A stretch of 64,000 nt of DNA from Cellulosimicrobium sp. ES-005. Its GTDB lineage: Bacteria; Actinomycetota; Actinomycetes; Actinomycetales; Cellulomonadaceae. The notes below the pieces were generated by a model that saw only the letters and a program-made list of their open reading frames with translations, was not told the origin of the DNA and did no database searches. The stretch covers positions 1,612,001 to 1,676,000 of the forward strand of contig NZ_CP159290.1 in NCBI RefSeq assembly GCF_040448685.1. Direction: 5' to 3'. Each line of letters starts with the position of its first letter. The stretch's first letter is position 1. Position numbers and translations under genes: made by a program. This document shows positions 1 to 64,000 of the stretch, piece after piece.

Positions 1-82
1 GCCACCCCGCGTGCGGAGGACGCCCGGCATAGCCGGAGAGGTCGCGCGGATAGGGCTGCTCGATAGGGTGCGTCGTTGTCAT
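1..82 (-). CDS. PuuE-like polysaccharide deacetylase, N-terminal fragment
   Basis: Twenty-seven codons are visible from an ATG whose complement is at 80-82, with GGAGAG seven bases upstream as ribosome binding site. The peptide contains YPRDLSGYAGRPPHAGW, which resembles the N-terminus of the allantoinase PuuE branch of the polysaccharide deacetylase family (typical form YPRDxxGYGxxPPHxxWPG). PuuE hydrolyses allantoin without metal; related proteins deacetylate sugars. The gene is divergent from the FCD regulator and shares its promoter region and operator. The rest of the gene is outside the window, so the catalytic core cannot be checked and the substrate is unknown. Confidence 0.6.
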   Translation of the reverse strand, partial: MTTTHPIEQPYPRDLSGYAGRPPHAGW

Positions 83-145
83 CGCGTGTCTCTCCGTCGG
101 GGTGATGTCGGTCGCCGACGCGCCGACTAGAATGCGTGGTGTTCG

Positions 146-163
146 TTAGTCACATCTGACCAA
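146..163. promoter_or_regulatory. Operator copy 1 for the FCD regulator
   Basis: TTAGTCACATCTGACCAA is a near-perfect palindrome (TTRGTCA/TGACYAA arms). The left half and the TGAC at the same spacing recur at 1016-1033. It lies about a dozen bases after a TAGAAT hexamer (128-133), so a bound protein would block transcription of the regulator and could also affect the divergent deacetylase gene. Autoregulation is inferred from position. Confidence 0.6.
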
Positions 164-227
164 CATCGGCCAACGATGGCCCCGACTCGCCATCCGCGTC
201 AAGCGGACGGGCCTGGAGAGGACACAC

Positions 228-1004
228 ATGAACGATCGCGAAGGCGCGATGCTCGCTCTGGCGCACGCCATCTCGACGTCGGACGTTCCCGTGGGCACGC
301 GCAACGCCCAACGCGAGCTCGCGGCACGTGGGATGGTCCTCAGCGAATCCTCCGTGTCTCGCCTCCTGCGCGAGATGGATCGGCGCGGGTGGACGACCCC
401 GGCGGGGACGAAGGGGCGCACCCTTTCGGCAGAGGGGCGGCGCCGCGCCGCAGAGGCGGTCTTGGCGGAGCGGACGTCGGACTCGCTGCAGCACGCGGTG
501 CGCGATGTTCAGGACCTGCTCGACCTGCTGCGCGCACGACAGGCCGTCGAGAGCGCTGTGGCTGCCGACGCGGCCCGCAATCCCAGCGGTGAGGGTGTCG
601 CCGAGCTGCGACGGCTGTGCTCCGATCACGCGAACGCGGTCGGGAGCATGCCGATGATCGAGCAGCCTGGTCTTCAGTTCCATCGCGGCGTGGTGGAGCT
701 GGCGAGCAACCGGATGCTCAAGCTCGCCGCCGACATGATGCTGGCCCCGCACCTGGACCGGGTCGAGGCTGTGCTCGACGCGATCTTGTCCACCCGCCGC
801 GACGAGGAGCGTGTCGTCGCCGAGCACCGGGACGTCCTCGAGCGCATCGAGGCTCGCGATCCCGCGGGTGCTCAGGCAGCGATGGAGGCGCACTTCGACG
901 ACATGATCGCAGCGGCGGAGAACGCCCTGGTGGGAAGCGGTGGCGCTCTCGTCGAGCGCCTCCTCGGCTGGGTCGAGGCCGTGCCCGATGTCATTCGACG
1001 CTGA
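228..1004 (+). CDS. FCD-domain (GntR/FadR-like) transcriptional regulator
   Basis: This 258-residue protein has an N-terminal winged helix-turn-helix (about residues 1-70, with SSVSRLLREMDRRGW as the likely recognition region) and a C-terminal all-helical domain of FCD type (about 95-240, with FHRGVVELASN and EHRDVLERIEARDPAGAQAAMEAH being typical). FCD regulators bind small organic acids or sugar acids and release DNA. The wing region is not the standard GntR sequence, so the HTH may belong to another winged-helix subgroup. GAGAGGAC before 228 serves as ribosome binding site. The operators at 146-163 and 1016-1033 flank the gene, which suggests autoregulation and control of the following catabolic operon. 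Confidence 0.8.
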   Translation: MNDREGAMLALAHAISTSDVPVGTRNAQRELAARGMVLSESSVSRLLREMDRRGWTTPAGTKGRTLSAEGRRRAAEAVLAERTSDSLQHAVRDVQDLLDLLRARQAVESAVAADAARNPSGEGVAELRRLCSDHANAVGSMPMIEQPGLQFHRGVVELASNRMLKLAADMMLAPHLDRVEAVLDAILSTRRDEERVVAEHRDVLERIEARDPAGAQAAMEAHFDDMIAAAENALVGSGGALVERLLGWVEAVPDVIRR

Positions 1005-1015
1005 CCTGGTCGGCG

Positions 1016-1033
1016 TTAGTCAGAATTGACAGA
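1016..1033. promoter_or_regulatory. Operator copy 2, before the beta-propeller gene
   Basis: TTAGTCAGAATTGACAGA repeats the TTAGTCA-N4-TGAC core of 146-163 at identical spacing. It starts 12 bases after the stop codon of the regulator and 78 bases before the start at 1111. The repeat in front of two transcription starts on either side of a regulator gene is the main evidence that it is the regulator's operator. Confidence 0.6.
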
Positions 1034-1110
1034 CGCCTGATCGGGTGTGCAGACTGCCGCCGTCGACGGAAACGACCGTCGGATCGACGACGCAACGACG
1101 GCAGGAGCAG

Positions 1111-2256
1111 ATGGTGGCCTCAGGCACGATGGTTCCGGCACGGGTGCTGATCAACCCGACCGAGGACCGGTTCCAGGACGAGCACCGCATGTGGCAGGGC
1201 ATCCCCTCGATCGAGCGGACGGCCGGTGGCCGTCTCTACGTCGACTGGTACACGGGGATGGAGACGGAGACCGGTGGCAACTTCGTCCTGGCAGTAACCA
1301 GCGACGACGAGGGCCGAACCTGGGACGGTCCTCGGTTCGTCGTCGAGCACCCCGATCCGCAGGTGCGCGTGTACGACCCGGCACTGTGGCGCGACCCGGC
1401 CGACCGGCTGTGGATGTTCTGGAACCAGAGCCGCGACTTCTTCGACGGCCGGGTCGGGGTGTGGGCGTCGGTTAGCGAGAACCCTGACGACGACACGCCC
1501 TCTTGGTCGCCGCCGCGGCGAATCGCCAACGGCCTGCAGATGAACAAGCCGACGGTGCTGTCCGACGGCACCTGGCTCTTCCCGACCGCCATCTGGGCAT
1601 GCCACGAGCCCACCGAGGACCACCCCCTCGACGGCGAGCGGTTCTCGAACGTGTACGCCTCCACCGACCAGGGCGAGACCATCAGGTACAGGGGCAGCGC
1701 TGACGTCCCGAACCGCAGCTTCGACGAGCACATGGTCGTCGAGAAGCAGGACGGCACGCTGTGGATGCTGGTGCGCTGCTTCGACGGCGTGGGGGAGTCA
1801 TTCTCCACCGATGGCGGACGCACATGGTCGCCCGGCCGGCGCAGCCACGTGGACGGCCCGTGCTCGCGGTTCCACATCCGACGAATGCCCTCTGGACGCC
1901 TGCTCATGATCAACCACGTCGACTTCGGCGAGCGGCGCACCGTCGAGGAGCTCGAGCTGCAGGGCAACGTCAAGGAGTGGAAGGGGCGTACCAACCTCAC
2001 TGCTCTCCTCAGCGACGACGACGGGGCCACCTGGCCGCACCGCCTGCTGCTCGACGACCGCGACGACGTGTCCTACCCCGACGCGGCGATCGGCCCCGAC
2101 GGCCAGATCTACGTGACCTACGACCACGACCGGTTCGGCGACCGGGGGATCTACCTCGCCCGCATCACCGAGGAGGACATCCTCGCCGGCACCCCGAGCA
2201 GCCCCGGCTCCGAGCTCGCCCTGCTCGTCAACCGCGCGCTCGCCCGAGTGCACTGA
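1111..2256 (+). CDS. Sialidase-like (BNR/Asp-box) beta-propeller enzyme, cytoplasmic
   Basis: The 381-residue protein has four Asp-box motifs of the S-x-D-x-G-x-T-W type (SDDEGRTW, STDQGETI, STDGGRTW, SDDDGATW), one per blade of a six- or seven-bladed propeller. It lacks a signal peptide or membrane segment, so it should act inside the cell on an imported glycoside. Propellers of this kind include GH33 sialidases but also GH145 rhamnosidases and PL42 rhamnosyl-glucuronate lyases. The classical sialidase arginine triad is not obvious, and no sialic acid lyase or kinase is nearby, so a literal sialidase is doubtful. ATG 1111 follows GGAG closely; an upstream in-frame ATG at 1045 lacks a binding site. 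It heads the operon with the ECF transporter. Confidence 0.65.
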   Translation: MVASGTMVPARVLINPTEDRFQDEHRMWQGIPSIERTAGGRLYVDWYTGMETETGGNFVLAVTSDDEGRTWDGPRFVVEHPDPQVRVYDPALWRDPADRLWMFWNQSRDFFDGRVGVWASVSENPDDDTPSWSPPRRIANGLQMNKPTVLSDGTWLFPTAIWACHEPTEDHPLDGERFSNVYASTDQGETIRYRGSADVPNRSFDEHMVVEKQDGTLWMLVRCFDGVGESFSTDGGRTWSPGRRSHVDGPCSRFHIRRMPSGRLLMINHVDFGERRTVEELELQGNVKEWKGRTNLTALLSDDDGATWPHRLLLDDRDDVSYPDAAIGPDGQIYVTYDHDRFGDRGIYLARITEEDILAGTPSSPGSELALLVNRALARVH

Positions 2257-2265
2257 CACAGAACT

Positions 2266-2293
2266 CCGGACACCGGCACGCGCGCCGGTCCGG
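2266..2293 (+). other. Hairpin between the propeller gene and the ECF genes
   Basis: CCGGAC-A-CCGGC pairs with GCCGGTCCGG around a six-base loop, leaving one bulged A. It begins ten bases after the stop codon at 2256 and 111 bases before the next start at 2405. It may be a partial terminator or an RNA-processing stem that sets different expression of enzyme and transporter. No U-tract follows. Confidence 0.4.
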
Positions 2294-2404
2294 GCCATGG
2301 CCGCAACGCGGCCCCGATCGCTCGTCGGCATGAACGCGCACGGGCGACCACCAGAAGGTGCTGTCAGCGACGACCGCACCATGACACGTCCCCGGAGGGA
2401 CACC

Positions 2405-3034
2405 ATGACTCGAGCTCAGCAGACCAAGACCCGCTGGACCGTCCTGCCCAACTGGAAGTTCCAGATCCTCCCGCGGGACACGCGCACGATCATCACGTGC
2501 GTGTTCCTCGGACTGACGATGGCTGTCATCCTGCAGATCACCGAGCGTATCGACCTCGCCCTGACCGGCGGGAGCATCCCGATCGTCTCGGCGATCGTCG
2601 TGTGCGCCATCTGGGTTCCGTCCGCCGCGTTCTACGGGCTGACGGGCGCCTTGATCACGGCGTGGATCAACCCGATCATCTCCAACCTCACCGCATCCCA
2701 GCCGATGGCACCGTTCCTGTTCCTGACGAACGCTGCCCACACCGTCCCGGTGGCTCTGCTGGTCTGGGCGCTCAAGCCGCGCGACCGCGGCCTCAAGCTC
2801 TGGCAGGTCGTGGTCATCGGCCAGATCGCCGGCCTGTGCGACGCCATGATGTTCGGCATCGGCAACCGCGTGATCCTGCACCTGCCCTGGGACTTCATCA
2901 CCGTGCAGATCCTCATCGTCCAGCCGTGCTACCTCGTGGGCTCCTTCATCACCTACGGGATCATGCGCCGACTGGTGAACACGGGCCTGGTTCCCAAGGA
3001 GCGCGCCACCGCTGGGAGCCTCGATGCGGTGTGA
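2405..3034 (+). CDS. ECF transporter S component, unknown substrate
   Basis: The 209-residue protein has a short basic N-terminus and about six hydrophobic segments (for example TIITCVFLGLTMAVIL, PIVSAIVVCAIWVPSAAFYG, LTNAAHTVPVALLVWAL, IGQIAGLCDAMMFG, ILIVQPCYLVGSFITYGIM), the size and topology of an energy-coupling-factor substrate-binding subunit. Its place directly before ecfT and two ecfA genes supports this. It does not match the riboflavin, thiamine, biotin, cobalt or folate S-component signatures I know. The neighbours are sugar-acid enzymes, so a sugar acid or uronate glycoside is the inferred cargo. ATG 2405 has GGAGGG at good distance; the upstream in-frame ATGs do not. Confidence 0.75.
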   Translation: MTRAQQTKTRWTVLPNWKFQILPRDTRTIITCVFLGLTMAVILQITERIDLALTGGSIPIVSAIVVCAIWVPSAAFYGLTGALITAWINPIISNLTASQPMAPFLFLTNAAHTVPVALLVWALKPRDRGLKLWQVVVIGQIAGLCDAMMFGIGNRVILHLPWDFITVQILIVQPCYLVGSFITYGIMRRLVNTGLVPKERATAGSLDAV

Positions 3035-3064
3035 CCTGACCATCTCGTCCGCGGGAGGAGCACG

Positions 3065-3862
3065 ATGAGTGGCACGATGCTGTTCCGTCCCGGCCGGTCC
3101 TTCCTGCACCGTGCCGACGCCCGGGCGAAGCTGGCAGTGATCCTGCTCGTCCTGGCCGTAGCGCTCAGCACGACCCGGCTCGACGTTCTCGTCGCGCTCA
3201 CCGTCCTGATCGTCATCGGGCTCGCTGCGCTCGCGCGCATCACCCCAGCCTCCTATTGGAAGGCGCTCGTCCTCATCGTTCCCCTGATCGCGCTGCTGAC
3301 GCTCCTGCAGGCGCTGGTTCAGGGAGGCCCGGCGCTGATGCACATCGGCTCAGTCTCGCTGTCCCGCTCGGGGGTGCTCCTCGGGCTCGGCATCGGGATG
3401 CGGCTGTTCGCGATGGGCATCTGCTTCTACGGGTTCTCCGTCACCACGAGTCCCTCGGACATTGCCCTCGCGCTGGACAAGCTCGGTGTGCCGTACCGGT
3501 TCGCCTATCTGACGAGCTTCGCGTTCCGGTTCCTGCCGCTGCTACAGGACGAGGCGCGCACCCTGCTGACCGCCATGGCCGTGCGCGGGTCCAGCGAGAG
3601 CGGCTCCAGCAACCCGTTCAGACGCGGACGAGCGATCGTGCGGATGCTGTTCCCCATGCTTGCGGGATCGATGAAGCGCAGCGGCGACATCGCCCTATCG
3701 ATGGAGCTGCGCGGTTACGGGCTGCGCGGCACGCGCACGTACTACCGCTCGCCGGTCTTCCGCGCCACCGACGCCGCCCTGCTGCTGTGCACCCTTGCGC
3801 TCGCTGTCGCCCTCATCGGCGTGCAGTGGTGGGCCCCGACCCCGTTCCTGGGAGGAACGTGA
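3065..3862 (+). CDS. ecfT: ECF transporter T component (EcfT/CbiQ family)
   Basis: The 265-residue membrane protein couples the S component to the ATPases. N-terminal LHRADARAKL is typical of CbiQ-family proteins, followed by several transmembrane segments. The two cytoplasmic coupling motifs ending in Ala/Leu-Arg-Gly are visible as AMAVRG (about residue 175) and SMELRGYG (about 215); these insert into the ATPase grooves. GGGAGGAG precedes the ATG. Its stop at 3860-3862 is separated by one base from the next start, so it is translationally coupled to the first ATPase gene. Confidence 0.9.
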   Translation: MSGTMLFRPGRSFLHRADARAKLAVILLVLAVALSTTRLDVLVALTVLIVIGLAALARITPASYWKALVLIVPLIALLTLLQALVQGGPALMHIGSVSLSRSGVLLGLGIGMRLFAMGICFYGFSVTTSPSDIALALDKLGVPYRFAYLTSFAFRFLPLLQDEARTLLTAMAVRGSSESGSSNPFRRGRAIVRMLFPMLAGSMKRSGDIALSMELRGYGLRGTRTYYRSPVFRATDAALLLCTLALAVALIGVQWWAPTPFLGGT

Positions 3863-3863
3863 C

Positions 3864-4736
3864 ATGACCACACCAGCCATCGAGGTCGCCGGCCTCAGCG
3901 TCCGGTACGACGGCGCCGACCGCCGTGCCCTCGACGAGGTCGACCTGACCATCGGACAGGGTGAGATCGTCGGCATCCTCGGCCCGACCGGTGCAGGCAA
4001 GTCCACGCTCCTGCAGTGCCTGTCCGGCGTCATCCCCTTGCACGAGCACCACGCGAGCCTGAAGGGAACCGTCCGCGTCCTTGGTCGCGAGCTCTCCGAG
4101 TATGACGGGTTGGCCCAGATCACCGAGGACGTCGGGCTCGTCATGCAGGATCCAGAGGTCCAGCTCGTCAACACGGTCGTGCGCGAGGAACTCGTCTGGG
4201 GCATGGAGAACCGCGGCGTGCCCGTCCCGGAGATCGAGCGGCGCCTTGCCCGAGCGGCGCACCTGTTCGACATCGAGCGGCTGCTCGACCGCTTCACCCA
4301 CGCGCTCTCGGGCGGGGAGAAGCAGCGCGTCGTGGTCGCCTCGATCTTCTGCCTCAGCCCGCGAATCATGCTGCTGGACGAGCCCACGTCAGAGCTCGAC
4401 CCGGCAGGGACCGAGAACGTCATGGACGCCATCCGCGTACTCGCCGACGAGGGCGTGACCATCATCGTCGTCGAGCACAAGGTCGAGGAGCTGGCGGTGT
4501 ACGCCGACCGGCTCGTCGTCCTCGACGAAGGGCGCATCCGCGCTCTAGGCACCCCGCGAGACGTCCTTGAAGGGCCGACCGCACCCGAGCGCCCGCAGGT
4601 CCTGGACGTCGCACTGCGGCTGCGCGAGCAGGGCCTGTGGCCCGGACAGCTGCCGCTGTCCGTCCAGGAGGCGGTCGACACGTGGCGCCGGGCTGACCTG
4701 GCCGAGCCGATGCTGCACGAGGGGAGACTGGCATGA
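3864..4736 (+). CDS. ecfA: ECF transporter ATP-binding protein (first of pair)
   Basis: This 290-residue ABC ATPase has a Walker A motif GPTGAGKS (residues 40-47), Q-loop VMQDPEVQLV, canonical signature LSGGEKQR and Walker B IMLLDEPTSELDP. The Q-loop form MQDPExQ is typical of ECF/CbiO ATPases. ATG 3864 has GGAGG at 3851-3855 inside the end of ecfT. The gene overlaps the second ATPase gene by ATGA (4733-4736). It should form a heterodimer with that protein under EcfT. Confidence 0.9.
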   Translation: MTTPAIEVAGLSVRYDGADRRALDEVDLTIGQGEIVGILGPTGAGKSTLLQCLSGVIPLHEHHASLKGTVRVLGRELSEYDGLAQITEDVGLVMQDPEVQLVNTVVREELVWGMENRGVPVPEIERRLARAAHLFDIERLLDRFTHALSGGEKQRVVVASIFCLSPRIMLLDEPTSELDPAGTENVMDAIRVLADEGVTIIVVEHKVEELAVYADRLVVLDEGRIRALGTPRDVLEGPTAPERPQVLDVALRLREQGLWPGQLPLSVQEAVDTWRRADLAEPMLHEGRLA

Positions 4737-5599
4737 CGAGCACCGAGACGGTCATCGAGATCGACAACGTCGAGCACACCTACGGCGGAACGAAACGCGC
4801 GCTCGCAGGGGTGTCGCTGTCCATCGGCCAGGGCGAGTTCGTCGCAGTGATCGGGAAGAACGGCTCCGGCAAGACGACGCTCGCCAAGCACTTCAACGGG
4901 CTCCTGCGACCGACCAACCCCGGCGGCAGCGTCCGGCTGCGCACGCGAGACGGCATCGTGGACACCCGGCGCACCAAGCTGCACCAGCTCGCCTCCACGG
5001 TCGGATACGTGTTCCAGAACCCTGACCGACAGATCTTTCACGACACCTGCCGAGAAGAGCTGGAGTACGGGCCGCGCAACCTCGGCGTCGAGGAGTCCGC
5101 ACTCGAGGATCAGGTCAACCGCACCCTCGCCCTCGTGGGACTCTCCGGGCGCCAGGACGCCAACCCCGTCCACCTGTCGCGTGGTGAGCGCCAGCGGCTT
5201 GCCATCGCCTCGACCCTCGTCATGGGATGCGAGGTCGCCGTCATCGACGAGCCGACCACCGGGCAGGACCGTGCCGAGTCCCGCAAGATCCTGGACGCCC
5301 TGGCCCACCATCACGCACTGGGACGCACGGTGGTGATCATCTCCCACGACATGGCTCTCGTCGCCGAGTACGCGACGCGCGTCATCGCGATGCGCGAGGG
5401 AGCCGTCCTTGCCGACGGCACCCCAGCAGAGGTGTTCTCCCGGAGGGCGGTGCTCGAGGAGACCAATATCCGCCCGCCGCAGGCCGCTGTCCTTGCCGCC
5501 GAGCTCGGCCTGCACGGCGTCCTGACGGTCGACGACGCAGTCCACGCAATGACACGCGAGCGCGCCGCCGCTCCTGTTGCCGGCCGGCACCGACCGTAA
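4733..5599 (+). CDS. ecfA: ECF transporter ATP-binding protein (second of pair)
   Basis: This 288-residue ABC ATPase has Walker A GKNGSGKT (41-48), Q-loop FQNPDRQIF, Walker B VAVIDEPTTGQD and the H-loop HD of ISHDMA. The signature motif is LSRGERQR, with arginine in place of the first of the two glycines, unlike its partner's LSGGEKQR. In heterodimeric ABC systems such a deviation often marks an asymmetric, partly degenerate ATP site. It starts within the stop of the preceding gene (ATGA) and ends nine bases before the dehydrogenase gene. Confidence 0.9.
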   Translation: MTSTETVIEIDNVEHTYGGTKRALAGVSLSIGQGEFVAVIGKNGSGKTTLAKHFNGLLRPTNPGGSVRLRTRDGIVDTRRTKLHQLASTVGYVFQNPDRQIFHDTCREELEYGPRNLGVEESALEDQVNRTLALVGLSGRQDANPVHLSRGERQRLAIASTLVMGCEVAVIDEPTTGQDRAESRKILDALAHHHALGRTVVIISHDMALVAEYATRVIAMREGAVLADGTPAEVFSRRAVLEETNIRPPQAAVLAAELGLHGVLTVDDAVHAMTRERAAAPVAGRHRP

Positions 5600-5608
5600 G
5601 GAGAGCCC

Positions 5609-6616
5609 ATGCACTACCTGATCACCGGAGCCAATGGCTTCGTCATGAGCGTCCTCGCGGCGAGGATCCTTGACGCCGAGCCGGACGCTCAGGTCACGGC
5701 GATCGACCTGCACGATCCCGACCAGGCAGCTCTCGACAACCTTGGCCCGCAGGCCCAGCGCGCCCACTTCCGTGCCGTCGACGTCACCGACGCCGACGCG
5801 GTAGCACAGGCGGTCCGTGAGGCGAGCCCGGACGCGATCGTGCACGGCGCGACCGTCACACACGACGCCCGCAGCGAGGTCGAGAACCCTGCCCGATTCA
5901 CCGGGGTCAACGTCGAGGGGACGGTCAACCTGCTGGACGCCGCACGCCGTCTGCCGCAAGCGCCGCGCATCGTCCTGGTCAGCAGCGGCGCGGTCTACGG
6001 GTCCTCGCCCGAGACGCTGCTGACCGAGGAGAGCGCGCCCCGCCCCGACGAGCTCTACGGCATCAGCAAGTGGGCGAGCGAGCTCGTCGCCCGCCGCTTC
6101 GCCGAGCTGCACGCTCTGCCCACGACCATCACGCGACTGACGAAGATGTTCGGGCCGATGGAGCGACCCACTGGTGGACGGGCGGTCATGTCGCTCCCGT
6201 TCCACCTCGCGGCCGCCGCAGTGCGGGGAGAACCGGCTCGATTGACGGCCCGGACTCTTGAAGCGTGCGGCGACTGGCTCAGCGCCGACAGTGCGACCGA
6301 CGCGCTGCACAAGGCTGCCCGCCATGGGGGAGACCCGGGTACGACACGCACCCTGAACATCTCCTCCGGCCGACGCACCAGCGTGCGCGAGCTCGTCGCG
6401 GCGTTCGGCGTCGACGTCGTCGAGACGCCGCTCGACGTGGCCGAGGCCGACATGGACCCGCGCGACGACCACGGGAAGAACGGCGTCTACGTGTCGGAGC
6501 GCGCCCAGTCAGAGCTTGGCTGGTCACCTGGCGACCTTCAGATGCAGGTGTCCCACTACCTCGAGTGGGCCCGCGTCCACGCACATCTGCTCCAGCCTGC
6601 CGGTGGCGCGTCGTGA
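5609..6616 (+). CDS. NAD-dependent epimerase/dehydratase family (extended SDR) dehydrogenase
   Basis: The 335-residue protein has the extended-SDR nucleotide motif TGANGF (6-11), an active-site Ser around 125-126 (VSSGAVYG) and YGISK, with Tyr150 and Lys154 as catalytic pair. Closest recalled relatives are the D-erythronate dehydrogenase (DenD) and related sugar-acid dehydrogenases rather than UDP-sugar epimerases. In this operon it would oxidise a sugar or sugar acid before the kinase/aldolase step. AAGGAG precedes the ATG. The last four bases are shared with the GTG start of the next gene. Confidence 0.7.
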   Translation: MHYLITGANGFVMSVLAARILDAEPDAQVTAIDLHDPDQAALDNLGPQAQRAHFRAVDVTDADAVAQAVREASPDAIVHGATVTHDARSEVENPARFTGVNVEGTVNLLDAARRLPQAPRIVLVSSGAVYGSSPETLLTEESAPRPDELYGISKWASELVARRFAELHALPTTITRLTKMFGPMERPTGGRAVMSLPFHLAAAAVRGEPARLTARTLEACGDWLSADSATDALHKAARHGGDPGTTRTLNISSGRRTSVRELVAAFGVDVVETPLDVAEADMDPRDDHGKNGVYVSERAQSELGWSPGDLQMQVSHYLEWARVHAHLLQPAGGAS

Positions 6617-7599
6617 CGCCCGGCCTCGTCGCCTTGGACTGGGGCACGACAGCCTGCCGCGCCTACCTCCTCGACGACACCGGCACGGTGCTAGCACGAC
6701 GAACGAGCCAGGACGGCGTGGCGACGATCAGCCGGCGTGCGATCGTTGACGGCCATAGTCGGGAGCGTGCCTTCGAGGACGCCCTGGTGCTGCTGTGCGG
6801 GGACTGGCTGGCGCGCACCCCAGGGCTCCCGGTCCTCGCGAGCGGCATGGTCGGCAGCGACCAAGGCTGGCAGCACACGCCCTACCTGCCGCTACCGGTC
6901 GAGCTCGCGCGAGACGACGTGCCATTGACCGCGGTGCGCACCCGGATCGCGGACGTGCACCTGCTGCCCGGGGTGACGTCTGCGCAGGGAGCCTTGACCG
7001 AGGTCGCCCGGGGAGAGGAGACCCAGGCGCTCGGGGTCCTCCTGCAGATCCGTCCCGCTGACGACGAGGAGACCGTCCTCGTCCTTCCCGGGACCCACTC
7101 CAAATGGCTGCGAGCGCGAGGCACACGCCTGACCTCGCTAGCGACAGCCCTGACCGGCGAGCTGTACGCAGCCTTGCTCGCGCACACCGTTCTCGGTCAC
7201 GACGTGCGCGCGCCGCAGGCTCCGAGCTGGTCGGCGTTCGACCGCGGCTTGGACGTCGCCTGGGACCATCAGGTCGAAGGGACCGTCCTCACGCTCTTCT
7301 CGGCGCGGGCCCTGGTCGTGACGGGGCAGCTGCCCGCCGACGACGTGCCGGACTACCTCTCAGGTCTCCTCGTGGGTGCAGAGATCGCAGGCATCGCAAG
7401 AGCCTGGCTCAGCTCGTCACATGGTCAGCCCGTCGTCGTGGGGGAGCCGCACCTGCAGGAGCGGTACGTCCGAGCGCTGACGCGGTACGGGACGCAGGCT
7501 CGCCTCGCCGACAACGACGTCACCGCGGGCGGACTGCACCACGTCGCTGTGCGCGTCGGCCTTGTCCCTTCACCTACGACCGCAGGAGCCCTCCCATGA
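6613..7599 (+). CDS. dgoK: 2-dehydro-3-deoxygalactonokinase (DgoK family)
   Basis: The 328-residue protein shows DgoK hallmarks: VALDWGTTACRAYL at the N-terminus, GMVGSDQGW, the PGTHSKW motif and TGELYA. DgoK phosphorylates 2-keto-3-deoxy-D-galactonate to the 6-phospho form, the substrate of DgoA. The GTG start at 6613 overlaps the SDR stop (GTGA); the longer open frame upstream lies inside the SDR gene and is not coding. The next gene starts four bases before this one's stop. The true substrate could be a stereoisomeric 2-keto-3-deoxy acid. Confidence 0.85.
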   Translation: MTPGLVALDWGTTACRAYLLDDTGTVLARRTSQDGVATISRRAIVDGHSRERAFEDALVLLCGDWLARTPGLPVLASGMVGSDQGWQHTPYLPLPVELARDDVPLTAVRTRIADVHLLPGVTSAQGALTEVARGEETQALGVLLQIRPADDEETVLVLPGTHSKWLRARGTRLTSLATALTGELYAALLAHTVLGHDVRAPQAPSWSAFDRGLDVAWDHQVEGTVLTLFSARALVVTGQLPADDVPDYLSGLLVGAEIAGIARAWLSSSHGQPVVVGEPHLQERYVRALTRYGTQARLADNDVTAGGLHHVAVRVGLVPSPTTAGALP

Positions 7600-8216
7600 C
7601 CTCATCGGCGGACCCGGCACTGCTCGTCGCCATCCTGCGTGGACTGCCGTCCACCGAAGCGCCGACCGTAGGCACCGCCCTCTACGGCGCGGGAATCCGC
7701 ACGCTGGAGGTGCCGCTCACGACACCAGACTCCCTGCGCAGCATCACCGCGCTGCGCTCCTGTCTGCCCGAGGACGTTCAAGTCGGCGCCGGGACGGTCA
7801 GGACGATCGAGGACGTGGCTCGAGCGCATGAGGCGGGCGCCTCGCTCATCGTCTCCCCACACGTCGACCCGGCCGTCATCGGCGCTGCGCTCGCACGCTC
7901 GATGCGATGCCTGCCTGGAGTCGCGACGATCACCGAGGCTCTCACCGCCCTCGCCGCCGGCGCTGCAGAACTCAAGGTGTTCCCGGCCGACCAGGTCGGC
8001 ACCAGCGGACTGCGCGCCTGGCGAACCGTCCTTCCCGAGGGCATCGCCCTCTATCCCGTCGGAGGCGTGGGCGCAGCCAACCTTGCCATCTGGGCTGCGG
8101 CCGGGGCGGACGGGTTCGGTGTCGGGGGCTCGCTGTACCAGCCCGGCATGGGCACCAGCGACCTGGTCGCGGGTGCGAAGGCACTTGTTGCCGCCCACCG
8201 CGCCCTCTGCTGCTGA
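7596..8216 (+). CDS. dgoA: 2-dehydro-3-deoxy-6-phosphogalactonate aldolase (DgoA/KDPG aldolase family)
   Basis: The 206-residue protein is a class I aldolase of KDPG/KDPGal type. The Schiff-base lysine is Lys127 in AELKVFPA and the catalytic glutamate is Glu38 in LEVPLTTP; VGAGTV and IVSPHVDP are family motifs that fit DgoA better than Eda. It splits a 2-keto-3-deoxy-6-phospho acid to pyruvate and glyceraldehyde 3-phosphate. GCAGGAGC precedes ATG 7596, which overlaps the dgoK stop region. It is the last gene of the island operon; no sugar-acid dehydratase is present within the window. Confidence 0.85.
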   Translation: MTSSADPALLVAILRGLPSTEAPTVGTALYGAGIRTLEVPLTTPDSLRSITALRSCLPEDVQVGAGTVRTIEDVARAHEAGASLIVSPHVDPAVIGAALARSMRCLPGVATITEALTALAAGAAELKVFPADQVGTSGLRAWRTVLPEGIALYPVGGVGAANLAIWAAAGADGFGVGGSLYQPGMGTSDLVAGAKALVAAHRALCC

Positions 8217-8449
8217 CAGCGACAACCCGTTCAAGGGCATCGGAACCTGCCTGCGTAGGTCGGCCATCAGGTTTCTCCCTGTACCGCGAGAGGCAAGCAG
8301 GACGTGTGGTCGGACGTCCCGTGAAGGCCGGCTCGCGCAGGTGAGTGAATGCTGCGCAGGCTGGGAGAACGGGCTGCACCGCCACCCTGTGCTCCGGTCC
8401 GAGCGGCCCGGCACCGTAGGTGCGCCGTGGGCGCAGTCCGACCCGAGCG
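8217..8449. other. Intergenic stretch between the island and the deacylase gene
   Basis: These 233 bases separate two convergent transcription units (dgoA on plus, deacylase on minus). No convincing open frame with a binding site, no RNA gene and no strong hairpin was seen. Open frames running through it belong to shadows of the neighbours. Confidence 0.5.
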
Positions 8450-10264
8450 TCATCGGCTCGCCCGTCTCCGCGTCGTCGGCCGGAGCGAGGCCGCGCCCGA
8501 CGGCACCTGGAAGTCGTCGGACATCGCGCGGGTCCGGCGAGCGGCCTGGAGGCGGGGGGACACCGGGGGAGGGTCGGGGCGCAGGGGCCGGCCCGGGAGG
8601 GCGGTGGTGAGCCTGCCGTCGCGCAGGACGGGCACGCCCGCGACGAGCACGTCGTCCACGCCGGACGCCGGGCGGCGCGGGTCCTCGTAGGTCGCTTCGT
8701 CGCGGACCTGGTCGGGGTCGACGAGGGCGAGGTCTGCGACCGCGCCGGGCACCACCGTGCCGCGCCCGGGGAGGGCGAACCGTGCGGCGGGTCGGGTGGA
8801 CAGGTGCGTGACGGCGTCGTGCCAGGTCCAGTCCCTGAGCGTACGCACGTGCTCGGCGAGGAAGCGCGCGAACGCGCCCCACCCGCGCGGGTGGGGTCGG
8901 CCGCCGCCTGCGACGGGCGCGTAGATCGCGTCGGACCCGCCGACGTGCGCGCGGTGGCGTAGCAGGGCACGCACGGAGTCGGGTGAGTTGGTCGGGGGTT
9001 GGGCGAACACGCACGAGGCGCGCAGGCGGGTCGCGACGAGCAGGTGCACCGCGGTCTGGGCGGGGGTCAGGCCCAGGTGGGCGGCGACGTCGGGCAGGGT
9101 CATGCCCTCGGTCCAGGTCAGGTCCTCGGCGGGTCGGGCGTCGGGGGCTCCGGCGGCGGTGCCGGTGGGGACCGCGGCCATGGTGATGCGGGGCCACAGG
9201 TCGGTCAGGGTGGGGAAGTGCTCGCGGTGCAGGCGGTCCAGGACGGCGGGGTCGGTCAGGGCGGTCACGGTCGCGTCGACGTCGGCGACGGGCAGCCAGG
9301 TGGGTAGGGACACCATGGACAGGATGGAGCAGCCGCGCAGGTAGGGGTAGGAGTCGAAGGTGACGTCCAGGCCCTGGGCGTGGGCGTCCTCGACGTACCC
9401 GAGCAGCTCGGCGGCGGGGCCGTGGTAGTGCGAGACGTGGGTCGCGACGCCCGTCGCGCGCGCGAGGCGCACGAGCTCGGCGAACGCGGGCCCGGCTTTG
9501 TCTTCGTAGCCGCGCATGTGCGACACGTGGGGGAGGCCGCGGGCGGCGAGGATGCTGGTGAGGGCGACGAGCTCGGTCTCGTCGGCGTACGTGGCCGGGA
9601 CGTACTCCAGGCCGGTCGACATCCCGAGGGCGCCGTCGTCGAGCGCGGTGGTGAGCAGGGCGCGCATGCGGTCGGTCTCGGCGGGCGTCGCGGGGCGGGC
9701 CGCGGGGCCCAGGACCGCGTAGCGGATCGTGCCGTGCGGGGCGAGGTAGCCGACGTTGACCCGGGTCGTGCGGTCGTAGGTCGCGAGGAGGTCGGCGACG
9801 GACCCGCCGCGGAAGGTGGGGTGGGTGCCGTTGATCGCGGCGAAGTACCCGCTCGCCCAGGCCGCGGCGTCGTGCAGGCCCGACGCCGTCTCGGCGCCCG
9901 GGCCGCGTGCCTGGCCCGGGCCGCGTGCCTCGCCCGGGCCGCGGGCCTGGCCCGGGGCGGGCGAGGGCGCGTAGGACACCCCGTCCTGCCCGACCACGAC
10001 GCTCGTCACGCCCTGACGCAGCATCGCGAGCTGCACGTCCTCGTCCAGGACCGCGGCCTCGCCGTGCACGTGCGCGTCCACGAACCCCGGCAGCACCAAC
10101 CGCCCGCCCGCATCGACGATCGCCACGTCCTCGGGCAACGCCCGCGCCCCGGCCGCAGGGCCGACGCTCTCGACCCGGCCCCCACGAACCGTCACGTCCA
10201 CCGGAGAGGAGGCACCGCCGTCGGACCCGACCAGCCGAGCACCACGGACCACCAGCCCACTCAC
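8450..10264 (-). CDS. N-acyl-D-amino-acid deacylase family amidohydrolase
   Basis: The 604-residue protein is an amidohydrolase of the D-aminoacylase subgroup. It has the metal motif DAHVH after a small N-terminal beta domain, HSH-like HVSHMRGY, THVSHYHG and a late GSDAIY (metal Asp). Such enzymes remove acyl groups from D-amino acids, or open lactam or dipeptide bonds. GTG 10264 shares GTGA with the stop of the DUF1275 gene, giving coupled translation. The N-terminal third has a low-complexity insert made of a 6-residue repeat (G-Q/E-A-R-G-P, DNA 9896-9957) that is absent from usual members. The last 35 residues are rich in Arg and Ser and poorly conserved in style. Confidence 0.75.
   Translation of the reverse strand: MSGLVVRGARLVGSDGGASSPVDVTVRGGRVESVGPAAGARALPEDVAIVDAGGRLVLPGFVDAHVHGEAAVLDEDVQLAMLRQGVTSVVVGQDGVSYAPSPAPGQARGPGEARGPGQARGPGAETASGLHDAAAWASGYFAAINGTHPTFRGGSVADLLATYDRTTRVNVGYLAPHGTIRYAVLGPAARPATPAETDRMRALLTTALDDGALGMSTGLEYVPATYADETELVALTSILAARGLPHVSHMRGYEDKAGPAFAELVRLARATGVATHVSHYHGPAAELLGYVEDAHAQGLDVTFDSYPYLRGCSILSMVSLPTWLPVADVDATVTALTDPAVLDRLHREHFPTLTDLWPRITMAAVPTGTAAGAPDARPAEDLTWTEGMTLPDVAAHLGLTPAQTAVHLLVATRLRASCVFAQPPTNSPDSVRALLRHRAHVGGSDAIYAPVAGGGRPHPRGWGAFARFLAEHVRTLRDWTWHDAVTHLSTRPAARFALPGRGTVVPGAVADLALVDPDQVRDEATYEDPRRPASGVDDVLVAGVPVLRDGRLTTALPGRPLRPDPPPVSPRLQAARRTRAMSDDFQVPSGAASLRPTTRRRASR
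9896..9957. repeat. In-frame 18-bp tandem repeat in the deacylase gene
   Basis: Three full copies of an 18-bp unit (GCCCGGGCCGCGTGCCTG and one- or two-base variants) at 9896-9913, 9914-9931 and 9932-9949, plus a partial fourth to 9957. Because the unit is a multiple of three, gain or loss of a copy keeps the reading frame and changes the protein by six residues. Confidence 0.85.
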
Positions 10265-10962
10265 CGCGCGAGACCGTCTCGGTTCGTGTGCCCGAGCAGT
10301 GCGGCGATCGCGGTGATCGCGGCGCTCGCCGCGATGCCCGCCACCAGGTGGAGCTGCAGGAGCAGCGCGCCCGCCAGCGCGCCGAGGATCATGAGGACGA
10401 CGGCGGCGCCTCGGCGCGCCCATGGCTGGTCGACGCGGTGGCCGAGCCATGAATCGGCGGCGAGGCCGGTGATGGTCGACGTGACGACGACGGTGGTCAC
10501 GTCGGCGACCTTGACGTGTCGGGCGGCGGCCGCCTGGGCGCCCATCGCGAGAGCGAGGAACGCCGTCACGAGCATCCCCAGCACCGACGGAGCGGAGGTC
10601 TCGTGGGTCCCGAGATCGCCCGCGAGGGCGAGCGCTGCGCCGAGGGTGAGAAGGGTCGTGACGCCGAGAAGGAGGGCGCGGGTCCGTGGGGTCCACCCGG
10701 TGACGGAACCGCGGAGGACCCGTCCGCCGAGCGCGGCGCCGAGGACGAACGCGCCGAGCGCGAGCGACGGCCCCGCGACGGGCAGGTCCGCGCCGGCCAG
10801 GCCCATACCGAGGATGACGACGTTGCCGGTCATGTTCCCGGCGAACACCCGGTCGAGGCCGAGGTAGCCGACGGCGTCGATGACGCCGGTCGAGAACGTG
10901 AGGGCCAGGAGCTGGGGGACCGGGGTGAGCGGAGCGCGGGCGGTGGGGCGCCGGTTCTGCAC
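10261..10962 (-). CDS. DUF1275 (YoaK-like) membrane protein
   Basis: The 233-residue protein has about six hydrophobic segments and the family's N-terminal pattern (LLALTFSTGVIDAVGYLGL, RVFAGNMTGNVV), which includes the conserved D-x-x-x-Y and N-M-T-G-N. The function of DUF1275 is unknown. Start GTG 10962 has AAGGCAG upstream. The gene is first in a two-gene unit with the deacylase (GTGA overlap) and is divergent from the ROK regulator. Confidence 0.8.
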   Translation of the reverse strand: MQNRRPTARAPLTPVPQLLALTFSTGVIDAVGYLGLDRVFAGNMTGNVVILGMGLAGADLPVAGPSLALGAFVLGAALGGRVLRGSVTGWTPRTRALLLGVTTLLTLGAALALAGDLGTHETSAPSVLGMLVTAFLALAMGAQAAAARHVKVADVTTVVVTSTITGLAADSWLGHRVDQPWARRGAAVVLMILGALAGALLLQLHLVAGIAASAAITAIAALLGHTNRDGLAR

Positions 10963-11001
10963 GTGAGGCTGCCTTTCGTCGGTGTGAGTTCCGCAGAGGG
11001 G

Positions 11002-11061
11002 GTGACAAGACGGGGGGAGGTGTGTCTACACTCTCCGCACCTCATTATTCTCAAGCTGAGA
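11002..11061 (+). promoter_or_regulatory. ROK gene promoter and palindromic operator candidate
   Basis: GTGACA (11002-11007) and TACACT (11027-11032) form a plausible -35/-10 pair with a 19-base spacer. Downstream, TCTCA-AGC-TGAGA (11049-11061) is a perfect inverted repeat within an unusually AT-rich stretch just before the ATG at 11068. ROK repressors often regulate their own genes, so autoregulation is inferred. No second copy was found before the transporter gene at 12336. Confidence 0.45.
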
Positions 11062-11067
11062 GAAATT

Positions 11068-12267
11068 ATGCACCCTGCCACTGAACCCCGTGCCACCAAC
11101 CGCAGCGCGATCCTGTCCGTGCTGCTGTCGGGGCAGACCCTGGAGCGCAGCCAGATCGTGGAGGCGACCGGGCTCAGCCGTGCGACCGTCTTCCGGGTCG
11201 TCGACGACCTGCGGTCTCGCGGGCTCGTTCGCGACGCCGCGACGCTGCCGTCGTCGAGCCCGGGCCGGCCGTCGACGCCGGTCGTCTTCGACGGGAGCGT
11301 GCAGACCGTGTGCGGGGTCGACCTCGGTGGGACCAACTGCCGCTTCGCCGTATCGGACACGCTCGGACGGACACTGGTCCGTTCGAAGCACCCGACGCCC
11401 CGGCAGCTCGACGGACCGGCGATGGGCACCTGGATGGCCGAGCGTGTGCACGAGCTCGTCGCGCTCACGGCCGAGGACCACGGTGCCCTGGGGGCGGTGG
11501 CGATCGGCGTGCCGGGTGCCGTCTCCGGCGACAAGACCGCCGTGGTGGGGTCTCACAACCTCCCGCAGATCCTCGGGACCACGTTCATCGACACGTTCCG
11601 CGACGGGGTCGGTGTGCCGACGACGCTGGACAACGACTCCAACCTCGCCCTCGTGGGCGAGCTCCAGTACGGCGGGCTCGCCGAGAACGAGACGGCGGCG
11701 CTGCTGACGCTCGGCACGGGCCTCGGCTCGGCGGTCGCGCTGCGTGGTCGCGTGCTCTACGGACGCACGGGCGTGCTCGGCGAGTTCGGCCGCCTGCAGG
11801 TGCCCGGGACCGAGACCCGACTGCGTGACCTCGTCTCTGGCGCCGGCCTCGTGGCCTTCGCCCAGGAGCGCGGCCACGACATCACCTCGGCGCGCGAGGT
11901 GCTCGACGAGCCCGAGCGCTTCCCCGACCTCGTCCCCCTCATCCGGTCTGCGCTCGTCCACCTCGTCTCGCTCGTCGGCCTGTCCTACGAGCCGCGGACC
12001 GTCATCGTCACCGGCGGCTTCGCGGACGGGCTCGAGGACGAGACCCTCGACGCAGTCCAGGCGCAGGTCCTCGACCTGGTGGGCGTCAGCACGGTCCTGC
12101 GCCGGACCGAGCTCGGCGACTTCGCCGGGCTGCTCGGCGCGCTGGCGGTCGCGCTCGGCGACCTCTATGCCTCCCTCGGCGTGCTCGAAGAGCACATCAG
12201 CCGCATCGACGTGGACCGGGCTCGGGCCGTCAAGGCACTCGAAGACGTCCCGGTCCACGCCCCCTGA
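11068..12267 (+). CDS. ROK family transcriptional regulator (NagC/Mlc-like)
   Basis: The 399-residue protein joins an N-terminal winged HTH (about 15-75; LERSQIVEATGLSRATVFRVVDDL) to a ROK sugar-kinase-like domain with VCGVDLGGTNCRFAV and LLTLGTGLGSAVAL. The zinc-binding cysteine cluster CxCGxxGC of classical NagC/Mlc is missing: the region after the ATP motif reads GVLGEFGRLQVPG. It is divergent from the DUF1275/deacylase unit and directly precedes the ABC transporter and amino-sugar enzymes, so it probably senses an amino sugar or its phosphate. ATG 11068 was chosen because the HTH begins right after it; no strong binding site is visible. Confidence 0.85.
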   Translation: MHPATEPRATNRSAILSVLLSGQTLERSQIVEATGLSRATVFRVVDDLRSRGLVRDAATLPSSSPGRPSTPVVFDGSVQTVCGVDLGGTNCRFAVSDTLGRTLVRSKHPTPRQLDGPAMGTWMAERVHELVALTAEDHGALGAVAIGVPGAVSGDKTAVVGSHNLPQILGTTFIDTFRDGVGVPTTLDNDSNLALVGELQYGGLAENETAALLTLGTGLGSAVALRGRVLYGRTGVLGEFGRLQVPGTETRLRDLVSGAGLVAFAQERGHDITSAREVLDEPERFPDLVPLIRSALVHLVSLVGLSYEPRTVIVTGGFADGLEDETLDAVQAQVLDLVGVSTVLRRTELGDFAGLLGALAVALGDLYASLGVLEEHISRIDVDRARAVKALEDVPVHAP

Positions 12268-12335
12268 CGACGGCGCGCCGCGCCGCGTTCCCCGAGAAAG
12301 CACGACGACGTGGTTTCCCCACGGAAGGAAGTTCC

Positions 12336-13640
12336 ATGAAGTTCAGCAGGACGGCCCTCGCTGGCGGGGCACTGACCATCACTCTTCTGCTCACCGCAGG
12401 GTGCGCCGGCGGTGCGGGGGGCACCGACGGCGGCGAGGAGTCGGGCACGCTCACGGTCTGGATGATGACCGGTGGCCCGGGCGACTCGCCCCTCGTGGAG
12501 GAGGTGAACGAGGCGTTCGCGACGAAGCACCCCGACATGGACGTCAAGGTCGAGATCCAGCAGTGGGACAACATCGCCACCAAGATCACGACGGCCCTCG
12601 CCTCCGGCAACGGGCCGGACATCGTCGAGATGGGCAACACCCAGACGGCGCTGCAGACCTACTCCGGCGCTCTGCTCGACCTCACCGAGGACAAGGACTC
12701 GTTCGAGGACTCGGGCTCCTGGCTCGCGGGCCTCGCCGAGCCTTCGACCCTCGACGACCACCTCTACGCCACGCCTCTCTACGGCGGCACGAAGGTCGTC
12801 ATGTACAACACCGAGATGTTCGCGGCGGCCGGGATCACACAGCCGCCCGCGACCCTCGACGAGCTCGAGCAGGCATGCGTCGCCCTGGCGGAGTCGTACT
12901 CCGACCGGGCCAACTACTCCGGGTTCTACATGCCGGGGCAGTACTGGTTCGCGGGCGCGCCGTTCGTGTTCGGTGCCGGGGGAGAGCTCGCCGAGAAGGA
13001 CGGCGACCAGTGGGCCGGGGTGCTCAGCTCGCCCGAGTCGCAGCGAGGCCTGGAGGCCTGGCGGGACTTCCAGAACACGTGCTCCACGCCGTCGTCGACC
13101 GGCGTGAACACCAACAGCCCGGACCAGGACCAGCTCTTCGCGGACGGACAGGCGGCGATGCTGTACGTCAAGGCGTGGGAACCGGCGGCCGTCATCGAGA
13201 AGAACCCTGACCTCGAGGGCAAGCTCGGCTACTTCGTCATGCCGGGCTACACCGCGGGGGAGCCGCTGCCGACGATCGTGGCCGGCTCGACCATCGGCAT
13301 CTCGGCAGCGACCGACAAGCCCGAGGCGGCCAAGGACTGGCTGCGCATCATCACCGGCGCGGACTTCCAGGGCCGGATGGCGCAGGAGCTCAACCTGCTG
13401 CCGATCTCCCCGTCGTTCATGCCGACCGAGGGCGTCACGGAGGCGCTCACCGTCGGTGCCCAGGCCGTGGAGATCAACCACGCGCTCCCGGTGACCCCGG
13501 GTCAGGCGACGTTGGACGGCGAGCGCTACAACGAGCAGTTCTTCGCCTCGATCGCTGCGGGGAAGGACATCCCCGCGTCGGCGAAGGCGTACGACGCGCA
13601 CGTCGCGGAGGTGTTCAACGCGACGGGGTCCGGCTCCTGA
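12336..13640 (+). CDS. ABC transporter sugar-binding lipoprotein
   Basis: The 434-residue protein has a lipoprotein signal (basic start, hydrophobic run, lipobox LTAGC with Cys at about 23) and a family 1 solute-binding domain (LTVWMMTGG, VEIQQWDNIATKI, GNGPDIVEMGN). AAGGAAG precedes the ATG. It is followed after one base by two MalF/MalG-type permeases and then by NagZ- and NagA-like enzymes, so the expected cargo is an N-acetylglucosamine-containing mono- or disaccharide such as chitobiose or a muropeptide sugar. No dedicated ATPase is present; in Actinobacteria a shared MsiK-type ATPase usually serves such systems. Confidence 0.9.
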   Translation: MKFSRTALAGGALTITLLLTAGCAGGAGGTDGGEESGTLTVWMMTGGPGDSPLVEEVNEAFATKHPDMDVKVEIQQWDNIATKITTALASGNGPDIVEMGNTQTALQTYSGALLDLTEDKDSFEDSGSWLAGLAEPSTLDDHLYATPLYGGTKVVMYNTEMFAAAGITQPPATLDELEQACVALAESYSDRANYSGFYMPGQYWFAGAPFVFGAGGELAEKDGDQWAGVLSSPESQRGLEAWRDFQNTCSTPSSTGVNTNSPDQDQLFADGQAAMLYVKAWEPAAVIEKNPDLEGKLGYFVMPGYTAGEPLPTIVAGSTIGISAATDKPEAAKDWLRIITGADFQGRMAQELNLLPISPSFMPTEGVTEALTVGAQAVEINHALPVTPGQATLDGERYNEQFFASIAAGKDIPASAKAYDAHVAEVFNATGSGS

Positions 13641-13641
13641 C

Positions 13642-14622
13642 ATGGCGATCCAGACCCACAGTGCGGTGAGTCCCGAGGCATCGCCTCGGGGCTCCCGCGC
13701 CCGTCCTCCGTCCTCGTCGGGGCGCGTGCGTCCTCGGCGTTCACGACTGCCGTACGGCCTCGTCGCCCCGGCCGTCCTCGTCCTCGTGGTCGTCCTCGGC
13801 TACCCGATGGTGCGACTGCTCATGCTGTCGTTCCAGCGGTTCGACGCCCGCTCGCTGTTCACCGGTGACGCGCCCTTCGTCGGGCTCGACAACTACACGG
13901 CGATCCTGGCGGACGGCACGTTCTGGGGCGTCGTCGCCCGCACGGCCGTCGTCACGGTCGTCTGCGTCGGCGTCATGATGGTGGTCGGGTTCGCTCTCGC
14001 CCAGGTCCTCGTGCGCACGTCCGCCTGGGCACGGCTCACCCTCATGGTCTGCCTCGTCCTGGTCTGGGCGATGCCGATGGTCTCGGCGGCGCTCGTGTGG
14101 CAGTGGCTCTTCCAGCCGCAGTACGGGGTCGTGAACTGGCTGCTCACCCAGCTACGGATCTTCGGTGACCTCAGTGCGCACGACTGGTTCTCCCACCCCG
14201 CGCAGGCTTTGGGCCTCATCATCCTCCTCATCGTGTGGAAGGGCCTGCCCTTCGTCGTCCTGACGCTCTACGCCGCGATGGGTCAGATCCCGCACGAGAT
14301 GTACGAGGCCTCGGGGCTCGACGGCGCGGGGCGGTCGCAGACCCTGCGCTACATCACGCTCCCGATGCTGCGGCCGGTGCTGGCGATCCTCGTCGTGCTG
14401 GAGGTCATCTGGTCCGTCAACTCGTTCACGCCGTTCTGGGTCCTCACCCAGGGCGGCCCGTCCGGACAGACGACGACCCTGTCGGTCTACGCCTACGTCC
14501 GAGCCTTCACGGCGAACGACTACGGGGCGGGCGCGGCGATCTCGATCGTCACGATCGCGCTGCTCTCCGTCTTCGCCGTCTTCTACGTGCGCCGGCTGGC
14601 GAAGGACGGTGAGGTCTCATGA
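13642..14622 (+). CDS. ABC sugar transporter permease (MalF/UgpA type)
   Basis: The 326-residue membrane protein has about six transmembrane segments and the permease EAA loop EMYEASGLDGAGRSQTLRYI, which contacts the ATPase. A proline/serine/arginine-rich cytoplasmic N-terminus of about 30 residues precedes the first helix. The ATG lies one base after the stop of the binding protein gene. ATGA at 14619-14622 couples it to the second permease. Confidence 0.9.
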   Translation: MAIQTHSAVSPEASPRGSRARPPSSSGRVRPRRSRLPYGLVAPAVLVLVVVLGYPMVRLLMLSFQRFDARSLFTGDAPFVGLDNYTAILADGTFWGVVARTAVVTVVCVGVMMVVGFALAQVLVRTSAWARLTLMVCLVLVWAMPMVSAALVWQWLFQPQYGVVNWLLTQLRIFGDLSAHDWFSHPAQALGLIILLIVWKGLPFVVLTLYAAMGQIPHEMYEASGLDGAGRSQTLRYITLPMLRPVLAILVVLEVIWSVNSFTPFWVLTQGGPSGQTTTLSVYAYVRAFTANDYGAGAAISIVTIALLSVFAVFYVRRLAKDGEVS

Positions 14623-15461
14623 GCGTGCCACGCAGCTTCCGCACCCGACGGCGCACGAGCGCCAACGTCGTGGCGATCCTCGTCGCCGTCGTCGTGATCT
14701 TCCCGGTCTACTGGATGTTCTCCACGGCGTTCAAGCCGCCGGGGCAGATCATGTCCGCCACGCCCCAGTTCCTCCCGTGGCCCGTCAGCACGGAGAACTT
14801 CGGTCGCGCCCTCGGCGCGCCCGAGTTCCTCACGTACCTGCGCAACTCCCTGACCGTGTCGCTCGCGACCGTGGTGCTGGCGATGGTCGTGGCTGTCGGC
14901 GCCGCCCTCGCGACGGTCCGGTTCTCCTTCTTCGGCCGCAAGACGCTGCTCGTCGTGCTCGTCCTCGTGCAGATGGTTCCCGGGTCGGCGATGGTCATCC
15001 CTCTCTACCTCATGCTCCGTGAGATCGGGGCGCTCGACATGGTGCCGGGGCTCGTCCTGACCTACCTCACGTTCGTCCTGCCGTTCACGGTCTGGAACCT
15101 GCGAGGGTTCGTGGCCGCGGTTCCGGTCGAGCTGGAGGAGGCGGCCATGATCGACGGCTGCAGCAGGTTCCACGCGTACCGGCGCGTCGTGCTTCCGCTG
15201 CTCGTGCCAGGCATCGTCGCGACGTCGATCTTCGCGTTCATCAACGCGTGGGACGACTACCTGTTCGCCTACGTCCTGATGCGGTCGCAGGAGAACTACA
15301 CCCTGCCGGTCTGGCTCGTGTCCTTCAGCACCTCGGTCCAGGTGGACTACGGCGCGACCATCGCCGCGTCCGCGATCTTCTCCCTGCCCGTGCTCGTGTT
15401 CTTCCTGTTCGTCCAGCGCCGCCTCGTGGGCGGCCTCACCAGCGGGGCGGTCAAGGGATGA
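14619..15461 (+). CDS. ABC sugar transporter permease (MalG/UgpE type)
   Basis: The 280-residue protein has the MalG-type N-terminus (FPVYWMFSTAFKPPGQI), six transmembrane segments and the EAA loop ELEEAAMIDGCSRFHAYRRV. It overlaps the first permease gene by four bases. With the lipoprotein and the first permease it completes the importer apart from the ATPase. Confidence 0.9.
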   Translation: MSVPRSFRTRRRTSANVVAILVAVVVIFPVYWMFSTAFKPPGQIMSATPQFLPWPVSTENFGRALGAPEFLTYLRNSLTVSLATVVLAMVVAVGAALATVRFSFFGRKTLLVVLVLVQMVPGSAMVIPLYLMLREIGALDMVPGLVLTYLTFVLPFTVWNLRGFVAAVPVELEEAAMIDGCSRFHAYRRVVLPLLVPGIVATSIFAFINAWDDYLFAYVLMRSQENYTLPVWLVSFSTSVQVDYGATIAASAIFSLPVLVFFLFVQRRLVGGLTSGAVKG

Positions 15462-15507
15462 CCTCGTCGTCGTCCCTCGCCGTCGCCACGTCCCTCCAGG
15501 AGCTGCC

Positions 15508-16974
15508 ATGACCAGCCTCGAAAGGCTCGCCCACTCCGTCCTCTTCCCCGCGCTGGGGCGCCCCACGGTCCCGCGGTGGATCGACGGACCGGTCGCCGAA
15601 GGGCTCGGCGGCTTCGTGCTCTTCGGCAAGGACATCGTGTCCGGGCCGCAGCTCGCCGGTCTCACCGCCGCTCTGCGCGAACGCGCCCCTCACCTCCATC
15701 TCGCGATCGACGAGGAGGGTGGTGACGTGACGCGGCTCGACCATGTCGGAGGCGTCGCCACGCCCGGCAACCTCGCCCTCGGCCGCGTCGACGACGTCGC
15801 TGCGACCCGGGACGTCGCTTACCAGATCGGGCTGTCGCTGCGCGCGGTCGGCGTGGACTGGGACCTCGCACCTGCCGTCGACACCGCGGTGAACCCCTTC
15901 AGCCCCAACGGCGTGCGGTGCTTCGGCAGCGACCGTGCCCACGTGTCCAAGCACGCGGCGGCGTGGATCGAAGGACTCCAGTCGGCGGGCGTCAGCGCGT
16001 GCGCCAAGCACTTCCCCGGGCACGGGCTCAGCGGGACGGACGCGCACCTGGGCACGCCGAGCATCGACCTCCCGGTGGCCGAGCTCGTCGATCACTACCT
16101 CGATCCGTTCAGGGCCGCCGTCGCAGCCGACGTGGACTCGATCATGGTCTCGCACCCGCAGGTCACGGCCCTCGACGACGTCCCGGCCTCGATCAGCGCT
16201 CCCGTCATCACCGGACTGCTGCGCGAGGAGCTCGGCTTCGACGGCGTCGTCATCACCGACGCGCTGGAGATGCAGGGTGTCGCGAGCGTCGCGCCGCTCC
16301 CTGAGGCGGCCGTCCGCGCGCTGCGCGCCGGCGCGGACGCCCTCTGCCTCGGCGCGTGGTCGTACGGCGAGGACGTGCGCATCGCCGCTCGCTCGATCGT
16401 CGACGCCGTGCATGCCGGCGACCTGCCGCTCGCCCGCCTCGAACGAGCCGCCGAGCGGATCGCCCGGCTGGGCGAGCGCCGTGCCACCAGGGCCGACGCC
16501 GCGGACCCGGAGACCGGCGTGCGGATCGCACGCCGTGCCGTCGAGGTCCACGGCAGCACGAGACTGCGCGGCGACGCGGTGCTCGTCGTGCGCCTGGAGC
16601 CGGTCGCCTCGCCCGCCTCGGGCCGAGGCGGGGCCGAGATCGAGTCCGTGCTCGCCGACGGCGGGCACACGGTCGAGAGCGTCCGGGTCGCGGGCGACAC
16701 CTACAACGGCGCCGGGATCGTCCACGCGGCGATCTCGGAGTTCCGCGAGGAGCACGGCCCGCGCGGCGACGTGGTCGTGCTGGTCCGCAGCCCCCACCGG
16801 TACGCATGGCAGGAGCCCGTGCTCGACCGCATCCTCGCGACGACCCCGGACGTCGTGGTGCTCGACATGGGGTTCGTCCACCGCGACTTCTCCGAGGCTC
16901 GTGGCTGGGTCCGCACCTACGGGGCGTCGCGCGCATGCGTCACGGCCGCTGCCGAGGTGCTGGTGCCGGCGTGA
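15508..16974 (+). CDS. nagZ: GH3 beta-N-acetylglucosaminidase (NagZ-like), possibly a phosphorylase
   Basis: The 488-residue protein has a GH3 barrel with IDEEGGDVTRL, the NagZ motif KHFPGHG followed by GTDAHLGTP (His of the Asp-His acid/base dyad) and the nucleophile region VITDALEMQG. A C-terminal domain of about 150 residues follows the barrel. No signal peptide is present, so it acts in the cytoplasm on imported GlcNAc glycosides. In Cellulomonas fimi the homologue Nag3 uses the same His dyad and acts as a phosphorylase that releases GlcNAc-1-phosphate; that activity is possible here. CCAGGAGC precedes ATG 15508. The stop overlaps the GTG of nagA. Confidence 0.85.
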   Translation: MTSLERLAHSVLFPALGRPTVPRWIDGPVAEGLGGFVLFGKDIVSGPQLAGLTAALRERAPHLHLAIDEEGGDVTRLDHVGGVATPGNLALGRVDDVAATRDVAYQIGLSLRAVGVDWDLAPAVDTAVNPFSPNGVRCFGSDRAHVSKHAAAWIEGLQSAGVSACAKHFPGHGLSGTDAHLGTPSIDLPVAELVDHYLDPFRAAVAADVDSIMVSHPQVTALDDVPASISAPVITGLLREELGFDGVVITDALEMQGVASVAPLPEAAVRALRAGADALCLGAWSYGEDVRIAARSIVDAVHAGDLPLARLERAAERIARLGERRATRADAADPETGVRIARRAVEVHGSTRLRGDAVLVVRLEPVASPASGRGGAEIESVLADGGHTVESVRVAGDTYNGAGIVHAAISEFREEHGPRGDVVVLVRSPHRYAWQEPVLDRILATTPDVVVLDMGFVHRDFSEARGWVRTYGASRACVTAAAEVLVPA

Positions 16975-18215
16975 CGGCACGCGTGCGGACGTACGTCGAC
17001 GCCCGGCTCGTGCTGCCGGGGCGCATCGAGCGCGGATGGCTCCGGACGGAGGGCGGGCTCGTCACGGCGGTCGGGCCGGGCGCACCGGGATCCGGCGACC
17101 AGGGAGAGCTCGTCCCGCTCGACGACAACTATCTCCTTCCGGGACTGGTCGACATGCACTGCCACGGCGGCGGGGGCGCCTCGATGTACAGCGGGGACCC
17201 CGACGACGTCCGTCGCGCGGCCCGCGCACACCGTGACCGGGGGACGACGGCGATGCTCGGCTCCGTCGCGACCGTCGAGCCGGACGCGATGCTCGCGGCC
17301 GTGCGCGCCGTACGCGACGCCGTGCTCGACCCGGACGTGCCCAACCTCGTGGGGGTGCACCTGGAAGGGCCGTTCCTCGCCGCGAGCCATCGCGGGGCTC
17401 AGACGCTCGCGGCCCTGCGGGCTCCCGACACCCGCATCATGGACGACCTGCTCGACGCGGCGTCGGGCGTCCCGGTCGTCATGACGATCGCGCCCGAGCT
17501 CGACGGCGCGACGGAGCTGATCCGCGACTTCGCGGGCCGGTGCCTCTTCGCGGTCGGGCACACGTCGGCGACCCATGCGCAGGTCGTCGCCGCGGTCGAG
17601 GCAGGGGCGCGGCACGTGACGCACCTGTTCAACGCCATGCCTCCGCTCCACCACCGCGACCCGGGCCCGGTCGCCGCCGCGCTCAGCGACAGCCGGCTGA
17701 CGTTCGAGATCGTGGGCGACGGCCACCACGTGCTGGCGCCTGCGCTGGACGTGGCCGTCCGGGCAGGTCGAGACCGCACCGTGCTCGTCACGGACGCGAT
17801 GGCCGCCGCCGGGTTGGGCGACGGTCGGTACACGTTCGCCGACCGCACGGTCGACGTCGTCGACGGCGTGGCTCGCCTCGCGGGCACCGACCGTATCGCC
17901 GGGTCCACCGCCTTCCTGGTCGACTGCGTCCGCAACGCGGTCGACGCATCTGGTGCGGACCTGGTCGACGCGGTGCGCATGGCGTCCTCGACGCCCGCCC
18001 GGGCTCTGTCGCTACGAGGTCGTGGCGCGCTCGCGGCAGGCGCCCGGGCCGACCTGCTCGTCCTCGACGACTCGCTCCAGCCCGTCGCAGTCGTCGTCGG
18101 CGGCGAGGACGTCGAGTGCGCGGCCGACGCGGCACGGAGCGAAGCCGTGCTGGGAGGTCGTGATCGCCCCGGTGACGTGGTCGCGAGCAGCGCGGACGAC
18201 CCCGGTTCGAGGTAG
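16971..18215 (+). CDS. nagA: N-acetylglucosamine-6-phosphate deacetylase
   Basis: The 414-residue amidohydrolase shows NagA motifs: PGLVDMHCHGGGG (metal ligands), GVHLEGPFL (metal-binding Glu), VGHTSATH, VTHLFNAMPP and the catalytic Asp in LVTDAMAAAG. It makes glucosamine-6-phosphate and acetate. GTG 16971 overlaps the stop of the GH3 gene (GTGA); the open frame before it lies in the GH3 gene. A 25-residue polar tail ends the protein. It closes the amino-sugar operon and is followed by a perfect hairpin at 18246-18283. No nagB or GlcNAc kinase lies nearby. Confidence 0.9.
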   Translation: MTARVRTYVDARLVLPGRIERGWLRTEGGLVTAVGPGAPGSGDQGELVPLDDNYLLPGLVDMHCHGGGGASMYSGDPDDVRRAARAHRDRGTTAMLGSVATVEPDAMLAAVRAVRDAVLDPDVPNLVGVHLEGPFLAASHRGAQTLAALRAPDTRIMDDLLDAASGVPVVMTIAPELDGATELIRDFAGRCLFAVGHTSATHAQVVAAVEAGARHVTHLFNAMPPLHHRDPGPVAAALSDSRLTFEIVGDGHHVLAPALDVAVRAGRDRTVLVTDAMAAAGLGDGRYTFADRTVDVVDGVARLAGTDRIAGSTAFLVDCVRNAVDASGADLVDAVRMASSTPARALSLRGRGALAAGARADLLVLDDSLQPVAVVVGGEDVECAADAARSEAVLGGRDRPGDVVASSADDPGSR

Positions 18216-18245
18216 TGCGCACGCACGACGATCTCGACCGCGTGA

Positions 18246-18283
18246 CACCCCGGAACCGTTGTCGTTCCAACGGTTCCGGGGTG
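18246..18283 (+). terminator. Perfect 16-bp inverted repeat after nagA
   Basis: CACCCCGGAACCGTTG (18246-18261) and its exact complement (18268-18283) enclose a six-base loop TCGTTC. It lies 30 bases after the nagA stop. No U-tract follows. It is the expected end of the amino-sugar operon. Confidence 0.7.
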
Positions 18284-18414
18284 CCTGTGCGCGTCGGGTA
18301 CGGTTGTCGTCCGGAGGGCCCCGCGCCCCCGGCGTACAGACCGGCTCGTCCGCCCGCCTCTCCCGGCAGGACCGGGAGGAGGGACACCCCCGTCCACTCG
18401 TGCCGAGGAGCACC

Positions 18415-19233
18415 ATGTCGCACAACGGCCCCCACACGGCCCCGCTCGCCTACGTCATCGCCGGGTCGGAGGCGACCGGCGGAGCCGGCATCCAGGCCGA
18501 CCTCAAGACGTTCCAGGAGCTGGGCGCGTACGGCGTCGGCACGCTGACGTGCATCGTCTCGTTCGACCCGAGGAACGACTGGGGCCACCGGTTCGTCCCG
18601 GTCGACCCCCAGGTGATCGCCGACCAGTTCGAGGCGGCGACGGTCGCGCACGAGCCGTCGGTCGTGAAGATCGGCATGCTCGGCACGCCCGCGACGATCG
18701 ACGTCGTCGCCGAGTCGCTGCGCTCGCGCGCGTGGGAGCACGTCGTGCTCGACCCGGTGCTCATCTGCAAGGGCCAGGAGCCGGGCGCCGCCCTCGACAC
18801 GGACACCGCGCTGCGCGCGCAGGTCCTCCCGCTCGCGACCGTCGTGACGCCCAACCTCTTCGAGACGCGCACGCTCGCGGGCGTCGAGTCGATCGAGACC
18901 GTCGAGGAGCTCGTCGAGGCGGCGCGCACGGTCCAGGCGCTCGGCCCGCGGGCCGTCGTCGCGAAGGGCGGCGTCGAGCTGCCCGGGCCCGACGCGGTCG
19001 ACGTGCTGGTGGACGGCGACGAGGTGCACGTGCTGCGCACCCCGAAGATCGGCGAGGAGCGCGTGAGCGGGGCGGGCTGCACGTTCGCCGCCGCGATCAC
19101 CGCCGAGCTCGCCAAGGGCGCGTCGGTGCTCGACGCCGTGCGCGTCGCCAAGGACGTCGTCACCGCCTCGATCGAGGACCGTGTGGCGTCGAACGCGCCG
19201 TTCGACGCCGTGCGCGTCGGCGCGCGGCGCTGA
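18415..19233 (+). CDS. pdxK: Pyridoxine kinase (ThiD-family, PdxK)
   Basis: The 272-residue ribokinase-fold protein begins YVIAGSEATGGAGIQADLKTF, the ThiD/PdxK substrate motif, and ends with the catalytic GAGCTF anion-hole motif with its nearby Asp replaced in context (VSGAGCTFAAAI). The stretch FDPRNDWGHRFVPVD matches the Bacillus PdxK type better than ThiD. It phosphorylates pyridoxine, pyridoxal or pyridoxamine. GCCGAGGAGC precedes ATG 18415. A TACGGT hexamer at 18299-18304 could be its -10. No thiamine riboswitch is visible before it, which also favours a B6 role. Confidence 0.8.
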   Translation: MSHNGPHTAPLAYVIAGSEATGGAGIQADLKTFQELGAYGVGTLTCIVSFDPRNDWGHRFVPVDPQVIADQFEAATVAHEPSVVKIGMLGTPATIDVVAESLRSRAWEHVVLDPVLICKGQEPGAALDTDTALRAQVLPLATVVTPNLFETRTLAGVESIETVEELVEAARTVQALGPRAVVAKGGVELPGPDAVDVLVDGDEVHVLRTPKIGEERVSGAGCTFAAAITAELAKGASVLDAVRVAKDVVTASIEDRVASNAPFDAVRVGARR

Positions 19234-19278
19234 CAACCGCGCGACCGGCGCTCGACCGACGATCACCCCTCGGACGCC

Positions 19279-19309
19279 TTCACGTCCCCTGACGGTCAAG
19301 GAATACTCT
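19279..19309 (+). promoter_or_regulatory. ppc promoter, leaderless type
   Basis: TTCACG (19279-19284) and TACTCT (19304-19309) are spaced by 19 bases. The -10 ends seven bases before the GTG start at 19317, so transcription should begin at the start codon. No Shine-Dalgarno sequence is present. Confidence 0.5.
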
Positions 19310-19316
19310 CGTCACC

Positions 19317-22061
<2,745 letters not shown>

Positions 22062-22082
22062 CGCGCAGCGTCCGAGCGAGCC

Positions 22083-22128
22083 CGACGGCCGCCACGTCGA
22101 CCCGGCAGCGGGTCCGTGGCGGCCGTCG
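22083..22128 (+). terminator. Terminator hairpin after ppc
   Basis: CGACGGCCGCCACG (22083-22096) pairs with its exact complement (22115-22128). An inner GACCC/GGGTC stem continues after a two-base bulge, with loop GGCAGC. The hairpin starts 22 bases after the stop codon. The rest of the 22062-22390 gap holds the candidate promoter at 22180-22207. Confidence 0.7.
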
Positions 22129-22179
22129 TCGTCTGGACACCCGTCCAACTGTTGAATGAATCCTCAACGATCGCTCCGG

Positions 22180-22207
22180 GGAACGATGTCGAAACCGCCC
22201 TGGGTAA
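22180..22207 (+). promoter_or_regulatory. Possible alternative-sigma promoter before the STAS gene
   Basis: GGAAC (22180-22184), 17 bases, then GGGTAA (22202-22207). The first element resembles an ECF-sigma -35 and the second a SigB-like -10, so the assignment is mixed. It lies about 185 bases before the anti-sigma-factor antagonist gene. Confidence 0.25.
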
Positions 22208-22390
22208 AGTCTTGGCCAGAGGCCTACCAGCCAGCGGCATCCGTGGGGTACGCTGGCGACGTCCGATCACGCCGGAGCCGTCTCGTCGCCCGATGACGTA
22301 CGACAGGAGGCCCCGACCGATCGACAGCGTCAGGCAGGTGGCGCGTACTCGTCGGGGTGGGCGAGGCAGGGCGGGACGAAGGGCGGGGCA

Positions 22391-22756
22391 GTGTTGGTGC
22401 AGGAGCTGGAGCGGAGCGACGCCGAGGCGGGAACGGGCGGCATCCGGCTGCTCGAGGAGCCCGAGGCGAGCGTCGTGGACATGTGGGGCGAGATCGACGT
22501 CGCCCTCCGCAGCGAGGCGAGCGCCGCGCTCGCGAACGCGCTCGAACGGGACGTCCCCGTGGTGATCGACACGTCCAAGGTGACGTTCATGGACTCCACG
22601 GGCATCGCGTTCCTCGTGCAGTTCTACACGATCGGCTCCGAGGAGGGGCTGTCCGTCACGTTGCGCAACCCGCCGACGGTCGTGACCGACGTCCTCGAGA
22701 TGCTCGGCGTCATCGACATCTTCGGCACGGAGCGCCGCGAGGTCACGACGAGCTGA
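22391..22756 (+). CDS. STAS-domain anti-sigma factor antagonist
   Basis: The 121-residue protein is a single STAS domain with the phosphorylatable serine in [12 protein letters not shown] (Ser69), as in SpoIIAA/RsbV. When unphosphorylated it would bind an anti-sigma kinase and free a sigma factor. About 20 residues precede the first beta strand. GTG at 22391 or 22397 could be the start; both follow a purine-rich GGGCGGGGCA. No kinase, phosphatase or sigma gene is near, so its partner is elsewhere. It converges with ppgK six bases away. Confidence 0.8.
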
Positions 22757-22762
22757 CGCCGG

Positions 22763-23539
22763 TCAGCGTGCGTCCGCCGCGAGCGACGCCGCGCCGACGA
22801 TGCCGGCCGCGTTGCGGAGCTGCGCCGGGACGATGGGCGCCCGCAGGTGCAGCAGCGGGAGGAAGTGCTCGTGCTTCTTGCTCACGCCGCCGCCCACGAC
22901 GATGAGGTCGGGCGAGAACAGGTCCTCCACGACGCCGAAGTAGCGCTGCAGCCGCTCGGCCCACTGCGCCCAGTCCAGGTCCTCGCGGTCGCGCGCCGCG
23001 TCCGAGGCGCGCGTCTCGGCGTCGTACCCGTCGATCTCCAGATGCCCGAGCTCGGTGTTCGGGAGCAGGTGGCCCTCGACGAGGATCGCGCTGCCGATCC
23101 CGGTGCCGAGCGTCGCGACGAGCACGACCCCGTCCGCGTCGCGCGCCGCGCCGTACCGCACCTCGCCGACTCCGGCGGCGTCCGCGTCGTTGACCGCGAC
23201 GACGTGGCGCCCGGTCTCGCGCGCGACGAGCGCGGGCAGGTCGACACCGGTCCACGACTGGTCGAGGTTCGCGATGAAGCGCACCACCCCGTGCTGCAGC
23301 GGCGCCGGGAAGGCGACGCCGATCGGCACGTCCTGCGGGAGGTCGTACTCGCCCACGAGCTCCGCGATCACCTCGGCCACGGCTTGCGGGGTCGAGGGCT
23401 GGGGCGTCGGGATGCGGTGGCGCTCCTGCGCGAACTCGCCGGTGGTCAGGTCGACCGGCGCGCCCTTGATGCCGCTGCCGCCGATGTCGATGCCGAAGGC
23501 GGTACGGGGGGCGTCGTGGGTGTTCTGGTGAGCGTTCAT
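22763..23539 (-). CDS. ppgK: Polyphosphate glucokinase
   Basis: The 258-residue ROK-family kinase has [19 protein letters not shown] (phosphate-binding and the polyphosphate glucokinase signature), [26 protein letters not shown] and VVGGGVSKK. It phosphorylates glucose with polyphosphate (or ATP), as common in Actinobacteria. ATG 23539 overlaps the stop of map (ATGA), so translation is coupled to methionine aminopeptidase. A longer frame upstream is the map gene in another frame and is not part of it. Confidence 0.92.
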
Positions 23540-24447
23540 GGCAGTGTGAGGATCTCCGCTCCGTCGTCGGTCACCAGCAGCGTGTGCTCGAACTGCGCGG
23601 TCCGCGACGCGTCCGCGGTGACTACCGTCCACCCGTCGTCCCACATCCGCCACTCGGACGTGCCGAGCGTGAGCATCGGCTCGATCGTGAAGACCATGCC
23701 GGGCTCGATGACGGTCGCGTGGTCGGGCGCGGCGTCGTAGTGCGGCACGACGAGGCCCGAGTGGAAGGCGCGCCCCACGCCGTGCCCGGTGTACTCGCGC
23801 ACGACCCCGTAGCCGAACCGGGCCGCGTAGCGCTCGATGACGCGCCCCACCACGTTGATCTGGCGTCCCGGAGCGACGGCCTTGATGCCGCGTGCGAGCG
23901 CCTCGCGCGTGCGCTCGACGAGCAGCGCGGACTCCTCGTCGACCGTGCCCACGGTGAAGGTCGCGTTGGTGTCGCCGTGCACGCCGCCGACGTACGCGGT
24001 GATGTCGACGTTGACGATGTCGCCCTCGACGAGCGCCGTCGAGTCGGGGATGCCGTGGCACACGACCTCGTTGAGCGACGTGCACAGCGACTTGGGGAAC
24101 CCTCGATACCCGAGGGTCGAGGGGTAGGCGCCGTGGTCGAGGAGGAACTCGTGCCCGACGCGGTCGAGCTCGTCGGTCGTGACGCCCGGGGCGACGTGGC
24201 GCCCGACCTCGACGAGCGCCTGCGCCGCGATCCGGGACGCGGCGCGGATCCGCTCGATCGTCTCGGTGTCGTTGACCTCGCTGCCGGTGAACGGCCGCGG
24301 GCCGGGCCGCCCGACGTACTCGGGACGCTCGATCGACGCGGGCACCGCGCGCAGCGGTCCGACGACGCCCGGGACGAGCGGGCCGCGGCGCGCCGGGCCG
24401 GGAGGTGCGACGGCGTCGGACGAAGTGGGGGACGGGGTGGGGCTCAT
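23536..24447 (-). CDS. map: Methionine aminopeptidase, type Ic
   Basis: The 303-residue protein has an N-terminal proline-rich extension of about 55 residues, including [13 protein letters not shown], as in the actinobacterial MetAP1c. The pita-bread catalytic domain follows: NEVVCHGIP, metal Asp in [20 protein letters not shown], His in [11 protein letters not shown], Glu in FTIEPML and Glu in QFEHTLLV. It removes N-terminal methionine. TAGACT ends seven bases before the ATG, suggesting a leaderless mRNA. It is co-transcribed with ppgK. Confidence 0.95.
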
Positions 24448-24454
24448 GGCGGCC

Positions 24455-24460
24455 AGTCTA
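24455..24460 (-). promoter_or_regulatory. map -10 hexamer, leaderless
   Basis: TAGACT on the minus strand ends seven bases before the ATG at 24447. No Shine-Dalgarno is seen. Confidence 0.45.
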
Positions 24461-24516
24461 CGAAGGCGCGCGGGGCGCGGACGGACAGGCGGCCCGGGAT
24501 GGGGGAGGATCGGAGC

Positions 24517-24738
24517 ATGAGCACCGGATCACGCTTCACCGACGACGGCGAGCCCGCGACCGAGGACGAGTACTACTTCGACACCCGCACGGGCGAGGTG
24601 CACCGCGGCCCGAGCGGCTCGTGGTCGCACCGCATGGGCCCGTACCCGACGCGCGAGGCCGCGGAGAGGGCGCTGGAGACCGCCCGCGAGCGGTCCGACG
24701 CCTGGGACGAGGAAGAGCGCCGCGAGCGCGGCGAGTGA
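24517..24738 (+). CDS. Small SPOR-like conserved protein
   Basis: The 73-residue acidic protein contains [15 protein letters not shown] and [28 protein letters not shown], a pattern found in short actinobacterial proteins annotated as SPOR-domain proteins and commonly near map or glnA2. Its role is unknown. GGGGGAGG precedes ATG 24517; the much longer frame upstream runs antisense to map and is not coding. Its stop codon overlaps the GTG of the amidase gene, a hint of a cell-wall link. Confidence 0.75.
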
Positions 24739-25652
24739 CCCACGCGCCACCACCCGGCCCACGGCGCGCCTGGTCGGGGCGCCTCGGGCTGCTCCTCGCG
24801 GGGCTCGCGGTCGGCGCGCTGACGTTCCTCGTCGCGCTGCAGGTCCGGGCCGGCTCCGGGGGAGGTCCGACGACGGTCCGCCCGTCCGGCGACGCGGTCG
24901 CCTCGGCCCCGGCACCCGGACCGACGACCGCCTCCCCGGACCCGACGGCCGCGACGACCGAGCCGCCGCCCCCGCTCGCGGGGCTCACGGTCGCCGTCGA
25001 CCCCGGGCACAACGGCGGCAACGGGGCGAACCCGCTCACCGTCAACGCACCCGTGCCCGATGGGCGGGGCGGTACCAAGGCCTGCAACACCGTGGGCGCG
25101 TCCACGGACGCGGGCTACCCGGAGCACGCGTTCACGTGGGACGTGAGCAGCCGTCTCGCCGAGCGGCTCACCGGGCTCGGCGCGGTCGTCGTCCTCACCC
25201 GGCCCGACGACGCGGGCGTGGGCCCCTGCGTCGACGCGCGGGGCCGCTTCCCGCAGGAGAACGACGCCGACGTGCTCGTCTCGGTCCACGCCAACGGCAC
25301 GGAGGACCGCAGCGCGCACGGGTTCTTCGCGATCGTGTCCGACCCGCCGGTCGACGAGGCTCAGGGGGCGCCGAGCGTCGCGCTCGCGCACGAGCTCGTC
25401 ACCGCGCTCGGCGAGGCCGGCTTCGCGCCGTCGACGTCCGTCGCGGCCGACGACGGTCCCGTCCAGCGGCGCGCCGACCTCGCGACGCTCAACCACGCCG
25501 AGCGCCCCGCGGTCATGCTCGAGCTGGGGGAGATGCGCAACCCCGACGAGGCCGCGGTCATGGAGTCGGAGGAGGGTCGCCAGCGCTACGCCGACGCTCT
25601 CGCCGCGGGGCTCGTGGCGTGGGCGGCCGACGGCGGCGCGGACGCCGGCTGA
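24735..25652 (+). CDS. N-acetylmuramoyl-L-alanine amidase (Amidase_3), membrane anchored
   Basis: The 305-residue protein has a transmembrane anchor at about residues 17-36, a Pro/Thr/Ala-rich linker to about 80, and an Amidase_3 domain with zinc ligands His92 (DPGHNGGN), Glu130 (YPEHAF) and His185 (VSVHANG), and catalytic Glu263 (MLELGEMRN). It cleaves the bond between MurNAc and L-alanine in peptidoglycan. GTG 24735 overlaps the stop of the small gene before it (GTGA). The gene converges with panB. Confidence 0.88.
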   Translation: MTHAPPPGPRRAWSGRLGLLLAGLAVGALTFLVALQVRAGSGGGPTTVRPSGDAVASAPAPGPTTASPDPTAATTEPPPPLAGLTVAVDPGHNGGNGANPLTVNAPVPDGRGGTKACNTVGASTDAGYPEHAFTWDVSSRLAERLTGLGAVVVLTRPDDAGVGPCVDARGRFPQENDADVLVSVHANGTEDRSAHGFFAIVSDPPVDEAQGAPSVALAHELVTALGEAGFAPSTSVAADDGPVQRRADLATLNHAERPAVMLELGEMRNPDEAAVMESEEGRQRYADALAAGLVAWAADGGADAG

Positions 25653-25697
25653 GCGCCGTCGTTCCCGCCGCCGTCGCCCCGCCCGGAGCACGGTGGG

Positions 25698-26546
25698 TCA
25701 GCGCGCGAAGCTGTGCGCGTCGTCGGGGAACGTGCCGCCGCGCACGTCGGCGGCGTAGTCGGCCGCGGCCTGGCCGAGCGCGGCGCCGATCTCGGCGTAC
25801 CGCTTGGCGAAGCGTGGCGACCAGTCCGTCATGCCCGCCATGTCGGTCCAGACGAGCACCTGGCCGTCGCACGCCGCGCCCGCGCCGATGCCGATCGTCG
25901 GGATGCGCAGGATCTCGGTGATCCGCGCGGCGACCTCGACCGGCACCATCTCGAGCACGACGGCGACGGCGCCCGCATCGGCCACCGCGAGGGCGTCCTC
26001 GCTGAGCCGCTCCGCGGCGTCGTCGCCCCGGCCCTGGACCCGCGGCCCGCCGAGCGCGTTCTCGGACTGCGGCGTGAAGCCGAGGTGCCCCACGACGGGG
26101 ATGCCGGCGTCGGTCAGGGCGCGGATCTGCGCGGCGCTGCGACGCCCGCCCTCGAGCTTGACCGCGTTCACGCCGGTCTCCTTGAGGAACCGCACGCCCG
26201 TCGCGAGCGCCTGCTCGGCGCTCGCCTCGTACGACCCGAACGGCAGGTCGACGACCGTGAACGCGCGGCGTGCGGCGCGCGCGACGGCGCGGGCCGGCGG
26301 GATCAGGTCGTCGACCGTGACGGGCAGCGTCGTCGCGTGCCCGTGCATCGTGTTGCCGATCGAGTCGCCGACCAGCAGCATGTCGATCCCCGCGTCGTCG
26401 AAGATCCGCGCGGTCACGGCGTCGTACGCGGTGAGCATCGTGATCTTCTCGCCGCGCGCCTTCGCCTCGGCGAGGTGGTGCACGCGGACGCGGCGCGGTC
26501 CCGTGCCGCCGGTCGCGGCGGGCTCGGGGGCGGTGTGAGCAGACAT
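25698..26546 (-). CDS. panB: 3-methyl-2-oxobutanoate hydroxymethyltransferase
   Basis: The 282-residue protein has PanB motifs: [27 protein letters not shown] (metal-binding Asp), [15 protein letters not shown] and [18 protein letters not shown] with the catalytic glutamate in VLEMVP. It makes ketopantoate, the first step of pantothenate synthesis. A 20-residue Ala/Thr/Gly-rich extension precedes the barrel. It lies 58 bases after nadE on the same strand, so the two may be co-transcribed. AGGAAAGG is its binding site. Confidence 0.95.
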
Positions 26547-26604
26547 GACGGCCTTTCCTGGGTGCGGGGTACGGGTCGGGCGGCGCGCGGGGTGACCGGC
26601 GCCG

Positions 26605-28308
26605 TCAGTCGAGCGGCTCGCGCCAGCGGTTGGTGATGGGCAGGCGACGGTCGCGGCCGAACGCGAGGGCGGTGACCTTGGGGCCCGGCGGGTACTGGCG
26701 CCGCTTCCACTCGGCGCGGTCGACGAGCGTGACGACCTTGTCGACGACCTCGGGGTCGAACCCGCGCGCGAGCAGCTCGGCGCGGCCCTCGGCGTGCTCG
26801 ATGTAGGCGTCGAGCACCTCGTCGAGCAGGTCGTACGGCGGGAGCGAGTCCTGGTCGGTCTGGCCGGGGCGGAGCTCCGCCGACGGGGGCTTGGTGATGG
26901 ACGACTCGGGGATCGGCGGGATCTCGCCCCGGTCGACCGCCTCGTTGTTGCGCCAGCGCGCGAGCTGCCAGACGCGCGACTTGTCGACGTCCTTGAGGGG
27001 CGCGTAGCCGCCGATGCTGCCCGCGTCGTAGATCGTCGCGTAGCCCGTCGCGAGCTCGGACTTGTTGCCCGGTGCGATGACGAGGTGGCCCTCGCGGTTG
27101 GAGATCGCCATGAGGATCACCCCGCGCACGCGCGCCTGGAGGTTCTCCTCGGCGACGCCGTCGAGCGCGAGCTCGCCCTGGAACGCCTCGACCATCGGCG
27201 CGATGGGCTGGACGCGGTAGTCGGCGCCGAGGCGCTTGGCGAGGTCCGCGGCGTCGTCCTTGCTGTGGTCGGACGAGTACCGCGACGGCATGGAGACGCC
27301 GACGACGTTCTGGCCGCCGATCGCGTCGGCGGCGATCGCCGCGGTGAGGGCGGAGTCGATCCCGCCCGAGACGCCGAGGACGACCGAGCGGAAGCCGTTC
27401 TTGCGGACGTAGCCCGCCAGCCCGGTGACGCACGCCCGGTAGACCTCTTCGTCGGGGTGCAGCTCGGGGGCGCGCGGCCCGCGGGGGGCGCCGTCGGCCG
27501 GCAGGTCCCACACGAGCAGGTCCTCGACGAACTGCGGCGAGGTCGCGACGACCGTTCCCGCGGCGTCGGTGACGAACGAGCCGCCGTCGAACACGAGGTC
27601 GTCCTGGCCGCCCACGAGGTTGACGTACGCGACCGGGGCGCTCACCTCGCGCGCGCGCCGCGCCGCCAGGTCGGTGCGGACGTGCCCCTTGCCCTCCTCG
27701 TACGGCGAGCCGTTGAGCACGAGCAGCAGGTCGAGCCCGTTCCCCGCCTCGTCGAGCGTCGCCATCTCGGCGACCGGGCCGCCGTCCTGCCAGATGTCCT
27801 CGCAGATCGCGATGCCGACGCGGCGGCCCTCGACCTCGACGACCGTCGTCGTCTCGCCCGGCGCGAAGATCCGGAACTCGTCGAAGACGCCGTAGTTGGG
27901 CAGGTGGTGCTTGTCGTACGCGGCCTGCACGACGCCGTCGCGCAGCACGACCGCGCGGTTCGTCGGGAGGTCCGCGGGCGAGCCCGAGGCCTCGCGCTCC
28001 GCCGCGCCCGCACCGCGCGGCGCCCCGGAGGTCCCGACGGTGCCGAGCACCACGGTGATCCCGCCGAGCCCGTCCGCGGCGAGCCGGGCCGCGATGTCCG
28101 CGGCGGCGTCCCACGCCGCCCGGCGGAACGACGCGCGCAGGGCGAGATCCTCGATCGGGTAGCCGGTGAGGGTCATCTCCGGGAACGCGACGAGCCGCGC
28201 GCCCGCCGTCGCGGCCTCCCGGGTGCGCGCGAGGACGAGGGCGGCGTTGCCGTCGAGGTCCCCCACGCACGTGTCGACCTGTGCCAGCGCGACGCGCAGA
28301 TCAGCCAT
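26605..28308 (-). CDS. nadE: Glutamine-dependent NAD+ synthetase
   Basis: The 567-residue protein has an N-terminal nitrilase-like glutaminase domain (Glu44 in [10 protein letters not shown], Lys in [14 protein letters not shown], Cys in IAICEDIWQ) and a C-terminal ATP-pyrophosphatase synthetase domain with SGGIDSALT. It amidates deamido-NAD with glutamine-derived ammonia. TAGGCT at 28315-28320 (minus) ends six bases before the ATG, so the message is probably leaderless. It sits next to panB, another cofactor gene. Confidence 0.95.
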
Positions 28309-28314
28309 GCCGCC

Positions 28315-28320
28315 AGCCTA
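28315..28320 (-). promoter_or_regulatory. nadE -10 hexamer, leaderless
   Basis: TAGGCT on the minus strand, then GGCGGC, then the ATG at 28308. There is no room for a Shine-Dalgarno sequence. Confidence 0.45.
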
Positions 28321-28425
28321 GACGAGCCCGGGCGCGCGGCCCGTCCGCGGGGTCGTGCGACGGCGCGACGTCCGCCACACGTGCGTGTCACCCGTTCGTC
28401 ACACGGATCAGGCAGGATGTACCGC

Positions 28426-29763
28426 ATGGACAGGCAGCAGGAGTTCGTGCTCCGCACGGTCGAGGAGCGCGACATCCGCTTCATCCGGCTCTGGTTCACC
28501 GACGTGCTGGGCATGCTCAAGTCGGTGGCGATCGCGCCGGCGGAGCTCGAGTCGGCGTTCGCCGAGGGCATCGGGTTCGACGGCAGCTCGATCGAGGGCC
28601 TGACGCGCGTGTACGAGGCCGACATGATCGCCAAGCCGGACCCGACGACGTTCCAGGTGCTCCCGTGGCGCGGCGAGCGGCACGGCACCGCGCGCATGTT
28701 CTGCGACATCCTCACGCCGGACGGCGAGCCGTCCCTCGCGGACAGCCGGAACGTGCTCAAGCGCGCCCTCGCCAAGGCGAGCGACAAGGGGTTCACGTTC
28801 TACACGCACCCCGAGGTCGAGTTCTACCTGTTCAACCAGCCCGCCGACGCCGAGCACGGCCTCGTGCCGGTCGACCAGGGCGGGTACTTCGACCACCTCG
28901 CGCGGGGATCGACGCACGACTTCCGCCGCGCCGCGATCACGATGCTCGAGTCCATGGGCATCTCGGTCGAGTTCTCCCACCACGAGGCGGGGCCCGGCCA
29001 GAACGAGATCGACCTGCGCTACGCCGACGCCCTCACCACGGCGGACAACCTCATGACGTTCCGGACGGTCGTCAAGGAGGTCGCGCTCGAGCAGGGCGTG
29101 TTCGCGTCGTTCATGCCCAAGCCGATGGCCGAGCACCCCGGCTCCGGCATGCACACGCACCTGTCGCTCTTCGAGGGCGACCGCAACGCGTTCCACGAGC
29201 CCGGCGCCCAGTTCGAGCTGTCCAAGACGGCGCGCCAGTTCATCGCGGGGCTCCTGGTCCACGCGGCGGAGATCACCGCGATCACCAACCAGTACGTCAA
29301 CTCGTACAAGCGCCTGTGGGGCGGAGCCGAGGCGCCGAGCTACGTGTGCTGGGGCCACAACAACCGCTCCGCGCTCGTGCGCGTGCCGATGTACAAGCCC
29401 GGCAAGGGCAACTCGAGCCGCGTCGAGTACCGTGCGCTCGACTCGGCCACCAACCCGTACCTCGCGTTCGCCGTCATGCTCGCCGCCGGTCTCAAGGGCA
29501 TCGAGGAGGGCTACGAGCTGCCCGAGGAGACCGAGGACGACGTGTGGGAGCTCACCGACGCCGAGCGTCGTGCCCTGGGCATCAAGCCGCTCCCGCAGTC
29601 CCTCGACGAGGCCATCGCGGTCATGGAGAGGTCGGAGCTCGTGGCGGAGACGCTGGGCGAGCACGTCTTCGACTTCGTGCTGCGCAACAAGCGGCAGGAG
29701 TGGGACGGCTACCGCGCGCAGGTCACGCCGTTCGAGCTGAAGCGGTTCCTCCAGGTCCTGTGA
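28426..29763 (+). CDS. glnA2: Glutamine synthetase, GlnA2 type
   Basis: The 445-residue protein matches the shorter actinobacterial glutamine synthetase paralogue: it starts MDRQQEFVLRTVEERDIRF, and has GFDGSSIEG, EVEFYLF, AGPGQNEIDLRY, GSGMHTHLS and NRSALVRVP. At the position of the regulatory adenylylation tyrosine it reads DDVWELTDAE, so Trp replaces Tyr and GlnE should not control it this way. In Streptomyces a GlnA2 acts in gamma-glutamyl-polyamine synthesis; the same is possible here. ATG 28426 is preferred over 28417 because AGG lies at suitable distance and homologues start MDRQ. The stop overlaps the GTG of glnE. Confidence 0.92.
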   Translation: MDRQQEFVLRTVEERDIRFIRLWFTDVLGMLKSVAIAPAELESAFAEGIGFDGSSIEGLTRVYEADMIAKPDPTTFQVLPWRGERHGTARMFCDILTPDGEPSLADSRNVLKRALAKASDKGFTFYTHPEVEFYLFNQPADAEHGLVPVDQGGYFDHLARGSTHDFRRAAITMLESMGISVEFSHHEAGPGQNEIDLRYADALTTADNLMTFRTVVKEVALEQGVFASFMPKPMAEHPGSGMHTHLSLFEGDRNAFHEPGAQFELSKTARQFIAGLLVHAAEITAITNQYVNSYKRLWGGAEAPSYVCWGHNNRSALVRVPMYKPGKGNSSRVEYRALDSATNPYLAFAVMLAAGLKGIEEGYELPEETEDDVWELTDAERRALGIKPLPQSLDEAIAVMERSELVAETLGEHVFDFVLRNKRQEWDGYRAQVTPFELKRFLQVL

Positions 29764-32700
29764 GCGCGACGACGTCGGGCCGGTCCGGCGGTTCCCGCCG
29801 GCCGACGCTCACGGGGCGCCTCGCGCGCATCGGCTTCGCCGACATCTCGCGCTCGGCGGGCCTGCTCGCGGACCCGGACCTCGCGCTCCTGCTCGACGGC
29901 GGACGACCGCCGGGAGCGGACGGGGAGACGGAGGAGCCGGCGTCCGCGGTGGACGACGAGCTGCTCGCCGCCTTCGGCGGGGCAGCCGACCCGGACCTCG
30001 CGCTCCTGCAGGTCGTGCGGCTGGCCGGCGCGCTGCGGCCCGACGTCGAGGAGCGCTCGCCGCTCGCGGACCTCGCCCGGCGCACCCTGCGGCCCGGCGA
30101 GGCACGTGACCGCCTGCTCGCGGTGCTCGGCGCCTCGGTCGCGCTCGGTGACGACGTCGTGCGTCGTCCCGCGCTGCTCGAGATCCTCGCGGACCCGACC
30201 CCCGGGACCGGGGTGGACGCGCGCGACGTGCGGGCCGAGCTCCTGCGCGCGGCGGGCGCCGACCCGGACGCGGCGGTGCCCGTCGCCGACCAGCCCGGAC
30301 CGGAGCGGGTGGACGCGCTGCGCCGCGCCTATCGCGAGCGGATCCTGCGCATCGCCGCCACCGACCTCACCGTGCCCGACCCGCTCACGCGCATGCCTGC
30401 CGTCGGGGCGGCGCTCGCGGACCTGGCCGCGGCGGCGCTCGAGGGCGCGCTCGCGATCGCCCGCGCGGAGCTCGACGACCACGGTGCGGGCGTGCGGCTC
30501 GCGGTCATCGGCATGGGCAAGTGCGGGGCGCGCGAGCTCAACTACATCTCCGACGTGGACGTCGTCTACGTCGTCGAGCCCGCCGAGGGGCACGACGAGG
30601 CGTACGCGACGACGGTGGGGGCCCGGCTCGCGACGAGTCTCGCGCGCGTGTGCTGGGGCACCTCGGGGGAGCCCGCCCTGTGGCAGGTCGATGCCGCGCT
30701 GCGTCCCGAGGGCAAGCAGGGCCCGCTCGTGCGCACGCTCGCGAGCCACGTCGCGTACTACGAGCGGTGGGCCAAGACCTGGGAGTTCCAGGCGCTGCTC
30801 AAGGCGCGCACGGTCGCAGGGGACCGGGACCTGGGGCGCGCGTACGAGGAGGCGATCGCGCCGTTCGTGTGGTCGGCGGCGGGTCGGGAGAACTTCGTCG
30901 AGGACTCGCAGGCGATGCGCCGGCGCGTCGAGGACCACGTGCCCGCGGCCGAGGCCGACCGTCAGCTCAAGCTCGGCAAGGGCGGGCTGCGCGACGTCGA
31001 GTTCACCGTCCAGCTCCTGCAGCTCGTGCACGGGCGGTCGGACGAGTCGATCCGCAGCCGGGGCACGCTCACGGCGCTCGCCGAGCTCGCCGCCGCCGGG
31101 TACGTCGGCCGCGAGCACGCGGCCCGGCTCGGGGTCTGCTACCGGTTCCTGCGCTCGCTCGAGCACCGCATCCAGCTCTACCGGCTCCGGCGCACCCACC
31201 TCGTGCCGACCGCCGAGGACGAGCTGCGCCGTCTCGCGCGGTCGCTCGGGATGCGCGCCGAGGGCGCCGAGGGCCTCACCGAGCGCTGGCGCGCGACGCG
31301 CCGCGAGGTGCGGGGCCTGCACGAGGAGATCTTCTACCGCCCGCTCCTGCCCGCCGTCGCGCAGCTCTCCCCGGACGAGGTGAGCCTCGCCCCGGAGGCG
31401 GCGAAGGCGCGCTTCGCGGCGATCGGCTACCGCGACCCCGCGGGCGCGATGCGCCACGTCACGGCGCTCACCGAGGGCGTGAGCCGACGTGCGGCGATCC
31501 AGCGCCAGCTCCTGCCCGTCATGCTCGGCTGGTTCGCCGAGGGCGCGGACCCCGACGCGGGCCTGCTCGCGTTCCGCACGCTCTCCGAGACGCTCGGCGC
31601 GACCCACTGGTACCTCAAGCTGCTGCGCGACTCCGGCTCCGCGGCGCAGCGGCTCGCGCACCTGCTCTCGAACTCGCGCTACATGGCCGACGCGCTCGCC
31701 CGGTCGCCCGAGTCCGTCCGGTGGCTCGCGGACGACGCCGACCTCGCGCCGCGCGGCATCCAGCGGCTCACGGCCGAGACCGACGCGATCCTCACGCGCG
31801 CCGACGAGGTCGAGCCCGCGACGGTGAGCCTGCGCGCGGTGCGCCGGCGTGAGCTCGCGCGGACCGGCGCCGCCGAGCTGCTGGGAGTCGTCGACGCGGT
31901 CGACGCGGCCCGGAGCATCTCCGACGCCGCGGACGTCGTGCTCGCGGGCGCGCTCCGGATCGCCGAGTTCGTCGCGCGCGGCGAGCTCGGGTACGACGCC
32001 CAGGACCCCGGGTCCGCCCCGGCTCGCCTGCTCGTCGTCGCGATGGGACGCCTCGGCGGGCGCGAGATGGGCTACGGCTCGGACGCCGACGTGATGTTCG
32101 TGCACGACCCGCGGCCCGGCGTCCAGAGCAGCGACGCCCAGGCGTACGCGCTCGCCGTCGCGACGCGGCTGCGCCAGCTCCTGTCCGCCGTCGGACCGGA
32201 GCCCGCGCTCCCGGTCGACGCCGACCTGCGGCCCGAGGGGCGCAACGGCCCGCTCGTGCGTTCGCTCGCGTCGTACGCCGAGTACTACGAGCGGTGGTCG
32301 AGCGTCTGGGAGGCGCAGGCGCTGCTGCGTGCGCGCCCGGTCGCGGGCGACCTCGACGGGCTCGGCGCGGAGCTCACCCACGTCGTCGACGGCCGCCGCT
32401 ACCCGCAGGGCGGGCTCGACGTCGCGGAGGTGCGCGAGGTGCGGCGCATCAAGGCGCGCGTCGAGTCCGAGCGGCTCCCGCGAGGCGTCGAGGCCTCGCG
32501 CCACCTCAAGCTCGGCCGCGGGGGAGTGTCGGACGTCGAGTGGACCGTCCAGCTCCTCCAGCTCCAGCACGCCCACGACGTGGCCGGGCTGCGCACCACG
32601 TCGACCGTCGACGCGCTCGAGGCCGCCGTGACGGCCGGGCTCGTCGAGGCGGACGACGCCGCGGTCCTCGGCGAGGCCTGGCACCTCGCGTCCCGGCTGC

Positions 32701-32903
32701 GCAGCGCGCTCGTGCTGTGGTCGGGCCGGACGACCGGCACGACCGTGGACGTGCTGCCGCACGACCGGTTCGCGCTCACCGGGCTCGCGCGCGTGCTCGA
32801 CCTGCCGGACGTCGACACGGGCGCGGAGCTCGAGGAGCACTTCCTGCGCACCGCGCGGCGCGCCCGGACCGTCATGGAGCGCGTCTTCTACGGCGAGGAC
32901 TGA
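29760..32903 (+). CDS. glnE: Bifunctional glutamine synthetase adenylyltransferase/deadenylylase
   Basis: The 1047-residue protein carries two nucleotidyltransferase domains: GMGKCGARELNYISDVDVVYV (about residue 250) and AMGRLGGREMGYGSDADVMFV (about 762), each with the metal-binding D-x-D, followed by helical domains (KLGKGGLRDVEFTVQLLQL, KLGRGGVSDVEWTVQLLQL). It adds and removes AMP on the tyrosine of GSI-beta enzymes according to nitrogen status. Its target should be GlnA1 (38893-40317). GTG 29760 overlaps the glnA2 stop (GTGA). Confidence 0.95.
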   Translation: MSATTSGRSGGSRRPTLTGRLARIGFADISRSAGLLADPDLALLLDGGRPPGADGETEEPASAVDDELLAAFGGAADPDLALLQVVRLAGALRPDVEERSPLADLARRTLRPGEARDRLLAVLGASVALGDDVVRRPALLEILADPTPGTGVDARDVRAELLRAAGADPDAAVPVADQPGPERVDALRRAYRERILRIAATDLTVPDPLTRMPAVGAALADLAAAALEGALAIARAELDDHGAGVRLAVIGMGKCGARELNYISDVDVVYVVEPAEGHDEAYATTVGARLATSLARVCWGTSGEPALWQVDAALRPEGKQGPLVRTLASHVAYYERWAKTWEFQALLKARTVAGDRDLGRAYEEAIAPFVWSAAGRENFVEDSQAMRRRVEDHVPAAEADRQLKLGKGGLRDVEFTVQLLQLVHGRSDESIRSRGTLTALAELAAAGYVGREHAARLGVCYRFLRSLEHRIQLYRLRRTHLVPTAEDELRRLARSLGMRAEGAEGLTERWRATRREVRGLHEEIFYRPLLPAVAQLSPDEVSLAPEAAKARFAAIGYRDPAGAMRHVTALTEGVSRRAAIQRQLLPVMLGWFAEGADPDAGLLAFRTLSETLGATHWYLKLLRDSGSAAQRLAHLLSNSRYMADALARSPESVRWLADDADLAPRGIQRLTAETDAILTRADEVEPATVSLRAVRRRELARTGAAELLGVVDAVDAARSISDAADVVLAGALRIAEFVARGELGYDAQDPGSAPARLLVVAMGRLGGREMGYGSDADVMFVHDPRPGVQSSDAQAYALAVATRLRQLLSAVGPEPALPVDADLRPEGRNGPLVRSLASYAEYYERWSSVWEAQALLRARPVAGDLDGLGAELTHVVDGRRYPQGGLDVAEVREVRRIKARVESERLPRGVEASRHLKLGRGGVSDVEWTVQLLQLQHAHDVAGLRTTSTVDALEAAVTAGLVEADDAAVLGEAWHLASRLRSALVLWSGRTTGTTVDVLPHDRFALTGLARVLDLPDVDTGAELEEHFLRTARRARTVMERVFYGED

Positions 32904-32954
32904 GCCGGCGCCGCGCGACGGACGAGCTCGGCCCGGGCTGCCCGTCGCGCGCGA

Positions 32955-33602
32955 TCAGATCGTGCGGGGAGCGCGGGCGAGGTTCTCGCGCAGCTCGTCG
33001 GCGTCCTGGCGCGCGACGTAGGCCGGCCGGTCCCGCTCCACCCGCCACGACTCCGCGAGCGGGCTCGTGTCGACGGTGTCGAAGCCGAGCTCGTCGTAGA
33101 AGCTCGCGACCCAGTCCGCCGCCTCCGGGAAGTCGCTCGCGGTCGCCAGGGCGCGGCGTCCGGGGGTGCCTGCGGGGGTCCCGTCGGTCGTGATGTCCGT
33201 CGACCGGATGTGGTTGAACGCCTTGGCCACCTTGGACCCCGCCAGGTGCTCCTGGAGCAGGCCCGACGACGTGGCCTCGCCGCGGTCGAGCGCCTCGACG
33301 TGGCCGTCGCGCTCCCAGTAGTAGTTGTTCGCGTCGAGCACGATCTTCCCGTCGAGCGGCTCGACCGGGACCTTGCGGTACGCCCCGAAGGGCACCGCCA
33401 CGACGGCGACGTCCGCGGCCCGCGCGGCGTCCTCCGCCGTCGCCGACCGCGCCCGCGGGCCGAGCTCGGCCACGAGGTCGTCGAGGGTCCGGGGGTCCCG
33501 CGAGTTCGCGATGACCACGTCGTAGCCGTGGGCGATCGCCGCCCGGGCGACCTGAGAGCCGATGTTGCCTGCGCCGATGATCCCGAGAGTCGTCATGGTC
33601 AT
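32955..33602 (-). CDS. NADPH-dependent F420 reductase-type protein
   Basis: The 215-residue Rossmann protein starts MTTLGIIGAGNIGSQVARAAIAHGYDV and contains VVIANSRDP and VVAVPFGAYRKV, the pattern of the F420_oxidored family. Proteins of this family include true F420:NADP reductases and many uncharacterised NAD(P)-binding proteins. ATG at 33602 (MTMTTL) or 33596 (MTTL) could start it; GGTG lies eight bases before the first. It is divergent from the SLC13-like transporter. Confidence 0.75.
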   Translation of the reverse strand: MTMTTLGIIGAGNIGSQVARAAIAHGYDVVIANSRDPRTLDDLVAELGPRARSATAEDAARAADVAVVAVPFGAYRKVPVEPLDGKIVLDANNYYWERDGHVEALDRGEATSSGLLQEHLAGSKVAKAFNHIRSTDITTDGTPAGTPGRRALATASDFPEAADWVASFYDELGFDTVDTSPLAESWRVERDRPAYVARQDADELRENLARAPRTI

Positions 33603-33683
33603 CGACAACGCACCGGCGCGCCCGCTATTCCGGTGACCTCCCGGACGGGGTCGTGTGGCATCCTTCCGTCCCAGGGGGTGCCC

Positions 33684-35279
33684 ATGATCGATCCGCTGGT
33701 CGCGACGTTCGTGATCCTCGCGTTGGCGGTCGTCGGCTTCATGACGAACCGGCTCCCGCTCGTGGTCGTCGCGCTCTTCGTGCCCGTCGCGCTCTGGGCG
33801 ACGGGGGTGCTGCCGCTGGACGCCGCGCTGGGTGGCTTCAGCGACCCGATCGTCCTGTTCATCGCGACCCTGTTCGTGCTCAGCGACGCGCTGGACTCCA
33901 CGGGGATCACCGCGTGGATCGGGCAGTGGCTCGAGCGGCGTGCGTCCCTCGGCCGCGCCGGGCTGCTCGCGCTGATGGTCGGGGTCGCCGCCCTGCTCGC
34001 GGCCGTCATCAGCATCAACGGCGCCGTCGCGGCGCTGCTCCCGGTCGCGGTCGTGGCCGCCGCGCGGGCCGGCATCGTCCCCTCGCGCATGCTCGTCCCG
34101 CTCGCGTTCGCCGCGGGCGCCGGATCGCTCCTGACGCTGACCGGCACGCCCGTGAACATCATCGTGTCCGAGGCGGCGGCCGAGGCGGGCGGTCAGGAGT
34201 TCGGCTACTTCGAGTTCGCGCTGGTGGGGATCCCGCTCGTTCTCGCCACGGCCGTGCTCGTCGTGACGCTCGGCGACCGGCTGCTGCCGGAGCGTGTCCC
34301 CGAGCACCTCGCCGACACGGCCACCGACCCGCGCGAGCGGGTGCGCTCGTGGCGCGAGAGCTACCCCGCGGACCTGGACACGGGTCGCCTGTTCACGGGC
34401 GGCACAGGGGTCGTCGAGGTGCTCATCGCGCCCCGCTCCACGCTCGTGGGGCGCCGGGTGAGCCCCGGCATGACGACGCGGGACGAGGGCCTCGTCGTGC
34501 TCGCCATCCGCCGCGGTGACGGCAGCACCACGGGCCCCGAGTCCGAGGCCCCCTCGGGTCCGATGATCCTCCAGCCCGGCGACGCCGTGCTCGTGCGCGG
34601 GCCGTGGGACGCGCTCCACCGGTACACCCAGTCGCCCGACGTCATCGCCGTCGACTCCCCGCGCAGCCTGCAGCGCGGCGTCCCGCTCGGACGCGGCTGG
34701 CGGCGCTGCCTCGGGGTGCTGGTCGCGACGATCGTGCTGCTCGCGACCGGGGTCGTGCCGCCGGTCATCGTGGGCCTGCTCGCGGCGGGCGCCCTCGTGC
34801 TCCTGCGGGTCGTCACCGTGCCGCAGTCGTTCCGCGCGATCTCGTGGGACACCGTCGTGCTCATCGCGGCCCTCATCCCGCTGTCCGCGGCGTTCGTCTC
34901 CTCGGGCGCGGCCGACGCGATCGCGGACGTCGTGCTCCGGCTCACCGGCGGCGGCTCCCCGCACCTCGCGCTGCTCGTCGTGTGCGTGCTCACCCTCGTG
35001 CTCGGCCAGTTCATCTCGAACGTCGCGACGGTCCTCGTGATGGCGCCGGTCGCGGTGTCGTTCGCGCAGACGCTCGGGGTGAGCGTGCAGCCGTTCATGA
35101 TGGCGCTCACGGTCGCGGGCGCCGCGGCGTTCCTGACCCCGATCGCCACGCCGGTCAACCTCATGGTCCTGCAGCCGGGCGGCTACCGGTTCGGCGACTA
35201 CTGGCGCCTGGGCCTGCCCCTCGCGGTCGTGTTCCTCGCCGCCGCGGTCCTCTACGTGCCGCTCGTCTGGCCGTTCTGA
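33684..35279 (+). CDS. SLC13/DASS-like anion transporter with TrkA-C domain
   Basis: The 531-residue membrane protein has two hydrophobic halves, each with an SNT-like or related hairpin (LTLTGTPVNIIVSEA, SNVATVLVMAPVA, LTPIATPVNLMVLQPGGY). A hydrophilic TrkA-C-type domain sits between them (about residues 225-330; VVEVLIAPRSTLVGRRVSP, LQPGDAVLVRGP). This layout is found in sodium-coupled dicarboxylate or sulfate transporters of the DASS group (YfbS/SdcS-like). The substrate is not evident. CAGGGGGTG precedes ATG 33684. Confidence 0.8.
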   Translation: MIDPLVATFVILALAVVGFMTNRLPLVVVALFVPVALWATGVLPLDAALGGFSDPIVLFIATLFVLSDALDSTGITAWIGQWLERRASLGRAGLLALMVGVAALLAAVISINGAVAALLPVAVVAAARAGIVPSRMLVPLAFAAGAGSLLTLTGTPVNIIVSEAAAEAGGQEFGYFEFALVGIPLVLATAVLVVTLGDRLLPERVPEHLADTATDPRERVRSWRESYPADLDTGRLFTGGTGVVEVLIAPRSTLVGRRVSPGMTTRDEGLVVLAIRRGDGSTTGPESEAPSGPMILQPGDAVLVRGPWDALHRYTQSPDVIAVDSPRSLQRGVPLGRGWRRCLGVLVATIVLLATGVVPPVIVGLLAAGALVLLRVVTVPQSFRAISWDTVVLIAALIPLSAAFVSSGAADAIADVVLRLTGGGSPHLALLVVCVLTLVLGQFISNVATVLVMAPVAVSFAQTLGVSVQPFMMALTVAGAAAFLTPIATPVNLMVLQPGGYRFGDYWRLGLPLAVVFLAAAVLYVPLVWPF

Positions 35280-35286
35280 CGCGATT

Positions 35287-35309
35287 CACGGCACGGCCGG
35301 CGTGCCGTG
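35287..35309 (+). terminator. Hairpin after the SLC13-like gene
   Basis: CACGGCACG (35287-35295) pairs perfectly with CGTGCCGTG (35301-35309) over a five-base loop, eight bases after the stop codon. No U-tract follows. Confidence 0.5.
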
Positions 35310-35332
35310 GCAGGAAGCCGCCGCGCGTGGGA

Positions 35333-35342
35333 CGGTATACCG
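35333..35342 (+). promoter_or_regulatory. Palindromic promoter element before the monooxygenase gene
   Basis: CGGTATACCG is a perfect 10-bp palindrome, AT-rich for this genome, 61 bases before the start at 35404. TATACC could serve as -10, so a repressor binding here would block transcription. Confidence 0.35.
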
Positions 35343-35403
35343 CGTCGCGCGGGGCCGTCCGCCCCTGCGGCGTCCGGACGGACCTGAGACAGGGGAGCGG
35401 TGC

Positions 35404-37110
35404 ATGGACGATGTGGCGAGCGGCGGCGGGACGTACGACGCGGTCGTGATCGGGGCGGGTTTCTCGGGGCTGGCGATGCTCCACCATCTCCGGGAGGTCG
35501 GGCTCTCCGTCCTCGTGGTCGACGCCGCCGCGGGAGTCGGCGGGACGTGGTGGGCCAACCGCTACCCGGGCGTGCGCACCGACTCGGAGTACCTCGCGTA
35601 CGCCTTCTCGTTCTCCCGCGAGGTGCGGGACGAGTGGGACTGGAGCGAGCGCTACCCGCGCGGCGAGGAGATCCGCGCCTACCTGGAGTTCGTCGCCGAC
35701 CGGCTCGACCTGCGGCGCGACATCCGGCTGAGCACGGCCGTCGAGCGGGCGGAGCACTCGGACGCCACGAACCTGTGGACGCTCACCCTCGCCGACGGGT
35801 CGACGCTGCGGGCCACCTATCTCGTGTCGGCGACCGGGCTGCTCTCCCGCCCCGTGTACCCCGACCTCCCCGGGCTGGACACCTTCGCCGGGCCTGCGTA
35901 CCACTCGGCGAGGTGGCCGCACGAGGGGGTGGACCTGTCCGGCAAGCGCGTCGGGCTGATCGGCGTCGGCGCGTCCGGGATCCAGATGCTCCCGGAGCTC
36001 GCCGCGCAGGCGGCCCACGTCACGGTCTTCCAGCGCACCCCGAACTACGTCCTGGAGACGACGAGCCCCGCGGTGACCGCCGACGAGCTCGCCGCGCTGC
36101 GGGCGGACTACGACGCCGTCTTCGAGCGCGCGGCCCAGCACCCGTTCGGCGTGCCGATGGAGATCCCGACGCGGTCGGCGCTCGAGGTGGACGACGACGA
36201 GCGCCGCCGGGTGTTCGAGTCACGGTGGGAGGCCGGGGGCTTCCGGTTCGCCAACGAGTGCTTCACGGACCTGGTCTCCAGCCCCGAGGCGAGCGCGCTC
36301 GCGTCCGACTTCCTCCGCGGCAAGATCCGCGAGATCGTCACCGACCCCCGGACCGCCGAGGCGCTCAGCCCCTCCACCTACACGTTCATGGGCAAGCGCC
36401 CGCCCACCGGGCACGGCTACTACGCCGCGTACAACCGGGAGAACGTCGAGCTCGTCGACGTCCTCGCGAACCCGATTGCGCGAGTCACGCCGCGCGGCGT
36501 CGTCGTCGCCTCCGAGGACGGGACGGAGGAGGCCGAGCACGACCTCGACGTGCTCGTGCTCGCGACGGGCTTCGACGCCATGACCGGGGCGCTCACCGCG
36601 TTCGACGTCGTCGGTCGCGAGGGCGTCACGCTGCGCGAGCGGTGGGAGCGCGACGGCCTGCGGACGTACCTGGGGATCTCCGTCCACGGGTTCCCCAACC
36701 TCTTCCTGTCGCTCGGGCCGCAGACGCCGCTGTCCAACCTCACCGTGCCGGTCCAGCGCGGCGCGCAGTGGCTCCAGCGCGCGCTGGCCTACGCGCGGGA
36801 GAACGGCGTCGCGCAGCTCGAGGCGACGCGCGAGGCCGAGGAGTGGTGGTACGAGGAGACCGAGCGCGCGGCCCGGGCCACGGTCATGTACGAGGAGGGC
36901 AAGAAGGCCGGCGCCTGGTTCGTCGGCGGCAACGTCCCCGGCAAGCGCGCGGAGATGGCGGTGTACCTGGGCGGGGGACCCGCCTACCAGGACGCGTGCG
37001 CGCGGGCCGCGGCCGAGCAGTACGCCGGGTTCCGCCCGGGCTCCGGGCTGCCGACGGTCCACGTGCCCGCGACCGCCGCGGAGACCGCCGCAGTCCCTGC
37101 CGCAGGCTGA
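35404..37110 (+). CDS. Flavin monooxygenase, Baeyer-Villiger type
   Basis: The 568-residue protein has two Rossmann motifs, GAGFSG (FAD, near residue 18) and GVGASG (NADPH, near 187), and the Baeyer-Villiger fingerprint F-x-G-x-x-x-H-x-x-x-W as FAGPAYHSARWPH (about 161-173), plus ATGFDAMTG. It resembles cyclohexanone and phenylacetone monooxygenases, which insert oxygen next to a ketone using NADPH. Natural substrate unknown. GACAGGGGAG precedes the ATG. It is an accessory gene in the glnE-glnA1 interval and converges with the chitinase gene. Confidence 0.9.
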   Translation: MDDVASGGGTYDAVVIGAGFSGLAMLHHLREVGLSVLVVDAAAGVGGTWWANRYPGVRTDSEYLAYAFSFSREVRDEWDWSERYPRGEEIRAYLEFVADRLDLRRDIRLSTAVERAEHSDATNLWTLTLADGSTLRATYLVSATGLLSRPVYPDLPGLDTFAGPAYHSARWPHEGVDLSGKRVGLIGVGASGIQMLPELAAQAAHVTVFQRTPNYVLETTSPAVTADELAALRADYDAVFERAAQHPFGVPMEIPTRSALEVDDDERRRVFESRWEAGGFRFANECFTDLVSSPEASALASDFLRGKIREIVTDPRTAEALSPSTYTFMGKRPPTGHGYYAAYNRENVELVDVLANPIARVTPRGVVVASEDGTEEAEHDLDVLVLATGFDAMTGALTAFDVVGREGVTLRERWERDGLRTYLGISVHGFPNLFLSLGPQTPLSNLTVPVQRGAQWLQRALAYARENGVAQLEATREAEEWWYEETERAARATVMYEEGKKAGAWFVGGNVPGKRAEMAVYLGGGPAYQDACARAAAEQYAGFRPGSGLPTVHVPATAAETAAVPAAG

Positions 37111-37111
37111 C

Positions 37112-37152
37112 AGGCGGGTGCGGTGCGCCCCCTGCGCGCACCGCACCCGCCT
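37112..37152. terminator. Bidirectional terminator, monooxygenase/chitinase
   Basis: AGGCGGGTGCGGTGCGC (37112-37128) and its exact complement (37136-37152) form a 17-bp stem with a seven-base loop between two convergent genes. It starts two bases after one stop and ends 22 bases before the other. Confidence 0.75.
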
Positions 37153-37174
37153 CGCTGCCCGCGGGACGACCCGG

Positions 37175-38086
37175 TCAGCAGTACAGACCCGAGCCCGGGG
37201 CGACGCCCAGGACCTCGGTGATGCGCACGTACCGGTCCACCCGGGACTGCACGGACGCCGGGTTGCCGCCGTCGCACTCGAGCGCACCGTTGAGCGAGTT
37301 GATCGTCTGGCCGAACCCGGCACCCGAGACCATCGCCTGGTGCGACGTCATCACCCCGGGGCCGTTCTGCGTGTTCCAGTACCAGAGCGCCGTCTGCCAG
37401 GCGACGGACGGGTCCTCCTCGACGAGCCACGGGTCGTTCAGCAGGTCGATCCCGAGCGCGTCGCCCGCGGCCTTGTAGTTGAAGTTCCAGCTGAACATGA
37501 TCGGCCCGCGGCCGTAGTACGCCGTCTGGCCGGCGGGGCAGCCGAACGGCTGCTCGTCGTCGCACTTGATCCAGTAGTTGGCCTCGTTGATCTCCTTCAC
37601 GTACCGCAGCCCGACCGACTCGAAGTCCGCGTGCGTGAGGAACGCGGCGACCTCGCGCGTCCGCGTCTCGGGCGTGCCCGTGCTCGCGAACGCGGGGTAG
37701 GCGCCCAGCGCGTCGACGAACCCGTCGTACGTGTAGAACGGGTGCCGGTTCGGGAAGATCGCGTCGAACTCCGCGCGGCTCACGACGAAGTCGTCCCCAC
37801 CCCCGACGCACCGGCCGGCATCCACCCAGACGCTCGTCGACCCCGGCGTCTCGCGCTGCGTCCACCAGCGAGCCGTCCAGTTCCGCCCGTGGTGCGACGC
37901 CGTCTGGCCGCCCGAGTACGCCGTCGTGGCCGACCACGTCGCGGCGCACGTGGCGGCGCTCGCGGACGGGTCGGCGGTCGCGGGCGCCGCGGACGCGCTC
38001 GCCGGAGCGGCGAGCGACCCCACCACGACGGTCGACACCAGCGCGGACGCGACGGCCGTGAAGGCGCGCCGGAAGCGTGTGCTCAT
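37175..38086 (-). CDS. Secreted GH19 chitinase with CBM5/12 domain
   Basis: The 303-residue protein has a signal peptide (to about residue 34), a small aromatic-rich chitin-binding domain of CBM5/12 type (about 47-93; WSATTAYSGGQTASHHGRNWTARWWT) and a GH19 catalytic domain. Glu156 (FESVGL) and Glu165 (KEINEAN) are nine residues apart, as are the acid and base of the Streptomyces ChiG type; YYGRGPIMFSWNFNY is the family signature. The usual HETGG motif reads FESVG here, so the His and first Gly are replaced. It would hydrolyse chitin to chitooligosaccharides with inversion. AGGGGGA precedes ATG 38086. Confidence 0.9.
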   Translation of the reverse strand: MSTRFRRAFTAVASALVSTVVVGSLAAPASASAAPATADPSASAATCAATWSATTAYSGGQTASHHGRNWTARWWTQRETPGSTSVWVDAGRCVGGGDDFVVSRAEFDAIFPNRHPFYTYDGFVDALGAYPAFASTGTPETRTREVAAFLTHADFESVGLRYVKEINEANYWIKCDDEQPFGCPAGQTAYYGRGPIMFSWNFNYKAAGDALGIDLLNDPWLVEEDPSVAWQTALWYWNTQNGPGVMTSHQAMVSGAGFGQTINSLNGALECDGGNPASVQSRVDRYVRITEVLGVAPGSGLYC

Positions 38087-38285
38087 GAATCCCCCTGCTC
38101 TGTGGGCGGCATCGTTACCGCCGCTCACAAACCTAGCGCGCGCGGGGGCACCACGACAAGCAAGACGTCCGGGACACCCGCGCCCGGCGGTCGAGCCCAC
38201 GGCGGCGGGGAGGAGCGCCGGCGCACGCGGGGCCGTGCCGAGATCGGGGTGCCCGCGGCGCGCCACCAGCGAGCGAGAGCACGGC

Positions 38286-38672
38286 CTACCGGTGGGCGTG
38301 CGTCCCGTAGAACGCCCGGATGCGCTGCTGGGTGGTCGGGTCGAGGCGTCGTCGTCGGCTGGGCGCGCCGACGTCGTGGGCGGCGAGCCACCTTCTGAGG
38401 GCGGTGGGGTGTACGTCGACGATCTCCGCGAACTCCTCGACCGTGGGCCATGAGGGCTGTGGTGTCCGCACGCGAGGGCCCATCGCGGCGTGGTGCAGGT
38501 CCTGTCCCCACGCCATCGCCTCGGCCGGCGTCGTGAAACCGCCGATCCGTCCCGCGGTGGGGTACGGCTTCTCCAGGCACCACTCGTCCCCGCGGGGCAC
38601 GATGCGGTACTGCCCCTCGCGCGCGCTCGCCTGATAGCTGCCGTCCTCCGACCGTCCCCAGTCCAGCCTCAT
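38286..38672 (-). CDS. Hypothetical protein with C-terminal helix-turn-helix
   Basis: The 128-residue protein is not recognised. The first half (GSYQASAREGQYRIVPRGDEWCLEKPYPTAGRIGGFTTPAEAMAWGQDL) looks like a short beta-sheet domain. The second half (WPTVEEFAEIVDVHPTALRRWLAAHDVGAPSRRRRLDPTTQQRIRAFY) looks like a helix-turn-helix followed by a basic linker, so DNA binding is possible. ATG 38672 was chosen because the frame beyond it is antisense shadow; no strong binding site is seen. It is an accessory gene in the glnA1-glnE interval. Confidence 0.6.
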   Translation of the reverse strand: MRLDWGRSEDGSYQASAREGQYRIVPRGDEWCLEKPYPTAGRIGGFTTPAEAMAWGQDLHHAAMGPRVRTPQPSWPTVEEFAEIVDVHPTALRRWLAAHDVGAPSRRRRLDPTTQQRIRAFYGTHAHR

Positions 38673-38784
38673 GAGTACCAGTCTCGGCGGTAAGCGCTCT
38701 CTGGCAAGGCGAGCGCCAGAATTCACCCTCGCGGCAGCGACCTCGTCCACGACCATCCCTGCGCCGACCGGCGGCAGGAGACGA

Positions 38785-38838
38785 CAGAGTCCGCACGAGC
38801 CGCCGCCGGTAGGGTGCTGGCGGCTCGTGCGGACTCTG
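38785..38838. terminator. Terminator after glnA1, 20-bp perfect stem
   Basis: CAGAGTCCGCACGAGCCGCC (38785-38804) and its exact complement (38819-38838) with a 14-base loop. It lies 55 bases after the glnA1 stop in the direction of transcription. No U-tract follows. Confidence 0.75.
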
Positions 38839-38892
38839 CGGACCAGAGCATCGTCCCGCTCGCGTCGACGCAGGTCAGACGCAGAGAACTGG

Positions 38893-40317
38893 TCAGATGT
38901 CGTAGTAGAGCTCGAACTCGTGGGGGTGCGGGCGCAGGCGGATCGGGTCGATCTCGTTGGCGCGCTTGTAGTCGATCCACGTCTGGATGAGGTCCGGCGT
39001 GAAGACGCCACCCTCCGTGAGGTACTCCTGGTCGGCCTCGAGCGCGTCGAGCGCCTCGCCGAGGGACGCGGGGACCTGCTGGATCTGCGCGTGCTCCTCG
39101 GGCGGCAGCTCGTAGAGGTCCTTGTCGATCGGCTCCGGCGGCTCGATGCGGTTCTTGATGCCGTCGATGCCGGCGAGGAGCTGCGCGGCGAACGCGAGGT
39201 ACGGGTTGGCCGACGGGTCCGGCACGCGGAACTCGACGCGCTTGGCGGCGGCGGAGGAGCCGGTCACCGGGATGCGGATGCACGCGGAGCGGTTGCGGGC
39301 CGAGTAGACCAGGTTGACCGGGGCCTCGTAACCGGGGACCAGGCGGTGGTAGGAGTTCACCGACGGGTTGGTGAACGCGAGCAGCGACGGGGCGTGCTTG
39401 AGCAGGCCGCCGATGTACCAGCGCGCGATGTCGGAGAGACCGCCGTAGCCCTTCTCGTCGAAGAACAGCGGCTTGCCGTCCTTCCAGAGGGACTGGTGGG
39501 AGTGCATGCCCGAGCCGTTGTCGCCGAAGATCGGCTTCGGCATGAACGTGACGGACTTGCCGGCCTCGAACGCCTCGTTGCGGATGACGTACTTGAACTT
39601 CATCAGGTCGTCGGCCGCGTGCAGCAGCGTGTTGAAGCGGTAGTTGATCTCCTGCTGGCCCGCGGTGCCCACCTCGTGGTGCGCGCGCTCGACCTCGAGG
39701 CCGACCTGCTCCAGCGTGGCGCACATGTCGTCGCGCAGGTCCGCGAAGCGGTCGGACGGGGAGACGGGGAAGTAGCCGCCCTTGTAGCGCGTCTTGTACG
39801 CGAGGTTGCCACCCTCCTCCTCACGGCCCGTGTTCCACGCCGCCTCGATGGAGTCGAGGTAGTAGAAGCTGGAGTGCTGGTTCGTCGCGAACCGCGCCTC
39901 GTCGAAGAGGTAGAACTCGGCCTCGGGCGCGAAGAACGCGGTGTCGGCGATGCCGGTGGAGCGCAGGTACGCCTCGGCCTTGGCCGCGATGTTGCGGGGG
40001 TCGCGCGAGTACGGCTCGCCCGTGAACGGGTCGACGATGGAGAAGTTCACGACGAGCGTCTTGCGCTTGCGGAACGGGTCCACGAACGCGGTCTTGACGT
40101 CCGGCACGAGCTTCATGTCCGACTCGTGGATCGCCTGGAAGCCGCGGATCGACGACCCGTCGAACATCAGGCCGTCCTCGAACGCCTTCTCGTCGAACTG
40201 CGAGACGGGGATGTTGAAGTGCTGCATGATGCCGGGCAGGTCGCAGAACCGGACGTCGACGAACTCGACGCCCTCGTTCCGCGTGAAGGCGATTGCCTCC
40301 TCCGCGTTGTTGAACAT
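38893..40317 (-). CDS. glnA: Glutamine synthetase type I-beta
   Basis: The 474-residue protein is the main glutamine synthetase: [52 protein letters not shown] and the adenylylation site with Tyr402 in [11 protein letters not shown]. It forms a dodecamer that makes glutamine from glutamate, ammonia and ATP, and is switched off by GlnE. ATG 40317 has AAGGAG eight bases upstream. A GlnR-type double box at 40402-40439 lies 85-122 bases before the start, indicating transcriptional control by nitrogen. A 20-bp hairpin ends the unit. Confidence 0.97.
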
Positions 40318-40401
40318 CCGTTGCTCCTTGATCGGGTGGTGCCGTCGGGCTGCGCGGCGAACCTGCCGCTGACGTGGCGCCCACGAACCTAGGCCGAGGC
40401 G

Positions 40402-40439
40402 GTTTCCCCGCCGTGTACCCATTGTTTCCGTCGTGTTAC
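40402..40439 (-). promoter_or_regulatory. GlnR-type double box before glnA1
   Basis: On the minus strand the segments read GTAAC-n6-GAAAC-n6-TACAC-n6-GAAAC. This fits the actinobacterial GlnR a-b/a-b pattern (gTnAC-n6-GaAAC repeated every 22 bases) with exact spacing; both b boxes and the first a box match fully, the second a box in its last two bases. A GlnR protein would activate or repress glnA1 according to nitrogen supply. Confidence 0.65.
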
Positions 40440-40566
40440 GTCCCGCGTCCCCGTGTGACGTTCGTGCTACACGAGGGCACGCGGCAGCCGCCGGCGGGCG
40501 GTGTGCCGTTCGGCACGATACCGCCGTGGGTGCCCGAACCGTCGAGGTCGTCCACCGACCGGCACG

Positions 40567-40572
40567 TACCCT
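40567..40572 (+). promoter_or_regulatory. -10 hexamer of the RDD gene, leaderless
   Basis: TACCCT ends six bases before the GTG at 40579; no Shine-Dalgarno sequence is present. Confidence 0.45.
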
Positions 40573-40578
40573 GGTCCC

Positions 40579-41055
40579 GTGGTTTCACGCGAGGACATGG
40601 GTTCGTGGCTCGAGGGCACCCCGGGCGGTCAGCAGGGCGGTCGCGGCGCGCGGCTCGGTCTCCCGCCGGACGGACCGGGTTCGCTCGCGACCCTGGGACG
40701 GCGCGTCGTCGCGCTCGTCATCGACTGGGTGCTCGCGACGCTCGTCGCGTTCCTCTTCTTCCGGCCTGCCGTGCCGGGCTTCTTCGAGGGCATCTCCGCG
40801 CTGCCGGTGTGGTCGCAGCCGCTGGTCTTCGCGATCGAGAACGTCCTGCTCGTGAGCACGCTGGGGTTCACGGTCGGGCACCGCGTGATGGGCATGCGGG
40901 TCCGCCGTCTCGCCGAGCCCGCCCGCATGGTCGGCGTCGGCCGCGGGGCGCTGCGCACCGTGCTCCTGTGCCTCGTCATCCCCGCGGTCGTGTGGGACGC
41001 CGACGGGCGCGGTCTCCACGACCGCGCTGCGGGCACCGTCCTGGTCCGCACCTGA
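40579..41055 (+). CDS. RDD family membrane protein
   Basis: The 158-residue protein has about three transmembrane segments and RDD-family charged residues ([41 protein letters not shown]). Homologues start MVSREDIGSWLEG and lie next to glnA1 in many actinobacteria (Rv2219A in M. tuberculosis), so GTG 40579 is chosen over ATG 40597. Its function is unknown. A -10 hexamer directly before the start suggests a leaderless message. Confidence 0.85.
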
Positions 41056-41113
41056 CGGCGGCTCCGACCCGCGTCCCGCTCAGCGGGTCGCCCGGGCCGG
41101 AAGGTCACCCGGG

Positions 41114-41166
41114 ACGACGACGCCCGGCCGGTGAGGAGCGAACCTCGCCCGGCCGGGCGTCGTCGT
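41114..41166. terminator. Bidirectional terminator, RDD/DUF4191
   Basis: An 18-bp perfect stem (41114-41131 with 41149-41166, sequence starting ACGACGACGCCCGG) between two convergent genes, with a 17-base loop. It ends 15 bases before the DUF4191 stop. Confidence 0.75.
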
Positions 41167-41181
41167 GCAGGAGGGTGCGCG

Positions 41182-41925
41182 TCAGCGCCCCTTGAGCCCC
41201 TTGCGGTCGGGGCGCGCACGCGTCGGGTCGATGCCCTTGGGGATCGGCAGGCGCGAGACCCCGAGCGCGCGCAGGCGCTTGGAGACCTCGGCCGTCTCCG
41301 GCTTGGTGAGCGACGGCTTGAGCTTCTGGACGGCGCGCGGGAGCTTGGGAAGGGCGACCTGGCCCTCCTCGTCGCCGACCTGGATCGTCGTGATCGGCAC
41401 GTTCGGCAGCACGCGCGCGACGCGCTTGCGCTCGGCGTCGAGCTGACGCTTCGCGCGGTGCGCCGGACCCTCGCTCACGAGCACGACACCGGCCCGGCCG
41501 ACGCCGCGGAACACGAGGTCCTGCGTGCGCGGGTCGATCGCGACGGGCTCCTCGTCGAACGTCCAGCCGCGGCGGATCGTCCCGAGCGCGGCGCGCGCCG
41601 CGCCGGGCTGGCCCTCGATCTGCTGGTACGCGGCGCGCTCCGCGCGACGCGTGAGGACGAACATCGCGCCCAGCGCCGCGAACGGGATGCCGACGATGAG
41701 GGTGTAGACCCACTGGCCCCACCACAGGCCGATGCCCAGCGCGACGGCGAGGATGCCGACGAACACGCCGAGCATGACCCACGTGACCGCGGGGTCCTGC
41801 TTGCGCGTCATCTGGTACGCGGCCCACACCTGGTGGTACCAGCGCTGCTTCTTGGGCTTCTTCTGCTTCGCGACCTGCTCGCCGGCGGCGGGCGCGCCGG
41901 TGCTGTCCGAGTTCTTGCGGGCCAT
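41182..41925 (-). CDS. DUF4191 membrane protein
   Basis: The 247-residue protein has a basic N-terminus (KQKKPKKQRWYHQVWAAYQMTRK), two transmembrane helices (about residues 48-95) and a long cytoplasmic domain (RRGWTFDEEPVAIDPRTQDLVFRGVGRAGVVLVSEGP). This is the DUF4191 family, always actinobacterial and next to lipA (Rv2219 in M. tuberculosis). Function unknown. The gene starts ten bases after the lipA stop, and its probable -10 TAGACT (41933-41938) includes the lipA stop codon. Confidence 0.88.
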   Translation of the reverse strand: MARKNSDSTGAPAAGEQVAKQKKPKKQRWYHQVWAAYQMTRKQDPAVTWVMLGVFVGILAVALGIGLWWGQWVYTLIVGIPFAALGAMFVLTRRAERAAYQQIEGQPGAARAALGTIRRGWTFDEEPVAIDPRTQDLVFRGVGRAGVVLVSEGPAHRAKRQLDAERKRVARVLPNVPITTIQVGDEEGQVALPKLPRAVQKLKPSLTKPETAEVSKRLRALGVSRLPIPKGIDPTRARPDRKGLKGR

Positions 41926-41932
41926 GCCGGTC

Positions 41933-41938
41933 AGTCTA
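41933..41938 (-). promoter_or_regulatory. DUF4191 -10 hexamer sharing the lipA stop codon
   Basis: TAGACT on the minus strand, seven bases before the ATG at 41925. Its first three bases (41938-41936) are the TAG stop of lipA. Confidence 0.45.
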
Positions 41939-42946
41939 GTGGGGCGAACGGGCCAGCAGGCTCGCGGCCTCCTGGCGGGACGTCGTCGGCTCGGCGAGGT
42001 GCGCGAGAGCCGCCGGGATCTCCATGCCGCGGCGCGTCATGGCCTGGCCCCACAGGCGTCCCGCGCGGTAGGACGACCGTACGAGCGGGCCGGACATGAC
42101 GCCGAGGAAGCCGATCTCCTCCGCGGCGTCGGACAGCTCGACGAACTCCTCGGGCTTGACCCACCGGTCCACCGGGTGGTGGCGCAGCGACGGGCGCAGG
42201 TACTGCGTGATCGTCACGAGGTCGCAGCCGGCGTCGTGCAGGTCCTGCAGCGCCTCCTTGGCCTCCGCGATCGTCTCGCCCATGCCGAGGATGATGTTCG
42301 ACTTGGTCACCAGCCCGGCCTCGCGCGCCCGCGTGAGGACCGACAGCGAGCGCTCGTAGCGGAAGCCCGGGCGGATCTGCTTGAAGATGCGCGGCACGGT
42401 CTCGAGGTTGTGCGCGAGCACCTCAGGGCGGGAGTCGTTCACCTCGTCGAGCAGCTCGGGGATCGCGTTGAAGTCGGGGATGAGCAGCTCGACGCCCGTC
42501 CCCGGGTTGAGCTGGTGGATCTGGCGGACGGTCTCCGCGTAGAGCCAGGCACCGCCGTCGGGCAGGTCGTCGCGTGCGACGCCCGTGATGGTCGAGTAGC
42601 GCAGGCCCATCGCCTGGACGGACTCGGCGACGCGCCGCGGCTCGTCCGCGTCGAAGTCGGCCGGCTTGCCCGTGTCGATCTGGCAGAAGTCGCAGCGGCG
42701 CGTGCACTGGTCGCCGCCGATGAGGAACGTCGCCTCGCGGTCCTCCCAGCACTCGAAGATGTTGGGACAGCCCGCCTCCTCGCAGACCGTGTGCAGGCCC
42801 TCGCGCTTCACGAGGCCCTTGAGCTCGGAGTACTCAGGACCCATCGTCGCGCGGGTCTTGATCCACTCGGGCTTCTTCTCGATCGGCGTCGCGGCGTTGC
42901 GGGCCTCGACCCGCAGCATGCGCCGTCCTTCAGGTGCGATCGTCAC
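41936..42946 (-). CDS. lipA: Lipoyl synthase
   Basis: The 336-residue radical-SAM enzyme has the auxiliary cluster cysteines Cys55, Cys60 and Cys66 ([12 protein letters not shown]), the SAM cluster Cys81, Cys85 and Cys88 (CTRRCDFC) and the C-terminal RSSY motif that binds the auxiliary cluster. It inserts two sulfur atoms into octanoyl groups on lipoyl domains such as those of the E2 encoded at 52622-54427. GTG 42946 has GGGAG upstream; an internal ATG (residue 10) with AAGGA is a possible alternative start. Confidence 0.97.
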
Positions 42947-43054
42947 GGGTGTCTCCCGGTCGTCGTGGCGAGTGAGCGCCGACGTCGCGCCGAGCAGGCA
43001 GTGGGCGGGCGCACCGTTCGGGTGCGCGCGCCCGGGTACGACGCCGGACTCCGG

Positions 43055-44407
43055 TCAGACTACGCGCTCGCGCTCGTCGTCTCCCGCGCGTCGCTCACCC
43101 TGTGGACGTGACGTCAACGACACCCCGGTCGCGACGAGCAGGACCGCCGCGACGACGGGCAGCCAGAAGGCGGTCGTCGTCGAGACGGCGTCGGCGAGCG
43201 CGCCGCCACCGGAGGCGCCGACCGCCACACCGACGACGTTCGCGCTCGCCACGAGCGTCATGGCTGACGCCGTGCGCCCGGCGGGTGCGCGCTCGCCGGC
43301 GACGGTGAACACCGTGACCATCACCGGCCCGACGAACAGGCCGGTCGCGGCGACCGCGACGACGACGGCGGTCAGCGAGCCGCTCGCGGCGGCGAGGACG
43401 AGGGCGACCGTGCCCGCCACGAGCCCGGCAGCGAACGTGATCCACCGGCTGCGCAGGCCCCAGCGGCGGGGGAGCGCGACGACCGACAGCGCGGTGACGG
43501 CGGAGCCCACCCCCATCACGGCGTAGACGAGGCCCGCGCTCCCGGGGACGCCCGCGTCGCGGGCGAGCGCGGTGAGCGCGGCCTGGGTCCCGCCGAACAG
43601 GAGGCCCATCGCGAGCATCCCGACGAGCACGACGGCCTCGCGCCGTACGAGCGCGAGCGTCCCGACGGTGTCGGTGGCCGCGCTCGTCGTGCCCGTGCCC
43701 GTTCCCGCGTCGGACGAGGTGGCGGGGGCGTGGAGGGTCGCGCGCGCCGTCGGGTGGAGAGCGAACGCGGTGCCGAAGACGGCGATGCCGCCCGCAGCGA
43801 CGAGGACCGCGACCTGCGGCGAGCCGGCCGACGCGAGGACGCCGACGAGCGCGGGGCCGAGCACGAAGCTCACCTCGTCGGCGGTGCTCTCGTAGCTCAT
43901 CGCGGCCTCGACGGTGCGCGGCTCGTCGGCGGCGAGCCGGAGCCAGCGCACGCGCGCGAGCGGGCCGACCTGCGGTGCGCTCGCTCCCGTCACCGCCGCG
44001 GCGGCGAGGACGGCGGCCGTCGCGCCGGGCGCGGAGGCGGCGAGGACGAGACCGAGCACGGCGAGCGTCGCGACGGGGACGGCGACGAGCAGGACCCGGC
44101 GCTGACCGACGCGGTCGGCGAGCGCGCCCTGGGTCGGGCCGCCGAGCGCCGTCCCGAGCGCGGTCGCCGCCGAGGCGAGCCCGCCGATCGCGACGGACCC
44201 GGTCGTCGAGGACACCAGGAGCAGGGTCCCGATGGTGAGCATCGAGAACGGGAGCCGGGCGAGGAACGCCACGGGGAGGAACGCGCGGCCCGCGAGCTGC
44301 GGCAGCCGGGCGTAGCCGCTGCGCCCCGGCGCGTCGGGGCGGGGAGGAGCGGGCAGGGGCGGGGAGGTGCGGGCGCGCGACGTCGGGCGCGCGGGGGTGG
44401 TGGTCAT
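43055..44407 (-). CDS. MFS transporter
   Basis: The 450-residue protein has twelve predicted hydrophobic segments and a major-facilitator pattern (LADRVGQRRVLLV after segment 2). The N-terminal 30 residues are Pro/Arg-rich, and a Ser/Thr/Gly linker (SSDAGTGTGTTSAATDT) joins the halves. The type is that of an efflux transporter with unknown substrate. It is inserted between lipB and lipA, which are adjacent in M. tuberculosis. Confidence 0.8.
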   Translation of the reverse strand: MTTTPARPTSRARTSPPLPAPPRPDAPGRSGYARLPQLAGRAFLPVAFLARLPFSMLTIGTLLLVSSTTGSVAIGGLASAATALGTALGGPTQGALADRVGQRRVLLVAVPVATLAVLGLVLAASAPGATAAVLAAAAVTGASAPQVGPLARVRWLRLAADEPRTVEAAMSYESTADEVSFVLGPALVGVLASAGSPQVAVLVAAGGIAVFGTAFALHPTARATLHAPATSSDAGTGTGTTSAATDTVGTLALVRREAVVLVGMLAMGLLFGGTQAALTALARDAGVPGSAGLVYAVMGVGSAVTALSVVALPRRWGLRSRWITFAAGLVAGTVALVLAAASGSLTAVVVAVAATGLFVGPVMVTVFTVAGERAPAGRTASAMTLVASANVVGVAVGASGGGALADAVSTTTAFWLPVVAAVLLVATGVSLTSRPQGERRAGDDERERVV

Positions 44408-44490
44408 GCGGTCCAGGTCCTCGGGGTACGTCCTACCGCGCGCCGACCCACCCGTACTCCGGCGCGCGAGGATTCCCTGGAGTCCCCAGC

Positions 44491-45177
44491 CTAGCCCGCG
44501 AGCGCGTCCTGCGGGGAGGTCGGGTGCGCGTCGTCCCACGCGGTCGCGGCGAGCAGCGGCGTGAGCGCGTCCTCCAGCGCGGCGACGAGCAGCGGCGCGA
44601 CCTCGGCGAGCGTGACCTCGCGCCCGAGCTCGGCGGTGAGCGAGGTCACGTCGGCGTCCTCGATCCCGCACGGGACGATCCGGTCGAAGCGGGAGAGGTC
44701 GGGCACGCAGTTGAGGGCGAGCCCGTGCATCGTCACGCCCTTCGCGACGCGCACGCCGATCGCGCAGACCTTGCGCTCGCGGCGCGTCGCGTCGGCAGCG
44801 ACCCAGACCCCGCTGCGTCCCTCGACGCGCATCGTCGCGAGGCCGAGCCGCGCGCACACGCCCATGACGGCCTCCTCGAGCGCGCGCACGTACGCGACGA
44901 CGTCGACCGGCTCGGCGAGCCGCACGATCGGGTAGGCGACCTGCTGGCCCGGGCCGTGCCACGTGATCTTCCCGCCGCGGTCCACGTCGACGACGGGCGT
45001 GCCGTCGTCGGGCCGCTCGTCACGGCGCGTGCGGCGGCCGGCGGTGTAGACGGAGGGGTGCTCGACGAGGATCAGGGTGTCCGGCCGGGTGGTCGCGACG
45101 ACGTCGTCGTGCACCGCGCGCTGGAGGTCCCAGGCCTCGTGGTACTCCGTGATCCCGGGCAGCGCGAGCAGGTCCAT
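44491..45177 (-). CDS. lipB: Octanoyltransferase
   Basis: The 228-residue protein has LipB motifs: [51 protein letters not shown] (catalytic Lys) and the catalytic Cys170 in IVPCGI. It transfers octanoate from acyl carrier protein to lipoyl domains, before LipA. Its -10 TAACCT shares the stop codon TAA of the marR gene and ends six bases before the ATG. Confidence 0.96.
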
Positions 45178-45183
45178 CGGCTC

Positions 45184-45189
45184 AGGTTA
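45184..45189 (-). promoter_or_regulatory. lipB -10 hexamer sharing the marR stop codon
   Basis: TAACCT on the minus strand, then GAGCCG, then the ATG at 45177. The TAA at 45189-45187 is the marR stop. Confidence 0.45.
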
Positions 45190-45693
45190 GCCCTCGTCGT
45201 GGGGAGTCCGCGGCAACGTCTCGAGCAGCGCGAGGAGGGCGTCCCGCAGCGCCGCGATCTGGGCGTCGTCGAGCCCGCGGGTCGCGAGCTCCTCGGCGGG
45301 ACGACGCCGCGCGGCGGCCAGGCCTGCCTCGCGCCCGGACGCGGTGATCGCGACGGCGCGACGGCGGCGGTCGGCGGGGTCGTCGGTGCGGGTCACGTAC
45401 CCGGAGCGCTCGAGCCGGGCGACGACCCTGCTCATGGTCTGCTCGGTCACGCCCGACTCCTCGGCGAGGACCCGCTGCGAGCGAGGTCCGGCGAGCAGGT
45501 GCATGAGCACGGGGAAGCCCGCATGGTTGAGGTCCCACTGCCCGAGGTGGGCGTTCCACTCCCGCTCGATCCGGCGGGCGACGGCGAACAGGAGGCGGCC
45601 GGTGGCCCACTCCCGGGGGTCGGTGGGTGTGGGGTCGCCGACGTCCGGGCCGGCGTACCGCCCGGTGCTGCCGCTGCTCGACGCGTGCTCCAA
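45187..45693 (-). CDS. MarR family transcriptional regulator
   Basis: The 168-residue protein has the MarR winged helix (NHAGFPVLMHLLAGPRSQRVLAEESGVTEQTMSRVVARLERSGYVTRTDDPADRRRRAVAIT), with the typical DxRxxR wing. The TTG at 45693 is chosen because GGGAGGA lies about seven bases upstream; the in-frame ATG at 45723 would place that ribosome binding site inside the gene. It is divergent from the MMPL exporter gene with only 20 bases between starts, and a large palindrome at 45722-45743 is the likely operator for both. Confidence 0.85.
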   Translation of the reverse strand: MEHASSSGSTGRYAGPDVGDPTPTDPREWATGRLLFAVARRIEREWNAHLGQWDLNHAGFPVLMHLLAGPRSQRVLAEESGVTEQTMSRVVARLERSGYVTRTDDPADRRRRAVAITASGREAGLAAARRRPAEELATRGLDDAQIAALRDALLALLETLPRTPHDEG

Positions 45694-45713
45694 CGTGCAT
45701 TCCTCCCTCCGCC

Positions 45714-48101
45714 ATGGCACCATTCCTCAGCATGCTGAGCAATAGGACGGGCGGGTTCCTCCGCGGGCTGATCATTGTCGCAGTCATCGGTCTGTGGATG
45801 GCGATCGGCGCGCTGGGCGGGCAGGCCCAGGGGCGCCTGAGCAGCGTGCAGACGAACGACGCCGCCGCGTTCCTCCCGGCGAGCGCCGAGTCCACGCGCG
45901 CCGCCGAGGTCGCTCAGGAGTTCACCGACTCCGAGACCCTGCCCGCGCTCGTCGTCGCCACGACGGGCGACGGCAGCGCCCTGACGCCCGAGGACCTCGC
46001 CGCGCTCGACGCGTTCGCCCGGGCGGTCCCGGACGCCCCGCTCGCGGGGACGTCGGGCGACGAGCCCGCGACCGTCGGCGACGTCTCCGTCGCCGACCCC
46101 GTCGTCGTGCCGTCCGAGGACGGCGAGGCGGCGCTCGTCGTCGTCTCGCTCGACGCGTCCGTCGCGTCCGACCGGATCGGCGCCGACGAGGACAGCGTGA
46201 GCGAGCTGGCGGTCGGCGCGCTGCGCGACCTCGCCGCCGCGGACGCGTCCGAGGGCGGGCTCGCCGGGACCTCGCTCGACGTCTGGGTCACCGGCCCGGC
46301 CGGGTTCGTGGCCGACCTCGTCACCGCGTTCGGCGGGATCGACACCGTCCTCCTGCTCGTCGCGCTCGGCGCCGTGCTCGTCATCCTCGCGATCGTCTAC
46401 CGGTCGCCGATCCTGCCGTTCCTCGTGATCCTCACGGCCGTGCTCGCGCTGACCCTCGCGGGCCTCGTCGTCTACCACCTCGCCGCCGCCGACGTCCTCA
46501 CGCTCAACGGGCAGTCGCAGGGCATCCTCTCGATCCTCGTCGTGGGCGCGGCGGTCGACTACTCGTTGCTCGTCGTCGCCCGGTACCGGGAGGAGCTGCG
46601 CTTCGTCCGCTCCACCACGGTGGCGCTGCGGCGGGCGGTGCGCGCCTCGGTCGAGCCCGTCGCCGCGAGCGCGGGGACCGTCATCGCGGGCCTGCTGTGC
46701 CTGCTCCTGTCCGACCTGTCGTCCAACCGCAGCCTCGGCCCGGTCGCCGCGATCGGCATCGCCGCGGCGTTCGTCGCCGCGCTCACGCTCCTCCCCGCCC
46801 TCCTGCTCGTCGCCGGCCAGCGGTCGCGCGCGCTGTTCTGGCCGCGCATGCCCCGGTACGAGGGCGCGCACGCCGAGCACGACGGCGGGGCGACGGACGC
46901 GCAGACCACGCCCGTCGAGAGCGACGACGCGGTGCGCGTCGACGGGCACGGCGTGTGGTCGCGCGTCGCGAGCTTCGTCGGTCGGCACGACCGGCGCGTG
47001 TGGGTCGTCACGGCGCTGGTCCTCGCCGCGTGCGCGGCGTTCGTCCCGACGCTCGACGCCGAGGGAACGGGCGACTCGGAGGTGTTCCTCGCGGACGTCG
47101 ACTCCGTCGCCGGCGAGGCGGCGCTCACGGAGCACTTCGAGGGCGTCTCCGCGCAGCCCGCGATCGTGATCGCCCCCGAGGAGGACCTCGACGCGGTCGT
47201 CGCGGCCGCCGAGGGCACCGAGGGAGTCGCCGCCGCCACGCCGGTCACCGACCAGCCTGCCGCCGCGCCGGGCGCACCCGCGCGCGGCGAACCGCTCGTC
47301 GTCGACGGACAGGTGCGGGTCGACGTCACGACCGACGCGCCGTCGGACAGCCAGGAGGCCGTCGAGACCGTCTCGGCGCTCCGTGACGCCGTGCACGACG
47401 TCTCGCCCGACGCGATGGTCGGGGGCGCCGCCGCCGAGCGGCTCGACACGCAGCTCGCGGGCCAGCGCGACCTGCGGACCATCGTGCCGGTCGTCCTCGC
47501 CGTGATCCTGCTCATCCTGATCCTGCTGCTGCGGTCCGTCGTCGCGCCGGTGCTCCTCATGCTCGCCAACGTGCTGTCGTTCGGCGCCGCGCTCGGCGTC
47601 GCCGCGATCGTGTTCGACCACGTGCTCGACTTCCCGGGCGCCGACCCGGCCGTCCCGCTCTACGCGTTCTGCTTCCTCGTCGCGCTCGGGGTCGACTACT
47701 CGATCTTCCTCATGACGCGCGTGCGGGAGGAGAGCCTGCGGGTCGGGACGCGGCGCGGCGTCCTGCGGGGCCTCGCGGTCACGGGGTCGGTCATCACGTC
47801 GGCCGGGGTCGTGCTGGCCACGACGTTCGCCGCGCTCGGCATCATCCCGCTGCTGTTCCTCGCCCAGCTCGCGTTCATCGTCGCGTTCGGCGTCCTCGTC
47901 GACACGCTCGTGGTGCGGTCGCTGCTCGTGCCCGCGCTCGTGCACGACGTCGGCCGTCGGGCCTGGTGGCCGAGCGCGCTCGGGCGCACGGACCGGGGCC
48001 CGGGGGAGCCGGGTCAGCCGGCGGGGAGCGGCTCGGCCGGGCAGTCCGCGAGCACGCGCGCCATCGCCTCGGACTCCGACGGCGTCACCGCGAGCTCGTA
48101 G
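45714..48101 (+). CDS. MMPL family (RND) transporter
   Basis: The 795-residue protein has an RND/MMPL arrangement in two halves: a first helix, a large extracytoplasmic loop, a bundle of five helices (GIDTVLLLVALGAVLVILAIVY to LTLLPALLLVAG), then the same again. VVGAAVDYSLLVVARYREEL and VALGVDYSIFLMTRVREE are the repeated family motifs with proton-relay Asp and Tyr. MMPL proteins export lipids or toxic compounds; MarR control suggests drug or stress export. Start ATG 45714 or ATG 45732 is possible; the second lies in the operator. The last 88 bases overlap the convergent HNH gene. Confidence 0.88.
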   Translation: MAPFLSMLSNRTGGFLRGLIIVAVIGLWMAIGALGGQAQGRLSSVQTNDAAAFLPASAESTRAAEVAQEFTDSETLPALVVATTGDGSALTPEDLAALDAFARAVPDAPLAGTSGDEPATVGDVSVADPVVVPSEDGEAALVVVSLDASVASDRIGADEDSVSELAVGALRDLAAADASEGGLAGTSLDVWVTGPAGFVADLVTAFGGIDTVLLLVALGAVLVILAIVYRSPILPFLVILTAVLALTLAGLVVYHLAAADVLTLNGQSQGILSILVVGAAVDYSLLVVARYREELRFVRSTTVALRRAVRASVEPVAASAGTVIAGLLCLLLSDLSSNRSLGPVAAIGIAAAFVAALTLLPALLLVAGQRSRALFWPRMPRYEGAHAEHDGGATDAQTTPVESDDAVRVDGHGVWSRVASFVGRHDRRVWVVTALVLAACAAFVPTLDAEGTGDSEVFLADVDSVAGEAALTEHFEGVSAQPAIVIAPEEDLDAVVAAAEGTEGVAAATPVTDQPAAAPGAPARGEPLVVDGQVRVDVTTDAPSDSQEAVETVSALRDAVHDVSPDAMVGGAAAERLDTQLAGQRDLRTIVPVVLAVILLILILLLRSVVAPVLLMLANVLSFGAALGVAAIVFDHVLDFPGADPAVPLYAFCFLVALGVDYSIFLMTRVREESLRVGTRRGVLRGLAVTGSVITSAGVVLATTFAALGIIPLLFLAQLAFIVAFGVLVDTLVVRSLLVPALVHDVGRRAWWPSALGRTDRGPGEPGQPAGSGSAGQSASTRAIASDSDGVTASS
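45722..45743. promoter_or_regulatory. MarR-type palindromic operator
   Basis: CTCAGCATGCTGAG (45726-45739) is a perfect 14-bp palindrome. ATTC before it and CAAT after it extend symmetry to 22 bp with one mismatch. It covers the start region of the exporter gene and lies 29 bases upstream of the marR start. This size and symmetry suit a MarR dimer. Confidence 0.7.
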
Positions 48102-48727
48102 GCGGTCTTCACCGCGACCTGCCGCGCGACGTACGGGCAGCGGAACGCGTGGTTCGGGGGCAGCCACGCGGACGCGTCGCGAGCGCCCTTGGCCTGGTTC
48201 GCGGGGCCGTCGGACGCGAGGAGGTTGAGCGGGTCGTTGGCGAACTGCCGACGCGTCTCGTCGTCCCAGGCGCGCGCGCCCTTGCGCCACGCGTCGAGCA
48301 GCGGCACCACGTGGTCGATCTGGACCGCCATGCTCGTCGCGTTGCCGCGGCGGAAGTCGATGGTCTCGCCGGTGTACGGGTCCTGGAAGGTGCCCGTGCG
48401 CACCTCGCAGACCTCGCCCCGGGTCGAGAACGTGAGGTCGGTGAGGTCGCGCGCGAGGATGTCGTTGCGGGTGTCGCACCCGTTGCCGTCGACGTCCGCC
48501 CACGCGGGACCGAAGAGCCCCCGTTCGTAGCCCGTGTCCGGGCCAGGCCCCTTCACCTCGAGCCGCGCCAGCGCCTCGAGCGCGCTCCCCGGGGTCGGGG
48601 CCGGCTCGTCGTCGGCGGCGACGGACTGCTGGTTGATCACGTTCGCGACCACGATGGCGACCGCCAGGGCGATCAGGACGTAGCGCAGGACGCTCCGACG
48701 AGGGACGCGGCGGCTCGTGGTGCTCAA
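48014..48727 (-). CDS. Membrane-anchored or secreted HNH endonuclease (DUF1524 type)
   Basis: The 237-residue protein has an N-terminal hydrophobic segment (about 14-31) after basic residues, a short linker, and a nuclease domain with DTRNDILARDLTD, QIDHVVPL (metal/catalytic His), NDPLNLLASDGPANQAKGARDASAWLPPN and a late Cys. This is the HNH/DUF1524 family common in actinobacterial secreted nucleases; it probably degrades external DNA. The TTG at 48727 is preferred because GGGAAGG lies upstream and the predicted signal starts right after. Its 3' end overlaps the exporter gene by 88 bases. Confidence 0.82.
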   Translation of the reverse strand: MSTTSRRVPRRSVLRYVLIALAVAIVVANVINQQSVAADDEPAPTPGSALEALARLEVKGPGPDTGYERGLFGPAWADVDGNGCDTRNDILARDLTDLTFSTRGEVCEVRTGTFQDPYTGETIDFRRGNATSMAVQIDHVVPLLDAWRKGARAWDDETRRQFANDPLNLLASDGPANQAKGARDASAWLPPNHAFRCPYVARQVAVKTAYELAVTPSESEAMARVLADCPAEPLPAG

Positions 48728-48877
48728 GGGACGACCTTCCCGAAACCGATTCTCGGCCCGACCCGCGCGAGACGGTACGCAGCGCTCCATACCGGACCAA
48801 CGCGCACATTCTGCCAGGTTCGCGGGGGTGCTCGGACCATCCCGGCGGACGTCTCCGGCGCCCGTCGCGGTCACGGC

Positions 48878-48883
48878 TAGATT
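48878..48883 (+). promoter_or_regulatory. -10 hexamer of the Gfo/Idh/MocA gene, leaderless
   Basis: TAGATT ends seven bases before ATG 48891; no Shine-Dalgarno sequence. Confidence 0.45.
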
Positions 48884-48890
48884 GGTCGGC

Positions 48891-49931
48891 ATGGACACCG
48901 CCGCGCGCACGCTCAGGGTCGGGATCGTCGGGTACGGGGGAGCAGGCCGGGGCATCCACGCGCGCCTCGTCCGCGAGGCCGGGCACGTGGTCACGGCGGT
49001 CGTCGTCCGGTCGCCCGAGCGTCGGGCCGCCGCCGCCGAGGACTGGCCGGACGTGCACCTGCACGACGACCTCGACGCGCTCCTCGCGGACCGCGCCGCC
49101 TACGACGTCGCCGTCGTCGCGAGCCCGTCGGCCCTGCACGCCGACCACGCCACCGCGCTCGCGCGGGCGGGGGTGCCCGTCGTCGTCGACAAGCCGCTCG
49201 CGCTCGGCGCGGCGTCGTCCCGCGCCGTCGTGGAGGCGGCCGAGGCAGCGGGCACGCCCCTCACCGTCTTCCAGAACCGCCGCTGGGACCCCGAGCAGCT
49301 CACCCTGCGCTCCGTGCTCGACCGCGGCGAGATCGGGCGCGTGCACACGTTCGAGCGCCGGTGGGAGCGATGGCGCCCCGTGCCGCAGCAGCGCTGGAAG
49401 GAGAACGACCTCGTCGGCGGCGGCCTGCTCCTCGACCTCGGGCCGCACCTCGTCGACTCCGCGACCCAGCTCTTCGGGCGCGTCACCGGCGTGTGGGCCG
49501 AGCTGCGCTCGCACACCACCCCCACCGAGGACGACGTCTTCCTCGTGCTCCACCACGCGCCCGACGCCGACGGGAACGCGGTCGTGAGCCGCCTCTGGGC
49601 CGGCTCCGTCGTCGGCGCCCCCGGGCCGCGCACGCGCGTGCTCGGGACGACCGGGGCGTACGTCGTCACGACGTTCGAGAACGACGCGTCGCCCTTCGAG
49701 GTCTTCGACGACGCCGCCCCCGAGGGCACGCTCGGCTGGGTCACGCGCGGTCGCGAGCGCGAGCCCGTCCCGCAGGCACCGGGCGGTCACGCCGACTTCT
49801 ACCGTGCCGTCGCGGACTGGATCCTCGACGACGGGCCCGTCCCCGTCGACCCGCACGACGCCGTCCGCACCGCCGAGGTCCTCGACGCCGCCCGTCGCAG
49901 CGCCCGCGAGGGTCGCCTCCTCGACGTCTGA
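48891..49931 (+). CDS. Gfo/Idh/MocA family oxidoreductase
   Basis: The 346-residue protein has an N-terminal Rossmann domain (VGIVGYGGAGRGIHARLV) with the family's VVDKPLALG (Lys of the EKP-like motif; here DKP) and a C-terminal alpha/beta domain with GGGLLLDLGPHLVDSATQLFG containing the catalytic His. It should oxidise or reduce a sugar, inositol or related polyol with NAD(P). Its direct neighbours give no pathway. The message is probably leaderless. Confidence 0.85.
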   Translation: MDTAARTLRVGIVGYGGAGRGIHARLVREAGHVVTAVVVRSPERRAAAAEDWPDVHLHDDLDALLADRAAYDVAVVASPSALHADHATALARAGVPVVVDKPLALGAASSRAVVEAAEAAGTPLTVFQNRRWDPEQLTLRSVLDRGEIGRVHTFERRWERWRPVPQQRWKENDLVGGGLLLDLGPHLVDSATQLFGRVTGVWAELRSHTTPTEDDVFLVLHHAPDADGNAVVSRLWAGSVVGAPGPRTRVLGTTGAYVVTTFENDASPFEVFDDAAPEGTLGWVTRGREREPVPQAPGGHADFYRAVADWILDDGPVPVDPHDAVRTAEVLDAARRSAREGRLLDV

Positions 49932-50075
49932 CCGCCCTCGGGGCGGAGCCGGCCGGGGGCGCCCGGACCCGGACCCGGCGTCCCGACCCGCCCGCGCCCG
50001 GGACGCGGCACCGGGCGGAGGATCCGGCCTGTGGACAACGGCACGGCGGGGTCCGGCACGCGGTGAGATGGGGGC

Positions 50076-51527
50076 ATGTCGTCGTCGACGTCGCGCCGCG
50101 CGCGACCGCCCGTGGAGTCCGTCGCCGACCTGGTACCCGTGCTCGCGGCCGCGGGATGGTCGGTGCGGCGGGAGCCCGGCGCGAGCGGTGGGTCCGTCGC
50201 GTACGACGACGCTGGCACGGTGTGCGAGATCGCCCGGCTGGAGGTCCCCGAGGGCCCGGGGGCTCGCGCGGTGCTGGTCGAGCACCTGCACGCGCTCTCC
50301 GAGGAGCACGAGCACGTCGTGGCGGTGCGTGGTGTCGTCGAGGCGGGGGAGTCGTCGCTCGTGGTGCTCACCGACCACGTCGACGGGCTGCGTCTCGACG
50401 AGCTGGCGGCGGCACGGGAGCCCTTCCGGGCTGCCGAGGCGGTCACGGTGCTGGTCCCCGTCGCGCAGGGCCTGGCGCGGCTCCATCGGGACGGGCGCGC
50501 GCACGGGAGCCTCGAGGCGGCGTCGGTGGTCGTCACGCCGAGCGGGAGGGCCGTCCTGCGCCCGGCGCTGGCGCCCGCGCGCGGGACCGCGGCGGACGAC
50601 GTGCGGGACCTCGCCCGGGTCGTGCTCGACCTCGTGCCGCCCCCGGCGTCGAGCCACCCGTCCTACCGCGCGACCGGCGACCCGGATGAGGCGCGCGACC
50701 TCGCGGCGCTCCACGCCGAGCTCGCGGTGGCGCTGCGCGACGAACCGTCCGCGCGACCTGCCGCGGGGACGTTCGCCGCGCGCTGCTACGACGCCGTGGT
50801 GCCGCGACCGGTCGTGATGCCCGACCCCGCGCGTCTCGTGGCCGGTGCTCTCGGCGGTCGGCGGACCGTGCGGCCCGGCGTCGGGGTACGGACGGTGTCC
50901 GGGAGCGCCGCGCGTGGTGGGACCGGGCCCCGTGGGCGGGGCGCGCGGGCCCGACGGCGACGGGCGGTTCGTGCCGTCGGCACGAGCCTGGCGATCCTCA
51001 CCGGGTGCGCGGCGCTCGTGGTGCTCCCGGTGCACCTGGGAGCGTCGCGGACGGCCGCGCCCGACGGCGGCGAGAGGGCGCCGAGCATGGTCGCGACCGC
51101 CGTCGAGCCGGCCGAGGACGCGAGGGCGGTGCTCGACCCGGACGACCCGGGCGGGGCCGCACGGGCCCTCACGGCGCGCCGGCTCGCGCTGCTCACCGAG
51201 GGCACGGGCGACCTGTCGTCGGTGGTGGTCGCGGGCTCGTCGGCGGAGGCGCGGGACGCCGCGGTGCTGGCGGCGCTCGAGGGCGTGGACGTGCTCGACG
51301 CGCGGGCGGAGGTCTTCGACGCCCGACCCGTCGAGGGCTGGTCGCGCGCGGCGGCCGGGGCGGGCACGGTGCCCGCCGACGCGGTCGTCGAGGTCGACTA
51401 CGCCGTCAGCGCGCACCGGCAGCGCACGGACAGCGACGAGCTGCAGGTGCCCGCGACGCCGCGGACGACCGTCGTGCTCGTGCTCCGCTGGACCGACGCC
51501 GGGTGGCGTGTCGTCGAGGTGCGCTGA
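50076..51527 (+). CDS. Membrane-anchored pseudokinase-like protein
   Basis: The 483-residue protein has an N-terminal half (about 15-245) with the outline of a serine/threonine kinase: LTDHVDGLRLDELA hinge-like segment, a VAQGLARLHRDGRAHGSLEAASVVV catalytic-loop-like segment and DDVRDLARVVLDL. The catalytic loop reads HGSLEAAS (143-150), so the essential Asp and Asn are replaced, and no P-loop, VAxK lysine or DFG is seen. A basic stretch and one transmembrane helix (about 301-319) follow, then an external domain of about 160 residues. It may act as a binding scaffold. GGGGG precedes ATG 50076. Confidence 0.65.
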   Translation: MSSSTSRRARPPVESVADLVPVLAAAGWSVRREPGASGGSVAYDDAGTVCEIARLEVPEGPGARAVLVEHLHALSEEHEHVVAVRGVVEAGESSLVVLTDHVDGLRLDELAAAREPFRAAEAVTVLVPVAQGLARLHRDGRAHGSLEAASVVVTPSGRAVLRPALAPARGTAADDVRDLARVVLDLVPPPASSHPSYRATGDPDEARDLAALHAELAVALRDEPSARPAAGTFAARCYDAVVPRPVVMPDPARLVAGALGGRRTVRPGVGVRTVSGSAARGGTGPRGRGARARRRRAVRAVGTSLAILTGCAALVVLPVHLGASRTAAPDGGERAPSMVATAVEPAEDARAVLDPDDPGGAARALTARRLALLTEGTGDLSSVVVAGSSAEARDAAVLAALEGVDVLDARAEVFDARPVEGWSRAAAGAGTVPADAVVEVDYAVSAHRQRTDSDELQVPATPRTTVVLVLRWTDAGWRVVEVR

Positions 51528-51580
51528 GGCGCACCGCCGCGGGGTCCGGTCGGACCTGGCTCGGACGTCGGGGCGAGGCG

Positions 51581-52474
51581 TCAGCGCCGCTCGGCGACCC
51601 GCCGGACGGCGTCGTCGAGCAGGGGGTCGGAGTAGGTGAACCCGCTCGCCTCGAGCACGGTGGGGAGGGCGCGCTGGGAGCCGAGGATGTCCGAGGCCAG
51701 CTCGCCGAGCACGACGCGCAGCGCGACGGAGGGGACGGCCAGCACGGCCGGGCGGTGGAGCTCTCGCGCGAGCGCGCGGGTGATCTCCGCGTTCGTGGCC
51801 GGGTGGGGGGAGCAGAGGTTGACGGGCCCGTGCACGGGAGCGGTGAGCAGGTGGCGCAGCGCGTCGACCTCGTCGCGCAGCGTGATCCAGCTCCAGTACT
51901 GCGTGCCGGGGCCGAGGCGTCCGCCGACGCCGAGCCGCAGCAGCGGGAGGAGCCGGCCGAGGGCACCGCCCTCGGAGGAGAGCACGATGCCCGTCCGGGC
52001 GTGGACCACGCGGACGCCCGCCTGCTCGGCCGGCGCGGTCGCGGCCTCCCACTCCCGGACCAGCCGGGCGAGGAACCCGTCGCCCGACGCCGACGTCTCG
52101 GTGAGCACCTGCGCGCCCCGGTCGCCGTAGTAGCCGATCGCGGAGCCCTGGACCCAGACCGGCGGTGGCGCGTCGAGGCCGGCCATGGTCCGGGCCAGGA
52201 GCCCGGTGGTCCGGGTCCGGGACGTGACCAGGGTGCGCTTGTACTCGGTCGTCCAGCGGTGGTCGCCGATCCCTGCGCCCGCGAGGTTGACGACGGCGTC
52301 GGCCCCGGCGAGCACGCCGGGGTCCAGGACGCCGGCGTCGGGGTCCCACTCGTGCTCGTCGGACGTCTGCGGGGCACGCCGCACGAGCCGGCGCACGCGG
52401 TGGCCGTCCTCGCGCAGCCGCTCGAGCAGCTCCGCACCGATGAATCCGTGCGAGCCCGCCACGACGATGTCCAT
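51581..52474 (-). CDS. TIGR01777 family epimerase-like protein
   Basis: The 297-residue protein starts MDIVVAGSHGFIGAELLERLREDGHRVRRLVRR and contains GSAIGYYGDRG and ARTGIVLSSEGGALGRLLPLLRLGVGG, the signature of TIGR01777/DUF1731 SDR proteins related to cell-division inhibitor SulA-like YfcH. The function is unknown. It corresponds to Rv2216 beside the E2 gene in M. tuberculosis. TAGCGT (52481-52486, minus) ends six bases before the ATG, suggesting a leaderless message. Confidence 0.88.
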   Translation of the reverse strand: MDIVVAGSHGFIGAELLERLREDGHRVRRLVRRAPQTSDEHEWDPDAGVLDPGVLAGADAVVNLAGAGIGDHRWTTEYKRTLVTSRTRTTGLLARTMAGLDAPPPVWVQGSAIGYYGDRGAQVLTETSASGDGFLARLVREWEAATAPAEQAGVRVVHARTGIVLSSEGGALGRLLPLLRLGVGGRLGPGTQYWSWITLRDEVDALRHLLTAPVHGPVNLCSPHPATNAEITRALARELHRPAVLAVPSVALRVVLGELASDILGSQRALPTVLEASGFTYSDPLLDDAVRRVAERR

Positions 52475-52480
52475 GGGGCC

Positions 52481-52486
52481 ACGCTA
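52481..52486 (-). promoter_or_regulatory. -10 hexamer of the TIGR01777 gene, leaderless
   Basis: TAGCGT on the minus strand, then GGCCCC, then the ATG at 52474. Confidence 0.4.
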
Positions 52487-52558
52487 CGGGGCCGCGACCG
52501 TCCCGCGCACCCGTGGCCGGGAACTTCTCCGCGACCGGCCCGCGCCAGGTCACGGAAA

Positions 52559-52600
52559 CGCCGCGAGGCCCCGACCGTGGGTGGTCGGGGCCTCGCGGCG
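52559..52600 (-). terminator. Terminator after the E2 gene
   Basis: An 18-bp perfect stem (CGCCGCGAGGCCCCGACC at 52559-52576 with 52583-52600) and a six-base loop, 21 bases after the E2 stop. On the minus strand the stem is followed by TTTCC, a weak T-run. Confidence 0.75.
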
Positions 52601-52621
52601 TGCGTCAGGGAGCGCGGAGCG

Positions 52622-54427
52622 TCAGAGGCCGACCTCGGCCTCGAACGCGCCCTCCTCGATGCGGTTCTTGATCGTGGTGAGGAAGCGCGCGGCGTCCGCA
52701 CCGTCGACCAGGCGGTGGTCGTAGGACAGGAAGATGAAGCACGTCGAGCGGATGCCGATCGTGTCGTTGCCGTCCGCGTCCGTCACGACGACCGGGCGCT
52801 TGGTGATGGTGCCCGTGCCGAGGATCGCGACCTGACCGACCGGGACGATCGGCGTGTCGAAGACGGCGCCGCCCGAGCCGGTGTTGGTGATCGTGAACGT
52901 CGCGCCCGCGAGCTCGTCCGGACCGACCTTGTTGGCACGCGTGCGTGCGCCGAGGTCGGCGATCTTGCGCGCGATGCCGGCGAGGTTGAGGTCGCCCGCG
53001 TCCTTGATGACGGGGACCACGAGGCCGCGCTCGGTGTCGACCGCGATGCCCACGTTCTCCTGGCCGTGGTAGGTGATCTCGTCCTCGCCGAAGGTCGCGT
53101 TGATCTTCGGGTAGGCCTTGAGCGCCTCGACCGCGGCGAGCGTGAAGAACGGCAGGAACGTGAGGTTCGCACCCTCGCGCGCCTTGAAGTCCGCCTTGGC
53201 GCGGTTGCGCAGGGCGGCGACGCGGGTGACGTCGACCTCGACCGCCGTCGTGAGCTGGGCCTGCGTGCTCAGCGCCTCGACCATGCGGCTCGCGACGAGC
53301 TTGCGCAGACGGCTCGTCTTCTCGGTCGTGCCGCGCAGCGGCGAGACGGCCGGGACGGAGGCCTTCTTCGGGGCACCACCGGCGGGAGCCGCGGGAGCGG
53401 CAGCTGCGGGGGCGGCCTTGGCCTCCTCGGCCTTGCGGGCGGCCTCGAGCACGTCCTCCTTGCGGATGCGGCCGCCGACGCCCGTGCCCGTGAGGGTCGA
53501 CAGGTCGACGCCCTTGTCCGCCGCGAGCTTGCGCACGAGCGGGGTGAGGTACGTGCCGCCGGCCTTCGCGGCCGGGGCCGGGGTCGCACCCGGTGCGGAC
53601 GGCGCGGCGGGCTTCTCGGCCGCGGGGGCCGGGGCGCTCGTGGCCGGGGCCGGCGTCTCCTCCTGCGCGGCCTGGGCCGGGACGTCCGCCTCGCTCGCCG
53701 GGGTGCGCGCCTCGGTCGGGGCCGGGGCGGGCGCAGCCTCCTGCTTCGGGGCCTCCTGGGCGGGCTCGGCCGGTGCCGCGGGGGCGGCGGCCGGGGCGGC
53801 GCCCGAGCCGACGATCGCGAGCACGGTGCCGACCTCGACCGTCTCGTCCTCCTGGACGAGGATCTGCTGGACGGTGCCGGCCACGGGCGAGGGGACCTCG
53901 GTGTCGACCTTGTCGGTCGAGACCTCGAGCAGGGGCTCGTCGACCTCGACGGTCTCGCCGACCGACTTGAGCCACCGGGTCACGGTGCCCTCGGTGACGG
54001 ACTCGCCGAGCGCGGGGAGCCTGATCTCCTCACCGCCGGAGGACTGCGGCGCGGGAGCGGCCTGCTGGGCCGGGGCGGGCTCGGCGGGGGCCTCCTGCGC
54101 GGCCGGCTGCTCCGGCTCGGGCTCCGGCGCGGCCTGGGGCGCGGGCTCCTCGGCCGCCGCGGGGGCGGGGGCGGCGTCGCCGCCGCCGGAACCGTCGCCG
54201 ATCACGGCGAGGTCGGTACCGACCTCCACGGTCTCGTCCTCCTGGACGAGGATCTGCTCGAGCACGCCCGCGACGGGCGACGGGATCTCGGTGTCGACCT
54301 TGTCGGTCGAGACCTCGAGCAGCGGCTCGTCGACGGCGACGGTGTCGCCGACCGACTTGAGCCAACGGGTGACGGTGCCTTCGGTGACGGACTCGCCGAG
54401 GGCCGGCATCTGCACGTTCTCAGACAT
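52622..54427 (-). CDS. sucB: 2-oxoacid dehydrogenase E2 component, dihydrolipoamide acyltransferase
   Basis: The 601-residue protein has two lipoyl domains (about 5-78 and 135-208, lipoyl lysines 43 and 173 in STDKVDT), long Ala/Pro/Glu linkers, a peripheral subunit-binding domain (about 290-330; [34 protein letters not shown]) and a catalytic domain ending [16 protein letters not shown] with catalytic His571 and Asp575. It is usually labelled SucB, but in M. tuberculosis (DlaT) and Corynebacterium (AceF) the gene at this locus is the E2 of pyruvate dehydrogenase, because the 2-oxoglutarate E2 activity there is fused to E1. It lies 30 bases after lpdA. Confidence 0.93.
53810..54409 (-). repeat. 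Duplicated lipoyl-domain coding repeat
   Basis: Two direct copies of about 210 bp (54200-54409 and 53810-54019) encode nearly identical 70-residue lipoyl domains, with long runs of identical DNA such as the STDKVDT segment. They are separated by a 180-bp Ala/Pro/Glu linker. The copies can recombine and are a likely place for assembly error or copy-number change. Confidence 0.8.
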
Positions 54428-54457
54428 GACCTGCCTGGTCTCCTTCGATCGTTGGGG

Positions 54458-55840
54458 TCAGTTGTGGGCGTGCAGAGGCTTGCCGGCCAGGGCCAGGTGC
54501 GCCTCTCCGAGTGCCTCGTTCTGGGTGGGGTGGGCGTGGACCAGGGCGGCGACGTCCTCGGGGTACGCCTCCCAGCCCACGATGAGCTGGCCCTCGCCGA
54601 CGAGCTCGCCGACGCGGGCACCGATCATGTGCACGCCGACGACGGGACCGTCCTTGCGGCGCACGAGCTTGACGAAGCCGCTGGTCGCGAGGATCTTGCT
54701 CTTGCCGTTGCCGGCGAGGTTGTACTCGAGGGTCTCGACCTGGTCGGCCCCCCACGTCTCGGTCGCCGCAGCCTCCGTGACGCCGACGGACGCCACCTCG
54801 GGCTCGCAGTACGTGACGCGCGGGATCGACGACTCGACGATCGGCGTCGGGTCGAGCCCGGCGATCTGCTCCGCGAGGAAGATGCCCTGCGCGAACCCGC
54901 GGTGCGCGAGCTGGAGGCCGGGCACGATGTCGCCCGCGGCCCAGATGTTCCCGACGCCCGTGTGCAGGCGCTCGTCGACGATCACGAACCCGCGGTCGAG
55001 CGTGATGCCCTGCGCCTCGAACCCGAGGTCGGCGGTGCGCGGCCCGCGCCCGACGGCGACGAGCAGCAGCTCGGCCTCGAAGGTCTTGCCGGACTCGAGC
55101 GTGACGGTGACGCCCGAGTCGGTCTCCTTGACGCCCGCGAACCGGTCGCCCAGGGAGAACTGGATGCCGCGCTTGCGGAACGCCCGCTCGAGCGACTTCG
55201 ACAGCGCCTCGTCCTCGTTGGGCACGAGGTGGGGCAGCGCCTCGACGATCTGGACGTCGGCGCCGAACGACTTCCACACGCTCGCGAACTCGACGCCGAT
55301 GACGCCGCCGCCGAGCACCACGACCGACTTCGGGACGCGGTCGAGCCGCAGCGCCTGGTCGGAGGTGATGACGCGGCCGGCGATCTCGAGACCGGGCAGC
55401 GAGCGCGCGTACGAGCCGGTCGCGAGCACGACGTGGCGGCCGGTGTACCGGGTGCCGTCGACCTCGACGGTGTCCTGCGACACGAGCCGGCCGTGCCCCT
55501 CGACGAACGTGATGCCGCGGGAGGCGACGAGCCCCTGGAGGCCCTTGTAGAGGCCCGCGACGACGCCGTCCTTGTAGCCGTTGACGCCTGCCATGTCGAT
55601 GCCGTCGAACGAGCTGCGGACGCCGAACTTCGCGCCCTCGCGGGCGCCGTCGGCGAGCTCGGCCGCGTGGAGCAGGGCCTTGGTGGGGATGCACCCGTTG
55701 TGCAGGCAGGTACCACCGAGCTTGCCCGACTCGACGAGCGCGACGGAGAGGCCGAGCTGGGCGGCGCGCAGCGCCGTGGCATAGCCGGCGCTGCCTCCGC
55801 CCAGGACGACGACGTCGAATGGTGTGCCGGGTTCGGCCAC
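54458..55840 (-). CDS. lpdA: Dihydrolipoyl dehydrogenase (E3)
   Basis: The 460-residue flavoprotein has GGGSAGYATALRAAQLG for FAD, the redox disulfide Cys45/Cys50 (GGTCLHNGCIPTK), NAD motif VVLGGGVIGVEFASVW, AAGDIV and the C-terminal HAHPTQNEALGEAH with the active-site His-Glu pair. It reoxidises lipoyl groups of the E2 encoded next to it. GTG 55840 has AGGAG six bases upstream. It is the first gene of the lpdA-sucB unit. Confidence 0.96.
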   Translation of the reverse strand: MAEPGTPFDVVVLGGGSAGYATALRAAQLGLSVALVESGKLGGTCLHNGCIPTKALLHAAELADGAREGAKFGVRSSFDGIDMAGVNGYKDGVVAGLYKGLQGLVASRGITFVEGHGRLVSQDTVEVDGTRYTGRHVVLATGSYARSLPGLEIAGRVITSDQALRLDRVPKSVVVLGGGVIGVEFASVWKSFGADVQIVEALPHLVPNEDEALSKSLERAFRKRGIQFSLGDRFAGVKETDSGVTVTLESGKTFEAELLLVAVGRGPRTADLGFEAQGITLDRGFVIVDERLHTGVGNIWAAGDIVPGLQLAHRGFAQGIFLAEQIAGLDPTPIVESSIPRVTYCEPEVASVGVTEAAATETWGADQVETLEYNLAGNGKSKILATSGFVKLVRRKDGPVVGVHMIGARVGELVGEGQLIVGWEAYPEDVAALVHAHPTQNEALGEAHLALAGKPLHAHN

Positions 55841-56043
55841 GTGCGACTCCTTCAGCGAGGGGAGAGCGAGGGCGGACGTGCACGGCACGTCGACGGGCCG
55901 GACGGGAACCGCTGGCCCACGGTGCGTGAACGTTCTCCGGGTGCCATCTTGGCACCTCGGGCACGGGCTCCCCAATCGAAACCAGGGCCTCGCGGCTGTG
56001 ACGCTGCAGACAGCGGGGCCACCGTATGACCAGGGTCACGCTG

Positions 56044-56049
56044 TACCCT
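56044..56049 (+). promoter_or_regulatory. -10 hexamer of the gene at 56056, leaderless
   Basis: TACCCT, then GCCGCT, then GTG 56056. Confidence 0.4.
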
Positions 56050-56055
56050 GCCGCT

Positions 56056-56418
56056 GTGCCCCGGCTGCCCAAGCTGTCCAGCCTGTTCTCCCGCCGCCCC
56101 CCGACGACCTCGTCGCCGGGCGGCGCCGCCGCCGCGCCGTCGGACGCCCGTCGCGCGACGCTCGCCCACCTCCAGGACTTCGTGCGCACGCGCGTCGGGG
56201 TCGAGGCGTACGTCGAGCCGCCCACGCAGGACACGGGGGCGACGCTGCTGCTCATCGCGACGACGGGCGAGTGGACGCGCCGGCGCGTCCCGGACGAGAA
56301 GACGGCGTTCGACGTCGCCGGCTCGCTGGGCGTGCCCGTCTACAACGTGCGCTTCACCGGCTACCCGCAGCGCATGCGCGACTGGAACTCCCGCCAGCGC
56401 CGTCGCCGGACCTCCTGA
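56056..56418 (+). CDS. Conserved hypothetical protein
   Basis: The 120-residue protein is basic at both ends. The core (LAHLQDFVRTRVGVEAYVEPPTQDTGATLLLIATTGEWTRRRVPDEKTAFDVAGSLGVPVYNVRFTGYPQRMRDW) looks like a compact alpha/beta domain conserved beside lpdA in actinobacteria. I cannot assign a function. GTG 56056 is preferred to ATG 56026 because a -10 hexamer ends six bases before it. It converges with pepA at a strong hairpin. Confidence 0.65.
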   Translation: MPRLPKLSSLFSRRPPTTSSPGGAAAAPSDARRATLAHLQDFVRTRVGVEAYVEPPTQDTGATLLLIATTGEWTRRRVPDEKTAFDVAGSLGVPVYNVRFTGYPQRMRDWNSRQRRRRTS

Positions 56419-56451
56419 CACCGCTCGACCCGGCGATCTTCCGGTGTCGAG

Positions 56452-56499
56452 CAGGTGGTCCTGGTTCGTCCGGGCGACGGGACGGACCAGGACCACCTG
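56452..56499. terminator. Bidirectional terminator before pepA 3' end
   Basis: Arms of 20 bp (56452-56471 and 56480-56499; outer part CAGGTGGTCCTGGT and its complement) with one T-G wobble and an eight-base loop. It lies between convergent genes, 16 bases from the pepA stop. Confidence 0.75.
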
Positions 56500-56514
56500 G
56501 TCGGCGAGACCGGG

Positions 56515-58020
56515 TCAGCGGCGGGCGCGGCCCTCGACGAGGCCGAGCAGGGTGCGGACGGCGACGCCCGTGCCTCCGACCGGGGTGTAGCCGTGGGCCG
56601 AGCCCTCGTTGAACGCGGGGCCGGCGATGTCGAGGTGCGCCCACGGCGTCTCGCCGACGAACTCCTGCAGGAACAGGCCCGCGACGAGCATGCCGCCGAA
56701 CCGGTCGCCGATGTTCGCGAGGTCGGCGACCTTCGACTTCAAGGACGCTCCCAGCTCCTCGGGCAGCGGCATCGGCCAGAACTGCTCGCCCGCGGCGTCG
56801 GCCGCCGCGACGACCTCGGCGCGCACGTCGTCGGCGCCCATGACCGCGGAGACGCGGTTGCCGAGCGCGACCATCTGGGCGCCGGTGAGCGTCGCGACGT
56901 CGAGCACGACGTCGGGCTTCTCCTCGACGGCGGCGACCAGGCCGTCGGCCATGACGAGGCGGCCCTCGGCGTCGGTGTTGAGCACCTCGACGGTCTTGCC
57001 GCCACGGATCGTGATGACGTCGGACGGACGCTGCGCCGTGCCCGACGGCATGTTCTCCGCGAGGCACAGCCAGCCCGTCACGGCCACGGGCAGCCCGAGG
57101 CGCGCGGCGGCGACGACGGTCTGCAGCACGGCGGCGGCGCCGGCCATGTCGGACTTCATCGCCTCCATGCCCTTGGCGGGCTTGATCGAGATGCCGCCCG
57201 AGTCGAACGTGATGCCCTTGCCCACGAGCGCGACCTTCGCGGCGGGGCGCGACGGCGCGTAGGCGACCTTGACGAGGCGCGGGCCGCGCGCCGAGCCCTG
57301 TCCGACGCCGACGAGGCCGCCGTACCCGCCCGCGACGAGCGCCTTGTCGTCGAGCACCGTGACCTTGAGGCCCTTGGCGCCCGAGTCCTTGACGGCCTGC
57401 TTCGCGACGTCGGCGAACGCGGCGGGGAAGAGGTCGTTGGGCGCGGCGTTGACGAGGTCGCGCGTCGCGTTCACGGCCGCCGCGACGACCTTGGCCCGCT
57501 CGACGGCAGCCTTGGCCGCGGAGCTGCGCGTGCTCCCGGCGAGGACCTCGACGGTCGCGGGCGGGCGGTTCGCGGCCGACGACGCGGCCTCGCCCGTGCG
57601 GTAGCGCGCGAACGCGTAGGCACCGAGCAGCGCTCCCTCGGCGACGGCGCCGAGCTCGGCCTCGTCCTCGACGGGGAGCGCGACGGCGACCGACGTCGTC
57701 CCGGCGAGCGCGCGCAGCGCGGCACCGGCGGCGCGGCGCAGCGCCTCGGCGCTGAAGGTGCCGTCGGCGCGCCGTGCGCCGAGGCCCACGAGCACGAGCA
57801 CGTCGGCCTTGAGCTCGGGCCCGGCGGGCACCTTGCGGACCTCGTCGGCGGCGCCCGTGATGCCGAGCGCGGGTGCGAGGTCCTCGAGGGAGGCGACCAC
57901 CGGACGGGGCAGGTCGCCCCCGACGATCGCGACACCGTCGGACGTCGTGTGGGTGCCGACGACGAGCGCGTCGACCTTGGCACCGGCGGGATTCTTGCTG
58001 GAGACGGTCAGTTCAGCCAC
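56515..58020 (-). CDS. pepA: Leucyl aminopeptidase (M17)
   Basis: The 501-residue protein has an N-terminal macro-like domain and the M17 catalytic domain: VGKGITFDSGGISIKP (metal Lys and Asp), MKSDMAGAAAV and the signature NTDAEGRLVMADGL. It is a two-metal hexameric aminopeptidase for N-terminal leucine and other residues. GTG 58020 follows TAGCAT at six bases, so it is probably leaderless. Confidence 0.96.
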   Translation of the reverse strand: MAELTVSSKNPAGAKVDALVVGTHTTSDGVAIVGGDLPRPVVASLEDLAPALGITGAADEVRKVPAGPELKADVLVLVGLGARRADGTFSAEALRRAAGAALRALAGTTSVAVALPVEDEAELGAVAEGALLGAYAFARYRTGEAASSAANRPPATVEVLAGSTRSSAAKAAVERAKVVAAAVNATRDLVNAAPNDLFPAAFADVAKQAVKDSGAKGLKVTVLDDKALVAGGYGGLVGVGQGSARGPRLVKVAYAPSRPAAKVALVGKGITFDSGGISIKPAKGMEAMKSDMAGAAAVLQTVVAAARLGLPVAVTGWLCLAENMPSGTAQRPSDVITIRGGKTVEVLNTDAEGRLVMADGLVAAVEEKPDVVLDVATLTGAQMVALGNRVSAVMGADDVRAEVVAAADAAGEQFWPMPLPEELGASLKSKVADLANIGDRFGGMLVAGLFLQEFVGETPWAHLDIAGPAFNEGSAHGYTPVGGTGVAVRTLLGLVEGRARR

Positions 58021-58026
58021 CCCGCG

Positions 58027-58032
58027 ATGCTA
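58027..58032 (-). promoter_or_regulatory. pepA -10 hexamer, leaderless
   Basis: TAGCAT on the minus strand, then CGCGGG, then GTG 58020. Confidence 0.4.
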
Positions 58033-58110
58033 TCCCCGGGGACGGCGCCCCTGCCCCCGTGACGTCGGTGGGACCTGTGGACCGATTCCGTGGCCGCGGG
58101 CCGCCCCCGG

Positions 58111-58116
58111 TACGCT
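58111..58116 (+). promoter_or_regulatory. -10 hexamer of the gene at 58124, leaderless
   Basis: TACGCT, then CGGCCGC, then GTG 58124. Confidence 0.4.
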
Positions 58117-58123
58117 CGGCCGC

Positions 58124-58480
58124 GTGGTCCTTCCCCTCCTGCTGCTCGTGGTCGCGGCGTGCGTCGCGCTCGCCGGCTGGGCTCTCGTGTTCGTCGTGCG
58201 CGACCGCGCGGTGATCCTGCGCCAGCTCTGGGGTGCGGCCGTGATCGAGGGGCTGATCCTCGTGCAGGCGGTCGTGGTGGGCGTGCTCGGCGCCACCGGG
58301 ACCGCGCCGAGCGACCCCGTGCTGCTGTGGGGCTACCTCGTGACCACCCTCTTCATCCTGCCCGTCGCCGCCCTGTGGGCCTTCGCGGAGCGTTCGCGCT
58401 GGAGCTCCGTCGTGCTCGCGGTCGCCGCGCTCACCGTCGCGTTCCTCGAGTGGCGCCTGTGGCAGATCTGGAACGCCTGA
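58124..58480 (+). CDS. Small membrane protein, unknown
   Basis: The 118-residue protein is almost wholly hydrophobic with four predicted helices (LLLLVVAACVALAGWALVFVV, AAVIEGLILVQAVVVGVLG, LLWGYLVTTLFILPVAALW, SVVLAVAALTVAFLEW). No known motif. It is the first gene of a unit with the next membrane protein, pyrD and a small protein; 16 bases separate it from the next start. Homologous pairs of such genes before pyrD occur in related genera, which supports it being real. Confidence 0.7.
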   Translation: MVLPLLLLVVAACVALAGWALVFVVRDRAVILRQLWGAAVIEGLILVQAVVVGVLGATGTAPSDPVLLWGYLVTTLFILPVAALWAFAERSRWSSVVLAVAALTVAFLEWRLWQIWNA

Positions 58481-58496
58481 CCTGGAGGTCCTCGCC

Positions 58497-58997
58497 ATGA
58501 GCGCACCCGCCGCCCCGGACGGGACGCCGCACCCGCGTCGCACGAACGCCGGCTTCGGCCGGGTCCTCGTCGCCGTGTACGGGATCTTCGCGCTCGCGGC
58601 CTCGGCCCGGGCCGCCGTGCAGCTCCTGCGCGACTGGCACGAGGCGCCGCTCGCGTACGCGCTGTCGGGGCTCGCGGCGGCCGTGTACGTCGTCGCGACG
58701 ATCGCGCTCGCGCGGGGCGGCCAGGTCGCGCGGCGCGTCGCGTGGGTCGCGGTGGGCGTCGAGCTCGTCGGGGTGCTCGCCGTCGGCGCCTTCTCGCTCG
58801 CCGACCCCGAGGCGTTCCCCCGCGCCACCGTCTGGTCCGGCTTCGGGCAGGGCTACGGCTACGTGCCCCTCGTCCTGCCCTTCGTCGGCCTGTGGTGGCT
58901 CTGGCGCACCCGCCCCGGCGGGACGTCGGCGACCGTCGCCACCCCGAGCGCCACCAGCACCCGCACCGACACCGACGCCCCGGAGGACGCCGCATGA
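58497..58997 (+). CDS. Membrane protein, unknown
   Basis: The 166-residue protein has four hydrophobic helices (GRVLVAVYGIFALAASARAAVQLL, YALSGLAAAVYVVATIALA, VAWVAVGVELVGVLAVGAFSL, PLVLPFVGLWWLW) and a Thr/Ser-rich tail. No known motif. CCTGGAGG precedes the ATG. Its stop overlaps the pyrD ATG (ATGA 58994-58997). Confidence 0.75.
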   Translation: MSAPAAPDGTPHPRRTNAGFGRVLVAVYGIFALAASARAAVQLLRDWHEAPLAYALSGLAAAVYVVATIALARGGQVARRVAWVAVGVELVGVLAVGAFSLADPEAFPRATVWSGFGQGYGYVPLVLPFVGLWWLWRTRPGGTSATVATPSATSTRTDTDAPEDAA

Positions 58998-60106
58998 CCC
59001 GCCGCCGCCCGCTCCTCTACGGACTGCTCTTCGACACCGTCTTCCGCCGCATGGACCCGGAGCGCGCGCACCACGTCGCGTTCGACCTGATCGGCGCCGT
59101 CGGCCGCGTGCCGGTGCTGCGCGACGTCGTGCAGGGGGCGCTCGCGCCCTACCTGGGCCGCGCGGCCGGGGGCCGGGGCAGCGTCGAGGTCCTGGGCAAG
59201 GTCTTCCCCGCGCCCTTCGGCCTCGCGGGCGGGTTCGACAAGGACGCGCGCGCCGTGCGCGGCCTGACCATGCTCGGTTTCGCGTTCGTCGAGATCGGTA
59301 CGGTCACCGCGCACGCGCAGCCCGGCAACGAGAAGCCGCGGCTGTGGCGCGAGCTCGACGTGTCGGGCGTGCGCAACCGCATGGGGTTCAACAACGAGGG
59401 TGCCGCGGCGGCCGCCCGGCGCCTCGCCGCGCTGCGCTCGACCCGCGCGGGCCGCGCCGTGCTCGTGGGCGCGAACATCGGCAAGACCAAGGTCACGCCC
59501 GCGTCCGAGGCCGCGGGGGACTACGCGACGAGCGCGAGCCTCCTCGCGCCGTACGCCGACTACCTCGTCGTCAACGTGTCCTCACCCAACACCCCGGGCC
59601 TGCGCGACCTCCAGGAGGTCGCGTCGCTGCGCCCGATCCTCGTGGCGGTGCGCGAGGCCGCGGACGCCGCGACCACGGACGCGGGAGCCGCCCGCGTGCC
59701 GCTGCTCGTCAAGATCGCGCCCGACCTCGCGGACGAGGACGTGGACGCGGTCGCCGACCTCGTCGACGAGCTCGACCTCGACGGCGTCGTCGCCGTCAAC
59801 ACGACGATCGGGCACGACCGGGGGCCCGGCGGGCTGTCCGGACCACCGGTGCGCGCCCGGGGCCTCGCCGTGGTCGCGCGCCTGCGCGAGCGCCTCGGCC
59901 CGCGTCGCGCCATCATCGGCGTCGGGGGCATCACGACCGCGCACGACGCCCGTGACTACCTGCACGCGGGCGCCGACCTCGTCCAGGGGTACACCGGGTT
60001 CCTCTACCAGGGCCCGCTCTGGGCGGCGCGCATCAACCGGTCGCTCGTGCGCCACCCGGAGCCGGGCGAGCACGTGCGCGGCGCCGAGGCGAGGGAGGCA
60101 CGATGA
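58994..60106 (+). CDS. pyrD: Dihydroorotate dehydrogenase (quinone), class 2
   Basis: The 370-residue flavoenzyme has the class 2 N-terminal helical membrane-binding part (YGLLFDTVFRRMDPERAHHVAFDLIG), GLAGGFDKDA, GTVTAHAQPGNEKPRL, RMGFNNEG, NVSSPNTPGLRDLQ with the catalytic serine, VNTTIGHDR and IGVGGI. It oxidises dihydroorotate to orotate with quinone in pyrimidine synthesis. It overlaps the genes on both sides by four bases. Confidence 0.96.
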   Translation: MTRRRPLLYGLLFDTVFRRMDPERAHHVAFDLIGAVGRVPVLRDVVQGALAPYLGRAAGGRGSVEVLGKVFPAPFGLAGGFDKDARAVRGLTMLGFAFVEIGTVTAHAQPGNEKPRLWRELDVSGVRNRMGFNNEGAAAAARRLAALRSTRAGRAVLVGANIGKTKVTPASEAAGDYATSASLLAPYADYLVVNVSSPNTPGLRDLQEVASLRPILVAVREAADAATTDAGAARVPLLVKIAPDLADEDVDAVADLVDELDLDGVVAVNTTIGHDRGPGGLSGPPVRARGLAVVARLRERLGPRRAIIGVGGITTAHDARDYLHAGADLVQGYTGFLYQGPLWAARINRSLVRHPEPGEHVRGAEAREAR

Positions 60107-60312
60107 TCCGGCCCCAGTGGGTCTGGGAGCTCGACGACGCCGAGGGAAGCGTCCTCGCCACGCCCGTGAGCCCCGTCTTCACGACGCAGTACGACGCGGA
60201 GCAGTGGCTCGGCGAGACCTGGCGGGCCCTCGCGGCCGAGGGCGCCGTGGTCGCGCGTCTCCTGCACGACGGGACCCAGGCGACCGCGCCCGTGGAGCTC
60301 CGCTCGCGCTGA
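60103..60312 (+). CDS. Small conserved hypothetical protein
   Basis: The 69-residue protein (VWELDDAEGSVLATPVSPVFTTQYDAEQWLGETWRALAAEGAVVARLLHDG) lacks membrane segments or known motifs. It starts in the pyrD stop (ATGA) and is thus translationally coupled. Similar short proteins occur in Micrococcales, in my recollection; function unknown. Confidence 0.7.
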   Translation: MIRPQWVWELDDAEGSVLATPVSPVFTTQYDAEQWLGETWRALAAEGAVVARLLHDGTQATAPVELRSR

Positions 60313-60348
60313 CCGCGGTTGCCCGCTCTCCGACGGCCCAGGGCGTGC

Positions 60349-61860
60349 TCAGCCGGCCACGCGCGCCCACGCTGCGGCGAGCCGGGGCACCGCCCGCTCC
60401 AGCTCCTCGGGCGGTCGCGAGAACGTGAGGCGCAGCCGGTCCGCGGCGCTGCCGTCGGGGGTGAACGTCGGGCCGGCGTTGACCAGGACGCCCTCCGCGG
60501 CGGCCGCGGCGGCGAACGCCTGGGCGACGGGCGCGCCGACGTCGACCCACAGGGACAGCCCGCCCTCCGGCACGTGCACGCGCCAGTCGGGGAGCGCCGC
60601 GCCCAGCAGCCCGCACAGCAGGTCGCGCTGGGCGCGCAGCGTCCTGCGGCGCTCGGCGAGCACGCTGCCCGCGTCGTCGAGCAGCTCGACGACGGCGAGC
60701 TGCTCGAGCACCGCGGTCGCGATGTCGGCGGACTGCCGGGTGCGCGCGAGCCGCGCGACGAGGTCGGGGTGCGCGCGGACCCACCCGACGCGCAGCCCGC
60801 CCCAGAACGACTTGGACGCCGACCCGACGGTGACGACGTACGGCGAGGCCCCGTCCCCGGCGAGCGGCTCGGCGACGGGGCCGACGGCGTCCGGGTCGCC
60901 CTCGAGGTCGAGGTCCGTGAGGGTCTCGTCCCCGACGACGGTCACGCGGTGGCGCGCGGCGGCCTCGCGCACCCCGGCCCGCTCCTCGGGGGTGAGCGTG
61001 TACGCGGTGGGGTTGTGGAAGTCCGGTACGAGGTACACCAGCCGCGGCGAGACCTGGCGCAGCGTCGAGCCGAAGAGGTCGACGTCGAACCCGGGCGCGT
61101 CCTGCTCGCGGCCGGGGTGCGACTCCCGGTCACCGCGCCCCACGGGGACCGGGACGAGCCGCGCCCCGGCGCGGCGCAGTGCCTCCATCGCGTGGTAGTA
61201 GGTGGGCGACTGCACGACGGCGCGGTCGCCGCCACCGAGGAGCGTGCCCGCGAGCGTGGTGATCGCGTGCTGGGCGCCGGTCGTGACGAGGACCTCGTCG
61301 GGCGTCGTCGCCGTGCCGCGCCGGGTGTGGTGGTCGGCGATCGCCTCGCGCAGGACGCCGACGCCGTACGGCTCGTACCCGCCTCCGGACAGGTACTCGG
61401 GGAGGCGTTCGAGCGCGCGCGAGTACGCGCCGTGCAGCCCGCTCGGGGCGGCGGAGGTCGCCTGGGAGAGGTCGGCGAGGTCGATCGGTGCGACGTGCGG
61501 GGCCGGTGCGGGCGGCGCGTCGCCCCCGCGGGCACGGGGCGCGGTCCGGGGCCGGGTCGCGCGGGGGAGCACGACGACGGTCCCCGACCCCGTCCGGGAG
61601 CGCGCGAAGCCCAGCTCGCGCAGCCGCCCGTACGCGGCCGCCGTGGTGGTGCGGGAGACGCCGAGCGCGACGGCGAGGTCGCGCTCGGACGGGAGCCGCG
61701 TGTGCGGGGCGAGCGTGCCGGCGAGGACGGCGGCGCGCAGCGCGTCGGCCAGCGCGGTGTACGCGGGGCCGCCCGCGTGCCAGCGACCCAGCAGCCGCGC
61801 CGCGGCGGCGGGGGAGAGGTGGCGGTGGACGTCGACGGACCCAGGCGGGGCGAGACTCAT
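60349..61860 (-). CDS. MocR-type regulator (GntR HTH plus aminotransferase domain)
   Basis: The 503-residue protein joins a GntR winged helix (about 28-100; LADALRAAVLAGTLAPHTRLPSERDLAVALGVSRTTTAAAYGRL) to a fold-type I aminotransferase domain with the PLP lysine in GSASKSFWGG. MocR proteins sense PLP or related compounds and regulate by binding repeated sites. It is divergent from a YczE-like membrane gene, a pairing seen in many Actinobacteria. Repeats at 61864-61902 in the 62-bp gap are candidate sites. Confidence 0.9.
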   Translation of the reverse strand: MSLAPPGSVDVHRHLSPAAAARLLGRWHAGGPAYTALADALRAAVLAGTLAPHTRLPSERDLAVALGVSRTTTAAAYGRLRELGFARSRTGSGTVVVLPRATRPRTAPRARGGDAPPAPAPHVAPIDLADLSQATSAAPSGLHGAYSRALERLPEYLSGGGYEPYGVGVLREAIADHHTRRGTATTPDEVLVTTGAQHAITTLAGTLLGGGDRAVVQSPTYYHAMEALRRAGARLVPVPVGRGDRESHPGREQDAPGFDVDLFGSTLRQVSPRLVYLVPDFHNPTAYTLTPEERAGVREAAARHRVTVVGDETLTDLDLEGDPDAVGPVAEPLAGDGASPYVVTVGSASKSFWGGLRVGWVRAHPDLVARLARTRQSADIATAVLEQLAVVELLDDAGSVLAERRRTLRAQRDLLCGLLGAALPDWRVHVPEGGLSLWVDVGAPVAQAFAAAAAAEGVLVNAGPTFTPDGSAADRLRLTFSRPPEELERAVPRLAAAWARVAG

Positions 61861-61863
61861 AGG

Positions 61864-61902
61864 GCCACTCTCTCGCGATTGGCTATGGATGTCGATGCCA
61901 CT
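61864..61902. promoter_or_regulatory. MocR binding-site candidate between mocR and yczE
   Basis: GCCACT occurs at 61864-61869 and 61897-61902 (33 bases apart, about three helical turns), and an inverted one-mismatch copy ATTGGC at 61878-61883 lies between. A direct plus inverted repeat layout is typical of MocR sites. Confidence 0.45.
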
Positions 61903-61922
61903 TGGTCGTCAGGATGGCTCGC

Positions 61923-62636
61923 ATGAGCCCCACCCGTCGTGCCGTCCAGCTCCTCCTCGGCCTCCTCGCCTACGCGCTGTCCATGGCGATGCTGCTCCAC
62001 GCGGGCCAGGGCGGGATGCCGTGGGACGTCCTGCACCAGGGCGTCGTGCTGCGCACCGGGCTGCCGTTCGGCGTCGTCGTCGGGTCGCTCAGCGTGCTCG
62101 CGCTGCTCGCGTGGATCCCGCTGCGGCAGCGCCCGGGGATCGGGACGATCGCGAACGTCGTCGTCATCACCCTGACCATCGACCCGGCGATCGCGCTCGT
62201 GACCCGCCTCGTGCCCGACCCCGGCGTCGCCGCGAGCGTCGCGCTCGCCGTCGGCGGGATCGTGCTCAACGGGCTCGCGACCTCGGCGTACCTCGGGGTG
62301 CGCCTCGGGCCCGGCCCGCGCGACGGGCTCATGACCGGCCTCGTCGCGCGCACCGGGTGGTCGGTGCGCCTCGTGCGCACGCTCATCGAGGTCGTCGTCG
62401 TGTCGCTGGGCTGGGTGCTCGGCGGCACGCTGGGCTGGGCGACGGTCGCCTACGCGCTGGGCGTGGGGCCGATCGTCCAGCTCACGGCGCGCTGGTTCGC
62501 CCCGCGGGGGCTCGCGGACCCGCGCCCCGCCCGGGTGCGTCGTCGGGCGCACGCCGAGTCGGAGCCGCGGGAGCCCGTCGCCGCGACCACAGGCCCCCGG
62601 CCGGGCGAGGGAGGCATGCCCGAGCCCGGCCGGTGA
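61923..62636 (+). CDS. YczE/YyaS/YitT-like membrane protein
   Basis: The 237-residue protein has five hydrophobic helices and the YczE pattern (LLAYALSMAMLLHAGQGGMPWDVLHQGV, GLATSAYLGVRLGPGPRDGLMTGL). Its function is unknown; MocR-yczE pairs suggest transport linked to B6 or an amine. ATG 61923 has AGGATGG five bases before it; ATG 61914 overlaps this site. A polar Arg/Pro-rich tail of about 45 residues follows the last helix. A strong hairpin follows at 62642. Confidence 0.8.
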   Translation: MSPTRRAVQLLLGLLAYALSMAMLLHAGQGGMPWDVLHQGVVLRTGLPFGVVVGSLSVLALLAWIPLRQRPGIGTIANVVVITLTIDPAIALVTRLVPDPGVAASVALAVGGIVLNGLATSAYLGVRLGPGPRDGLMTGLVARTGWSVRLVRTLIEVVVVSLGWVLGGTLGWATVAYALGVGPIVQLTARWFAPRGLADPRPARVRRRAHAESEPREPVAATTGPRPGEGGMPEPGR

Positions 62637-62641
62637 GGAGA

Positions 62642-62681
62642 CGACGACGGCCCCGGCGGATCGCCGCCGGGGCCGTCGTCG
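62642..62681. terminator. Bidirectional terminator, yczE/aldo-keto reductase
   Basis: An 18-bp perfect stem (CGACGACGGCCCCGGCGG at 62642-62659 with 62664-62681) and a four-base ATCG loop between two convergent genes, six bases after one stop and 17 before the other. Confidence 0.75.
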
Positions 62682-62698
62682 CGCACGACGTGCCGGAG

Positions 62699-63712
62699 TC
62701 AGGCGACGCGCGTCTGCGGTGCGTTCTCCGCGGTCTTGCGCGGGTCGCGCTCGACGACGTCCCCGAGGACGTCGTCGATGCGCGCCAGGAGCTCGGCCGG
62801 GATCGTCACCCCCGACGCCTTGACGTTCTCGGCGACCTGCTCGGGCCGCGACGCACCCACGAGGGCCGCAGCGACGTTGTCGTTCTGCAGGACCCACGCG
62901 ATGGCGAGCTGCGGCATGGTGAGCCCCAGCTCGTCCGCGACCGGCTTGAGGCCCTGCAAGCGCGTGAGGACGTCGTCGGTCATGAACTGCGAGATCCCAC
63001 CGCGGCCCGCCTTCTCGTCGGCCGCGCGCGACCCGGCCGGTGCCGCCTGGCCGGGCAGGTACTTGCCGGACAGCACGCCCTGGGCCATCGGGGACCAGAC
63101 GATCTGCGACAGGCCCAGCTCGCGCGAGGTCGGCACGACCTCGTCCTCGATGACGCGCCACAGCATCGAGTACTGGGGCTGGGAGGAGATGAGCTGGAAG
63201 CCGAGCTCCTTCGCGAGCGCGGCGCCGGCGCGGATCTGGTCGGCGGTCCACTCGGAGACGCCGATGTACAGGGCCTTGCCCTGCCGGACGATGTCGGCGA
63301 ACGCCTGCATCGTCTCCTCGAGCGGCGTCTCGGTGTCGTACCGGTGCGCCTGGTAGAGGTCCACGTAGTCGGTGCCGAGCCGCTTGAGGGAGCCGTTGAT
63401 CGACTCCATGACGTGCTTGCGGGACAGGCCCGTGTCGTTGGGGCCGCCGGGGCCGGTCGGCCAGTAGACCTTCGTGAAGATCTCGAGCGACTCGCGCCGC
63501 TGTCCCTTGAGCGCGTCGCCGAGCACCTGCTCGGCCTTCGTGTTCGCGTAGACGTCCGCGGTGTCGAACGTCGAGATGCCGGCGTCGAGCGCCGCGTGGA
63601 CGCACGCCTTCGCGACGTCGTTCTCGACCTGGGAGCCGTGGGTGAGCCAGTTGCCGTAGGTGATCTCGGAGATCTTGAGACCCGAGTTGCCGAGGTAGCG
63701 GTAGGTGGGCAT
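62699..63712 (-). CDS. Aldo/keto reductase (potassium-channel beta-subunit-like)
   Basis: The 337-residue protein has an AKR barrel: MPTYRYLGNSGLKISEITYGNW, catalytic Asp53 and Tyr55 (FDTADVYANTKAE), Lys in IFTKVYWP and His in LYQAHRYD, with IVWSPMAQGVLSGKYLPG and a C-terminal NADPH site. It resembles the Kv-beta/AKR6 and YghZ-type enzymes that reduce aldehydes. Physiological substrate unknown. TAGGTT (63719-63724, minus) ends six bases before the ATG, so a leaderless message is likely. Confidence 0.9.
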   Translation of the reverse strand: MPTYRYLGNSGLKISEITYGNWLTHGSQVENDVAKACVHAALDAGISTFDTADVYANTKAEQVLGDALKGQRRESLEIFTKVYWPTGPGGPNDTGLSRKHVMESINGSLKRLGTDYVDLYQAHRYDTETPLEETMQAFADIVRQGKALYIGVSEWTADQIRAGAALAKELGFQLISSQPQYSMLWRVIEDEVVPTSRELGLSQIVWSPMAQGVLSGKYLPGQAAPAGSRAADEKAGRGGISQFMTDDVLTRLQGLKPVADELGLTMPQLAIAWVLQNDNVAAALVGASRPEQVAENVKASGVTIPAELLARIDDVLGDVVERDPRKTAENAPQTRVA

Positions 63713-63718
63713 GGGCTC

Positions 63719-63724
63719 AACCTA
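63719..63724 (-). promoter_or_regulatory. -10 hexamer of the aldo/keto reductase gene, leaderless
   Basis: TAGGTT on the minus strand, then GAGCCC, then the ATG at 63712. Confidence 0.4.
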
Positions 63725-63758
63725 ACCGCCGGACGGTTGCCTCAGGAACCGCTCCGGC

Positions 63759-64000
63759 TCACTCCGGGAAGACGCCGTGCTTCTTGTGCGTCGGCTTGGG
63801 CAGGCGTGCTCGGCGCAGCTGGAAGGCCCGCATGACGGCGTACATCGTCGTGCCCTTGGGGATCTCGCCGAACTTCGCGAGCAGGCGCTTGCGCAGGCGG
63901 CGCCACATGATGAAGCCGTCCACGACGGTCAGCAGCACGATGACGTAGAGCGTCATCACCGTGAGGAACGCCAGGTCCTGGTTTTGCGCGGTGAGGAACG
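63759..64000 (-). CDS. DUF3043 protein, C-terminal fragment
   Basis: Eighty codons are visible up to the stop at 63759. They encode a hydrophobic helix (FLTVMTLYVIVLLTVVDGFIMWRRL) followed by a basic tail (RKRLLAKFGEIPKGTTMYAVMRAFQLRRARLPKP), the C-terminal part of DUF3043, an actinobacterial membrane protein family of unknown function. The frame is open to the window edge, so the start lies beyond it; the GTG and ATG near 63956-63959 are internal. Confidence 0.85.
   Translation of the reverse strand, partial: FLTAQNQDLAFLTVMTLYVIVLLTVVDGFIMWRRLRKRLLAKFGEIPKGTTMYAVMRAFQLRRARLPKPTHKKHGVFPE

Follow-up and report, generated by a model that had tools for sequence, protein, structure and literature searches.

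The operon at 1111-8216 of the window (the whole stretch of 64,000 nucleotides that was analysed) belongs to a conserved unit with its own ECF importer, which we read, tentatively and with somewhat less than even confidence in the full pathway, as a catabolic unit for a cyclic-ureide (hydantoin-like) compound serving as carbon and nitrogen source. The gene order is BNR, ecfS-T-A1-A2, extended SDR, dgoK and dgoA, with neighbours overlapping or nearly abutting and a regulator upstream (Table 1). Sialidase-like, allantoinase-like and sugar-acid enzymes combined with a vitamin-type importer are a rare gene cluster of a soil bacterium. The argument draws on gene content, its conservation, shared operator-like dyads, membership in the PuuE family, the kinase and aldolase families and sialidase-type residues, all read from the sequence. 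All genes named in the preliminary description were confirmed at their positions; the FCD regulator and the divergent PuuE gene, which starts at base 82 and is cut by the window edge, lie outside its frame.

Table 1. Features of the locus, numbered from the first base of the window
Feature	Position	Strand	Details
puuE-type amidohydrolase, N-terminus only	1..82	-	divergent; start at base 82; 880 bases past window; whole gene is L016:7120-8082
Operator-like dyad GTTAGTCACATCTGACCAAC	145..164	.	between puuE and regulator
Transcriptional regulator, HTH_12 + FCD	228..1004	+	PF07729 69.4 bits, PF08461 27.8 bits
Second operator-like dyad GTTAGTCAGAATTGACAGAC	1015..1034	.	ahead of operon
BNR / sialidase-fold protein	1111..2256	+	PF13088 102 bits
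ECF S component, family without library match	2405..3034	+	precedes T and two ATPases; hydrophobic peaks
ECF T component	3065..3862	+	PF02361 112.7 bits; xRG motifs
ECF ATPase A1	3864..4736	+	TIGR04520 209.5 bits, cut-off 315; Walker A, LSGGE, Walker B
ECF ATPase A2	4733..5599	+	TIGR04521 237.5 bits, cut-off 330; Walker A, LSRGE
Extended SDR	5609..6616	+	PF01370 125.5 bits
dgoK, 2-keto-3-deoxygalactonate kinase family	6613..7599	+	PF05035 271.4 bits
dgoA, 2-keto-3-deoxy-6-phosphogalactonate aldolase family	7596..8216	+	NF006600 229.6 bits, cut-off 207

The T component is of the CbiQ family (PF02361) and carries two xRG motifs, AVRGS at 172 and ELRGY at 214. The best models of A1 and A2 are the ECF ATPases TIGR04520 and TIGR04521, respectively, each matched below the equivalog cut-off; A2 has the signature LSRGE, and its Walker B was unmatched by the simple pattern used. 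The putative S component found no match in Pfam, NCBIfam or PDB. Its hydropathy profile, inspected for the six helices of the S fold, peaks near 36, 64, 81, 113, 142 and 176 when averaged over 15 residues, and fewer peaks are clear with 19. BioMNY, CbiMNQO and NikMNQO are Group I ECF transporters, each with a dedicated module. The present set resembles them in that a single operon supplies S, a CbiQ-family T and both ATPases, whereas it differs in an S component unmatched in the libraries, in its catabolic enzyme partners, and in a T component and ATPases that score below the equivalog cut-offs.

The arrangement S-T-A-A-SDR was found in 17/17 actinobacterial loci of several families; one of them, L002, hardly differs from the window. 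Since S-T-A1-A2-SDR is kept in all of them, the gene order is not a matter of chance. The preliminary proposal of a dedicated ECF set within a catabolic unit is borne out, and the unit is conserved. The PuuE gene lies beside the ECF set in every one of the 17 (in one as a fragment), and BNR is present in 16, being absent from L014. Additional HydA-like, isochorismatase, RidA and NCS1 genes occur in L014 and L015.

The exact operator-like dyad occurs at only two places genome-wide, before puuE/regulator and before the operon, and a genome-wide search returned no third exact copy. With up to 2 mismatches, 21 forward and 23 reverse matches were obtained in the genome as compared to 5 and 7, respectively, for the reversed control. 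In the window, the same search gave 4 matches against 0.69 expected, and 3 of 100 shuffles scored equally high; this count leans in the pattern's favour, because the pattern was derived from these very sites. An inverted-repeat tool called no repeat at either dyad. GTCA-N4-TGAC stands at both positions in the 6 further loci displayed that share this layout, and the dyad differs in L014 and L015.

Relatives of the S component outside Actinobacteria were found on the Klebsiella plasmid pKPN-80a (67%) and in the haloarchaeon Halomarina (36%). The Klebsiella relative lies beside HydA (543.9 against a cut-off of 393.25), in a cluster that also holds PuuE, two M20 genes of allantoate-amidohydrolase type and an NCS1 permease. 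M20 carbamoylases above the NF006771 cut-off are present in both the Klebsiella and the Halomarina neighbourhoods; further neighbours of the S relatives are an NCS1 permease and A and B subunits resembling hydantoinase/caprolactamase, these last two scoring under their cut-offs. Clusters of the hydantoin catabolic type (HydA, M20 carbamoylase, HyuA/B type) adjoin S relatives in Klebsiella pKPN-80a, Halomarina, Pseudonocardia and Rhodococcus, and no paper linking such clusters to an ECF importer was found among the literature matches listed. Neither BNR nor KDG genes were seen in the Klebsiella and Halomarina stretches, and the 20.5 kb of Halomarina gave no PuuE or SDR match. G043 and G250 match S very weakly (24%, E about 1e-4); what they lie beside is a gene UbiD-like by eye rather than a ureide gene. 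A scan of viral contigs with the S alignment and a search of E. coli with the Klebsiella stretch gave no match.

Because S relatives adjoin hydantoinase- and carbamoylase-type genes, a cyclic ureide, which in Actinobacteria would be the source of a 2-keto-3-deoxy sugar acid, is a likelier cargo than a plain uronate glycoside. The preliminary description had read every enzyme as evidence for a sugar acid or uronate glycoside; this is not borne out in that form, as the most constant partners of the transporter are the PuuE-type cyclic-amide hydrolase and the SDR (17/17 each), and the S relatives of Klebsiella and Halomarina have hydantoinase- and carbamoylase-type genes for neighbours, with neither BNR nor KDG genes in the stretch seen. 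The alternative that the cargo is a compound of that kind, cleaved by BNR, oxidised by the SDR and finished by DgoK and DgoA, with PuuE as a side activity, appears unlikely. It is favoured by the kinase/aldolase genes and by the distribution of the BNR subfamily: among 396 Actinomycetota genomes, the window's own was the one in which it was found (with up to four candidates per genome scored in the rows shown). PuuE, however, is no less constant than the transporter and has its own dyad, and outside Actinobacteria the S relatives that were opened lie in hydantoin- or ureide-type clusters.

The role of uronate oxidiser assigned to the SDR in that alternative finds no specific support. The best models and PDB relatives of the SDR are nucleotide-sugar dehydratase/epimerase types; a weak match to the D-erythronate dehydrogenase model (69 bits, cut-off 325) can be counted in favour of a sugar acid. 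The SDR adjoins PuuE in all three rhizobial/Paracoccus plasmid stretches opened. The 2-keto-3-deoxy-aldonate branch is supported: a kinase and an aldolase occur in 8/17 loci, either as DgoK/DgoA or as an unrelated PfkB-type kinase with an Eda-like aldolase, and the occurrence of two unrelated pairs shows that the branch is real, in agreement with the preliminary description. In 8/17 loci neither was found in the fetched stretch.

As compared to the galactonate branch, the unit has the same kinase and aldolase families but lacks galactonate dehydratase, and the PfkB-type/Eda-like pair substitutes in relatives. No dehydratase lies within the unit. The window's genome has three enolase-superfamily matches over the cut-off outside the unit, so that a dehydratase route may be possible; the one member scanned is ManD-like (202 against a DgoD cut-off of 311). 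Galactonate itself was considered as the cargo; this option lost weight because other kinase and aldolase families can take the place of DgoK/DgoA and because the pair is missing in 8/17 stretches.

The BNR protein resembles GH33 exo-sialidases. A PDB search returned 39 sequences at E ≤ 0.01, almost all of which bear the name sialidase or BNR protein. The similarity is weak: over whole sequences the best E is 6e-7, and single stretches give weaker values. In sialidases, the aligned residues are a Tyr nucleophile with its Glu partner, an arginine triad and an acid/base acid. Alignments to sialidases place E/D51, E206, R222, R293 and Y322 of the BNR/Asp-box propeller at these positions. The Tyr/Glu pair (Y322 and E206) is kept in 12/12 rows, as are two arginines of the triad (R222, R293), whereas the RIP arginine is replaced by Gly30 in 12/12. 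The protein also differs from exo-sialidases in having no signal peptide by eye, in line with its earlier description as signal-less. Sialidase chemistry acts on sugars bearing an anomeric carboxylate. Conservation of the Tyr/Glu pair and two of the three arginines suggests that BNR might release a 2-keto-3-deoxy acid directly. A plasmid search with BNR gave no match.

The PuuE-type enzyme scores 432.4 bits with TIGR03212 against a curated cut-off of 424.6, and matches the PuuE structure 3cl6 with E=1.1e-104. A match over the cut-off was obtained in 13 of 14 other genomes, and in 12 of these 14, as in the window's genome, no copy but that at the ECF locus exceeds it; the exceptions are Rhodococcus, with two such copies, and Ruania, with a broken one only. 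As compared to PuuE allantoinase (TIGR03212; 3cl6, 1z7a), it retains the motifs along most of the chain. The loop NNDGR(Y/F), however, is found in 17/17 ECF-linked rows (16 actinobacterial and one Klebsiella, the L012 fragment excluded), whereas the second Rhodococcus PuuE and two solved PuuE have TNDMRF. This loop may act as a determinant of specificity. In a tree of 21 PuuE rows, in which the outgroup L022 has a very long branch, the ECF-linked copies do not form one clade; two changes are needed, and a single change was obtained in 0% of 200 bootstraps.

That the cargo is allantoin or a simple hydantoin, taken up as nitrogen source while BNR and the KDG genes are loosely linked and serve a second purpose, is unlikely. 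The score of PuuE over the allantoinase cut-off and the Klebsiella cluster, with its PuuE, M20 and NCS1 genes, agree with it. The PuuE loop speaks against this candidate, as does the absence of allantoicase in 5 of 15 genomes, the window's own included, in a search that covered the allantoicase route, and the BNR subfamily was seen only with this unit. Improbable as well is a CE4-type N-deacylase activity of PuuE, by which the unit would degrade an N-acylated ulosonate or amino sugar acid: the polysaccharide deacetylase superfamily to which PuuE belongs (PF01522, 38.4 bits) and the sialidase-like BNR are consistent with it, but the PuuE-level score, the NxEEGGE and HxxRW motifs, which it shares with solved PuuE, and the hydantoinase surroundings of the S relatives argue against it. 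An ordinary vitamin or cofactor importer, by accident next to a sugar-acid operon, agrees with the vitamins, transition metals and other micronutrients given as ECF cargos in PMC4820897 and PMC7329351, but is very improbable and was dropped as first choice because S is unmatched to any family in the libraries searched and the gene set is constant across all 17 loci. Overall, the dedicated ECF set, an S component matching no vitamin family in those libraries and the 2-keto-3-deoxy-aldonate branch survive from the preliminary interpretation, while its all-enzyme sugar-acid reading and its role for the SDR find no support as stated. Neither of the two outcomes named there as refuting it came up: S did not fall into a known vitamin family, and the operon is present in relatives.

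Under the preferred ureide reading, we infer the cargo and the order of steps as follows, together with the SDR step and the substrate and product of BNR. The ECF complex would import the ureide compound, and the PuuE-type enzyme would open the ureide ring in the cytoplasm, uncovering a carboxylate. The extended SDR may carry out a redox step on a polyol part. In Actinobacteria, BNR would then hydrolyse the bond at the carboxylate-bearing carbon to give a 2-keto-3-deoxy sugar acid, which DgoK and DgoA (in relatives, the PfkB-type kinase and Eda-like aldolase) would convert to pyruvate and glyceraldehyde 3-phosphate. To our knowledge, no common nutrient has both ureide and sugar-acid parts. Counted against the proposal are the absence of BNR in L014, Klebsiella and Halomarina, the 8/17 loci where kinase and aldolase were not found, the lost sialidase arginine and the weak similarity of BNR to sialidases, the lack of a PuuE or SDR match in the Halomarina stretch, the enolase-superfamily genes elsewhere in the genome, the UbiD-like neighbours of G043 and G250, the differing dyad of L014 and L015, and the PuuE tree, which is not one-sided.

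A more specific form of the ureide reading, doubtful at this level of detail, is that these importers form a new ECF family whose cargo is a spiro- or N-ketosidic ureide of a 3-deoxy-2-ulosonic acid, by a hydantocidin-like logic. PuuE would open the hydantoin and free the anomeric carboxylate, and the sialidase-fold enzyme would remove the ureido group from the same carbon, delivering KDG or KDGal directly to the kinase without a dehydratase. If true, ECF transporters would gain a bulk-nutrient cargo, and a sialidase-like enzyme would be at work on a C-N bond.

In 17/17 actinobacterial loci a whole ECF set is tied to the catabolism of carbon and nitrogen compounds, and it also occurs next to hydantoin-type genes, both on plasmids of Klebsiella and in a haloarchaeon. 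The small size of the unit, with one regulator, two dyads and about ten genes, brings its cargo within reach of ordinary genetics and binding assays. If the ureide reading is true, it would reveal a catabolic ureide branch of ECF transporters, a second substrate for PuuE and a new job for the sialidase fold.

The genes of the preliminary description (BNR protein, ECF set, extended SDR, dgoK and dgoA) were recovered at the places it assigned, and the plus-strand genes from the regulator to dgoA follow one another with small gaps or overlaps. The window starts just within a divergent gene, puuE, which escaped that description; once 8 kb of upstream sequence was added, it was complete and encodes a PuuE-type protein of 320 residues. 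The host genome is one contig of 4.86 Mb (window at 1612001-1676000), with Cellulosimicrobium cellulans as the closest named match in the genome-collection scan. G+C content in 2-kb blocks is 0.68-0.71 in the first four and 0.70-0.78 in most later ones.

Features of the unit (window coordinates)
Feature	Position	Strand	Remark
Operator-like dyad GTTnGTCA-N4-TGACnnAC	145-164		between puuE and regulator
Regulator	228-1004	+	gene call and family match
Operator-like dyad GTTnGTCA-N4-TGACnnAC	1015-1034		before operon
BNR protein	1111-2256	+	
ecfS, ecfT, ecfA1, ecfA2	2405-5599	+	
Extended SDR	5609-6616	+	
dgoK	6613-7599	+	
dgoA	7596-8216	+	

Convergent to dgoA, a long minus-strand open frame (8450-11008) with a D-aminoacylase-type amidohydrolase was seen by eye, adjoined by a DUF1275-like membrane gene. 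At 10516-16974, by eye, a ROK-type regulator precedes genes for a sugar ABC transporter of the binding-protein-dependent type and a GH3-like gene; this is probably a separate sugar operon. The ARAGORN call of a 90-base tRNA-Ala (anticodon ggc, 50924-51013) may be false because of its unusual length and its position inside a long open frame.

The scan of one genome collection returned 14 loci, from Cellulosimicrobium, Streptomyces, Georgenia, Ruania, Pseudonocardia and Rhodococcus; with the window, L069 and L082 they form a set of 17 loci, not all independent since L002 hardly differs from the window. The gene order does recur in Actinobacteria, the S-T-A1-A2-SDR arrangement being kept in 17/17 loci. 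PuuE is likewise found in all 17 (a mere fragment at the contig start in Ruania), the BNR protein in 16 (missing from L014 of Pseudonocardia) and a regulator homologue of 32-100% identity in 16 (none in the short Ruania contig, L012). A 2-keto-3-deoxy-aldonate kinase and aldolase accompany the unit in 8 of the 17, as DgoK/DgoA in the window, L002 and L003, and as a PfkB-type kinase with an Eda-like aldolase in L005, L007, L069, L011 and L015; the aldolase gene lies upstream in L015 and downstream in the other cases. The pair was not found within the fetched stretch of 8 loci, and the L012 contig stops too early to show it. In Streptomyces iconiensis the ecfA2 match is split into two overlapping pieces (L010:12298-13163), which probably reflects a frame change or an error in sequencing.

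The unit is rare. A strong S match occurs in 1/396 Actinomycetota genomes, the window's own, with two further matches at 24%; counting the centre genome, strong matches number 2/295 around a Streptomyces genome, 1/351 in the family of the Rhodococcus and 2/346 in that of the Pseudonocardia. The BNR subfamily is present in 1/396 Actinomycetota genomes, with at most four candidates scored per genome in the rows listed.

Exact matches to the dyad occur in the whole genome only at the two tabulated places. By eye, its GTCA-N4-TGAC core stands at both places in the six other loci of this layout whose two gaps were compared (L003-L007 and L010), L011 has one dyad, before puuE, L013 a near match, and L014 and L015 a different dyad. 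The dyads tie PuuE and the regulator to the operon in loci of the window type.

The S component has no match in Pfam or NCBIfam, nor in the PDB at E <= 10 by single sequence or profile. Five records matched it in a plasmid search, at 67% on four Klebsiella pneumoniae plasmids and at 36% in the archaeon Halomarina sp. PSR21; the neighbourhoods of two, pKPN-80a and Halomarina, were viewed. The order on pKPN-80a is M20 hydrolase, ecfS, T, A, A, SDR (41%), RidA, PuuE (67%) and FCD regulator, with HydA, M20, an NCS1 permease and a FabG-type SDR on the opposite strand. HydA scores 543.9 against a cut-off of 393.25, the two M20 proteins score 405.4 and 423.9, above the cut-off of 399 for allantoate amidohydrolase (NF006771), and the NCS1 protein is nearest to allantoin permeases, yet under their cut-offs. 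In Halomarina the neighbours of the ECF genes are an M20 hydrolase scoring 443.8 (cut-off 399), two proteins that resemble the A and B subunits of caprolactamase/hydantoinase but stay under the cut-off, and, by eye, a racemase-like gene. HydA-like, isochorismatase, RidA, FabG-type and NCS1 genes join the unit in Pseudonocardia L014 and Rhodococcus L015. Furthermore, an SDR search of plasmids matched 15 non-Klebsiella records, and in the three rhizobial/Paracoccus stretches viewed the SDR relative (33-34%) adjoins a PuuE relative near HydA and dihydroorotase-type genes. The neighbourhoods of the S and SDR relatives thus mark PuuE and ureide chemistry as the common thread of transporter and SDR, and the sugar-acid genes as the more variable part.

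The same three stretches (L054-L056) share a cluster of a dipeptide-type ABC transporter, MFS, HydA, SDRs, PuuE, a dihydroorotase-type gene and a TPP enzyme above the PRK06154 cut-off (842 against 607). Two genomes from a single actinobacterial genus (L018 and L019) encode a very distant S-like protein (24%), its gene directly upstream of one that is UbiD-like by eye.

The PuuE at the window's edge exceeds the cut-off of the NCBIfam allantoinase PuuE model (432.4 bits, cut-off 424.6); among solved proteins it is closest to PuuE 3cl6 (E=1.1e-104). It is the sole match above the cut-off in its genome, as is the ECF-locus copy in 12 of the 14 genomes behind L002-L015; the exceptions are the Rhodococcus, with a second PuuE above the cut-off, and Ruania, with a broken PuuE only. 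By eye, the Ruania fragment has a transposase-like frame close by; a longer piece, containing a stop, is on a separate contig (C18 of G406). The loop NNDGR(Y/F) is present in 17/17 full-length ECF-linked PuuE rows (16 actinobacterial and Klebsiella); at the same alignment position the second Rhodococcus PuuE, surrounded by purine/allantoin-looking genes (by eye), and the two solved PuuE compared have TNDMRF. Allantoicase was not found in 5 of the 15 genomes searched, the window's own among them, and sits away from the ECF unit in the remaining 10. The loop and the missing allantoicase argue for a substrate of the ECF-linked PuuE other than allantoin. The PuuE tree gave no support for a single clade of ECF-linked copies.

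A BNR profile search of the PDB returned 39 sequences at E <= 0.01, nearly all sialidases (best 6e-7). In the alignments to sialidases, the TEcQVVE...MR stretch places its Glu opposite E206 and its Arg opposite R222. R293 corresponds to the Arg preceding the final Asp box, Y322 to the last-blade Tyr, and position 51 (Glu in 9/12 rows, Asp in 3/12) to the Asp following the RIP motif. The protein keeps the Tyr/Glu and two Arg positions of sialidases, whereas Gly30 replaces the RIP Arg; E206, R222, R293, Y322 and Gly30 are invariant in 12/12 rows. Such a Tyr/Glu pair characterises enzymes whose sugar substrates carry a carboxylate on the anomeric carbon. A 3-deoxy-2-ulosonic acid is exactly the substrate type wanted by the unit's kinases, and its release by the BNR protein would explain a unit without a dehydratase. 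It is possible that a dehydratase is encoded elsewhere, as the genome has three enolase-superfamily matches above cut-off outside the unit; the one scanned is nearest to ManD, under all cut-offs shown.

The transporter itself appears to be an ECF of known kind with an S family undescribed in the libraries searched (Pfam, NCBIfam and PDB). The proposed cyclic-ureide cargo class is not named in the available portions of the ECF accounts PMC11109136, PMC4820897 and PMC7329351, and in that of PMC5011921 ECF and allantoin/hydantoin terms are unconnected table entries. In a limited collection, no paper linking an ECF importer to allantoin or hydantoin came up among those listed, which does not imply absence from print.

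In the proposed pathway favoured here, whose cargo structure, step order and bond cut by the BNR protein we infer, the ECF complex would import a cyclic ureide, PuuE would open its ring, the SDR would carry out a redox step, the BNR protein would release a 2-keto-3-deoxy acid, and the kinase and aldolase would convert this to pyruvate and glyceraldehyde 3-phosphate; M20, HydA and RidA genes would stand in for BNR in Klebsiella. The sugar-acid branch of the catabolic operon first described is therein retained, but it would cover one half of what becomes of the molecule.
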